Part shown: positions 1 to 42,286 of the stretch, in pieces | Numbering within the stretch: position 1 is the stretch's first letter | Layout of the letters: each line of letters opens with the position of its first letter | NCBI GenBank assembly: GCA_018608565.1 | Contig: JABAZT010000022.1 | Location: 13,451-55,736 of the forward strand | Reading direction: 5' to 3' | Source: Candidatus Altimarinota bacterium | GTDB taxonomy: Bacteria; Patescibacteriota; Gracilibacteria; UBA4473 | Length of the DNA stretch: 42,286 nt | Position numbers and translations under genes: made by a program | Notes under the pieces: generated by a model | Seen by the model: the letters and a program-made list of their open reading frames with translations, nothing else | What the model was told of the DNA's origin: nothing | Database searches by the model: none

Positions 1-418
1 CTGTATTGTCTGCATCGTCTTTATCTATCGTTATTACTGGTGTTTCTACTACTACCACTGATGGATCCGTAATTGGCCCCAATGGAGTCCCTCCTCCTAC
101 TGGACTTGCTGTTACTGACGCTATATTTGTAAATCCTGCACTCACTCCTGACGATACACATGTATATTGGAATGACTCTAATGGATCAAAATCCGTTGTC
201 GCCCCCCCTGCATACAATGTCGCCGTCACTCCTGGTGCTCTATCACATGTCGATGTCAATGCGTCTTTTACCTCTACTGTATTCAACGCAAGCGTTGTAC
301 TTGTATTTGTTACCGTAATTGTAAATGTTGCATCTCCTCCCACCGCCACTGTCTGCGTATCGTCTGTATTGTCTGCATCGTCTTTATCTATCGTTATTAC
401 TGGTGTTTCTACTACTAC
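1..418 (-). repeat. Direct repeat of 55 bp, 363 bp apart, in surface gene
   Basis: Bases 1-55 are identical to bases 364-418. The 363-bp spacing is a multiple of three, so the copies are in frame and mark a repeat of 121 codons. Each copy encodes the start of a DUF11-like module (TPVITIDKDDADNT on the minus strand). The exact identity suggests recent duplication or gene conversion, and more copies probably follow outside the window. Confidence 0.9.
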
Positions 419-2788
419 TTGTGATACATCTTCGTCTGTTACTGGTGGCGTAAATGCTGGATTTGTTGTTGGTATGGCTGTCACCGATACATCATTATCT
501 GGTGTTATATCTGATCCATCTGATGCTGCTGTACTATCGGTAAATGGATTGTTTACCGCTACCGTTGCCCCAGTACATCGGTATGAGAAACTCTCTCCCC
601 CCTCAAATACTCCATCCGTATCTCCCGTCACCATCTGTGCATTTGTAATCCCTCCTATGGTTCCCGTCGTTCCGGAAAGAATACTATTTACCTCTGCTGG
701 ACTTGGAGCACACGCTGTTGCCTCATCATCTTTTAATGTGATGGTCGTCAATGACACTGCATTTACTGGATTACTTACTGTGATTATAAATCCTGCATTT
801 GCTCCTGCTGCCACCGTCTGAGTATCGGTTGTATCTGTTGCTGTTTTATCTATCTCAATCTGTGCTACGAGCACTGTTGTGTTATCGTTTGAGGTAACTG
901 GTGTTCCAACCGTTACTTGCGTCGCATCTACCTTGATGTCCGTAAGATTATTCACTGGCTGGAATGTAGTTGGCATTACCAGTGTTCTTGTACACATGTA
1001 GCTAAATACTTCTCCTGGCTCAAATACTCCATCCGTATCCCCACTCGTCATCCCTGCCCCTGTCACTGTTCCGACTGTTCCCGTCGTTCCGCTTAAGATC
1101 GAATTAATCTCTGCCGTACTTAACTCACAACTTGGTGTCAGCTCATTCCCGGCTGGAACTGTTCCTTCTGGATTTGTTATTACTATGTTATCTAGATTTG
1201 TGTCTCCGTTATTCGTTACTCGGATTGTAAACGTTGCCGTATCATTTTTTGCTACTGTCTGTGTATCATTCCCATCACTATCTACCGTCCCAATCGTACT
1301 ATCATCCTTCTCGATCAAAATCGATGGATTTGCTGGCGTTACCACCACTTGCGATACATCTTCGTCTGTTACTACGGTCGCGGCACTCCCAACTGGATTT
1401 GCTGTTACTCGGATGTCATTATCGGGCTGATTGAGCCCATCACTTGCATCTGATGCTCGAGTACTATCGATAAAGGTTGTGGTTATAACGCCTGATCTTT
1501 TACACTGATACGAAAATGATTCTCCGCCATCCAACAAACCATTTGCATTTTGCAGACCCGTAAGACTCGGAAGTCCCTCAATCTGTGTTGGAAAACCTCC
1601 TGTATTATTAGAAAGAATTGCGCTAATCTGCGCCGTTGTTAGATCACAGTTTGGAGCTTCTGCGGCTCCTGCTACTCCACCATCTTCTATAATATCGATG
1701 TTAGTAAGTGATGCATTTCCTACAGCGTTTGAAACCGTAACGGTAAATGTTGCCTCTCCTCCTTCTGTTACTACTTGTCGGTCGTTTCCATCGGTATCTG
1801 TTGTCCCTGGAGTACTATCGTCTTTTACGATAGTAATTCCTGAAGGTACTACCGTAAGTGGAAGATATATCAGTCGGAAGTTCCCATGTGAACCATTAAC
1901 CGTCCCGATATTTACTGAAACATTACTATTTGCTTGATCATAGGTTACTCCTGAAAGCGTTGACCCTTCTTCAAGATTTTGGTAATCACTTGGCTCTCGA
2001 GCCGTAAAAGGCGCACAAAATTCTTTTGCTGGATTTTTTTGTTCTGTAAGTGTTACAAAATCTTGCTTCTGAAGCGTTAATCCCGCTGGAAGATTAATTC
2101 GAACATCGTCAGTAATAACTGATGGTGTTGCATTAGACGAGCTTACACGACCTCGAACTGTTCCTGCTACTTCATCCCAGTCAAAAGAGGCTGTTACCCC
2201 CAGTGCGGCATTTCCTCCTCCAGGACATTCCTGATAGGCATTATTATGTACATATAACATGAGAAAAATTGTCTGTCCTGCTGTCAACGGTGTTGCTGGT
2301 GTGGTGTTGGCTGCATTAAACACCGGAACCGTTACTCCTCCAATAGTAGTTGTATCTCCTGTATACACTGATAAAAACTGTCGTTCATCTATATCACCCA
2401 AAAGCACGTTGTCGTTCATATACTTCATTTGAGAAGTAGCTGTACCTCCTGCCGCATCTGGAACTTTTCCTTTGAGTCGACCATAGAACAGATTATCTCG
2501 AAAGAGATTAAACTGTACGGCTTTATCATGAGCCCTGATTGGATCTGCTGAATTATCAGGGGTCGCTGAGTTCGTATACCTTCCGAGCCCATAAGGACAA
2601 TTTACTACTCCTGCGAATGGATCCACAGTAGAATAGTTTACATTATATTTAATCCCATTCGCCCGCATATTCACTCCGCCTGAAGCGTCGTCTTGGCAGT
2701 CATCTATGGCCGCATGTGCCATATAGGAAACAAAAAATGAAGGAAGTACAAGTGCCGAGAGTAAGAGCCGAACAATGGTTTTTTTCAT
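1..2788 (-). CDS. Giant secreted repeat protein, 3' end outside window
   Basis: The frame is open from ATG at 2788 to the window edge, so at least 929 residues are visible and the C-terminus is missing. The N-terminus is a signal peptide (MKKTIVRLLLSALVLP, then a hydrophobic stretch ending in AHA). Residues of roughly 30-310 form a domain also found twice in the next gene upstream; its landmarks are DERQFLSV, LYVHNNA and SFDWDE. After it come at least five Ig-like/DUF11-type modules, each opening with an IxIxKDD or IEIDKT motif and TQTV (near plus positions 1840, 1310, 860, 400 and 40). The last modules are nearly identical. It is probably an adhesin or surface-layer component; its ligand is unknown. 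A consensus promoter lies just upstream and no Shine-Dalgarno sequence is seen. The domain class is fairly secure, the function is inferred. Confidence 0.85.
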   Translation of the reverse strand, partial: MKKTIVRLLLSALVLPSFFVSYMAHAAIDDCQDDASGGVNMRANGIKYNVNYSTVDPFAGVVNCPYGLGRYTNSATPDNSADPIRAHDKAVQFNLFRDNLFYGRLKGKVPDAAGGTATSQMKYMNDNVLLGDIDERQFLSVYTGDTTTIGGVTVPVFNAANTTPATPLTAGQTIFLMLYVHNNAYQECPGGGNAALGVTASFDWDEVAGTVRGRVSSSNATPSVITDDVRINLPAGLTLQKQDFVTLTEQKNPAKEFCAPFTAREPSDYQNLEEGSTLSGVTYDQANSNVSVNIGTVNGSHGNFRLIYLPLTVVPSGITIVKDDSTPGTTDTDGNDRQVVTEGGEATFTVTVSNAVGNASLTNIDIIEDGGVAGAAEAPNCDLTTAQISAILSNNTGGFPTQIEGLPSLTGLQNANGLLDGGESFSYQCKRSGVITTTFIDSTRASDASDGLNQPDNDIRVTANPVGSAATVVTDEDVSQVVVTPANPSILIEKDDSTIGTVDSDGNDTQTVAKNDTATFTIRVTNNGDTNLDNIVITNPEGTVPAGNELTPSCELSTAEINSILSGTTGTVGTVTGAGMTSGDTDGVFEPGEVFSYMCTRTLVMPTTFQPVNNLTDIKVDATQVTVGTPVTSNDNTTVLVAQIEIDKTATDTTDTQTVAAGANAGFIITVSNPVNAVSLTTITLKDDEATACAPSPAEVNSILSGTTGTIGGITNAQMVTGDTDGVFEGGESFSYRCTGATVAVNNPFTDSTAASDGSDITPDNDVSVTAIPTTNPAFTPPVTDEDVSQVVVETPVITIDKDDADNTDDTQTVAVGGDATFTITVTNTSTTLALNTVEVKDALTSTCDRAPGVTATLYAGGATTDFDPLESFQYTCVSSGVSAGFTNIASVTASPVGGGTPLGPITDPSVVVVETPVITIDKDDADNT

Positions 2789-2812
2789 GAATTATATTAT
2801 TATTCAATATGT

Positions 2813-2841
2813 TATATATAGTTTTTTGATATTTATGTCAA
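2813..2841 (-). promoter_or_regulatory. Promoter of the giant repeat protein gene
   Basis: On the minus strand there is a perfect -35 TTGACA (2836-2841), a 17-base spacer and TATATA (2813-2818). A TATAAC alternative lies 2 bases further on. The predicted leader is about 18-20 bases and has no Shine-Dalgarno motif. Confidence 0.7.
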
Positions 2842-2927
2842 GTAATTTTAATTGCACCATAAACTACTTATCCCCATTTTAAACAGCCATTTCCTTTTAT
2901 TGCTTTTCATTCTTTTTGTTTTTTATA

Positions 2928-5900
2928 TTAAAATTGTACTTGTTCCCAGCCCTCTCCGAGGAACTGTTCTAACCCTGGTGGTGTTTGTTCCACCATCCTG
3001 ATATCAAATAAAAATCGGACGTTGGGTTCAAGACTCTGATCTGGATCATCTCCAATATAGTTTCTGTTTTTTAGTAACTGATATACATCTCCGATAAAGG
3101 CTCCTGAAACTACCAGCTGTCGATCACTTTCTCCGTTCGAGAGGAAAGCTCCGCTTTCGGTTATATAGACTCCTTCAACGGAACTGACATCTGAATCCAC
3201 CATTATATCTCCGTTAAGTACCACAAAGGCGACAAAACCGTTTTGTATCTGGAAATCTCCGTTAATAGATAGATCTCCACTCTTTATAATTATCGTGTAT
3301 GACTCTCCCCCCAGATCTGCATCTGTTTGGTTGAGCTCTAGATCTCCGTTGTAGATGAGCACGTTCTCACCGTCAGGTGAAGTTTCAAATTCTACACCAT
3401 TAATGAAATCTAATTCAACCGTCTCAAAAGTATTAAGGAGTAAGGCGTCTAATATTTCTTGATCCTCTCCTTCTATAAAATTACTTACTGCTTCAAGATC
3501 CTCTTGTACTACCTGTTCCTTGAAATCAAAATCTCCATTGTTTTCATCTGGGATATACACCCGTCCAGAAGTTATGGTTACCATTTCATCATTGTTCACC
3601 GTTGACTCAATGGCTTCTACATTTCCAGTTATATTTCCTGATTCACTATCTGCCATCGATTCAAATCCTACATTTCCTCCAGATTTGGCATCAATATATG
3701 GACGAATCACGTTGATGGTTGCGGTTGCTCCCATTGTAGAAATTTCATTATCATACGTTCTATTTGGTTTACAGATATCTTCCCCCGTTTCCGAAATCCC
3801 AACACTCTTATCAACATAGGTAATATCCCCAGTAACTGGATCTTTAATCTTGTATTTGAAGTCTACAATGGCAAAGGCTACGTTTTTGAGCTGTGCGATA
3901 TCTTCATCAAAGGCAAGCTCTGAATCCATTACATACTCTATCTCGGTTGAGACCTTTTTCCCTCTATTAATATTCTTTATATTTTTGATCGGAACTGGTT
4001 CAAAATGCTTATTGATAACTGAGTATTTTACAGCTCCAATTCCTTTTCGATTCCAGATATTTCCAGATTCTGCAGGGATTGTAATGTCGTAAAAAGTAAC
4101 ATTTCCACTTATTACTTCTTGGTATGGCTTATCAAAACCGCCAAGATCTAAATTTAGTTTGTAACTGACTTCGTCACCTCTTACTATATTTGCTTGGTCG
4201 GCCCACTCTCCATTTTTTCGTTTTACCAGTTTTGAGATCTCTGCGTTCCCAAAACATCCAGGACAGTGCTGACAACTAAATTCAGGACTTAGGTCACATT
4301 GATCCGCAAATACATGCGGCTGTGGTTCTGCCTGAAAAGGCACTTCTGGTTCGATTGATATTTGTGGACTAGGAGTCCAACCACAGGTTGGATATCCTTT
4401 TGATTCGGCCCAAAGAGATAGACAGATTTTATATCCTTGCTTGGTTCGTCCCTCACTCTCTAGACAAGCCTCATAGGCTCCATAAGCAGAATCCGTTCTT
4501 CGGTCCGGGTATCGAGGCAAACATTGAGGATTTCCTTGTTTGTTAACGACACATGTTCCGATTTGTGGATTGAGTGGAGCACTTCCACCTCCGCCTCCGC
4601 CACCTCCTCCACCGCCTCCAGGAGTTACTCCTGGTCCCCCCTCTACCGTACAATTATTATTACAACCATCATTGGTTATCGTATTCCCATCATCACACTG
4701 CTCAGAACCTTCTACTAAACTATTTCCACAAATCCCACAATCTTGGTAACAGCTATTTGCCGTTTCGTCTCCGTTACACATCCCATCTCCACAGGTTGAA
4801 CAATCACTTGGACAGGTCATAGCATTTTCTGGTGAAGTACAGAGACCATCTCCACAAGACCCACAGTCTTGATAACAAGATGAAGCATTTTCTGGTGAGG
4901 TACAAAGTCCATCTCCACAGGTTGAACAATCCCCAGGGCATGACTCTGCTGTTTCGGTCCCCGTACAGAGTCCATCTCCACAGGCGCTTGTACAATCCCC
5001 TGAACATCCATCCCCATTCAACATATTACCATCATCACAAACTTCCTTAATTACCTCAGATCCATCACATGAAAAATCGGCATCAGTTCCAGTATTACAA
5101 CTAGCTCGTCGAACATAGGAGTCTACAATCCCATTTCCGCAGGCTCCTCCCGTCATACAATCGGAGGAACAAAGATCTCCGTCCAGTGTATTCCCATCAT
5201 CGCAGATTTCTTGTATTGGACTACATGGTTCGGTAACACAAACGATTGGATGTTGATCTACTACTCCGTTTCCACATCGTCCTATGCTTTTACAATCAGA
5301 AGCACACGTATCTCCGTTGAGAGTATTCCCATCATCACAAACTTCTCCATCCTCTACATTTCCATTTCCACAGGCTATAGTCACCTCTATGTCGTGACAT
5401 ACCTTGTTTGAAGTTATTTCAGGCGCACTCTCTAGCTCTGCCGTATTACAAACCTCAAGAGGTTCACCAAATCTTCCTCCAAATGCTTTTACTTGAAATG
5501 AAATTGTCTTTTTTTCTCCTGGATTAATTGTTCCAAAATCAAGTTTCAAAACGGTCGGGAAGCACCCGAAATATCCACCGGCAAGTTCTTCAGGGGTAAC
5601 TCCTTGTCCAGGATCTACACATATTATTGCCTCTTCTCCGATTTGTGGATTTGCTGGACCGATATACCTCACATTTGAAGGCAAATTATCTACTATTGTA
5701 ATACCCGTCGCTGGGAACTGCCCAATATTTTTTACCGTAACATTGTACGTTATGGTATCTCCATCCATTATGGTTGAATTATGCTCAGGTTCAGATGTCA
5801 TCGTTATTTCAATTCCTCTGTCTTTTTTCACGACTTTGAATTCGGCATATAATACTCGAAGGTTCCCATAAGAACCTGCGATATCTCCAAGTGAATACGA

Positions 5901-7343
5901 AGCCTTATTCAGCTGTGTATCATAAGGGGTAACCATGCTCGTTTTAAATCCTTGCTCTGTACTCCCACAATGATGTCCCTGAGGCGTTCCATCGGGATCT
6001 TTTCGTTGTAGTAATTTTGTATTTTGTAGCTCTAGCGTAAAATCTCCCGTAAATGAAATTCCTACTGGATCATTGATTATTGTTGGAACGGCATTATCGG
6101 CCATGATACTACTTACAATTCGCTCATCATCCCATGATAGATGTACGTTTGTATTCTTTGCAAAGTTGGCTCCTCCACATTTCTGTGGAGCATTATTATG
6201 TACGAGTGTCGCCACTTTTATGGTTTCTCCTTCTTCCAGATTATAGATCCTGTGCTCATAGGGTATTTTTGCATCCACTCTTGGGTCAGGATGAACTCTT
6301 CGAATCGTCAAGAACTCTCGCTCATCTATTTGGTTAAGTTTGTTATGTGTTTTCGCAAATAAAATTCCATCCTCTCTATTTAGACCGGCTGGAAGTTGTC
6401 GCTTGATCCACCCCCAGAATGTATCATCCATATATCGGTTAAACTCAATAGCATTGAGTCCATCTGGATGTGTATCATAAGTAACTCCAGGCCTAACTGG
6501 AAAGTAATCGCCTACTGGTGTCTGAATAATATCTGGATTTTTTGGAATCACTTCGAATTCAGTCACTACTACTCGCACACTTCCATAAGAACCTGCAACC
6601 ACTCCTACATTAGCCGAAGCTGATGTTTTGCCTTGAATATTCATAGGAAGTGAATTAATTTCAAATCCTTGATTGGTGCTTCCACACTCTTGACCTGAAG
6701 GCGTTCCATCTGGGTCAATCCGATTCATAAGAGAGCTACTGATAAGCTTCAGCGTGAAATCTCCGTTGTATGAAATTTTAAGTTTATCCGTTATTTGTTT
6801 TGGCTGACTTTTGTACGAAGTTATGCTCCCACTAATATTCGTTTCGGCTGACCAGTCATAAGAGACTGTTACGTCCTGTGCATAATTACCTCCTCCACAG
6901 TTTTGAGGTGCGTTATTATGCACTAATGTTACTATTTTAATTTTCTCGCCTCGCCCCAGATTATAAAGTCCATGTTCATACGGGATTTTGCTATCTATCC
7001 TTACATTTGGATGTACTCGTCGTACCGCCAAAAAGTCTCTCTCATCGAGATGTCCCAATTTATCATAACTTTGTGCATACTGGATGGCTTTTTCTCGAAC
7101 CAGACCATCTGGGATCTGACGCTTGATCCATCCCCAGAATGTATTATCTATAAAACGATTAAACTCAACCTCTGACGCCCCCCCCGGATGAGATTCATAT
7201 GTCATCCCTGACCTGGCTGGACTGTAGTCACCCCCAGAAGGACTGAATGGTGCCACCATAAGGGCTTGAGCGTCCCAGAAAACTAGAAGGGCCATAAGGC
7301 TAAAGCACTGGTATAAAAAGAATCGTTTTGTTTTGCTGTTCAT
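2928..7343 (-). CDS. Giant Cys-rich multidomain surface protein (1471 aa)
   Basis: A signal anchor/signal peptide occupies residues 1-27. Residues of about 30-510 hold a tandem duplication of a domain of about 240 residues (TFWGWIKRQ, DERDFL/DEREFL, LVHNNAPQ); a third copy begins the next gene. A DUF11-like Ig module follows (about 510-635). The Cys-rich part (about 655-900) holds DUF4215/Myxococcus-type repeats (CGNG...CDDGN...GD.C) surrounding four or five CGDGLC...CxxDC repeats. A run of glycines (about 909-922) links to a C-terminal region ending in a module (IIIKSGDLSINGD, FVVLNGDIMV, VEGVYI) that resembles the C-terminus of the protein at 24092-29458. A role as an extracellular adhesin or sheath component is inferred; the repeat families are recognised. 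No RBS is seen, but an extended -10 lies upstream. Confidence 0.92.
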   Translation of the reverse strand: MNSKTKRFFLYQCFSLMALLVFWDAQALMVAPFSPSGGDYSPARSGMTYESHPGGASEVEFNRFIDNTFWGWIKRQIPDGLVREKAIQYAQSYDKLGHLDERDFLAVRRVHPNVRIDSKIPYEHGLYNLGRGEKIKIVTLVHNNAPQNCGGGNYAQDVTVSYDWSAETNISGSITSYKSQPKQITDKLKISYNGDFTLKLISSSLMNRIDPDGTPSGQECGSTNQGFEINSLPMNIQGKTSASANVGVVAGSYGSVRVVVTEFEVIPKNPDIIQTPVGDYFPVRPGVTYDTHPDGLNAIEFNRYMDDTFWGWIKRQLPAGLNREDGILFAKTHNKLNQIDEREFLTIRRVHPDPRVDAKIPYEHRIYNLEEGETIKVATLVHNNAPQKCGGANFAKNTNVHLSWDDERIVSSIMADNAVPTIINDPVGISFTGDFTLELQNTKLLQRKDPDGTPQGHHCGSTEQGFKTSMVTPYDTQLNKASYSLGDIAGSYGNLRVLYAEFKVVKKDRGIEITMTSEPEHNSTIMDGDTITYNVTVKNIGQFPATGITIVDNLPSNVRYIGPANPQIGEEAIICVDPGQGVTPEELAGGYFGCFPTVLKLDFGTINPGEKKTISFQVKAFGGRFGEPLEVCNTAELESAPEITSNKVCHDIEVTIACGNGNVEDGEVCDDGNTLNGDTCASDCKSIGRCGNGVVDQHPIVCVTEPCSPIQEICDDGNTLDGDLCSSDCMTGGACGNGIVDSYVRRASCNTGTDADFSCDGSEVIKEVCDDGNMLNGDGCSGDCTSACGDGLCTGTETAESCPGDCSTCGDGLCTSPENASSCYQDCGSCGDGLCTSPENAMTCPSDCSTCGDGMCNGDETANSCYQDCGICGNSLVEGSEQCDDGNTITNDGCNNNCTVEGGPGVTPGGGGGGGGGGGGSAPLNPQIGTCVVNKQGNPQCLPRYPDRRTDSAYGAYEACLESEGRTKQGYKICLSLWAESKGYPTCGWTPSPQISIEPEVPFQAEPQPHVFADQCDLSPEFSCQHCPGCFGNAEISKLVKRKNGEWADQANIVRGDEVSYKLNLDLGGFDKPYQEVISGNVTFYDITIPAESGNIWNRKGIGAVKYSVINKHFEPVPIKNIKNINRGKKVSTEIEYVMDSELAFDEDIAQLKNVAFAIVDFKYKIKDPVTGDITYVDKSVGISETGEDICKPNRTYDNEISTMGATATINVIRPYIDAKSGGNVGFESMADSESGNITGNVEAIESTVNNDEMVTITSGRVYIPDENNGDFDFKEQVVQEDLEAVSNFIEGEDQEILDALLLNTFETVELDFINGVEFETSPDGENVLIYNGDLELNQTDADLGGESYTIIIKSGDLSINGDFQIQNGFVAFVVLNGDIMVDSDVSSVEGVYITESGAFLSNGESDRQLVVSGAFIGDVYQLLKNRNYIGDDPDQSLEPNVRFLFDIRMVEQTPPGLEQFLGEGWEQVQF
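4578..4617 (-). repeat. Polyglycine codon run
   Basis: GGN codons repeat on the minus strand and encode a Gly-only linker in the giant Cys-rich protein. The run separates the Cys-rich repeats from the C-terminal half. It is purely low complexity, and the frame is kept on both sides. Confidence 0.85.
5801..7256 (-). repeat. Tandem duplication of the 240-aa VHNN domain
   Basis: Two adjacent in-frame units (approximately 7256-6531 and 6530-5801) encode strongly similar domains. Shared blocks include TFWGWIKRQ, RRVHP, KIPYEH and LVHNNAPQ. Similarity is visible in the DNA too, for example around 6400-6430 against 7120-7150. Confidence 0.9.
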
Positions 7344-7376
7344 ATACAGAAGATTTATGCATCAAAAAATCTAATG

Positions 7377-7385
7377 ATTATAACA
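7377..7385 (-). promoter_or_regulatory. Extended -10 promoter of giant Cys-rich gene
   Basis: The minus strand reads TGTTATAAT, a perfect TATAAT with the TGn extension. No good -35 is seen. The leader is about 27 bases. Bases after the -10 (CATTAGATT) resemble the leader upstream of the genes at 30850 and 37879. Confidence 0.6.
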
Positions 7386-7467
7386 CAGTTTTATGTAAAA
7401 ATCTAGTACTGTTCTTATTATTTGAAAGTAATTGTAAATTATATAGCTCTAGACTATTAGCAATCAG

Positions 7468-7496
7468 TTGACACATCTGCTAAAAATAACTAAAAT
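7468..7496 (+). promoter_or_regulatory. Promoter of dnaJ
   Basis: A perfect TTGACA (7468-7473), a 17-base spacer and TAAAAT (7491-7496). The predicted leader is about 60 bases and contains a palindrome, AACTCT-TC-AGAGTT (7518-7531). A GCACTC (7511-7516) nearby matches the core of one CIRCE half-site, but the second half is poor, so HrcA control is only a possibility. Confidence 0.7.
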
Positions 7497-7564
7497 TTAT
7501 TGGAAATAATGCACTCTAACTCTTCAGAGTTTTCCGCATTCTATGTATCTCTTTTTACTGCCAT

Positions 7565-8617
7565 ATGAGTGATTACTATGACGTCCTTGGAGTTTCTAAA
7601 TCTTCTGATAAAGCAGAGATAAAGAAAGCCTTTCGAGATAAAGCTAAAAAATATCATCCTGATAAGGGCGGTGATGAAGCTAAATTTAAAGAAATTAATG
7701 AAGCGTATGAGACACTAGGAGACGATCAAAAACGAGCTCAATATGATCAATTTGGAAGTGCTGGAGGCAATTTTGGAGGTGGTGGTGGAGGGGCCGGAGG
7801 CTTTCAAGGAGGATTTAATGCTTCTGGATTTGGAGGTGTTGATGATATCTTTTCTAGTTTTTTTGGTGGCGGTGGAGGAGGACGTTCTCAATCTCGGACG
7901 GCTAACACCAAAGGATCTGATTTAGAAGTTTCTATAGAGCTTACGTTTGAGGAATCTATCAATGGAACAGAAAAACACTTTGCTGCTGCTCATTTTGTAT
8001 CTTGTAAGAAATGTGATGAGAAAGGAGGAGAAGGAAAAAAATCTTGTGAAACGTGTCAGGGAACCGGAGGTGTTGCTCAAAAATTTCAAACTCCTTTTGG
8101 GGTAGTTCAGCAACAAACAACTTGCCCCACCTGTAAGGGTGGTGGGACTAGTTTTGAAAAAACATGTTCCTCTTGTCATGGAGAAGGACGATCTGAAAAA
8201 AGAGATAAAATAGAAGTCGAAATTCCTGCTGGAATAGACCAAGGACAAACACTCCGATTTAAAGGAAAAGGTGATGCTGGAATCCGAGGAGGAACCGCCG
8301 GAGATCTCTATGTTCATATACAAATTCGATCTTCTCGAGTATTTCACCGTCAAGGTCTTGATTTGGTTTCAGAGATTGAAGTCCCGATTATTGATGCTAT
8401 TTTGGGAACGGTGGTTGAAGCCGAAACCTTTTGGGGGAAAGTTGATCTCACTATTCCTGAGAATACGAGAGAATATCAGATGCTGAGAGCCAAAGACAAA
8501 GGAGTTCGAAAAGATGGACAACAAGGAGATCACCTCTTTAAGGTAAAATATGTCATGCCAAAAAAGATTTCTAGCAAACTAAGAAAAGATCTAGAAGAAG
8601 CTCGCAAGCATGTGTAG
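7565..8617 (+). CDS. dnaJ: Chaperone DnaJ (Hsp40)
   Basis: This is the cytoplasmic co-chaperone that delivers unfolded proteins to DnaK and stimulates its ATPase. Residues 1-68 are a J domain with the diagnostic HPDK motif. A long Gly/Phe-rich linker (about 70-115) follows. The zinc-binding domain has all four CxxC pairs (CKKC, CETC, CPTC, CSSC); the first repeat is slightly irregular because CxxCxGxG is replaced by CKKCDEKGGEG. The C-terminal substrate-binding domain is complete (PAGIDQGQTLRFKGKG, GDLYVHI). At 350 residues it is a little shorter than the E. coli protein (376). No dnaK or grpE lies beside it. It has its own promoter and a shared bidirectional terminator downstream. The start ATG is the only one that keeps the whole J domain. 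Confidence 0.97.
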   Translation: MSDYYDVLGVSKSSDKAEIKKAFRDKAKKYHPDKGGDEAKFKEINEAYETLGDDQKRAQYDQFGSAGGNFGGGGGGAGGFQGGFNASGFGGVDDIFSSFFGGGGGGRSQSRTANTKGSDLEVSIELTFEESINGTEKHFAAAHFVSCKKCDEKGGEGKKSCETCQGTGGVAQKFQTPFGVVQQQTTCPTCKGGGTSFEKTCSSCHGEGRSEKRDKIEVEIPAGIDQGQTLRFKGKGDAGIRGGTAGDLYVHIQIRSSRVFHRQGLDLVSEIEVPIIDAILGTVVEAETFWGKVDLTIPENTREYQMLRAKDKGVRKDGQQGDHLFKVKYVMPKKISSKLRKDLEEARKHV

Positions 8618-8644
8618 CAGAATACAAATAATACCTTCTATATA

Positions 8645-8678
8645 AAAAGCAGTCATAGATATGACTGCTTTTATATAA
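8645..8678. terminator. Bidirectional intrinsic terminator
   Basis: A 12-bp perfect stem (8645-8656 with 8661-8672, loop AGAT) is flanked by an A-run on the left and a T-run on the right. It can end transcription of dnaJ from the left and of the small minus-strand gene from the right. Confidence 0.85.
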
Positions 8679-8705
8679 CTTTTAAATTTGATAGTAAAGA
8701 GGAAA

Positions 8706-8852
8706 TTAACAATTCAATCCTTTTTCTCGTAGAGCGGCTCTTCGAGCTCGTAGATTTGCTTTATTTCTTCGTTTCCCAAGGAATGATTTAGATCGTCGTT
8801 GGTTGATCTCATGTCCTCCGTGTTGTTTGGAACCGCCACCTCGATTTGTCAT
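8706..8852 (-). CDS. Small Arg-rich basic protein (48 aa)
   Basis: This short reading frame encodes MTNRGGGSKQHGGHEINQ followed by an Arg/Lys/Ala-rich tail (RRSKSFLGKRRNK, LRARRAALREKGLNC). About a quarter of the residues are Arg or Lys. Its arginine codons are nearly all CGA, as in neighbouring genes, which supports real coding. It fills the gap between the dnaJ terminator and the guaA promoter and is the only gene that could use that terminator from the right. The composition suggests an RNA- or ribosome-associated protein or a nucleoid factor; I do not recognise the family. The Gly-rich start recalls KGG-type small proteins, but only loosely. Confidence 0.7.
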   Translation of the reverse strand: MTNRGGGSKQHGGHEINQRRSKSFLGKRRNKANLRARRAALREKGLNC

Positions 8853-8953
8853 AGTGTGTGTTGATTAGCTCTCGAGAAGTTAGTGAAGTATTTTTTTTTG
8901 TCAATTAATATCTAGCTTGAACTCTCTACGCTTAAAATATACCCCTACAAAAA

Positions 8954-8981
8954 TTGATCAAATCATAAAAAAACTTATACA
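8954..8981 (+). promoter_or_regulatory. Leaderless-type promoter of guaA
   Basis: TTGATC (8954-8959), a 16-base spacer and TATACA (8976-8981). Only 6 bases separate the -10 from the guaA ATG, so transcription should begin at or next to the start codon. No Shine-Dalgarno sequence is present. Confidence 0.6.
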
Positions 8982-8987
8982 TAATTC

Positions 8988-10781
8988 ATGAGCCAATACG
9001 AAAAAGTTATTATCTTGGATTTTGGAGGTCAGTATGCCCACTTGATCGCCAGTCGAATTCGACGTGAACAGGTTTTAGCCGAAATATATAATCCTGACGA
9101 AGTTACCCCCGAAGAACTCAACAAACCTGAAATCAAAGGAATCATCCTCTCGGGAGGGCCTCAAAGTGTCTATGAAGATGGATCGCCTCAGTGCGACCTA
9201 GCCATTTTTAAACTTGGAAAACCAGTCCTTGGAATCTGCTATGGACATCAATACCTCTCTCAATCTCTTGGCGGGACCGTAACCCCAGGGAAACATGGCA
9301 AAGAATATGGACGTGCAGAAGTAAAAATTGATGAAAATTGTCCTCTTTTTAAGGATATTCCAAAAGAATCTGTTTTCTGGATGAGCCACGGAGATAGTGT
9401 TACAAAGCTAGGTGATGGATTTAGCACCTGTGGATCTAGTGAAAACTGTCCTCAAGCTGCAGTGTGGGATAAAGATAGAAACCTGTATGGAATCCAGTTC
9501 CATCCTGAGGTAACACATTCTAAATATGGAAGTCAGTTACTCAAAAACTTTCTCGACATCTGTGCCGTAAAAGGAGATTGGACCATAGAACAATATCTCG
9601 ATGATCAAGCTGATGTTTTACGTAAAAAAATTGGCGATAAAAATATAATCCTTTTTGTTTCTGGTGGAGTTGATTCTACCGTTTGTTTTTCATTTCTTTC
9701 CAAAATAATTGGGAAGGATCGAGTTAAAGGATTATTTGTAGATACAGGACTTCTCCGACATGAAGAGGTTGAATTTGTCGAACGAGAAATTCGCAATATT
9801 GGAGCGGACCTAACCGTCCTAAGAGAGTCTAACACGTTCCTAGGAAACCTAGAGGGAAAAACTGATCCAGAAGAAAAACGAGAAATTATTGGAAACACAT
9901 TTCTGGAAGTCCAACGAAAGTATTTTTCTGATAATCAGATCGGGGATGACACACTCCTTGCTCAAGGAACCATCTATCCGGATACCATTGAAACTGGTGC
10001 TACCAAAAATTCGGTAAAAATTAAGACACATCACAATCGAGTGCCTGAAATTCAAAAACTTATTGATGATGGAAAGGTTATCGAACCTATTGCTGATCTC
10101 TACAAAGATGAGGTTCGTGCCCTAGGAGAAGCTCTTGGTCTTCCGAAAGAACTTGTTTGGAGACATCCATTTCCTGGACCAGGACTCGGAGTACGAATAC
10201 TTTGCTCTGCTGAAAAAATTGAAAAACTCTCGTTAGCTGTTACGGACTATAAATATGTACAGTATAGAACTTTACCTCTCAAGTCCGTAGGAGTTCAGGG
10301 AGATTTCCGAACGTATAGAAACCCAGCTATTCTTGAAACGAAAGAAAGAGATCTAGAAACTTTAGAAAAAATCTCAACCGAATTAATCAACAAAAGCGAA
10401 ATAATAAATCGAGTACTATACCCCCTCAGTGATAATAAATTTGAAACCTGTGAAGTAATTTCTTGTGATCTGGATCCTGCACGAGTGCAACGACTCCAAA
10501 AAGCTGACCACATCGTTTCGCAGGTTTTACTTGAAATGAATCTCTATAGTGAGATCTGGCAATTCCCCGTGGTGCTAGCGCCGATTAGTTTTGATGGAAA
10601 GGGTATTGAGTCTGTTATCTTACGCCCTATTGATAGTATTGATGCTATGAGTGCTACTGTTGGAAAACTTCCTTGGGAATTTTTTGAAACGGTGACAAAT
10701 AAAATATTGTCTGATACGGATATTTCGTCTGTATTCTTGGATATAACGAGCAAACCTCCTGGAACAATCGAGTGGGAGTAG
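8988..10781 (+). CDS. guaA: GMP synthase (glutamine-hydrolysing), long type
   Basis: It converts XMP to GMP using ATP and glutamine, the last step of guanine nucleotide synthesis. The N-terminal class I glutamine amidotransferase has C84 (GICYGHQ), H172 and E174 (FHPEV) as the triad. The ATP pyrophosphatase domain has the SGGVDS P-loop, and the XMP-binding end closes with SKPPGTIEWE. At 597 residues it is longer than typical bacterial enzymes (about 510-525). The extra length is in the dimerisation region: a SVGVQGDFRTY block is followed by a second subdomain (FPVVLAPISFDGKG...VILRPIDSIDAMSA), the arrangement of the human-type enzyme. All catalytic motifs are intact. The promoter predicts a leaderless mRNA. 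The assignment is certain; the long-type label rests on remembered family architecture. Confidence 0.98.
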   Translation: MSQYEKVIILDFGGQYAHLIASRIRREQVLAEIYNPDEVTPEELNKPEIKGIILSGGPQSVYEDGSPQCDLAIFKLGKPVLGICYGHQYLSQSLGGTVTPGKHGKEYGRAEVKIDENCPLFKDIPKESVFWMSHGDSVTKLGDGFSTCGSSENCPQAAVWDKDRNLYGIQFHPEVTHSKYGSQLLKNFLDICAVKGDWTIEQYLDDQADVLRKKIGDKNIILFVSGGVDSTVCFSFLSKIIGKDRVKGLFVDTGLLRHEEVEFVEREIRNIGADLTVLRESNTFLGNLEGKTDPEEKREIIGNTFLEVQRKYFSDNQIGDDTLLAQGTIYPDTIETGATKNSVKIKTHHNRVPEIQKLIDDGKVIEPIADLYKDEVRALGEALGLPKELVWRHPFPGPGLGVRILCSAEKIEKLSLAVTDYKYVQYRTLPLKSVGVQGDFRTYRNPAILETKERDLETLEKISTELINKSEIINRVLYPLSDNKFETCEVISCDLDPARVQRLQKADHIVSQVLLEMNLYSEIWQFPVVLAPISFDGKGIESVILRPIDSIDAMSATVGKLPWEFFETVTNKILSDTDISSVFLDITSKPPGTIEWE

Positions 10782-10833
10782 AAGAGGACGACAAACCAAA
10801 TATCTTTCCCTCATTATCCCTCTCTACGCCAAA

Positions 10834-11160
10834 ATGAAGTACGAACTCAATACAACCCTCTCTCTCCGACTAGGAGTCCCTGACGAAGAACGAGCCACTC
10901 CTCAGGATGTAATTATCACTGTTAGGTTTGAGATAGATACAGCCGAGGCAGAAAAATCTGATGATGTATCTGATTGTCCTATTAACTACCAAGATATTTA
11001 TGATCTAGTTCATAAATACTCTGATAAAGAATTTCATCTTTTAGAGTCTCTTCACCGATCTATCTCTTTGGACTTAGAAGCATCCTTTGACTTGGTCAAG
11101 ATTTGGAATGTCGAAATATGCAAAAAACCATGGAACAATGGAAGTGTCAAAATTTTTTGA
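10834..11160 (+). CDS. folB: Dihydroneopterin aldolase/epimerase-like protein (FolB family)
   Basis: This 108-residue protein matches the FolB/FolX fold: an LGVPDEER start strand, then KSDDVSDCPINYQDIYDLV, which parallels the KSDDVADCLSYADI stretch of E. coli FolB, then a helix with HLLESLHRSI and a final strand bearing EICKKP, where the family's conserved lysine lies. FolB cleaves dihydroneopterin to the 6-hydroxymethyl pterin for folate synthesis; FolX epimerises the triphosphate. No other folate gene is visible, so aldolase and epimerase cannot be told apart. It ends in TGA. It follows guaA by 52 bases and has no RBS. The family is likely, the exact reaction is not settled. Confidence 0.75.
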   Translation: MKYELNTTLSLRLGVPDEERATPQDVIITVRFEIDTAEAEKSDDVSDCPINYQDIYDLVHKYSDKEFHLLESLHRSISLDLEASFDLVKIWNVEICKKPWNNGSVKIF

Positions 11161-11191
11161 TAATTTCTTTTACTCTGCTACAGTTGAGTTC

Positions 11192-11965
11192 ATGAAACGA
11201 AACATCCTCCGACTTATGCTTATCAGCTCTAGTGTCTTTATTTTATCTGGTTGTAATCTTTCGGATAAAATCCAAGCAACAGTGATAAATCGAGATACAA
11301 ATAGAGAAGAAACTTCTTATGTTCCTACTGACGTAAGTGATTTTGAAAATAAAGCATATGAGGATGACGAAGGAAATCTTTTGAATTTCCGACTCCTCAG
11401 ACCACTTGAACCAGAAGAAGGGAAGAGTTATCCCACTGTTGTTGTATTTCCTGATGGACCAAATGATCAAGCTTTGGATAATCTTTTTTCTGACACGGAA
11501 TTTCGAACCAATAAGCAAATGTATGTTGTGATTCCTGAACTTCTTCCCACGAGTACCGACGAAGAACTGTATTTACTTGCAGGATTATTAGATGAATTAG
11601 ATCTGTATTATCAAAATTTAAACTATGAAAAAATTTATCTATTTGGAAATAGATCTGGAGTTGCAACCGGAGCAAATTATCTAGGTTCAAACTCAGATTT
11701 CATAGCGGCTTCGGTATTCCTAGTTTCTAGACTATCAAACATAAACCTTAGCCCACAACAGATTAAAAAAATCTCAAATCAACCTTCGTGGATATTTGGG
11801 TTTGATGGCGACGTAAACTCTGGCGCCCCTGGAGGAAACCTCCAAATTCAACTTCGACCTCAAAACACTGCCCTTAAAGCAACTTTTTATCCTGGAACCC
11901 CAGAAGAAGCTCTTGCTCGGACTTTCGCGAATGAATTAATGTGGAAATGGCTTTTTACTAAATAA
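11192..11965 (+). CDS. Lipoprotein with alpha/beta-hydrolase-like fold
   Basis: I chose the ATG at 11192 because it gives a perfect lipoprotein signal peptide (MKRNILRLMLISSSVFILSGC, lipobox LSGC). The frame is open further upstream, but that part overlaps folB. The 257-residue protein has features of PHB-depolymerase/esterase-type alpha/beta hydrolases: a YPTVVVFPDG strand, YVVIPELLP, then a strand-turn-helix YLFGNRSGVATGANYL where a nucleophile elbow is expected. The usual GxSxG reads GNRSG, which places Arg where the catalytic Ser should be. A late WIFGFDGD could supply the acid. It may therefore be a non-catalytic relative. It sits on the outer face of the membrane and is followed by pyrE after 16 bases. 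The lipoprotein call is strong, the fold is tentative. Confidence 0.8.
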   Translation: MKRNILRLMLISSSVFILSGCNLSDKIQATVINRDTNREETSYVPTDVSDFENKAYEDDEGNLLNFRLLRPLEPEEGKSYPTVVVFPDGPNDQALDNLFSDTEFRTNKQMYVVIPELLPTSTDEELYLLAGLLDELDLYYQNLNYEKIYLFGNRSGVATGANYLGSNSDFIAASVFLVSRLSNINLSPQQIKKISNQPSWIFGFDGDVNSGAPGGNLQIQLRPQNTALKATFYPGTPEEALARTFANELMWKWLFTK

Positions 11966-11981
11966 TTGACCCCTTTTATAC

Positions 11982-12614
11982 ATGTCTGTTGCCTCTGATA
12001 TTGCGACTCTTCTTCTCGAACAGCAAGCCGTTAAAATCTCAACCAATCCTCCATTTACCTGGACGAGTGGGATCAAGTCTCCAATTTATTGTGATAACCG
12101 ACTACTTATTTCTTCTGTAGAAGGTCGAAAGATAGTTATAGATGGTTTCAAACAAATTATTTTAGACCAAAACATCCAGTTTGATATTGTTGCAGGAACC
12201 GCCACTGCCGCTATCCCATGGGCGGCTTTTCTAGCCGCAGAACTAGATATACCAATGACCTATGTCCGTACAAAACCCAAAGGACATGGGGCTGGTAAGC
12301 AAGTAGAGGGAACCATGAAACCTGGATCTAAAGTTTTAATTGTTGAGGATTTATTTTCTACTGGAGGCAGCTCTATCAATTCGGCTGAAGCCTGTCGAAG
12401 AGAATATGAAGCTGACGTTGTTGGGGCTCTTGCAATTTTTTCTTATGGATTCCCAATCGCGAGTGAAGGATTTAAGGCTGCAAAGCTACCTTTTTTTACT
12501 CTTTCAAATCTTGATACCTTGGTAAACCAACTTTCACTTTCTCAGGAGGAAAAAGAGGTTATCAAGGATTTTTCCGCCGACCCAAAAGGTTGGGCGGAAC
12601 GCAATGGAATATAA
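11982..12614 (+). CDS. pyrE: Orotate phosphoribosyltransferase
   Basis: It joins orotate and PRPP to form OMP in de novo pyrimidine synthesis. The PRPP-binding loop is clear (VLIVEDLFSTGGS), as are the substrate loop (RTKPKGHGAGKQVEG) and the N-terminal FTWTSGIKSPIYCDNR block that is typical of PyrE. The protein has 210 residues, normal for the family. The start ATG lies 16 bases after the lipoprotein stop, suggesting one transcript. There is no Shine-Dalgarno sequence. No other pyrimidine gene is in the window. Confidence 0.97.
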   Translation: MSVASDIATLLLEQQAVKISTNPPFTWTSGIKSPIYCDNRLLISSVEGRKIVIDGFKQIILDQNIQFDIVAGTATAAIPWAAFLAAELDIPMTYVRTKPKGHGAGKQVEGTMKPGSKVLIVEDLFSTGGSSINSAEACRREYEADVVGALAIFSYGFPIASEGFKAAKLPFFTLSNLDTLVNQLSLSQEEKEVIKDFSADPKGWAERNGI

Positions 12615-12670
12615 TTCAACATATTCTAATAGAGATGGAAACATCCTTGTATAATACCTTGAAACTAATT

Positions 12671-12698
12671 TTGACAAATTCTTTTCCCTTATTAGTAT
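12671..12698 (+). promoter_or_regulatory. Promoter of small membrane gene and tRNA-Ala
   Basis: A perfect TTGACA (12671-12676), a 16-base spacer and TAGTAT (12693-12698). It is the only good promoter before both the small gene and tRNA-Ala, which follows the gene by 3 bases. Confidence 0.55.
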
Positions 12699-12730
12699 CT
12701 GTCAGCTCTTTGGATTAATCGTCATTTAAT

Positions 12731-12955
12731 ATGCTTGCTTGGTTACTTATCCCGTGTGGAGTGCTGGTCATTGTCTTTGCTGATCGAATCTTCAATCTAT
12801 TTGGAGAGATTGATTTTGCTGAGAAATACATGCCTTCTGGTGGGACCATTGGATTTATCAAAGTCCTTGGATTATTTCTTTCTGTTGGGGCCTTTCTTTG
12901 GATCCTAGGAGGAAAAGATGCATTCGAGTCTGCTATTAAACCATTCACTTTTTAA
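12731..12955 (+). CDS. Small membrane protein with two TM segments
   Basis: A 74-residue protein with two hydrophobic helices (about residues 3-18 and 45-60) and a loop containing FGEIDFAEKYMPSGG. I do not recognise a family with confidence. Its stop codon is just 3 bases from tRNA-Ala, so gene and tRNA are almost certainly transcribed together. Codon use looks like the neighbours. Confidence 0.75.
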   Translation: MLAWLLIPCGVLVIVFADRIFNLFGEIDFAEKYMPSGGTIGFIKVLGLFLSVGAFLWILGGKDAFESAIKPFTF

Positions 12956-12958
12956 TAC

Positions 12959-13035
12959 GGGGCCTTAGCTCAGCTGGCTAGAGCGCCTGCCTTGCACGCA
13001 GGAGGTCAACGGTTCGACTCCGTTAGGCTCCACCA
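12959..13035 (+). tRNA. tRNA-Ala (UGC)
   Basis: A full cloverleaf: acceptor GGGGCCU pairs with AGGCUCC and includes the G3-U70 pair that marks alanine tRNAs. The anticodon loop CUUGCAC gives UGC. The 3' CCA is encoded. Confidence 0.97.
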
Positions 13036-13068
13036 TTTTAAATTTAGTTGGATGGAAATGACTATTAT

Positions 13069-13093
13069 GACTTTTAAGAAAAAGTCTTTTATT
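13069..13093 (+). terminator. Possible terminator between the two tRNAs
   Basis: A 7-bp stem (GACTTTT with AAAAGTC, loop AAGA) is followed by TTTTATT. It may separate tRNA-Ala from tRNA-Lys. A weak promoter (ATGACT at 13067, TATTCT at 13090, 17-base spacer) overlaps it. Confidence 0.45.
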
Positions 13094-13108
13094 CTTTGAG
13101 CCATTGTC

Positions 13109-13183
13109 GGGTTGGTAGCTCAGTGGTAGAGCAGTTGGCTTTTAACCAATTGGCCGTGGGTTCGAACCTCACCCAACCCACCA
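13109..13183 (+). tRNA. tRNA-Lys (UUU)
   Basis: Acceptor GGGUUGG pairs fully with CCAACCC; the anticodon loop CUUUUAA gives UUU. The T-loop UUCGAAC is standard, and the 3' CCA is encoded. Confidence 0.97.
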
Positions 13184-13196
13184 TTTTGAAAATTAG

Positions 13197-13222
13197 ATAA
13201 GCCCTTTAGGGTTTATTTTTTA
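13197..13222 (+). terminator. Intrinsic terminator after tRNA-Lys
   Basis: An 8-bp stem (ATAAGCCC with GGGTTTAT, one G-T pair, loop TTTA) is followed by TTTTTTATT. Confidence 0.7.
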
Positions 13223-13297
13223 TTGTGTCATAGAATCCTTTGAGATTGTCGACTCTTTTTATATTCCCTGATAGTAACAGAAACTTCAGAATACTCC

Positions 13298-13326
13298 TTA
13301 ACAAATAGCTTTTTTTATGGTACACT
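13298..13326 (+). promoter_or_regulatory. Leaderless-type promoter of the pilin-like pair
   Basis: TTAACA (13298-13303), a 17-base spacer ending in TGG and TACACT (13321-13326), that is an extended -10. The ATG at 13333 lies 6 bases downstream, which favours it over the TTG at 13330 as the start and predicts a leaderless mRNA. Confidence 0.65.
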
Positions 13327-13332
13327 GTCTTG

Positions 13333-14358
13333 ATGCGCAAAGCTTTTACAACTCTCAGTCTCTCACTTCTTCTTTTTTCAGGAGTATTTTCTATATTCAT
13401 TCCACTCTTTTCGGCTCAGGCAGATTTTCTTCCTTTACCGAAAAAAGACCAGTTTGACGAAGCTCTTCAAGAAAATCGTATTGAAACCGCAACCGCAGAT
13501 GCCACTGACTTCCGAGAGATACTCTTTGGAGATAAGAAAGGAGATGGGACCGACAGCGAAGGGATTATAAATAAAGATAATTTTCGGACAGCTGGACGAG
13601 TTGTTGGAGCGATTGCAATTGTTTATCTATTTGCGTTGGGAATTCAGTTTTTCTTCTCTGGAGGGAAGGACGAAAATGTAACGAAATACAAAAAAGAATT
13701 TGTGAACATAGCCCTGGGACTGATTATTGTTTCGGCCTCATTTTTTATTGGGAGTGAGCTCCTGAGTGCAACACAGTCTACCATCGGGATAGAGGGACAG
13801 GACGAAGAAACCTTCAAAGCGTTTCAAGGAAAGTACAGTGAGCTTTTTCAATGGGTTCCTCAGATTTTTGCAGGAGTATCGCTGGTAATGATTACTCTTG
13901 CTGGATTTAATATGGTACTGCGAGGGCAAGAAGATGATGTGGTCCAGAGAGAAAAAACATTTCTTAAGTCATTTCTCATTGGATTTTTTATTTTCATCCT
14001 GGGGCTTGCTATATCTCAGATCATGTCGTTCAATAGTCGGCTTGATGGTGAAAAAGGAATCAATGACACTAATCAGCTAGAATACTCTGAAATTATACAA
14101 CAAGGATTTGAACAAGGAGACGCGATCAAATCTTCGAAAGAAGCTATCTTTGAGATCGTAGGGATGACAAGCTACCTTCTTACATACCTTATGGTCTCTA
14201 CATTAATAATGCTCGTTATCGCAAGCTTGTATTTTGTAACGAATTTTGGGAACGAAGAACAAACCAGCAAAGCCAAGCGACTTATTATTGCTTGTATTGT
14301 TGCCTTGATAGTATCATTCTCAGCCTATACGCTCTTTCAACTCTTTTTCAATGCATAA
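13333..14358 (+). CDS. Multi-TM protein with T4SS pilin-like modules
   Basis: A 341-residue protein with a signal peptide (MRKAFTTLSLSLLLFSGVFS... ending SAQA) and about six membrane helices arranged as three helix pairs. The C-terminal pair (IASLYFVTNFGNEEQ, then SKAKRLIIACIVALIV) has the shape of the T4SS_pilin family (TrbC/VirB2-like), where a polar GxEE-type turn and an AK-rich stretch lie between two helices. The two earlier pairs look like degenerate copies (FFFSGGKDENVTKYKKEF; MVLRGQEDDVVQREK). It is therefore a fused three-unit pilin-like membrane protein. It overlaps the next gene by 8 bases and has a strong promoter. A part in a secretion channel or surface filament base is inferred. 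Confidence 0.8.
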   Translation: MRKAFTTLSLSLLLFSGVFSIFIPLFSAQADFLPLPKKDQFDEALQENRIETATADATDFREILFGDKKGDGTDSEGIINKDNFRTAGRVVGAIAIVYLFALGIQFFFSGGKDENVTKYKKEFVNIALGLIIVSASFFIGSELLSATQSTIGIEGQDEETFKAFQGKYSELFQWVPQIFAGVSLVMITLAGFNMVLRGQEDDVVQREKTFLKSFLIGFFIFILGLAISQIMSFNSRLDGEKGINDTNQLEYSEIIQQGFEQGDAIKSSKEAIFEIVGMTSYLLTYLMVSTLIMLVIASLYFVTNFGNEEQTSKAKRLIIACIVALIVSFSAYTLFQLFFNA

Positions 14359-15367
14359 AAAAACTATTATTTCTCTTCTCTTGGCGCTAAGTGTTCTCTC
14401 TGGAGGAACTGCCTTGGCACAAAAATTTGAGACGACTGGATCTGACCAATTTTTTAATGATGGAACTCATAGTCCAAAATCTGATGACAGTGATATCGTG
14501 AAAGACATCATAATCGAATCAAGTAATGATGCTAAAACTGGAGGTCTTACTGGGAATGAAGAGGGAGCCGAAGGTTTTGCGGCGATTATGAAAATCATAC
14601 GAAATTACTTTAAGCCATTCTTGCTCATTGTTGCCTCATTTATGGTTACTTGGGCTGGTATAGAACTAGTCATTGGACGTAAAGGAGAAGATGAAAACTG
14701 GAAAGAAAATATACGAGAAGTCCTATGGGTTGGGTTGGGATTATTTGTAATTACGGCTTCGATTTTTGTAGTGGAAAATATCTTCTTTGGAACCCAAGGA
14801 GAACTAGTTGGAACTGAGGTTGATGAAAATCAATTCCAGCCTTTTGGAAAACGTGGATATGATGAAATGGCAGGAGTTACTATGTTCTTAACTTCTTTGG
14901 TTATTGCCGCAGGAGTAATTTTGACGATTATATCCTCTTTTCAGCTTATCTTCATGGGACATAGCGAAGAACAAATGACTAAGCTCAAACAACGTATTAT
15001 TTGGGGAATCGTAGGAACATTAGTCGTCTTTATGTCTAAGACTTTCATCATCGAAAAATACTTCTTCCCAGACGTAACAAATAAAACCACGCCGCAACTC
15101 AAACCACCAAAGTTTCAGGAGGTTATTGCCGACATTGTAGATTGGATCAGCTTCTTTGCCGGCTATATCTCTCTTATCGCTGTTGTCGCCATAATTGCCG
15201 CAGGAATCTATATGATTGTTCATTTTGGAGATGAAGAAAAAATCACCAAAAGTAAAAATATCATCAAATGGTGTATAGTTGGTCTCATCCTTGCTTTCTC
15301 GGCTTGGACGATCATTTACTTCTTTGGAGCCCCAACTGCTGATGTTTCAGGAGCTGGAACACCGTAA
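14351..15367 (+). CDS. Second multi-TM T4SS pilin-like protein
   Basis: A 338-residue paralogue of the preceding gene. It has a signal peptide (MHKKTIISLLLALSVL... ending TALAQ) and three helix pairs, each with a charged turn: LVIGRKGEDENWKENIRE, LIFMGHSEEQMTKLKQRI and MIVHFGDEEKITKSKNII. The last pair is the best match to the T4SS_pilin family. Its start overlaps the previous stop by 8 bases (ATGCATAA), so translation is probably coupled. Its stop abuts the stop of the facing sugar-transferase gene with no base between. The paired organisation suggests a heteromeric membrane complex. Confidence 0.8.
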   Translation: MHKKTIISLLLALSVLSGGTALAQKFETTGSDQFFNDGTHSPKSDDSDIVKDIIIESSNDAKTGGLTGNEEGAEGFAAIMKIIRNYFKPFLLIVASFMVTWAGIELVIGRKGEDENWKENIREVLWVGLGLFVITASIFVVENIFFGTQGELVGTEVDENQFQPFGKRGYDEMAGVTMFLTSLVIAAGVILTIISSFQLIFMGHSEEQMTKLKQRIIWGIVGTLVVFMSKTFIIEKYFFPDVTNKTTPQLKPPKFQEVIADIVDWISFFAGYISLIAVVAIIAAGIYMIVHFGDEEKITKSKNIIKWCIVGLILAFSAWTIIYFFGAPTADVSGAGTP

Positions 15368-16795
15368 TTATTGAGTCGACTTCAGCTCATTCCTCCGTCG
15401 GAGGACGATTCCAACTGGTTTTATAAATATTATAAGGTCGAGCCAGAGTGACCATTTTTTTAGATAGTAGAGCTCAAATTTCATTTCTTCCTCAAAACTA
15501 AGATTCGAAAGTCCGTTGATCTGTGCAAACCCTGTCATTCCAGGTTTTACTCCGATTAGTCTTCTATCCTCATCCGTATATCGCTTTACCTCCTCTGGAA
15601 GGTGTGGACGAGGCCCAACCCAGCTCATCTCCCCTCTCAGTACATTCCAGATCTGTGGGAGTTCGTCGAGTGATGTATGCCTAAGAAATTTCCCAAATTT
15701 AGTAACACGAGGATCATCTTTCATTTTGAAGAAAACACCCCCCTTTCTTTCGTTTTCTTCCATAAGTTGTTTTTTCAGTTCATCCGCATTTTCTACCATT
15801 GATCGAAATTTGAGACATTTGAAATATTTTCCGTTTTTCCCAACTCTATCTGCGGTATAAATCACTGAAGACTTCGGATCACTCATTTTTATTTTCAAAG
15901 CTATTCCTGCCAATATAGGACTAATCATGATTCCAGCTACGATCGCAATAATGTAATCTGCTATTGTTTTTATCAGCAACCCCCATCCCATCATCCGAGT
16001 GTTCAGGATTGTGATTAATGGCTGATCCTGGATCACAGAAACCTGAACTGAGGTCAAATCTACATCTATGGCATCTGGGAAAAATTGAAATTGAATTCCA
16101 CGTATATGACATAGCTGAATAATTTTTTGGATAGATTTATTATGTAAGTCATCTCCCGCAAGGATTAACTGATCGATTGATTCCTTTTCGATAATTTTTT
16201 CAAATTCATCATATGAACCTAATATTTTTTCGCCCTTCTTGGATAGCTCTTTTTCTGTAAGAAATCCTATAAAATTAAATCTCACATCATCGTTTAAAAT
16301 TTGGGATATTTTTTTCCCAACCTTATTATTTCCTAAAATTAAAACTCGATCTCGTCCTTTTCCTCTTTTTAGAGCTTGCTGCTTTATACTCCTGATAAGA
16401 ATCCGTCCGCACAATAATAAAACATATCCACAAACCCATGCCATCCCCACAATGAATCGAGAAAAGAATTGATACTTGAGAAAGAAAAATAAAATAATTA
16501 GAAGTGCAAATCCTGCAGAAAAACTCCAAAGTATATTGGCCCATTCTTCTCTTATTTTCTGATCTACCCCAAACTTATACCGTCCATTTAGTGCGAAAAT
16601 TAATAATAAAAACAAACTCACATTCAAAGAAAATCTAATAAATCCTTCGAATGAAATAAGCGTCTCTGGTGGGGCAATCCCAAATGTTTCATACCAAACC
16701 ATACGAACACCATACGCTATCAATAGACCAAAAAATGTCATCATCGTATCGATGACCATTCTTCCAAAAACTTCGATTAATTGTATTTTTTTCAT
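15368..16795 (-). CDS. Polyprenyl-phosphate sugar-1-phosphate transferase
   Basis: A WbaP/WcaJ-type enzyme that moves a sugar phosphate from a nucleotide sugar to undecaprenyl phosphate, starting synthesis of an envelope glycan. The N-terminal 125 residues hold four or five membrane helices. The middle is a CoA-binding/Rossmann-like domain (RVLILGNNKVGKKISQIL). A further helix (about 280-300) leads to the C-terminal catalytic domain: KCLKFRSM, DDPRVTKFGKFLRHTSLDEL, WVGPRPHLPEEV, GMTGFAQINGLSNLSF. All these are family hallmarks; the length, 475, is normal. The sugar is unknown. The dTDP-sugar and UDP-glucose genes at the end of the window may supply it. No RBS is visible. Confidence 0.93.
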   Translation of the reverse strand: MKKIQLIEVFGRMVIDTMMTFFGLLIAYGVRMVWYETFGIAPPETLISFEGFIRFSLNVSLFLLLIFALNGRYKFGVDQKIREEWANILWSFSAGFALLIILFFFLKYQFFSRFIVGMAWVCGYVLLLCGRILIRSIKQQALKRGKGRDRVLILGNNKVGKKISQILNDDVRFNFIGFLTEKELSKKGEKILGSYDEFEKIIEKESIDQLILAGDDLHNKSIQKIIQLCHIRGIQFQFFPDAIDVDLTSVQVSVIQDQPLITILNTRMMGWGLLIKTIADYIIAIVAGIMISPILAGIALKIKMSDPKSSVIYTADRVGKNGKYFKCLKFRSMVENADELKKQLMEENERKGGVFFKMKDDPRVTKFGKFLRHTSLDELPQIWNVLRGEMSWVGPRPHLPEEVKRYTDEDRRLIGVKPGMTGFAQINGLSNLSFEEEMKFELYYLKKWSLWLDLIIFIKPVGIVLRRRNELKSTQ

Positions 16796-16891
16796 TCGAG
16801 GGAGTACTACTTTGTCACCTTACTGACATTTTTCCTCTCGAAAAATTTTTAATAGCCAGTACATTAGTTTCACTGTGTAATTAACACCAAT

Positions 16892-18682
16892 ATGAAAATA
16901 TATATCTTTTTTGCTATTCTCTCTACTTTCGGTCTTCACCACATAACACTTGCTGGATTTGTTGACATTCGACCTAACCAAGAAGTTTATGACAGTGTCC
17001 AATATTTTGTGGAAAAAAACATCATAAATGATCAAGGGCGATTCTCTCCTGATAGTATCGTGACACATAACTTCTTTTGGATGTTACTCATAAGCGAAGC
17101 TGGGTTTTCCAATGGAATTACTTCTGGTGATCTTCCCTCAAATATTAATCCTGATTCTATTATTGCTCCATTCCTTAGACAGGCCTCACGACTTGGACTA
17201 CTCAATACAAATAAAGAGTATCTCGAAAATACTCCTGTTACAGAGCTAGAAGCTCTCAAGATAATTCTTGCCTCAAAAAATATTGATATCCCGAATCGTC
17301 CCTCCGTACGATTTAGAAAAAAAGTAGGAAAAATATCTCCTCGAAGTGGAGCTATACGATATATGGAAGCTGGACATGCTTCTCATATACTTTCTGCTCT
17401 TGATGTTTCTACGTTTGCCCCTCACCGGAACCTAAGCCGAAAGAAGTTTGTTACCTGGCTGCATAACTATGTAGTAGGTGGAGAGAAGCAAGAATCTACA
17501 ATCGAAACTTCACGATACAGTAGTAATAATCCAAATCGAAGAAGTTTTGCCGATCTTCAAAAAAGAGAACAAACAAAAGTCCCAAAAGCACTTAAAAATG
17601 CATCTCAAACACTTACTATTCCTGACGGAAAAATCCTAGAAGCGGTTTTAGCACAGATTGAGAGTAGTTTTCGATTTGATGACCAGCTCACGGTTGAAAA
17701 AAAACGAGACATGATCAATGCTGGAATTCGTGCGATGGTAGAAGCTATGGACGATAAATATAGCAGCTATATCCAACCAAAAGATGTTTCTAAATTTAAA
17801 GATAGCTTAGATGGGAAATTTAGTGGAGTTGGGGCGTTTGTAGATATGATCGATGGAAAGTTTACCATAGAGTCTCCCATCAAAGGAAGTCCAGCTGAAG
17901 ATGCTGGACTTGAACCTGGAGATATTGTGATAGAGGTAGATGGAGAAAATATCGAAAGTGAAGATACTCACACTATTGTGAATATGATTAAAGGAGAAGC
18001 TGGAACTGATGTAACACTCAATATACTGCGGGAGGGACGACGAATTGATTTTACTATCACTCGTGGAGAAATCACTGTCCCCGCTCTTGATCTAAAATGG
18101 GAGAAAGCCATTCCTATCATTGGAATCCATCAGTTTAGTCGAAATACTGGAACCCAGCTCAAACAAATGATTGCCAATGATATTCTGCCTAAGAATCCCC
18201 GTGGTATTATCATCGATGTTCGGAGTAACCCTGGAGGATACCTGACAACGGCCGTACAGGTATCTAGCTTATTTTTTGAAGAAGGACGAGAACTCTTCCA
18301 TGTTGAATATCGAAAGCAAAAAGAAACCTACAAAGCCCCTAATGATGGTATTCTAAAGGGATTTGATAACATTGTACTACTTCAAAACAAGGGAAGTGCT
18401 TCAGCTTCTGAGATTTTAGCCGCGGTTCTTAAAGACTATAATAGAGCTACTATTATTGGAACCCCAAGCCTTGGAAAAGGAACGGTGCAGGATGTAACGA
18501 ATTTTAATAACGGAGGGGTTCTCAAGCTCACCGTTGCTAAATGGCTGAGCCCAAAAGGAAATTGGGTTCATGAGACGGGAGTTATTCCTGACATTGAAAT
18601 GGAAGCTCAGACGGTTGAACAGCGACGAGCTGATATAGATCCGCCATTAGACAGAGCTATTAATGCCGTGCTAGGTCGATAG
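16892..18682 (+). CDS. SLH-domain S41 (CtpA-type) processing protease
   Basis: A signal peptide (residues 1-21) precedes SLH-like repeats (about 22-200; FVDIRPNQEVYDSVQYFVEK matches the SLH pattern), which would hold it at the cell wall. A PDZ domain (about 300-385; SPIKGSPAEDAGLEPGDIV) is followed by the S41 peptidase domain. The Ser-Lys dyad is intact: S504 in GSASASE and K529 in LGKGTVQ, with the family's usual spacing of 25. The RGIIIDVRSNPGG strand is also present. CtpA-type enzymes trim the C-termini of exported proteins. The next three genes encode exported proteins and could be substrates (inference). The 5' region has only a weak -10 (TGTAAT, about 10 bases before the ATG). Confidence 0.95.
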   Translation: MKIYIFFAILSTFGLHHITLAGFVDIRPNQEVYDSVQYFVEKNIINDQGRFSPDSIVTHNFFWMLLISEAGFSNGITSGDLPSNINPDSIIAPFLRQASRLGLLNTNKEYLENTPVTELEALKIILASKNIDIPNRPSVRFRKKVGKISPRSGAIRYMEAGHASHILSALDVSTFAPHRNLSRKKFVTWLHNYVVGGEKQESTIETSRYSSNNPNRRSFADLQKREQTKVPKALKNASQTLTIPDGKILEAVLAQIESSFRFDDQLTVEKKRDMINAGIRAMVEAMDDKYSSYIQPKDVSKFKDSLDGKFSGVGAFVDMIDGKFTIESPIKGSPAEDAGLEPGDIVIEVDGENIESEDTHTIVNMIKGEAGTDVTLNILREGRRIDFTITRGEITVPALDLKWEKAIPIIGIHQFSRNTGTQLKQMIANDILPKNPRGIIIDVRSNPGGYLTTAVQVSSLFFEEGRELFHVEYRKQKETYKAPNDGILKGFDNIVLLQNKGSASASEILAAVLKDYNRATIIGTPSLGKGTVQDVTNFNNGGVLKLTVAKWLSPKGNWVHETGVIPDIEMEAQTVEQRRADIDPPLDRAINAVLGR

Positions 18683-18783
18683 TTTTATCAAAAATTGTTG
18701 TCCCCTATTTAAGCCCCTACATACATTCCTCTGGCCAATTATTTGTACTTCTCTTCTTATTTCTAATTTTCTGAACAAAAAAT

Positions 18784-18812
18784 TTGACCACATGCGTAAT
18801 AGGAATTAGATT
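18784..18812 (+). promoter_or_regulatory. Weak promoter candidate before amidase gene
   Basis: TTGACC (18784-18789), a 17-base spacer and TAGATT (18807-18812, 4 of 6). The 175-base gap between the protease and amidase genes otherwise shows no terminator or RNA gene that I can support. Confidence 0.3.
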
Positions 18813-18857
18813 AAGTGAGACTTAGTCTTAAAAGACACAAATAAAACAAATATTGTA

Positions 18858-21395
18858 ATGCTTGAATCGCTTTGGCTCGGCCTCCTCAGTCTTGTAAATG
18901 TAGAAGGTGACGTCCTCTATACTGGAACACTCAATATCCCAAAAGGAGAATATGTAATTTCTGTTGATCATCCGTTTAACTCTCTTTCAATACAGAATGA
19001 GGATGGAGATCTTCCAGAACTTTTTATTTGGAATAATGATAATTATGAAAAATGGGAGGCAGACCATCATGATTCTACTTTTTCTGAATTGTTTTTTTCT
19101 GCTGATGACAAGGATCAATTACAAATCAAGTCAGATGAAGCATTTACTGCCAAAATTCATGCGGTAGACCTTGATGAAACAAAGGAATACCAAGCTTCCT
19201 CTAGTGATATAGAGATGGGAAACGCCAACTCTGCACATAAGTTTTTTTCTCGAAGTTTCAGAGGAAAAGTTCCTCGATATTATACTCGCTCTGACTGGGG
19301 TGCTGATGAGAGTTTGAGAGTTCGGGGATTTGGAAGAGCTATCAAGGACGTATTTGGATTTAGAACCTCAGCCCCCGAAGCTAAGAAACTTCCATCTAAA
19401 TTTAAACCTAAGGTTGTTGCACGGAAAAATGATCAAGGACAATCCCTCTCATGGCCGATAGAAGAGAATCAAGTTATAAAGAAAATTGTAGTACACCACA
19501 CAGCAGAACATGTTGATGAAAAACGGAGTCCGTTTGAACTCATGAGAGCCATATACTACTACCACACCAAAACTCGTGGATGGGGAGATATTGGATATAA
19601 CTTTGTGATTGACGCTCATGGGAATATTTACGAAGGAAGAGCTGGAGGTCCTACGGCTGTTGGAGCTCACACTGCATATCATAATGTAGGAAGTATTGGA
19701 ATATCCCTCATGGGGAATTTTCAGAAAGAAAATCCTACGGCCTACCAACAAAAATCCCTTGAGATATTAATTGCAGACCAAGCGCTTCGATTTGGAATTA
19801 ATCCTATCACGCAAACTCATTTCCTACATACGAATTCCTATAATATATCTGGTCATAGAGATGTCGCGATAGAAGGTCATGGGACGGCATGTCCCGGAGC
19901 CAACCTACATGCCCTACTGCCTGAAATAAGAGAGAATACAGCCTCAATTCTCCAGATATTAAAAGAAAAAGTACGAACTTCTACTCGAGACCGAATTGGT
20001 CGTAAAAGCACTGCGGCACCAAAAGTACGTGGGAATATTGAACGTGACATATCCCCAGATTTTGAAGTTGCACAGGTCTTAAAACGAAAAATTTTACGCC
20101 GAGGAGATAAAGCTGTGCTGGAAATAAAAGTCCGAAATAATTCTCAAACAACCTGGAATAAAGGCTCAACTGTACGAGTCAATGGAACTCCGGAGGGGAT
20201 GACCATTTCCCATTTTCGTTCGGTAGAACCAATTGGGGCTGGATTTACCGGAATATTTCGAGCACAAGCTACCATAAATGACACTCCAAATGGTCAATAT
20301 GAAATTGGTCTTGAAGAGGCTATCCTAAACGCTCGAACGAGTGAAAAAGGTATTTTCTTTCCACTACAGGTTTCTGGAGAACGAAGTGTAATTGGGCGTA
20401 CTTTCAACACCTCTAATAACAAGATTGTATCAAAAGGATCTACAAAAAAACTAGGAATTAGATCACTACAGGCAAATTCTTTTAATCGAGATGTTAAAAC
20501 CAAAAAAGAAACCTCACTGGAAAGATACTCGTTTGAAGAAGCCACCACTGACTTTGGTCCCTATACCAAAATAAAACTATCCTACTTTGATGAAAATTTT
20601 GCTCTTGTAAGCTCAAAAGACCGGATGAGACTCTATGAAAGAAATAAAGTTATTGCGGATATTGATCCGAATGTTCCTGTTACAATTATCCCTGATAGTA
20701 ATAAATTTATCGTTCGAGCTGAAGATGGAGGTTCATGGCTCATCAATGACCCACAGCTTCGAACCTTTACCAATAACGGAGTTCTTAAAATCAGTAATTA
20801 CGATCGAAAACTTGGTGCTACCGCCTATAATCAATTTAGATGGAAACTTAATTTCTATAAAAATTCTGATAGAAAACTTTTTATTGTAAATGAGCTTCCT
20901 CTCGAAAAATATCTATGGGGACTTTCTGAACAACCTTCTACAGAGCCTATGGAGAAAAAACATGCCATTCATGTTCTGGCTCGAAGCTATGCTCATGTGT
21001 ATGGAGGTTCAAGAAGAAAATTCAAAACAAATCTTTACGATCTAGAAGATTCCCCTCGTACCTCACAGTTCTATCTTGGTTATGAATGGGAAAGATACCA
21101 TCACGAACAAAAAGCGCTTGTCACTGAGACACATGGATATCTATTAACCGTTGATGGAACTCCTGTCATTGGTCCATATTTCACGCAAAGCTCTGGATAT
21201 AGTGTTAACCCTTGGATCTCTCAATATCCTTGGGCGAGAGTTCGAGAACTTCCGTTTGATCAAGGATTAAAACAAAAAGGACATGGAGTTGGACTTTCCG
21301 GAAATTCATCTCGTCGTCTCGCAGAACTTGGATATGATTATCATGCTATTTTAGATTACTTTTTTGAAGGGGTAGAAGTGCAAAAAAAATATTAG
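18858..21395 (+). CDS. Amidase-SpoIID fusion (peptidoglycan hydrolase)
   Basis: A fusion (845 residues) of two wall-cutting domains. The Amidase_2/PGRP domain (about 205-370) cleaves between MurNAc and L-Ala and has the zinc ligands H213 (VVHHTA), H333 (SGHRDV) and C345 (GTACPG), plus GYNFVID. A linker (about 395-510) holds an Ig-like segment with NNSQTTWNKG. The C-terminal SpoIID/LytB domain (about 630-845), a glycan-strand lytic transglycosylase, shows LPLEKYLWGLSEQP with catalytic Glu E691, AIHVLARSYA, YFTQSSGYSV and KGHGVGLSG. The first 17 residues (MLESLWLGLLSLVNVEG) are only mildly hydrophobic, so export is not clearly shown; no other in-frame ATG lies upstream before a stop. It heads a three-gene block of exported proteins. 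In SpoIID systems amidase activity precedes glycan cutting, so the fusion joins consecutive steps. Confidence 0.95.
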   Translation: MLESLWLGLLSLVNVEGDVLYTGTLNIPKGEYVISVDHPFNSLSIQNEDGDLPELFIWNNDNYEKWEADHHDSTFSELFFSADDKDQLQIKSDEAFTAKIHAVDLDETKEYQASSSDIEMGNANSAHKFFSRSFRGKVPRYYTRSDWGADESLRVRGFGRAIKDVFGFRTSAPEAKKLPSKFKPKVVARKNDQGQSLSWPIEENQVIKKIVVHHTAEHVDEKRSPFELMRAIYYYHTKTRGWGDIGYNFVIDAHGNIYEGRAGGPTAVGAHTAYHNVGSIGISLMGNFQKENPTAYQQKSLEILIADQALRFGINPITQTHFLHTNSYNISGHRDVAIEGHGTACPGANLHALLPEIRENTASILQILKEKVRTSTRDRIGRKSTAAPKVRGNIERDISPDFEVAQVLKRKILRRGDKAVLEIKVRNNSQTTWNKGSTVRVNGTPEGMTISHFRSVEPIGAGFTGIFRAQATINDTPNGQYEIGLEEAILNARTSEKGIFFPLQVSGERSVIGRTFNTSNNKIVSKGSTKKLGIRSLQANSFNRDVKTKKETSLERYSFEEATTDFGPYTKIKLSYFDENFALVSSKDRMRLYERNKVIADIDPNVPVTIIPDSNKFIVRAEDGGSWLINDPQLRTFTNNGVLKISNYDRKLGATAYNQFRWKLNFYKNSDRKLFIVNELPLEKYLWGLSEQPSTEPMEKKHAIHVLARSYAHVYGGSRRKFKTNLYDLEDSPRTSQFYLGYEWERYHHEQKALVTETHGYLLTVDGTPVIGPYFTQSSGYSVNPWISQYPWARVRELPFDQGLKQKGHGVGLSGNSSRRLAELGYDYHAILDYFFEGVEVQKKY

Positions 21396-21411
21396 GGAGC
21401 CGGGGTATTTC

Positions 21412-21420
21412 TGGTACTAT
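21412..21420 (+). promoter_or_regulatory. Extended -10 immediately before secreted-protein gene
   Basis: TGG plus TACTAT ends 8 bases before the ATG at 21429. This would allow a leaderless transcript and favours that ATG over the TTG at 21426. The -35 region is unclear. Confidence 0.45.
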
Positions 21421-21428
21421 ATTGATTG

Positions 21429-24095
21429 ATGAAGCTTCTTTGCTCTATTGTATTGTTTGGACTCGTCTTCCTGCTTAATGCTTTGCCTGTGCTTGCCATA
21501 GAAGAAGATTCTGTAGTGGGACTAAAAACTAAGCTCCTTATCCCTCCAGTAACTGCTGAAATTGTTTCTTTTGAGGGCCCTAAATATTTTGTATCTCATA
21601 ACGAAACAGCCACGCTCTCGTTTCAGGGAAAAATAACTCCAAGTATTTCAAAAAGCTTTGGCCTTAATGTTAAAGTTGGATTTGACGCTGATTCTGCCAA
21701 GGAAGGATTTGCCTACGAAGAAGATGTCTTGGTTATGCCAGACAGAGATGGTGATTTTGAGGCATCAATTTATTTTTCCCCTTTTATGGATTTGTCTCAA
21801 GTTTTTGTCGTAACTGAGCTATATCAAGATGATAAAAGTATTTTTAAACAAGGATGGAGTACTCCAAAACTAAAAAAAGATACTCGCCCAAAACCAAGCG
21901 AAACCCTGGAACAAATAGTGGCTGATCCAATTCCTATTCCAGGAAATGAATCCAATGAAATTAAAACCCGTATTGAGGTTCCCCCTGTAATTTCTGAATC
22001 ACCCTCGTTCAACACACTAATTCAATCTCACTCATCTAATCCATTTGTTAAATATTGGGGCTTAATAGGTACTTTTTTGATTTTATGTCTTTGTTTTATC
22101 TGGATCGGCACATCCAAGTGGAAGTCACGAAAGCAACTCTCGCTTATACTTTTTTTTGTTTCATTATTGTCTTTCGGAACTACTCAGGCCCAATCGGTAG
22201 CCTTGAGTGAGGCCTACTTCTCTCTTCCTACCGTTTCACCTCTTGCCTATTACAGTACCAACACTGATAGCCCTTTATCTGTTTTAACCATAAAGGGCGG
22301 GGCGGCGCATGACGATGAAGGTTTGTTTTCGAAGGGAACCGTTACAAGACTGCGGCTTATTTTTGATAAAGATAAGAATTTCTTTGTAGCTCCAATTATT
22401 GAATTTAATAACGTGGATACTAATACAAATAATAATTTTGATCTTGATATTGCACAAAGTGGTTCAGGGAAAAATGTAGATTTTTTGTTTTCCGTTCCAT
22501 TTAGTCGTCTCCCAGATATTGATGACGGACTCTGGGGATTTGAACTACAATTCTTTGTAGTTCCAGATATCAATACTCCTTCAAATGGAACTTGGTATGG
22601 TATGAATTTTGGAGGAAATATAGCGATAGATTCTGTTCCCCCGCTGATTGATATTGAATACTGGAATCATGATGACTCTGCCGGAGCTTGGGATATCTCT
22701 AATTATACTAATAACGTTAGTGATTTTGTGGTTGATTTTCAAAATGATGATTCAACAGTTCGTCCATACACACGATACCCAATTCAGGTAAAACTTACTT
22801 GTACTGATGTTTCTGGATTTGATGACACTAAGGAGGGAAATAATGAACCTATAGCTAATCCGTCTTTCAATACGTTTGATCCCGCCAATTGTATGGCAAG
22901 TGATGGAAATATCGTTAACGCCTATGACACAGATTTTCTTGTTCGAGGAAATTTTTGTCCTGACCCTCGAGAGTGTGACACGCTTGGATCTCGAACTCTT
23001 GAAGTTTGTGATTTTGCCGGAAATTGTACCGAGCAGGAAATCATGACCAATTGGTATGATCCTATTCCTCCCAAACTAAATGAAGTTATTAATAATCGAG
23101 TTCTAGGAGCTTATGGTTTAGGATTCAAAGGACTTCAATTTTATCGAGAAGACAGAACTTCTACTCTCAATGATTTATACCTTTCAGGACTATCTCCTGC
23201 TGCAACCATCGCGGCTGATGGCATTAACCGGATTATTTTTGCCTTGGATGATAACGATCACTATGTAGACAACACTGGACAGTGCTATGGAACCTGTCCT
23301 ATCCCTGAAAACCAAAAAGAAGAAGCAAGTGACGCACTCTATGATAAAGATGCCTGCGGGTCTGTTGACCTTGCCGGAACACTCAATGACAAACTATACC
23401 GAGGCGAGGATCTAGGTATTTGTGAGGATCTCTATAAATCTTGTATCAACTCTCAAGGATTCACCGGCCAGATTGATATTGTGAGTCGAACCTGTGTACC
23501 TGATTGTCCTCCTATGTACGTTGAAAATGCTGGAACCTGTGAACCTGAAAATTCAGAATGGGGAACCTGGAATGGATCTTATGGAATTTGCGAAGCCGTT
23601 GGAACACCTCAATGGGGCTCTGATTGTTCTACTCAATGTGGTCCAGGAAGTCTTACCTGTGAAGATAATGCTGGAATTAAATCCCCAAATCTCACCTGTG
23701 AGTATATTGGAATACAAATCCCTATTGAGAACTGTGACCCCTCTACTGCCCCAGGAAGCTCTGAATCATGTGTTGTTGCTTGTTCTGGTGATGGGAGCTG
23801 TAATGTCCAATCATGTACTTATACCGCGGATGCAGAATGTAGTGATATTTTTATAAATACAGGAGAAGGTGATTATATCCCGTGTAATACCGGAGAACTT
23901 TGCGATCGAAATAATGGTGATACTTTATCGGCCATTAATACTTTTGGAGCCTGCTCTCTCGGAGCTTCTGTTAATACAAGTAACTGGAATCTAATTGATT
24001 CGAACACGGCCGCCTCCGTCCAGTGTAATAACCCTGACAATCCTGGTCTTGTAACAATTACTGGTGCTATATTTGAATGTACTATCACTCCATGA
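21429..24095 (+). CDS. Secreted Cys-rich protein with internal TM hairpin
   Basis: This 888-residue protein has a signal peptide (MKLLCSIVLFGLVFLLNALP, ending VLA). Residues of about 25-205 form an extracytoplasmic beta-rich domain. Then come a helix (about 211-230, LIGTFLILCLCFIWIG), a short basic loop (SKWKSRKQ), and a second hydrophobic stretch (about 237-252) ending in an AQA-like cleavage motif. This looks exactly like a C-terminal membrane anchor joined to another protein's signal peptide. There is no ATG, GTG or TTG near the second segment, so one polypeptide is predicted. The rest is extracellular and becomes Cys-rich after residue 600; a WGTWNG...STQCGPGS stretch resembles thrombospondin type 1. 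It shares ATGA with the next gene. Function unknown. Confidence 0.88.
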   Translation: MKLLCSIVLFGLVFLLNALPVLAIEEDSVVGLKTKLLIPPVTAEIVSFEGPKYFVSHNETATLSFQGKITPSISKSFGLNVKVGFDADSAKEGFAYEEDVLVMPDRDGDFEASIYFSPFMDLSQVFVVTELYQDDKSIFKQGWSTPKLKKDTRPKPSETLEQIVADPIPIPGNESNEIKTRIEVPPVISESPSFNTLIQSHSSNPFVKYWGLIGTFLILCLCFIWIGTSKWKSRKQLSLILFFVSLLSFGTTQAQSVALSEAYFSLPTVSPLAYYSTNTDSPLSVLTIKGGAAHDDEGLFSKGTVTRLRLIFDKDKNFFVAPIIEFNNVDTNTNNNFDLDIAQSGSGKNVDFLFSVPFSRLPDIDDGLWGFELQFFVVPDINTPSNGTWYGMNFGGNIAIDSVPPLIDIEYWNHDDSAGAWDISNYTNNVSDFVVDFQNDDSTVRPYTRYPIQVKLTCTDVSGFDDTKEGNNEPIANPSFNTFDPANCMASDGNIVNAYDTDFLVRGNFCPDPRECDTLGSRTLEVCDFAGNCTEQEIMTNWYDPIPPKLNEVINNRVLGAYGLGFKGLQFYREDRTSTLNDLYLSGLSPAATIAADGINRIIFALDDNDHYVDNTGQCYGTCPIPENQKEEASDALYDKDACGSVDLAGTLNDKLYRGEDLGICEDLYKSCINSQGFTGQIDIVSRTCVPDCPPMYVENAGTCEPENSEWGTWNGSYGICEAVGTPQWGSDCSTQCGPGSLTCEDNAGIKSPNLTCEYIGIQIPIENCDPSTAPGSSESCVVACSGDGSCNVQSCTYTADAECSDIFINTGEGDYIPCNTGELCDRNNGDTLSAINTFGACSLGASVNTSNWNLIDSNTAASVQCNNPDNPGLVTITGAIFECTITP

Positions 24096-27000
24096 GTATT
24101 TTAAAAAAACAGTATCATTATTTCCTGAGAGGACTCTGTGTCCTAGGAATACTAGTAACTGGACATGTCGATGTACAAGCGTATATAGGAGAATGTGGCC
24201 CTGCTGCTAGTACCCCATCAGAAACTCGAACCTGGTCATATCCACCTGGGTCAGAACTTAATGTTCCTGGAAATCTCTGCTCCCGTGGAAATCCGTCTGA
24301 TATTCCTCCTTACGGAGATTCTGATACATTGCTGTATACTTGGACTTGTGATGGTCCTAGTGGTTCTGCTAGCTGTGAGGCAAGCATCCCTGGAGAGTAT
24401 AAAATAGGAAGATGTGGATCAGCTACCTATAATTATAGTAATGGGTTTTCTCAGCCAGAATTAGACCCTCAATCCTATTCTATTCCTCCCCAGGTAGATT
24501 TATGTTATTTATTTGTTCCTGGAGTTGATTGTCCACTTCCAACTCAACCAGGCTGTATTCCTCAATACTATGGAGGAATTGCTTTTGAAAACCCCCCTGC
24601 ACTCAATACCTCAAATTCGACATTTAGCTGGGATTGTCGAGGAGTGGGAGGTGGATCTGATTTTCAAGGATGTACCGCAAACTATGTACCCCCCGTGTGT
24701 GATACCCCTGCCCCATCTAAAACACAACCGAATAGAACCGACCTTTGTGTAGAGGATCGAGGAATTCCTACGGTTATAACTGAAAATGAGGTTTCAGGAC
24801 TGTATGAATGGACTTGTAAGGGGGCTCATGAGCCAGACAATGTGAACTGTAGCTCTGTATGGATCCGTGACGCACAATGTGGTAGTGCTGAATCTAAATC
24901 ATATGAAGCTGGAGTAACTCCTGGCGGTGAAGATTTTTGTAGTATTGGAACATATCAAAATGATATAGACGAAGTCGGTAATACCTTCACTTGGTCTTGT
25001 AATGGTATAAATGGAGGTATCCCTGTAAGTGACTGTGCTGCCGCAACTCATGAAAATGGTTCCTGCGGAACCGCGACATCAGAAATACATTCTACTGCTC
25101 CTACTCAAAATCTATGTTTAAATGGAGCCCTCAATACAGGCCTTGGTGTAACTCAGAATGGCGATGGATCACTTTATGAATGGCAGTGTAATGGAATTAA
25201 TAATGGCAGCCTGCCTAGTCAGCAATTAGCCACAAACTCTCCTACCTGTAGTGCTACGCGGAATATTCCTGGAATTTGTGGTGACGCTGATGACTCAACT
25301 GGAGCTGATATGGATTATCAATATGTTTTGGATATAAATCCTTCTGACTTTTGTAGTGTTGGGACCGAGGATAACTTTGCAGAAGATACTAATGCTCAAA
25401 CTTATACGTGGGATTGTGTTGGGAGTGCCGGAACCCCTGACTCGCAATGTATTGCGACACTAACTCCACCACCCCCTCCCATTGATGGATCATGTGGATC
25501 TGACAATACTTCCCCAAATAATTTTCGAAATCCTCCGAATAATCCTAGCACTATGTGTGGTTATTCTTCTGTGACGCCAGTAGCTACTGAAAACACAAGT
25601 ACAGGATATTGGGAATGGGATTGTATTGGTTCTGGTGGTGGGATAACCCCTCCTACCTGTACAGCAAATATCACTCGTGATGCGGAATGTGGAAGTGCTG
25701 CAGGAATAAATGTCTATGCCTCTGATGAACCTGGGGATCCAGATCTTTGTGAAATAGGAAATTCAAATACTGGAGTAAGTGAATTAGTCGGTACTTTTTC
25801 TTGGGGGTGCCCTGGGATATTTGGAGGAAATCCAGAAAACAACTGTACTGCTAATATTATTTCAAATGGAGCTTGTGCCCTAGCTGTTCATACTAAAAAC
25901 CTATCAGATCCATATTCTGTTACTCTTTGTGACATTGGTAGTCCAACTAATATTGATTCTGACGGAGCCAAACATACCTGGCATTGTGAGGGAGACAATG
26001 GTGGAAATATTGAGGAAAGTTGTTGGGCTAATGTGCAAATTAATGGAAGCTGTGGTGGTTCTAACGGAAAAACATTCCCATCAACTCCAACGTCAAATCT
26101 CTGTAACCAAGGAGATTTATCAATTCTCCCTGAAACAAATACTCAGTATAAATGGACTTGTGGAGGAACAAACGGAGGTTCTGAAGGGATCTGTACGGCT
26201 GAAAAATCTGGTACTGCCGAGTGTGGAATAGCTAATAATACAAATCATTACCTTGCTACCGATATCCTGACAGAAGACACCTGTCTTACTAGTTCGGTAG
26301 ATAATCCAAGTATCGTAGAGAATACTGGCTCTCTTGAATTTACCTGGATCTGTGCGGGTTTAAATCCCGGGGATATGGATGCCAATTGTATCGCTCATAA
26401 AAAAGTAGATGGGGCCTGTGGTGAAGCTAAAACAAATACCACGCTACACCCCTTTGAAACTCCTCCAGAAAGTGATCTATGTACCACTGGGACTGCCAGT
26501 AGAGTCCGACGTGGCGGAACGAATACAAATCCTACATATGATTGGGACTGCCTTGGTGAAAATGAGGGAATTGAAGAACTCAATTGTAGTGCTCCAGCTC
26601 TTGGAAAGATTGGATCTGTTCAATCTGATATAGATGAAGCTCTTTCTACTCTCCGAGTTCAATACACGGCTGGGCCAGGAGCCAATCCAAATTTTACGTG
26701 TCTTAATCAGTCTTCTCCCGACTTTACACTACAACTAAATGAATCACCTCTCAGTGGATTGGATTTTGATGGAGTCGAAGAAGCTATTGTTTCAAACTGT
26801 ATGAATCAAAGTGGGGCTTATACATTTACACTCACGATCCAAGATGTTGCTGGAAACCCACCAGTCACCGAAATCTATCGTCTAGAAGTTCTTGCTGGGA
26901 ATGTAGAAGTAAATCGGACTGAAGACTCTTTTGATAACTGTGATGATGAGATTGACCCACTCTATGATCGAAACGATCTACTCGCCACCCCAAACCTCAC

Positions 27001-29458
27001 CCCAGACTCAGAAAATCCTACCCTTGTCGCAAATGGACGTTCAACTTGTATCTTCAATATCCTACCCAAAGATCGTGAAGGAAATGAAGTGGTTCAATCT
27101 TCAACTACTAAAATATATAGTGGAGATACTGACATATTCCCTCTTTCAAGTGAAGGCTTTGGTGATGGTAATAATGCTGATGGAAGCTCTCTTTCTTTTC
27201 TAGAAGGGCTCCGTATTTCAAAAGATGGAGGCGTTAACACACTCAAGAGCACAAGGCTAACTGCTGACACGCTCTCTGATATCAATTCAGCAAATCCAGG
27301 ATTTGATTTTACTATTAGTGCTTTAGCTCCTTCTATCATGAAACTTGGCAATACAGGGAAAGCCCAATATGTTGCGGCCCTCTCTCCTGCCACGCTAGAT
27401 TTAACCTTTATGTTTCCAAAGATAGATCAATATGGAAATGAAATTTTAGATGGTGGTGATATTGACCTAAATAATGTTACGGAAATCACTCAGCCAACCG
27501 CGCTTCTATTTTATCCTCTTTTTCAACTGCAACCGAAGGTTCTTGAATACATAGACGATGAGGGCAATGAACAGGTTGTGGCCTTTGCTGATAGTCCGAT
27601 TCCTATTGATTCACATCTGATTGAGAATAAAAATGATGATGGATTTGGAGATCCTATTATTGAAAGTGCCGATGTAAATGCATGGCTTTTTACAACACTT
27701 GGATTTGAAGAAATGAACTTTCAAAATGAAGACATAAATCCTGCTGATGATGAAAATGATGCTGATCTTGAGTATGACACTTTTGGTTATACTTTTGGTC
27801 CACAAAATGATGATCCGGTTGAAGGGATCACTGGTCCATATCTAGAAAGTGAAGATCCTAATGATGGAGATTTTGAGAACTTTATCTATACAAGTGCTTC
27901 GGGATACCAAGGACAAGAGATAAACCTTGCCACCAAAATTCAATATGAAATAATTGATCCGTTAGATGATGTTCCCACTAGTATTTCCTATCCTTCTGGA
28001 TTCTTGGGAAGTTATGAAAGTCTTGGATTCCCAGAAGATTTCAATCTTGGTGGAGGTTTAATTTTGTTTGGAGTTGATGATGTATTTTTCTTTCGTTTTG
28101 TTGGGGCTACGATTGAGGGAGGTGTGATTGGGCAAGTTGAAAAACTATCTCTTGCAGGAACCAGTGATGTTGAAAGAAATGAAACTTATTCGACCTATAT
28201 CTCTGATGGGCTCTCTGCCAATGAAGCCCGAGAAGCTATGCGGGAGAGAGCCTTTGAGCTAACGATTGGTCTTGGGACTGCGCCCAATATTATTAGCTGT
28301 GAAGATGAATTAGACTTCTCTTCTTTTGAACATGTATTTGATGACTATGATGTTGTCTATGTTCATGACTGTGATATCCGAATTGATGGAGAAGTAGCAG
28401 TTGATCCATTTGGTTCTCTTACTGATGATGAAAAAGGAAAATATAATCACCTTACTCAAAAGTTAGCAACAACACTCCCTATAGGTCAAAACACACTCGT
28501 AATCAAAAATGGAAATTTATTTCTTGATAATGATCTATGGTATGAATCATGGGCCGAAGATTCTTTTGGTTTTGTCTTATTTAACGAGGATTTAGACTCT
28601 TACCCAATCACGAGCAATGTATTTGTTAAATATCCTGTCAAACGTCTTGTTGGAAGTTATTCTCTTGAAGGAGGAATCTTTACTTATAAAGGAGGAACAA
28701 CCCCTGCAGATTTTGACCCATCCTTTGCAGATGAAGAAGATGACGATGATGATGACACGGTCGATGAAACTAGTGATATTATTTCTAATACGGCGGATAT
28801 ACCTCCAAATGACATGACTGGTGGAACCAATATCGCCACTATACTACAGCAACAGATAGAAGATTTTAACAGAACACAGTTGATCCTTCATGGAACTGTT
28901 CTTTCTTTCAATACCCTTGGAGGATTTCACATCAAACACTCTGAGATTCCCTTCTTAGCTGAGAACTTCTTTACTCCTTGGCAGAACTTTCCTAACGCTG
29001 GAGATAATGCTGATGCCAGAAAGATTTCTATTCAATATGACATTCATTATCTACGACGATTTAATATCCATGATCGAGGAACTGGATTTGTATGTGAATC
29101 GATTAAACCATCTGAAATTCAAATGGGACTTTGTCTCAAGGATAATCTTGATGACCAAGGAAATGCTGTTCCTGGGGGGGATGGGACTAATGATTACCTT
29201 CAGGATGTGGTAGATACTGACGGAGTTCCATCTCAGAATGGTTATCTGGACTATTCAGATGGCGGATTTGCTTCTGCCCGATGTACTCCTGATCTGGAAG
29301 ATCTATGGATTGAATATGATGGTGATGCTACTACTGGAGACGGATTTGTAGATTGTGATCCAAACCCAAATGCCTTTGTACTTCGAAATGATCAAAAAAT
29401 TGCCAACTTCCCTCCTCCGGGATTTGAAATTATAGAATCTATGGATCTGAGTGAATAA
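24092..29458 (+). CDS. Giant secreted protein with twelve Cys-rich repeats (1788 aa)
   Basis: I place the start at 24092: it overlaps the previous stop as ATGA and is followed by a basic, hydrophobic signal peptide (MSILKKQYHYFLRGLCVLG, ending VQA). The frame is open 15 bases further upstream, but that is less likely. Residues of about 30-840 hold twelve repeats of 55-95 residues, each with four cysteines in the pattern CG-A...LC..G...W.C.G.NGG....C.A, a repeat known from large bacterial surface proteins. Next come a cadherin/Ig-like segment with IQDVAGNPP and an acidic beta-rich region. The C-terminus has a module (LVIKNGNLFLDNDLW; LRRFNIHD) also seen in the giant minus-strand protein. It is likely an adhesin or filament. 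Translation is probably coupled to the preceding gene. Confidence 0.93.
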   Translation: MSILKKQYHYFLRGLCVLGILVTGHVDVQAYIGECGPAASTPSETRTWSYPPGSELNVPGNLCSRGNPSDIPPYGDSDTLLYTWTCDGPSGSASCEASIPGEYKIGRCGSATYNYSNGFSQPELDPQSYSIPPQVDLCYLFVPGVDCPLPTQPGCIPQYYGGIAFENPPALNTSNSTFSWDCRGVGGGSDFQGCTANYVPPVCDTPAPSKTQPNRTDLCVEDRGIPTVITENEVSGLYEWTCKGAHEPDNVNCSSVWIRDAQCGSAESKSYEAGVTPGGEDFCSIGTYQNDIDEVGNTFTWSCNGINGGIPVSDCAAATHENGSCGTATSEIHSTAPTQNLCLNGALNTGLGVTQNGDGSLYEWQCNGINNGSLPSQQLATNSPTCSATRNIPGICGDADDSTGADMDYQYVLDINPSDFCSVGTEDNFAEDTNAQTYTWDCVGSAGTPDSQCIATLTPPPPPIDGSCGSDNTSPNNFRNPPNNPSTMCGYSSVTPVATENTSTGYWEWDCIGSGGGITPPTCTANITRDAECGSAAGINVYASDEPGDPDLCEIGNSNTGVSELVGTFSWGCPGIFGGNPENNCTANIISNGACALAVHTKNLSDPYSVTLCDIGSPTNIDSDGAKHTWHCEGDNGGNIEESCWANVQINGSCGGSNGKTFPSTPTSNLCNQGDLSILPETNTQYKWTCGGTNGGSEGICTAEKSGTAECGIANNTNHYLATDILTEDTCLTSSVDNPSIVENTGSLEFTWICAGLNPGDMDANCIAHKKVDGACGEAKTNTTLHPFETPPESDLCTTGTASRVRRGGTNTNPTYDWDCLGENEGIEELNCSAPALGKIGSVQSDIDEALSTLRVQYTAGPGANPNFTCLNQSSPDFTLQLNESPLSGLDFDGVEEAIVSNCMNQSGAYTFTLTIQDVAGNPPVTEIYRLEVLAGNVEVNRTEDSFDNCDDEIDPLYDRNDLLATPNLTPDSENPTLVANGRSTCIFNILPKDREGNEVVQSSTTKIYSGDTDIFPLSSEGFGDGNNADGSSLSFLEGLRISKDGGVNTLKSTRLTADTLSDINSANPGFDFTISALAPSIMKLGNTGKAQYVAALSPATLDLTFMFPKIDQYGNEILDGGDIDLNNVTEITQPTALLFYPLFQLQPKVLEYIDDEGNEQVVAFADSPIPIDSHLIENKNDDGFGDPIIESADVNAWLFTTLGFEEMNFQNEDINPADDENDADLEYDTFGYTFGPQNDDPVEGITGPYLESEDPNDGDFENFIYTSASGYQGQEINLATKIQYEIIDPLDDVPTSISYPSGFLGSYESLGFPEDFNLGGGLILFGVDDVFFFRFVGATIEGGVIGQVEKLSLAGTSDVERNETYSTYISDGLSANEAREAMRERAFELTIGLGTAPNIISCEDELDFSSFEHVFDDYDVVYVHDCDIRIDGEVAVDPFGSLTDDEKGKYNHLTQKLATTLPIGQNTLVIKNGNLFLDNDLWYESWAEDSFGFVLFNEDLDSYPITSNVFVKYPVKRLVGSYSLEGGIFTYKGGTTPADFDPSFADEEDDDDDDTVDETSDIISNTADIPPNDMTGGTNIATILQQQIEDFNRTQLILHGTVLSFNTLGGFHIKHSEIPFLAENFFTPWQNFPNAGDNADARKISIQYDIHYLRRFNIHDRGTGFVCESIKPSEIQMGLCLKDNLDDQGNAVPGGDGTNDYLQDVVDTDGVPSQNGYLDYSDGGFASARCTPDLEDLWIEYDGDATTGDGFVDCDPNPNAFVLRNDQKIANFPPPGFEIIESMDLSE
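24187..26606 (+). repeat. Twelve tandem Cys-rich protein repeats
   Basis: The repeats are clear at protein level (CG, LC, WxC, C-A) but diverged in DNA, so they are old. Repeats 2, 5, 6 and 11 carry insertions; repeat 9 has CALA in place of CGxA. Confidence 0.9.
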
Positions 29459-29459
29459 A

Positions 29460-30029
29460 CTACTGTACTGGCGGATACTCGTAGTCTGGAATAAATATTT
29501 TTTGAGGTTTTGTTTGCTGAAGTTCTTGAGAAATTATTAGATATAGCTTTGTTTTAGGGACAGAAATTGTATTTGTAAATCCTTGCTGTTTTTGAACGGG
29601 AAGGAACTCAACACATCGTGCTTTTTCTTCTAATAATGTTTTTCTTTCTGTTCGAATTAGGCTCTCTCCATCTACACAAAACACTGCATCTCCAAAAGAA
29701 TTAAGTATAAACTCTGCCTCGACCCCCTCTGCTTTCAATAAGGCCTTTACTACTTTGTCAGCTCGTACTTGATAAATTGGGAGATCTAACTTCAGACTCA
29801 ATGCGTTTAAAATCACCCCAGAAACACGAAGATTGGAAAACCCCCCTGGACCAGAAACACCTCCAATAAATTGGATTTCCTTCCACTGTTTTTTGTGTTT
29901 CTCTAAAAATGCCCAGGTTGATTCCCCTGCTTTCTTAAAATCTTCCCAGATATTTTGATCTATTATTTTGTTATCTTGAATTAAGGCACATCCAAATGGT
30001 TCAAGTGAGGTATTTATGACGAATTGCAT
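29460..30029 (-). CDS. tsaB: TsaB-like t6A synthesis protein
   Basis: TsaB partners TsaD in making threonylcarbamoyl-adenosine at position 37 of ANN-decoding tRNAs. The 189-residue protein starts with an actin-like ATPase strand (MQFVINTSLEPFGCALIQ) and has the family's GPGSFTGLRxG block in altered form, GPGGFSNLRVSG. It ends in PDYEYPPVQ, like many TsaB proteins. The first half is well matched and the second is diverged. tsaD and tsaE are not in the window. Its stop is separated from the stop of the facing giant gene by one base. A TAAAAT -10 ends 6 bases before its ATG. Confidence 0.8.
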   Translation of the reverse strand: MQFVINTSLEPFGCALIQDNKIIDQNIWEDFKKAGESTWAFLEKHKKQWKEIQFIGGVSGPGGFSNLRVSGVILNALSLKLDLPIYQVRADKVVKALLKAEGVEAEFILNSFGDAVFCVDGESLIRTERKTLLEEKARCVEFLPVQKQQGFTNTISVPKTKLYLIISQELQQTKPQKIFIPDYEYPPVQ

Positions 30030-30035
30030 TCAAAT

Positions 30036-30041
30036 ATTTTA
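30036..30041 (-). promoter_or_regulatory. Possible leaderless -10 of tsaB
   Basis: TAAAAT on the minus strand ends 6 bases before the tsaB ATG. The region is AT-rich and no convincing -35 is seen. Confidence 0.35.
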
Positions 30042-30103
30042 TATCTATATTCTTAGATTATGGGCCCAGCAATACAAGTCGAATTTTAAAATATTTACTG
30101 ATA

Positions 30104-30850
30104 CTACTTCGCATCCTCAAAATATGTTTTGTAGAATTTAAGGGCTTGCTTCATTCCTTCTAGTACTTTTTCATCATCCCCTTCATTGATTTGATCTGGG
30201 GCCACTCTTAGAGTGATATGACCTTTGTACTTCACTGATTTCAACTTTGTAAGAAAATTTTCTAATGGAAGAATTCCTCGATCTGGAAGTGCGTATGGTT
30301 GCTCTTTGTAATAATTCGAAAGATAAATGTGTTTTAGTTGTTTCCCAAAATACGGAATTGTTCGCATGATTTCTTGATTTGATGCTGCCATAGAACTTAC
30401 GTCAAGACATACATCTCCTGACTCTTTCAAAGAACTGAGAGACATTTTTTGACGAGATGGAATAATCCCCACCACATTTTGACTTTGTGCATTTCTTCGA
30501 CAAGCCACAAGATTGTATTTTTTGGCTAGACGTGGAACAATTTCCTCCATCCACTTTTTATACTTTCCTCCAAATGATCGTGGTGGAACGAGTATCATAT
30601 GACTTTTTGGGAATTCTCGAACCGTCACCTGAAAGGCTCGAAAGAGTGATTCTTCCGTTCCTTCTGCTATTGAAAAGGCTTTTACTTTTATCTTATATCG
30701 TTTTTCAAGTTTACGAATATAGTCGGGAGTTTGTGTATCAAAACAAGTGTTGATCGAAAGCTCAATTCCTTTGAATCCTGCTTCTTTCGCCAGTTCAAAG
30801 ATACGTTCAAGTCCGTAGTGAGGTAAGTTCTCTGTGTGAAAAAGCAACAT
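30104..30850 (-). CDS. TIM-barrel sugar-phosphate isomerase/epimerase-like protein
   Basis: A 248-residue member of the xylose-isomerase-like/AP-endonuclease-2 superfamily. It begins with MLLFHTENLPHYGLERIFEL, then EAGFKGIELS, a strand carrying an expected metal-binding Glu. Later strands carry CLDVSS, KHIYLSNYY and GHITLRV, the usual positions of metal ligands. A PLENFLTKLKSVKYKG helix precedes the last strand, as is typical for the family. The substrate cannot be told. It sits 74 bases before tsaB in the same direction and is divergent from purK, with both promoters in a 106-base gap. The fold is fairly sure, the reaction unknown. Confidence 0.8.
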   Translation of the reverse strand: MLLFHTENLPHYGLERIFELAKEAGFKGIELSINTCFDTQTPDYIRKLEKRYKIKVKAFSIAEGTEESLFRAFQVTVREFPKSHMILVPPRSFGGKYKKWMEEIVPRLAKKYNLVACRRNAQSQNVVGIIPSRQKMSLSSLKESGDVCLDVSSMAASNQEIMRTIPYFGKQLKHIYLSNYYKEQPYALPDRGILPLENFLTKLKSVKYKGHITLRVAPDQINEGDDEKVLEGMKQALKFYKTYFEDAK

Positions 30851-30883
30851 AAGGGCGAATTAATAATAATATTTAATCTCTTC

Positions 30884-30912
30884 ATTATATCACAGATTTC
30901 GCTTTATTTCAA
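30884..30912 (-). promoter_or_regulatory. Strong promoter of the TIM-barrel gene
   Basis: On the minus strand: TTGAAA (30907-30912), a 17-base spacer and TGA-TATAAT (30884-30892), an extended -10. The downstream GAGATTAAAT is shared with the promoter region at 37904. Its -35 lies 6 bases from the -35 of the divergent purK promoter. Confidence 0.75.
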
Positions 30913-30918
30913 TGAATA

Positions 30919-30946
30919 TTGGTATATTGTTTAGTTAGTTTATAAG
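30919..30946 (+). promoter_or_regulatory. Promoter of purK
   Basis: TTGGTA (30919-30924), a 16-base spacer and TATAAG (30941-30946). The -10 ends 10 bases before the ATG, so the leader would be 2-4 bases at most. Confidence 0.55.
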
Positions 30947-30956
30947 TGAATTAATA

Positions 30957-32096
30957 ATGGTTTATAATCCGCATCTCAAACTTGGAATTCTCGGTGGTGG
31001 TCAGCTCGGTCAGATGATGATTGGAGAATCTATTGGACTTGGAATTAAACCTTATTTTCTTGACCCCAATCCAGACTGCTCTGTTTCAAGTTATACTAGT
31101 CGCCTGAGGGTCGGTGATTTTAGTGATTTTGATACAGTGTATGCTTTTGGAAAAGATAAGGATGTTGTTACAGTTGAGATAGAACACGTCAATGTTGAAG
31201 CCCTTGAAGCCCTTGAGGCTGACGGAGTCTCTGTTCATCCCTCGAGCAAGGTTCTTCGAATTGTCCAAGACAAAGGCCTGCAAAAACAATTTTATATGGA
31301 TAACAATATCCCTACGAGTGATTTTGAGCTGATAGAAAGTAGTACGCAAATAACTGATAGTAAATGGGAAATACCATTTGTTCAGAAGATGAGGAAGGGA
31401 GGATATGATGGGAAAGGAGTACAACTTATTAAAAATGAAACTGATTTAGAGACGGCCTTTGAGGTTCCATCAGTCCTCGAGTCGATGATTGATATGGAAA
31501 AAGAAATTGCAGTCATTGTTGCACGTGGAGCAGATGGCTCCATGGAGAGTTATCCTGTTGTGGAGATGGTATTTGATTCTGAAACGAATCTTGTGACGCA
31601 ACTCATTGCCCCATCCACCATTTCTTCTGAAATTACAGCGCAAGCGGAAAACATTGCTCGAGATCTAACCGAAAAGATAGAAATGGTCGGACTGCTGGCG
31701 GTAGAGATGTTTTTGACCAAGGATGGAAAACTTCTCGTCAATGAAGTCGCTCCTCGTCCTCACAACTCTGGTCATCATACCATTGAGGCAAACTACACTT
31801 CTCAGTTTGGACAACATCTACGAGCCGTATGCGGACTTCCTCTTGGAAGCACCCAAATGATAGCCCCTGCCGTCATGATCAATCTACTAGGCGATGAGGA
31901 TACTGAGACCGGAACGGCTCAATACTATGGATTTGATAGTGTACTTGAGGCGGAAGGTGCTTTTTTACACCTATATGGAAAAGAAACGGTGAAACCATCT
32001 CGTAAGATGGGCCACCTAACGGTCTTGGATGCTGATATAACCTCTGCAATTAACAAGGTAGAACAAATTCAAGAGAACATTTCTATACGGTCGTAG
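30957..32096 (+). CDS. purK: N5-carboxyaminoimidazole ribonucleotide synthase
   Basis: An ATP-grasp enzyme that uses ATP and bicarbonate to carboxylate AIR in purine synthesis. The N-terminus has the family signature KLGILGGGQLGQMM, and the ATP-binding part has FVQKMRKGGYDGKGVQ. The metal- and phosphate-binding end reads VNEVAPRPHNSGHHT. At 379 residues it is a normal length. purE follows by 76 bases, as in most bacteria, and takes its product. No RBS is seen. Confidence 0.98.
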   Translation: MVYNPHLKLGILGGGQLGQMMIGESIGLGIKPYFLDPNPDCSVSSYTSRLRVGDFSDFDTVYAFGKDKDVVTVEIEHVNVEALEALEADGVSVHPSSKVLRIVQDKGLQKQFYMDNNIPTSDFELIESSTQITDSKWEIPFVQKMRKGGYDGKGVQLIKNETDLETAFEVPSVLESMIDMEKEIAVIVARGADGSMESYPVVEMVFDSETNLVTQLIAPSTISSEITAQAENIARDLTEKIEMVGLLAVEMFLTKDGKLLVNEVAPRPHNSGHHTIEANYTSQFGQHLRAVCGLPLGSTQMIAPAVMINLLGDEDTETGTAQYYGFDSVLEAEGAFLHLYGKETVKPSRKMGHLTVLDADITSAINKVEQIQENISIRS

Positions 32097-32172
32097 AGAG
32101 CCTCTCTATGGTTTCATTGCCTGATTCTGTGATTTTCTTATTATTTGTTTGAATATTGTTTATCCAAACTAC

Positions 32173-32658
32173 ATGTCCAAACCTCTCGTCGGTGTCATCA
32201 TGGGAAGTGATTCAGATCTCAAAGTTATGCATAAGGCCATTGAGGCATTGCAGTATTTTGATATTCCTTATGAGGTTGCAATTGTCAGCGCTCATCGAAC
32301 TCCAGAGAAAATGGTAGAGTATGGAAAAACTGCTCGTAAACGAGGACTCAAAGTCATCATTGCGGGTGCTGGTGGCGCCGCTCACCTTCCTGGAATGATA
32401 GCGTCTTGTACCACACTCCCTGTTATTGGGGTTCCGGTAAAATCTCGAAATTCTATCGAGGGAATTGATAGTTTGCTCTCTATCGTTCAGATGCCAGGAG
32501 GAGTTCCTGTCGCTACGATGGCGGTAGATGGGGCTAAAAATGCAGGACTGTATGCCGTACAGATTCTTGGAATTGAGAATGCGAATCTTGCTGACAGACT
32601 GATCTCCTACAAAGAAGAGCTCAAACAAAAGGTTGAGGCCATGAATGAAGGACTGTAG
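32173..32658 (+). CDS. purE: N5-CAIR mutase (class I PurE)
   Basis: It moves the carboxyl group made by PurK to give CAIR. All hallmarks are present: GSDSDL, SAHRTP (with the catalytic His), [11 protein letters not shown] and GVPV. I prefer the ATG at 32173 over the TTG 24 bases upstream: the usual family N-terminus ([16 protein letters not shown]) fits it. The protein has 161 residues. The pairing with purK shows a bacterial two-step route rather than the class II AIR carboxylase. Confidence 0.97.
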
Positions 32659-32769
32659 ATAGGTCTTATTATTTTGTGTTGAAATACAGTGTATAAATGT
32701 CTTTTTTAATGTATCTTCATGAATTCTTTAGATTTTTTAATTGTAGGAGCATGATACAAATAGGTTCTA

Positions 32770-34299
32770 ATGCTTGGACTTTTACATTCGCTTTCTTTGT
32801 TTGGACTCAATGCAGAAACGGTTGAAATTGAAGTTGACAGTCATCGCGGACTGCCACGTTTTGCGATTGTAGGACTAGGGGATGCCGCCATCCAAGAATC
32901 CAAAGAAAGAATCCGATCCGCAATCAAAAATAGTGGATATGAATTTCCAAACGGAGCCATCACCGTCAATCTAGCTCCTGCGGATTTAAAAAAACATGGA
33001 CCACGATTTGATCTCCCAATTGCCTTGGGAATTCTCCATCGAAGTGGACAAATTCATCTCCCTGAGAAAGTACAGGAAAATATTTTCCTGGGAGAACTCA
33101 GTTTTACTGGAGAACTACGAGCAGTTAATGGTGTACTTCCTACTACCGCAGAAGCCGCGGGAAAAGACTATAAATCTATCTATGTCCCGACGGCAAATGC
33201 TGATGAAGCCGCTCTGATACAAAACATAGAGGTCTATGGTGTAAAGGACCTCAAATCTATCTGTAATCACCTGGAAGGTTCTACGCTCATAGAAAAAAAT
33301 GAACACAATGTCCTTCAGCGCTTGAACCAAAATACAATCACTGATCATGACATGTGTCACATAAAAGGAAATGAACATGCCAAACGAGCGATGGAAATTG
33401 CAGCTGCAGGAGGTCATAATCTTCTTTTCTCTGGGCCCCCAGGATCTGGAAAGACCATGCTCGCCCAAGCAATTTCAACGATTCTGCCCAAACTCTCCAT
33501 AGAAGAAGCCCTAGAAATCACCAAAGTTCACTCTGTCGCAGGACTAACCAATGATAAATGCTCTGTTATATCTGAACGTCCTTTTCGAACGGTTCACCAT
33601 ACCGCCTCTAGTATTGCTATTGTTGGGGGAGGAAATCCTCCAAAACCAGGAGAAATTTCGCTCGCACATAGAGGAATCTTATTTCTCGATGAATTCCCAG
33701 AATTCCCTATCAAGACACTTGAAGTTCTCCGACAACCTCTAGAAGATGGTCGTGTTACTATTTCTCGTGCATCAGGAAGTTGTGATTATCCTGCACAAAT
33801 GATGCTCGTGGCAGCTATGAATCCAACTCCTAGTGGGTATGACACTGATGATCCTCGGTGTACTTCGACTCCTTTTGAGATTCAGCGATATCAAAATAAA
33901 ATCTCTGGTCCTCTCCTGGACCGAATTGATCTACACATCCATGTACCAAGAGTTGATTTTGAAAAACTCAAAAGTCTTGAAGTCTCAGAGGCATCTCATG
34001 CCGTACAAAACAGAGTCCAGACTGCACGTGATATCCAGACTGATCGATTTACTTCAGACTTGGTACGGACAAATTCTGAAATGAGCTCCGCTCAGGTAAA
34101 ACAACATTGTGTCCTTCCTGATGATGCGATGCAGCTACTCAAAACGGCGGTAGAACAATATGATCTGAGTGGTAGGGCCTATTTTCGTATTTTGAAAGTA
34201 GCTCAAACTATTGCAGACCTTGCTGGTGCAGATGAGATTCAACTCCCTCATGTAGCGGAATCCATTGGCTATCGACATCAGAGCAATGTTAATTCTTAG
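32770..34299 (+). CDS. comM: YifB/ComM-type AAA+ ATPase
   Basis: ComM is a hexameric helicase that helps branch migration of incoming DNA during natural transformation. The 509-residue protein has the N-terminal lon-protease-like domain (EVDSHRGLPRFAIVGLGD; ITVNLAPADLKKHGPRFDLP) and an Mg-chelatase-type AAA domain with Walker A (FSGPPGSGKTML), Walker B (ILFLDEFPEF) and sensor regions (AAMNPTPSGY; GPLLDRIDLHI). The C-terminal domain (LSGRAYFRILKVAQTIADL) is also present. The stop codon overlaps the stop of the facing gene by 2 bases. Its presence fits DNA uptake by this organism, but no pilus uptake gene is in view. Confidence 0.96.
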   Translation: MLGLLHSLSLFGLNAETVEIEVDSHRGLPRFAIVGLGDAAIQESKERIRSAIKNSGYEFPNGAITVNLAPADLKKHGPRFDLPIALGILHRSGQIHLPEKVQENIFLGELSFTGELRAVNGVLPTTAEAAGKDYKSIYVPTANADEAALIQNIEVYGVKDLKSICNHLEGSTLIEKNEHNVLQRLNQNTITDHDMCHIKGNEHAKRAMEIAAAGGHNLLFSGPPGSGKTMLAQAISTILPKLSIEEALEITKVHSVAGLTNDKCSVISERPFRTVHHTASSIAIVGGGNPPKPGEISLAHRGILFLDEFPEFPIKTLEVLRQPLEDGRVTISRASGSCDYPAQMMLVAAMNPTPSGYDTDDPRCTSTPFEIQRYQNKISGPLLDRIDLHIHVPRVDFEKLKSLEVSEASHAVQNRVQTARDIQTDRFTSDLVRTNSEMSSAQVKQHCVLPDDAMQLLKTAVEQYDLSGRAYFRILKVAQTIADLAGADEIQLPHVAESIGYRHQSNVNS

Positions 34300-35027
34300 G
34301 ATTCTACTATTTCTTTGTCCCTTCTATTTCTCAGTCGAGTTCGTGCTTCCTGTGATCTTTTGGATGTGTTTCTATGAATAGCTTTACGCACTTTAAAACT
34401 TATACTACCCATGTATTCGGAAAATCTTTCCGGCATCGGCCGTGTATCTCTATCTTCCCAGGACCTACAAATAACGAACGATATAAATTTAGCCAGTCGA
34501 GGTTCTTTTAGTAGGATATTTTTGATGGCATCCGGTATCCCAAGTACTTTATTGGGATCTTGTTCTTGCAGTCTCTCGTGAAGATCTCTTCGACTCAAAT
34601 CCTGAATTGACTCGAATATTGATGCAAATGTAGCTACATCCTCTTTTGATAACTTTATTGTTTGGCGTTCTCCTTTGTGCTCAAGATTTACTATTATTTT
34701 GTTAGGCCTACATTCTAGACTCATTTCTAATAAAGCTGGTAATATGCTTCCTTCCTCTGGAGTTTCATCTGATGGCTCACGCACTATCAAACACTTTTCT
34801 TTTACAGCTGTATCAATGTGAGTGGTTAGGATCATATCTCCTGCAACACTTGTAATAGCCTTTAGACCATCTTGATCGTTCACTGTTCTTCCTATGATTT
34901 CGGGCGTTGGGATCATTTCCCAAGTTCCTTCTAGATCTAAAATTGAACCTTCTGGAAGATGATCCATCCTCTCAAGCCAAATGTATCTGTTTTTATGCAG
35001 TGTCTGCTTATAATTCTGTTGCTTCAT
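34296..35027 (-). CDS. Unrecognised soluble protein (243 aa)
   Basis: I choose the ATG at 35027 because an extended -10 ends 6 bases before it; the TTG further upstream would lie outside the transcript. The protein is hydrophilic with no signal peptide. The N-terminal half looks like a small beta-rich domain (EGSILDLEGTWEMIP, DMILTTHIDTA), the C-terminal half is helical and ends in a basic tail (KRSQEARTRLRNRRDKE). A segment (FVICRSWEDRDTRPMPE...SISFKVRKAI) resembles part of the next gene upstream, with DRD, P and SF in the same order. I do not recognise a family. The stop overlaps that of comM. Confidence 0.75.
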   Translation of the reverse strand: MKQQNYKQTLHKNRYIWLERMDHLPEGSILDLEGTWEMIPTPEIIGRTVNDQDGLKAITSVAGDMILTTHIDTAVKEKCLIVREPSDETPEEGSILPALLEMSLECRPNKIIVNLEHKGERQTIKLSKEDVATFASIFESIQDLSRRDLHERLQEQDPNKVLGIPDAIKNILLKEPRLAKFISFVICRSWEDRDTRPMPERFSEYMGSISFKVRKAIHRNTSKRSQEARTRLRNRRDKEIVES

Positions 35028-35033
35028 CGAACC

Positions 35034-35042
35034 ATTATACCA
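35034..35042 (-). promoter_or_regulatory. Leaderless extended -10 promoter
   Basis: TGG-TATAAT on the minus strand, a perfect -10 with extension, ends 6 bases before the ATG at 35027. A TTTACT at a 17-base spacing may be the -35. Confidence 0.65.
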
Positions 35043-35123
35043 CAAAAAACCTCATCAGTAAATTATCTCCTTGGGCTGTTACTGTGTGGAAAAAGATATT
35101 TTTTTTACCTGAAATGGGAAAAA

Positions 35124-35486
35124 TCAGTCTATATTCTCAAGAAATTCTACTACTCTAGAGTCTTCATCTCCAGTCGTGTATTTAACGGCCATTTTATAGT
35201 ACTCAGCGAAACAAATACAAGGAGTCATATTCAATGTTTCTTTTTCGTGTCTATCCCCATCTCCAAATAAAGCGAAATTCACCAATAACCATGGATGAAT
35301 CCACGGAAATAATTTAAGTTGTTCTTTATCCCTTAGTTTTAGCTCTACCTCTCTCTGTATTCTAAACGATAATATCCCAAGGGGACGCATTATTTTTTCT
35401 ACTTCTGAATATTCGGGTTGACGATCTCTGTCACCAAATGCCGTAATAACTGTATCTACAATTCCTTTTGATGTTTGCTCCGGCAT
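35124..35486 (-). CDS. Unrecognised small protein (120 aa)
   Basis: A 120-residue soluble protein of unknown family. Its N-terminal part (VITAFGDRDRQPEYSEVEKI, then GILSFRIQREVE) parallels a segment of the neighbouring 243-residue protein, suggesting a shared small module. A second GDGDRHE lies further on, and the C-terminus is acidic (GDEDSRVVEFLENID). No signal peptide or membrane helix is seen. Its own TACAAT -10 ends 6 bases before the start, so it is likely a separate leaderless transcript. It stands 96 bases upstream of the 243-residue gene. Confidence 0.65.
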   Translation of the reverse strand: MPEQTSKGIVDTVITAFGDRDRQPEYSEVEKIMRPLGILSFRIQREVELKLRDKEQLKLFPWIHPWLLVNFALFGDGDRHEKETLNMTPCICFAEYYKMAVKYTTGDEDSRVVEFLENID

Positions 35487-35492
35487 AGTCTC

Positions 35493-35498
35493 ATTGTA
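35493..35498 (-). promoter_or_regulatory. Possible leaderless -10 of the 120-aa gene
   Basis: TACAAT on the minus strand (5 of 6) ends 6 bases before the ATG at 35486. The -35 is weak (TTTTAA, 17-base spacer). Confidence 0.45.
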
Positions 35499-35540
35499 TT
35501 TGTATTTACCAGAAATTAAAACGTCACATTTAATCTAAGT

Positions 35541-35569
35541 TTGGCAAGTCGCTAGCAATCGAGTATCAT
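35541..35569 (+). promoter_or_regulatory. Leaderless-type promoter of lipoprotein gene
   Basis: TTGGCA (35541-35546), a 17-base spacer and TATCAT (35564-35569), ending 7 bases before the ATG. No Shine-Dalgarno sequence lies between. Confidence 0.6.
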
Positions 35570-35576
35570 CTCGGTA

Positions 35577-36059
35577 ATGAAAAAAATACTTCTCCTCACC
35601 CTTGTTGCGCTCTTTTCTGTTGGATGTACTAGTTCGTCTTCGCTGGAAACACCAAACACTCCAACCGAAACTGAAATGATGAAGTTTGATCTAACGACTA
35701 TTCCTGAATTGAAAACACTTCTAGATGAACGAGTTTCTCAATCGGAATCTCTTTTGAAATATCTTTCTGAAAATAATTTATTTGAAGAAGGAGTACAAAT
35801 ACCACTCCGAAACTCAATTCAAACCGTTAAAGATTCAAACTCCGTTGAATCACAAAATAAGCTTAGTCAAATACTAAAAGGAAGTTTTGAAGTATTGTTT
35901 CGTAATGATGAAACACAGTTAAATGAAATGGTTGGTGGATATGCTACGCTCATTGGAACTAAAGAGTCTGAAATTAAGGCTTTTCTCCGTAAATACAATG
36001 AAACTGCAACACAAAAAATTGGAATTCTTGTTGGAAGTGACTTGATTCCAAAACCATAG
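35577..36059 (+). CDS. Small lipoprotein of unknown function
   Basis: A 160-residue protein with a clear lipoprotein signal (MKKILLLTLVALFSVGC; lipobox FSVGC). The mature part is Ser/Thr-rich at first and then helical, with regular hydrophobic spacing (LKTLLDERVSQSESLLKYL), perhaps a helical bundle. No known family is recognised. The stop TAG shares its last base with the GTG of the next gene, so the two are translationally linked. Confidence 0.8.
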   Translation: MKKILLLTLVALFSVGCTSSSSLETPNTPTETEMMKFDLTTIPELKTLLDERVSQSESLLKYLSENNLFEEGVQIPLRNSIQTVKDSNSVESQNKLSQILKGSFEVLFRNDETQLNEMVGGYATLIGTKESEIKAFLRKYNETATQKIGILVGSDLIPKP

Positions 36060-36610
36060 TGCAGGTCAAAATACTGGGACTAGATGAAACTCCCCCTGAC
36101 AATGTTATTTTTCCTCAACAAACTCATAGCTGTAATATTACTGAAGTTGTTTCTGGGGAAGAAAATCTGTCTGAATGTGACGGCGTCTGGTCTCTCGACT
36201 CACGCGCTATTCCCCTTGGCATAAAAACCGCTGACTGTGCTCCTATTGCTTTTTTTGATTCAAAAAAATATGGAGTTCTACATTGTGGATGGCGAGGACT
36301 GGTAGGTGGAATAATAGAGAATATGCTTAGTATATTTGATAGTCCAGAAACTAAAATATTTGTTGGACCGATGCTTCCTCTTTTTGAAATACAAAAAGAT
36401 TTTTGTTTTGAAGCTATTAAGAAGAAATTTGGAGATCAATTCTTTATAGAACAGGAGAAACAAATCCTCTTTAATTTTGAATCTGCCCTTGCCTCATTGC
36501 TCCCTCCTCAGACTCAATGGGATGGACGATCTACCTCTAATGAAAAAGATCTCGCCAGTTGGAGGCGAGATCAGAATAGTGAACGGAATGTGATGGTGAT
36601 CTATACCTAA
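36059..36610 (+). CDS. pgeF: Short PgeF/YfiH-type (laccase-domain) protein
   Basis: The family is a purine-nucleoside phosphorylase/multicopper-oxidase-like group; E. coli PgeF edits peptidoglycan precursors that carry a wrong amino acid. The metal-binding residues are in place: H23 (QQTHS), C60 (KTADCAP) and H75 (LHCGWRG). The C-terminal end (ERNVMVIYT) fits the family. At 183 residues it is about 60 shorter than usual and lacks the N-terminal part (the R-GG-S segment and the NxG strand). The start is GTG, which overlaps the lipoprotein stop by one base. Its stop abuts that of the facing gene. Membership is confident; activity of the short form is unproved. Confidence 0.9.
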   Translation: MQVKILGLDETPPDNVIFPQQTHSCNITEVVSGEENLSECDGVWSLDSRAIPLGIKTADCAPIAFFDSKKYGVLHCGWRGLVGGIIENMLSIFDSPETKIFVGPMLPLFEIQKDFCFEAIKKKFGDQFFIEQEKQILFNFESALASLLPPQTQWDGRSTSNEKDLASWRRDQNSERNVMVIYT

Positions 36611-37879
36611 CTAGGCAATATTTTTAAACCGAGAAATATTTGATGTTACGTAATGGTGCATTTTATCAGGACCACCAAGTCGTTTTTCATGTTTAACTAA
36701 ATCTATCACTTTATATTTCATGACCGCCTTTTTCAGATTTGTTATATCATTGGGTGTTCCAAGACTAAGGCTTGATTCATTTTTGGCTCTCGTTTGAATA
36801 TACTCCGAAACTGACATTTCCTTATTTCCAAATTTTTCACGCATATACATTATAGCATTTGTGTAGGTAAATTGAGGCACTCGTCCTGTTAAGCTTTTGG
36901 TAAATGATGCCAGTGGAAAAGTTCCACTGGCTACCTGTAATATTTTCTTTGTTTGTGGATCTAATGTTTGATTACTATTTTTTGCTAATTTTTCTGCGAA
37001 CTCTAAGTATGTAGTTGGTTCATTTGCTTCCTGTTCTAACTTGGTAATCAAGGATCTAGTTTCTCTATATACTTCTTTATTTGCTTCAGCTGCTCTTATT
37101 TCTTGTACAATAGAAAGAACAACTATTTCATCATATCCTAGATGGTTGTAATGTGTTGAAATACGATTCACGTTAAATTTATCAACTGAAACCATTTTTT
37201 CTCCCGATATTTTTTCATATCGATATCGAAAAAGATCTACGGCAGACCTTTGTTTTTTATCTGATAGAAGAGTTTTTACTTCTCCTTGAGTGAGACTGAT
37301 TCCTTTTGATTCTGCTAATAATAACGCAAATTCCCCTAAAGGCATAGTGCCTGGGAATTGCTCTCTTGCTCCATCTGTTATAAATTGTGCTTTGGTATAA
37401 TTATCACCAGTCCGACGATTCCCGTTTGTATCTATTACTCCAACCTGTGATTCGGCTTCTCTTCTCATTAGCCCCAAATAATCAGTTGCTCTAATTCTAT
37501 CTTCACTCGGGACTGTAACATTGTAATACGTATCTTTTATCTCCGCTGGTGTGGCAGACCGATTTAATCCAGCACTGTACGGATGTTTTTTTATCCCATC
37601 AAAGTCTTCTTTTATTGACTTTTGTAATTCTTCGAATGATTTTTTTCGTGTTGTATGATAAATGTTTTCTGCCCCTGAAGGAGCAGTCTTCTCTACTTGC
37701 TGTTTCAGTTGATTGTATCGATGAAACTTTGTCCAAGACAGCTGATTTCTCTGCTGAGGACTAATGTCTAACTTATTAAAATTATGGTTTTGAACTTCAC
37801 TATTAGGACTTCCCTCAATTTTTCTATTGTAGATCATTATTTTTGTTACCGTGCTGGTTGCTCTTTGTAAAAACTTCAT
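36611..37879 (-). CDS. Unrecognised soluble protein (422 aa)
   Basis: A hydrophilic, mainly helical protein with a basic N-terminus (MKFLQRATSTVTKIMIYNRK) and no signal peptide or clear membrane helix. It contains several Lys-rich helical stretches and a SFEELQKSIKEDFDGIKK segment. No family is recognised. It lies 57 bases downstream of the DMT transporter gene but has its own extended -10. Its stop abuts that of pgeF. The leader is shared with the TIM-barrel gene at 30850, suggesting common control. Confidence 0.75.
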   Translation of the reverse strand: MKFLQRATSTVTKIMIYNRKIEGSPNSEVQNHNFNKLDISPQQRNQLSWTKFHRYNQLKQQVEKTAPSGAENIYHTTRKKSFEELQKSIKEDFDGIKKHPYSAGLNRSATPAEIKDTYYNVTVPSEDRIRATDYLGLMRREAESQVGVIDTNGNRRTGDNYTKAQFITDGAREQFPGTMPLGEFALLLAESKGISLTQGEVKTLLSDKKQRSAVDLFRYRYEKISGEKMVSVDKFNVNRISTHYNHLGYDEIVVLSIVQEIRAAEANKEVYRETRSLITKLEQEANEPTTYLEFAEKLAKNSNQTLDPQTKKILQVASGTFPLASFTKSLTGRVPQFTYTNAIMYMREKFGNKEMSVSEYIQTRAKNESSLSLGTPNDITNLKKAVMKYKVIDLVKHEKRLGGPDKMHHYVTSNISRFKNIA

Positions 37880-37903
37880 CGGATCTAATAATTTAATCTC
37901 CTG

Positions 37904-37912
37904 ATTATATCA
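37904..37912 (-). promoter_or_regulatory. Extended -10 with shared leader
   Basis: TGA-TATAAT on the minus strand followed by a leader containing GAGATTAAAT. The -35 is weak (TAGATT at a 17-base spacing). Compare the promoter at 30884, which has the same -10 and leader core. Confidence 0.6.
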
Positions 37913-37936
37913 TAAATTCACTCGAAAATCTAGTTT

Positions 37937-38815
37937 CTACCCTATTAGTTTTAATCCAATGACTCCTAGAAGGATTATGAAAACCGCGGTCCATTGTTTT
38001 ATGTTGAGTTTTTCTTGATAGAGCCACCATGCTAAAAATGCACTAAATACCATTTCTAATGTTCCAAAGACAGCTAAAATTCCAACTGGCCCCAGAGTTG
38101 AAGCCAGAAAAAAGGCTCCCGTTCCGATTACGGTAGGAGATGAATATACGATAACCTGACGAAACTGTTTCCAAGAAATACGCTCTACCCCTCGACCGCC
38201 AAATGTCCTACGAACTCCCCCTACGACCAGTGCTGCTACTCCAATCATAATTTCCCAGAGATACCCTGCCATCCAAGGATTGGCCTGACGTGCTACATCT
38301 GCGATAATTATAACTCCTACGGCCAGAGTCAGCGCCTGAAGAAAAACTAAGAATATAAGTTTCTGAGCACACTTGTATTTCAAATGCGCGGCATGATGCT
38401 TTTGTAAGCTCAGAAAAATAATCCCGAGGATCGTCACCCCAACAAAAAGGATTTGTCCTATGTTCAAATACTCCTGAAAAAACCACATCCCCAAAATCGT
38501 GGTCAAAATTACTTTAAAACTACTGGCCCAAGCGGAAGCAATTCCCAGCGGTAAATACTTTAGAGTATAGTATGAGAGCACGTTAGTAAGCATTACAATA
38601 CTACCAGCCAAAACTATCTGAGGCCAATATGCGAAAGCCTCATAAGCCTCTTGTTTTGTCACACATAAAAATATTATAGGTAAAAAACTGATCCCGAGTG
38701 AAAACCCCCGATACATCGTCATTGAAACTGCGTCATGCGATCTTGCAAATCGCAACATAAGTGCTGTCTGAAACGCATAACCAATCGGAGCTATAATTGC
38801 TAGAATCCAAAACAT
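37937..38815 (-). CDS. EamA/DMT-family transporter
   Basis: A 292-residue inner-membrane protein with ten predicted helices in two EamA repeats. The first repeat ends in LPLGIASAWASSFKVILTTI...FFQEYLNIGQI, the second in LGPVGILAVFGTLEMVFSAF...LYQEKLNIKQW; both carry the conserved QExLNI-type helix end. Members export or import small metabolites; the substrate cannot be inferred. A TATAAT ends 8 bases before the ATG. Confidence 0.92.
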   Translation of the reverse strand: MFWILAIIAPIGYAFQTALMLRFARSHDAVSMTMYRGFSLGISFLPIIFLCVTKQEAYEAFAYWPQIVLAGSIVMLTNVLSYYTLKYLPLGIASAWASSFKVILTTILGMWFFQEYLNIGQILFVGVTILGIIFLSLQKHHAAHLKYKCAQKLIFLVFLQALTLAVGVIIIADVARQANPWMAGYLWEIMIGVAALVVGGVRRTFGGRGVERISWKQFRQVIVYSSPTVIGTGAFFLASTLGPVGILAVFGTLEMVFSAFLAWWLYQEKLNIKQWTAVFIILLGVIGLKLIG

Positions 38816-38823
38816 GTGACTAT

Positions 38824-38829
38824 ATTATA
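38824..38829 (-). promoter_or_regulatory. Leaderless -10 of the DMT transporter gene
   Basis: A perfect TATAAT on the minus strand ends 8 bases before the ATG at 38815. No clear -35. Confidence 0.5.
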
Positions 38830-38856
38830 AGGTTGATAGTTAATCGCGAACCTAAT

Positions 38857-38892
38857 CAAAAAATTTCCCAAACCTGAAGGCTTGAGAAATTT
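38857..38892 (-). terminator. Terminator of tRNA-Tyr
   Basis: A 14-bp stem (38861-38874 with 38879-38892, two G-T pairs, 4-base loop) is followed on the minus strand by a T-run. It lies 3 bases past the tRNA 3' end. Confidence 0.85.
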
Positions 38893-38895
38893 TTC

Positions 38896-38980
38896 TGGTG
38901 GGCAGTAAAGGATTCGAACCTTTGAAGGCGGAGCCGTCTGATTTACAGTCAGATGCGTTTGACCACTTCGCTAACTACCC
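38896..38980 (-). tRNA. tRNA-Tyr (GUA)
   Basis: A class II tRNA with a long variable arm. Acceptor GGGUAGU pairs with ACUGCCC; the anticodon loop CUGUAAA gives GUA. The 3' CCA is encoded. Confidence 0.97.
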
Positions 38981-39002
38981 GTTACTTAAATTAAGCCAAG
39001 CG

Positions 39003-39030
39003 AGTGTATAAATGTCTCTCATCTTGTCAA
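39003..39030 (-). promoter_or_regulatory. Promoter of tRNA-Tyr
   Basis: On the minus strand: perfect TTGACA (39025-39030), a 16-base spacer, TACACT (39003-39008). The predicted start is about 15 bases before the tRNA, which separates it from the galU operon. Confidence 0.65.
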
Positions 39031-39036
39031 TTTTCC

Positions 39037-39909
39037 TTATTGTCCAAATTCTTTGATTGCAGTCCGAGCCTCTTCCCCTCCTCGCTCTGAAGCCACATGT
39101 AATGTTGCCTTTAAAAATCCAGTCTTGTCACCTGTATCGTACCTAGAACCCTCAAGGATACGTCCTTGGATTGATTTATCATCTGCTAAATACTCCATAA
39201 ATGCATTCGCAAGACGAATCTCTCCATCAGCTCCTGGCTTTGTTTTTTTGAGGTATCTAATTAACTCTGGAGTAATAAGATATTTACCAACCGCGGCTAA
39301 ATTTGATGGAGCCTTATCTGGTGCTGGTTTTTCTACGAAATTTTTAATAACCCCTCGTTCGGAATTAATCATTTCTAAGTCAACAATTCCATACTTGGAG
39401 GTATCCTCCGGTCGAACCGCCTCAAGTAATACGACTGGATCACCTGTTTCTTCATAGGTTTCTATGAGTTGTTGTACGGCATTTTTTCCATCTTTGTTGA
39501 AAACCAAGTCATCTCCAAAAAGTATTACGACTGGTTCATCCTCAGCAATCATAGCTGCTGCACAAAGAATTGCATGCCCATCCCCAAGAGGCTCTGGTTG
39601 CCTTACATACGCAAAACTGGCCATATCAGAAATACTCTTAACTAATTTCAATTCCTCTGTTTTTCCTTTTTGCTCAAGACTATATTCAAGCTCAAAATTA
39701 CTATCAAAGTGATCTTCTATCGCTCGTTTATTTCGTCCTGTAACAATAATAATCTCCTCTATTCCTGCTTCTACCGCGTCTTCTACAATAAACTGGATGG
39801 CTGGTGTGTCATATATGGGCAACATCTCTTTTGGCTGCGCTTTTGTTGCGGGGAGAAATCTAGTTCCCATGCCCGCTACTGGCAGTATCGCTTTCCTTAC
39901 TTTTTTCAT
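39037..39909 (-). CDS. galU: UTP-glucose-1-phosphate uridylyltransferase
   Basis: It makes UDP-glucose from UTP and glucose-1-phosphate. The nucleotide-binding start (AILPVAGMGTRFLPATKAQP), the KEMLPIYDTPAIQFIVEDAV block and the GDDLV and NFVEKP motifs are all typical. The 290 residues are a standard length. It is the last gene of a tightly spaced minus-strand unit (10 bases after rfbA) that makes activated sugars for an envelope glycan. Confidence 0.97.
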   Translation of the reverse strand: MKKVRKAILPVAGMGTRFLPATKAQPKEMLPIYDTPAIQFIVEDAVEAGIEEIIIVTGRNKRAIEDHFDSNFELEYSLEQKGKTEELKLVKSISDMASFAYVRQPEPLGDGHAILCAAAMIAEDEPVVILFGDDLVFNKDGKNAVQQLIETYEETGDPVVLLEAVRPEDTSKYGIVDLEMINSERGVIKNFVEKPAPDKAPSNLAAVGKYLITPELIRYLKKTKPGADGEIRLANAFMEYLADDKSIQGRILEGSRYDTGDKTGFLKATLHVASERGGEEARTAIKEFGQ

Positions 39910-39919
39910 ATTATTTTTG

Positions 39920-40633
39920 TTATATCTGCTTACTTTTTTGAATATGGTTTGAAGCTTCTAATAGTGAATCATGTGTTCCACAATCAAACCAACACCCTTC
40001 AACAATATTGGCTTTTAGGGTTCCCTCTTTTCTATATTGGTCTGAAATTTCCGTAATTTCAAGCTCTCCACGAGCACTTGGCTTGAGATGTCTCGCTTTT
40101 TCTATAACACTATTGTCATATATATAGAGTCCCGTATGTGCATAGTCTGATTTAGGCGCATCAGGTTTTTCTTCAATGGACAAAACCTGACCATTTTCAT
40201 CAAATTCTACGACCCCAAAACGTTGTACGTCTGAAACTTTTTTACAAAAAATTTGTGCTCCTTTTTCAAAACTTCTAATTGAGCTCGAAAAATCATCTTC
40301 ATAAATATTATCTCCTAATATTAAAGCTACGTCGTCATCCCCTATAAATGTATCTGCAATCAAAAAAGACTGTGCAATTCCTTTTGGTTCATCTTGAATT
40401 TCATATGAAATTTTTACGCCCCACTCTTGACCACTTCCAAGTAGGTTTAAAAAATGTCCCGCATATTGTGGCGCTATAATAACTAATATATCCTTAACTC
40501 CACCCTGAATTAATGTCTCCAATGGATAAAAAATCATTGGTTTATCATAAACAGGCAGTAACTGTTTTGAGGTAATTTTGGTCAATGGCATCAATCTTGT
40601 ACCACTTCCTCCTGCTAGAATTATTCCTTTCAT
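39920..40633 (-). CDS. rfbA: Glucose-1-phosphate thymidylyltransferase, short form
   Basis: It makes dTDP-glucose, the first step to dTDP-rhamnose and related sugars. GIILAGGSGTRLMPLT is the nucleotide-binding signature; SKQLLPVYDKPMIFYPL, LGDNIYEDDF and IEEKP fit. At 237 residues it is the short type and lacks the C-terminal extension of RmlA enzymes of about 290 residues. A GTG (40636) directly before the ATG could also serve as start. rfbB is 9 bases upstream. It carries out the step before RfbB. Confidence 0.93.
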   Translation of the reverse strand: MKGIILAGGSGTRLMPLTKITSKQLLPVYDKPMIFYPLETLIQGGVKDILVIIAPQYAGHFLNLLGSGQEWGVKISYEIQDEPKGIAQSFLIADTFIGDDDVALILGDNIYEDDFSSSIRSFEKGAQIFCKKVSDVQRFGVVEFDENGQVLSIEEKPDAPKSDYAHTGLYIYDNSVIEKARHLKPSARGELEITEISDQYRKEGTLKANIVEGCWFDCGTHDSLLEASNHIQKSKQI

Positions 40634-40642
40634 CACCTTTGT

Positions 40643-41590
40643 TTATAAAGAATATTTTTGCTTATACCAGTCAATTGTACCCTGAAGCATTTGATCAAAA
40701 TCCTTTCGAGGACTCCAATTGAGTTCTTTTTTTATTTTTGAAGCATCTACAGCATACCTGAAATCATGCCCGGGCCTGTCTTCCACAAATTCTATCAATT
40801 CGTCTGACTTTCCGAGAAGTTGAAGTACTTTTTTTACAAGTTCTATATTGGTTTGTTCGTTATTTCCTCCGACATTATAGGTCTCCCCCGCCCCCCCTTC
40901 CTCAAACACCTTAAAGATAGCTGCTACATGATCTTCTACGTATAACCAATCACGGATATTCTGCCCTTTACCATAGACTGGAATATTTTTACCGGTTAGT
41001 GCATTCAACATTGTCTTAGGGAGTAGCTTGGTAGCGTCTTGGTGTGGTCCATAATTATTTGAACATCGGGTTATACAAGTATGCAGTCCAAATGTCTCGT
41101 GATAAGACTGTACGAGCATGTCACTTCCAGCCTTTGAGGCGGAATAAGGAGATCTAGGGGCTAATGCGGTAGCCTCCGTAAAACCGGGGGCTTCTAAATC
41201 AAGATGACCATATACTTCGTCTGTAGAAATATGAATAAACTTTGAAATATTATATTTGAGCGATAGATCTAATAAGTTTTGAGTCCCAAGCACGTTTGTC
41301 TGAACAAAAATAGATGGATTTTTGATCGATAGATCAACGTGTGTTTCGGCGGCAAGATGAAGAACTGCGTCAAATTCTTCTGCTTCAAACATACCAGTAA
41401 GATTGGCTCTATCACAAATGTCGCCCTGTATAAATTTGTATCCTGTTTCCCCCGAAACTGTATCTAAAAAAGAAAGATCTGAAGCGTAGTTGAGAATATC
41501 AAAATTTACGACTTCATGCCCGCGAGATATTGCTTCTCGGACCACATGAGATCCTATAAAGCCAGCGCCACCGGTGATGAGGAGTTTCAT
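40643..41590 (-). CDS. rfbB: dTDP-glucose 4,6-dehydratase
   Basis: A short-chain dehydrogenase-type enzyme that makes dTDP-4-keto-6-deoxyglucose. The Rossmann start (LLITGGAGFIGSHVV), HLAAETHVDLSI, STDEVYG with the catalytic Asp-Glu, and YSASKAGSDML with the Tyr-Lys pair are all present. The 315 residues are slightly short (about 340-360 is common). rfbC and rfbD, which would complete rhamnose, are not in the window and may lie upstream. The stop of the preceding gene is 3 bases away. Confidence 0.96.
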   Translation of the reverse strand: MKLLITGGAGFIGSHVVREAISRGHEVVNFDILNYASDLSFLDTVSGETGYKFIQGDICDRANLTGMFEAEEFDAVLHLAAETHVDLSIKNPSIFVQTNVLGTQNLLDLSLKYNISKFIHISTDEVYGHLDLEAPGFTEATALAPRSPYSASKAGSDMLVQSYHETFGLHTCITRCSNNYGPHQDATKLLPKTMLNALTGKNIPVYGKGQNIRDWLYVEDHVAAIFKVFEEGGAGETYNVGGNNEQTNIELVKKVLQLLGKSDELIEFVEDRPGHDFRYAVDASKIKKELNWSPRKDFDQMLQGTIDWYKQKYSL

Positions 41591-41593
41591 GGT

Positions 41594-42286
41594 CTAATTA
41601 ATTAATTTTTCAACATCGTATCGATTTACATCTCCAACTCCTAGTAGGGCAAACAACTTCTGATTACCGGCTTCATATTTTTTTATGATTTCCTTTCTCT
41701 GCTTCAGCGATATGGGAATCCCATACTCTGAATTGCCAAATGACTTTCTAGCTACCTCCAACATAGCCTTTCTCTTTTCTTCGTCATCCGTATATGTTTT
41801 TGTAATTCTCATTATCTCGAGCATCGGATATGTAGGTCTACGGTTTAGAACTTGCTGTATTTTTTTTAGCGGATCCATATTTAAACCAATAAATCTACAA
41901 ATTTGCTTAACACTATCACCATCCTCATGAAATAAAAGATGAACCGATCTTTTCCCAAATACATCAATCCACTTATTCAGTGATTTATGATAGTTTATAT
42001 CTTTACTCGTTATTCCTGGGTCTTTTAATGCTTCCTCAAGCGTCATTGTAAATTTACTCCATACACTTTTTATATTTTGAGAATAGGAAGACAGTATCAT
42101 TTCATCGGGCCTTCTCAGGAATGCAATAATATGAACTTGATAGTTGTGAAAAATATTCCTTATCTTTTGAATATATTCTAAATCTAGTGTGAAAAATTCT
42201 TCACTTGAAATAATTATGTTCTGTTGTTTTGATTTTTTGATTTCATCTTGTAGTAATTGAATTTCTGTCTCAAAATTTATTCGAAT
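41594..42286 (-). CDS. Sulfotransferase-like protein, 5' end outside window
   Basis: The frame runs from the window edge to the stop at 41594, so 230 codons are seen. An IIISSEEFFTLDL segment followed by IIAFLRRPDEMILSSY and QNIKSVW recalls sulfotransferase-like proteins of polysaccharide clusters, which have the ISSE and RRQDE motifs. The later GDSVKQICRFIGLN fits the same group. The N-terminus, with the PAPS-binding loop, is missing here, so activity cannot be judged. It heads the visible part of the sugar operon and may modify the glycan. Confidence 0.7.
   Translation of the reverse strand: MRINFETEIQLLQDEIKKSKQQNIIISSEEFFTLDLEYIQKIRNIFHNYQVHIIAFLRRPDEMILSSYSQNIKSVWSKFTMTLEEALKDPGITSKDINYHKSLNKWIDVFGKRSVHLLFHEDGDSVKQICRFIGLNMDPLKKIQQVLNRRPTYPMLEIMRITKTYTDDEEKRKAMLEVARKSFGNSEYGIPISLKQRKEIIKKYEAGNQKLFALLGVGDVNRYDVEKLIN

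Follow-up and report, generated by a model that had tools for sequence, protein, structure and literature searches.

PilY1 is a tip-associated, non-pilin adhesin linked to type IV pili (T4P) in Pseudomonas and Myxococcus. How ultra-small Patescibacteria attach to other cells is largely an open question. In this phylum, T4P play a part in host binding, and normal binding by Saccharibacteria requires PilX2, a T4P protein that lacks a PilD signal (PMC12206443). In Nanosynbacter lyticus, PilX2 carries an RCC1 β-propeller and PilX1 a jelly-roll-like domain, and both are classed as minor pilins (PMC12206443).

Here we analyzed a stretch of 42,286 nucleotides (the window, G000:C38:13451-55736) from an uncultured, ultra-small Candidatus Altimarinota bacterium of the Gracilibacteria. 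Its genome comprises 1.66 Mb in 43 contigs, and its relatives go under the names Candidatus Gracilibacteria, Peregrinibacteria or Peribacteria. The standard code suffices for the window genome, while some relatives in the class need TGA to be read as an amino acid, with stops falling within matches. A sequence-only reading had proposed that three successive genes, P7, P8, and P9, form one device for opening the wall and displaying a long surface structure, with an upstream protease, P6, to process it. The layout it described was confirmed: the three open reading frames lie in a row on the + strand (845, 888, and 1788 aa), and P8 and P9 share an ATGA at 24092-24095. The features discussed below are as follows.

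2928..7343, - strand: giant surface protein, 1471 aa, with the C-terminal domain DOM at about 2937-3437 (profile A6, E 3e-23)
16892..18682, + strand: P6, C-terminal processing peptidase of the S41/PDZ type (Pfam, TIGR00225)
18858..21395, + strand: P7, predicted wall hydrolase of 845 aa, Amidase_2 plus SpoIID/LytB
about 19470-19898, + strand: P7 Amidase_2 domain
about 20871-21149, + strand: P7 SpoIID/LytB domain
21429-24095, + strand: P8, 888 aa, A part plus B part
21429..22133, + strand: P8 A part, with predicted signal peptide, external domain, C-terminal transmembrane anchor and positive loop KWKSRK
about 22044-22115, + strand: A anchor helix, from hydropathy
22134..22190, + strand: internal signal-peptide-like helix of P8, QLSLILFFVSLLSFGTTQA, which lines up with the signal peptides at the start of separately encoded B proteins (L094, L086)
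22191..24095, + strand: P8 B part, predicted secreted β-rich protein with a Cys block and a variable Cys-rich tail
about 22800-23507, + strand: Cys block of B, with invariant C458, C488, C510, C527, C533, C643, C672, and C689
24092..29458, + strand: P9, predicted secreted repeat protein of 1788 aa
24185..26593, + strand: Cys-rich repeat array of P9, 11-12 units of about 60 aa with the pattern W-x-C-x-G
26594..27904, + strand: Ig-like region of P9, PKD- and Invasin_D3/Big_1-like in homologues
27905..29458, + strand: C-terminal domain of P9 (DOM), strand-rich, ending R.D.K....PPPGF

P7 had been read as cutting the wall by two chemistries, and the domains for both were confirmed. Its Amidase_2 domain scored 68.9 bits against a Pfam cut-off of 26 (E 7e-19), and its SpoIID/LytB domain scored 37.5 bits against a cut-off of 23 (E 4e-9); the NCBIfam model TIGR02669 stayed below its cut-off (67.1 vs 83.3). 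Seven family members all keep E691 and the putative zinc ligands H213, H333, and C345. Scores above the cut-off together with the conserved His/His/Cys set place P7 in Amidase_2, and the invariant E691 likewise points to a predicted lytic transglycosylase of the SpoIID type. P7 shares these domains and active-site-type residues with described SpoIID/LytB and Amidase_2 hydrolases, but differs in carrying both domains on one chain that is conserved throughout the class. Of 60 genomes sampled from the class, 56 have a homologue, generally a single long chain with the two domains. The fusion is near-universal there, TGA-recoded genomes included (L041-L065, L106-L151). In Peregrinibacteria, the homologues reach 1,000-1,240 aa, and a gene of about 210-230 aa is often next downstream.

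P6 is a C-terminal processing protease, as had been claimed, with matches to Peptidase_S41 (Pfam, 6.6e-43) and TIGR00225 (280.8 bits, cut-off 218.6). Its description as "SLH-anchored" found no support, as the Pfam SLH model had no match in P6 even at E 1; one relative gave a sub-threshold SLH match (E 0.028). The S41 protease lies 5' of P7 on the same strand in 5/10 family genomes, in two of which they occur together with a sugar transferase that also flanks P7 here. P6 is a recurrent neighbor of P7, not of P8/P9.

P8 and P9 look secreted or surface-exposed. P9 is the Cys-rich repeat protein that had been described, with 50 Cys in residues 35-832, and it had no match of its own in Pfam, NCBIfam or PHROG. 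Among the family loci examined, the Cys-repeat array occurs in the window genome only; similar short matches to the repeats were found in two distant genomes of the class, and a tblastn search of plasmids returned nothing. Common to P9-type proteins of the family are the PKD/invasin-like region and the C-terminal domain. Two further P9-type paralogues are encoded in the window genome, one of 1518 aa (G000:C36:37537-38313; L206 5514-10070) and one of 1419 aa (G000:C40; L067 12721-16980), the latter with a very Cys-rich N-terminal part and Cys-rich neighbors.

P8 had been read as a membrane hairpin between two external parts. Two hydrophobic stretches are indeed present, at residues 206-229 and about 236-254 with a positively charged loop between them. 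In two relatives, however, A and B are separate genes split at exactly that point, so the likeliest reading of the "hairpin" is an A anchor followed by a B signal peptide, where one exported protein meets another. In one relative (G005), a 412-aa A gene ends "...WLIRIYKSKKF-stop", and the next codon is the start of a 654-aa B gene that has an N-terminal signal peptide and is followed by P9. Profiles of the two halves, built from fused P8s, matched these genes at E 4.6e-30 for A (L094:1965-3203) and E 8e-62 for B. In another relative (G008), the separate A (L086:1329-2603, E 5e-33) and B (E 8e-44) genes have two genes between them, and both precede P9. In the 13 fused homologues (P8 and 12 others), helix 1 is strongly transmembrane and followed by basic residues, and helix 2 is signal-peptide-like. 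A small-x-Ala site follows helix 2 in 13/13, just before the next conserved domain, though a composition-matched background of 0.62 per sequence makes the motif alone weak evidence; in P8 itself, TQA|QS is a possible signal peptidase I site. Since the parts are fused in some relatives and separate genes in two, signal peptidase probably separates A from B in fused P8. The Cys block of B is common across genomes, and the tails vary, carrying Laminin_G_3, TSP1 (thrombospondin-1), F5/8 type C or LVIVD modules. P8 would be a clear example of a pair of exported proteins joined at a signal peptide that lies buried in the chain, a feature that simple annotation takes for a membrane hairpin.

The sequence-only reading had suggested looking for the same gene order in relatives, and the order was conserved for P8-P9 and not for the P7-P8-P9 set. 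P9-type proteins were found in 16/19 family members searched. P8 and P9 are directly adjacent in seven relatives from five genera besides that of the window genome (G005, G007, G008 at two loci, G010, G014 at two loci, G016, and G019); in other family members they lie apart, sometimes by <10 kb. Two contexts recur, with neighbors named from reading their sequences: in one, an S41 protease and another exported protein come before P8 and P9, and a glycosyltransferase-like membrane protein comes after them; in the other, P8 and P9 are followed by gyrA-like and aroB-like genes. In G010 (L088), 8740-10005 and 10013-12403 lie between P8 and P9 and have repeated "VGIGT..." motifs with a phage tail-fibre-type look.

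DOM matched no Pfam or NCBIfam model at cut-off, and its sequence profiles matched nothing in the PDB. AlphaFold gave two models of the P9 C-terminus with mean pLDDT of 58 and 66, the DOM model (66) being partial. A Foldseek search with the DOM model gave no significant match, and its weak, non-significant top matches include a tailspike and a pectate lyase, which are β-helix proteins; the long P9 model returned Ig-type matches only. DOM is probably a β-solenoid.

We searched 192 genomes of the phylum with two profiles. A4, built from P9-type DOM of the window family only, found DOM in 20. Of these, 13 are from outside the class, and in 12 of the 13 the gene heads or adjoins a pilM-pilN-pilO-(P)-pilB-pilT-pilC operon; Pfam matches in examples bore out PilM and PilN. 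A6, built from the pilus-linked members, found DOM in 76/192 Patescibacteria genomes (about 40%). Of its matches outside the building set, 10/20 sit directly 5' of PilM or PilN, a count that is biased towards pilus-linked forms by the way A6 was built, whereas the A4 count is not. By hhalign, P9-type and pilus-linked DOM align at 99.6% (P 1.6e-23). There are five A6 matches in the window genome; P9 itself matches A6 weakly (E 1.2e-5) and A4 strongly. The pilus-linked DOM proteins have ordinary signal peptides, and many end "YDGRV...PPPGF". A simple pattern for the class III prepilin signal had no match in them, and the N-terminus of P9 was read by eye; on these readings, the type IV (minor) pilin signature is absent. 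A and B were also sought in the pilus operons of distant genomes, and nothing convincing was found. One pilus-linked DOM protein (G147:C2:316054-316722; L210) belongs to a putative open frame of 25,343 aa with a run of 2,000 N bases inside it.

The window genome carries T4P-type platform genes, and among the T4P loci examined in it and in the family, no P9-type gene lies beside pilus genes. In other families of the class, DOM occurs beside genes that read as topA-like and sugar-phosphate-mutase-like. Upstream of the giant at 2928-7343, beyond the window, are two more (L066 2226-7364 and 7723-13449, - strand). These three giants in a row carry DUF11-type, acidic and Cys-rich repeats and have DOM in common, their C-termini aligning with A6 at 98.8% (P 4.5e-17 by hhalign); a dnaJ-like gene sits next to the giants here and next to their homologues in G002 and G015. 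At 13330-14358 and 14351-15367 (+ strand) are two overlapping genes whose chains each hold three T4SS_pilin (PF18895) stretches, which are unusual tandem fusions.

The proposal that P7, P8, and P9 are one machine draws on their common strand, the 30-bp gap between P7 and P8, the ATGA overlap and the want of any obvious + strand terminator between P7 and P9. It is very improbable, given that P7 is class-wide and P8/P9 are not, and that P8/P9 lie beside P7 in 0/10 family genomes with context, some of whose contigs end soon after P7. We rejected it on this neighborhood test, so that of the proposed device of hydrolase, hairpin and giant only the P8-P9 pairing stands. Since P7 is class-wide and P8/P9 never adjoin it in the 10 family genomes, P7 is, as far as sequence tells, an independent wall-remodeling enzyme outside the P8-P9 module. 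P7 and P8 may be co-transcribed in the window genome, as a local link and not a conserved system. Chance or co-regulation could also account for the adjacency of P8 and P9 themselves, as fast-evolving surface proteins with no common complex that serve, for example, as decoys or in nutrient binding. Their very low identity across the family (20-30%) and changing outer modules would suit such proteins, yet the adjacency recurs across five genera, and genomes that encode A and B separately still keep the order A-B-P9; we consider this explanation improbable.

P8 might instead remain uncleaved, with both helices anchoring one chain whose two external arms are bound by P9. The single continuous frame in all fused homologues and the positive loop between the helices would fit this, but helix 2 matches the position of the N-terminal signal peptides in alignments with B proteins encoded on their own, separate A genes stop just past helix 1 and the small-x-Ala site is never missing, which makes an uncleaved P8 unlikely. 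Somewhat less doubtful is that DOM serves extracellular assembly or retention in general, for instance of an S-layer-like coat, so that its proximity to pilM is incidental and P9 is unrelated to pili. DOM does occur away from pilus genes in the class and family, and several paralogues per genome bear very different outer parts. Against this, the association of DOM with the pilus operon in the distant genomes and in half of the further A6 matches is far above chance for genomes of ~1 Mb.

We therefore return to P8 and P9 as a pair. That they form a surface adhesion module, with P9 derived from a pilus-associated, PilY1-like secreted protein of Patescibacteria, seems to us an evenly balanced proposition, its functional part being read from sequence; the adhesive role of P8/P9 is argued from their domain types. 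In such a module of three components, the Ig-type A (the N-terminal part of P8) would be exported and stay anchored in the membrane through its C-terminal helix. Export of B (the C-terminal part) would depend on the internal signal peptide, where signal peptidase I would probably release B from A. The variable Cys-rich or lectin-like tail of B would then bind something outside. P9 would be exported by its own signal peptide, its Cys repeats and Ig-like domains forming a fast-changing outer part on a conserved DOM. At the head of pilM-N-O-P-B-T-C, the pilus-linked DOM protein would act as PilY1 does, docking on the pilus base or tip and presenting an adhesive N-terminus. In the window family, DOM would have been multiplied and moved away from the pilus operon, and P9 would either ride on a pilus or be presented together with A and B. 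What the genomes show is the gene pairing, the splitting or fusion of A and B, and the DOM family with its pilus linkage; from these we infer cleavage, docking, adhesion and attachment to a host. More tentatively, and with a good chance of being wrong, we suggest that an undescribed secreted, solenoid-ended family at the head of the pilM operon stands in for PilY1, and that in the window family it was multiplied off the operon with signal-peptidase-cut A/B polyprotein partners. DOM is now a named, searchable, pilus-operon-linked domain that can be deleted and localized in cultivated members having it.

Among described systems, the pilus-linked DOM proteins resemble PilX1/PilX2 in being patescibacterial, T4P-associated and without a PilD signal, and in having an extra C-terminal domain, but differ in domain type and in the minor pilin class, a comparison made by description. 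DUF7305 (PF23981) matches 3/11 pilus-linked members weakly, over up to 127 residues; the highest score, from a pilus-linked relative, was 23.2 bits, short of the 27-bit cut-off, and neither P9 nor the giants match it. P9-type proteins share Big_1/Invasin_D3-like and PKD-like Ig domains with adhesins of the Invasin/FdeC type, and a P9-type profile matched FdeC (PDB 4e9l) at E 3.5e-7, but they have another C-terminal domain and no recognized outer-membrane barrel. PilY1 differs in that DOM is predicted to be solenoid-like, ends in PPPGF and has its linkage with pilM and not with minor pilins; Pfam recognized the PilY1/PilC β-propeller neither in P9 nor in any of 22 P9-type members, and P9 is not pilus-linked in the window genome, with neither its locus nor the T4P loci examined there showing the linkage seen outside the class. 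On the other hand, the DOM proteins are like PilY1 in having an ordinary signal peptide, a conserved C-terminal domain that bears a variable N-terminal part and, for the distant members, linkage to T4P genes, and it is because of this position, signal type and architecture that we propose a PilY1-like role for the pilus-linked DOM proteins.
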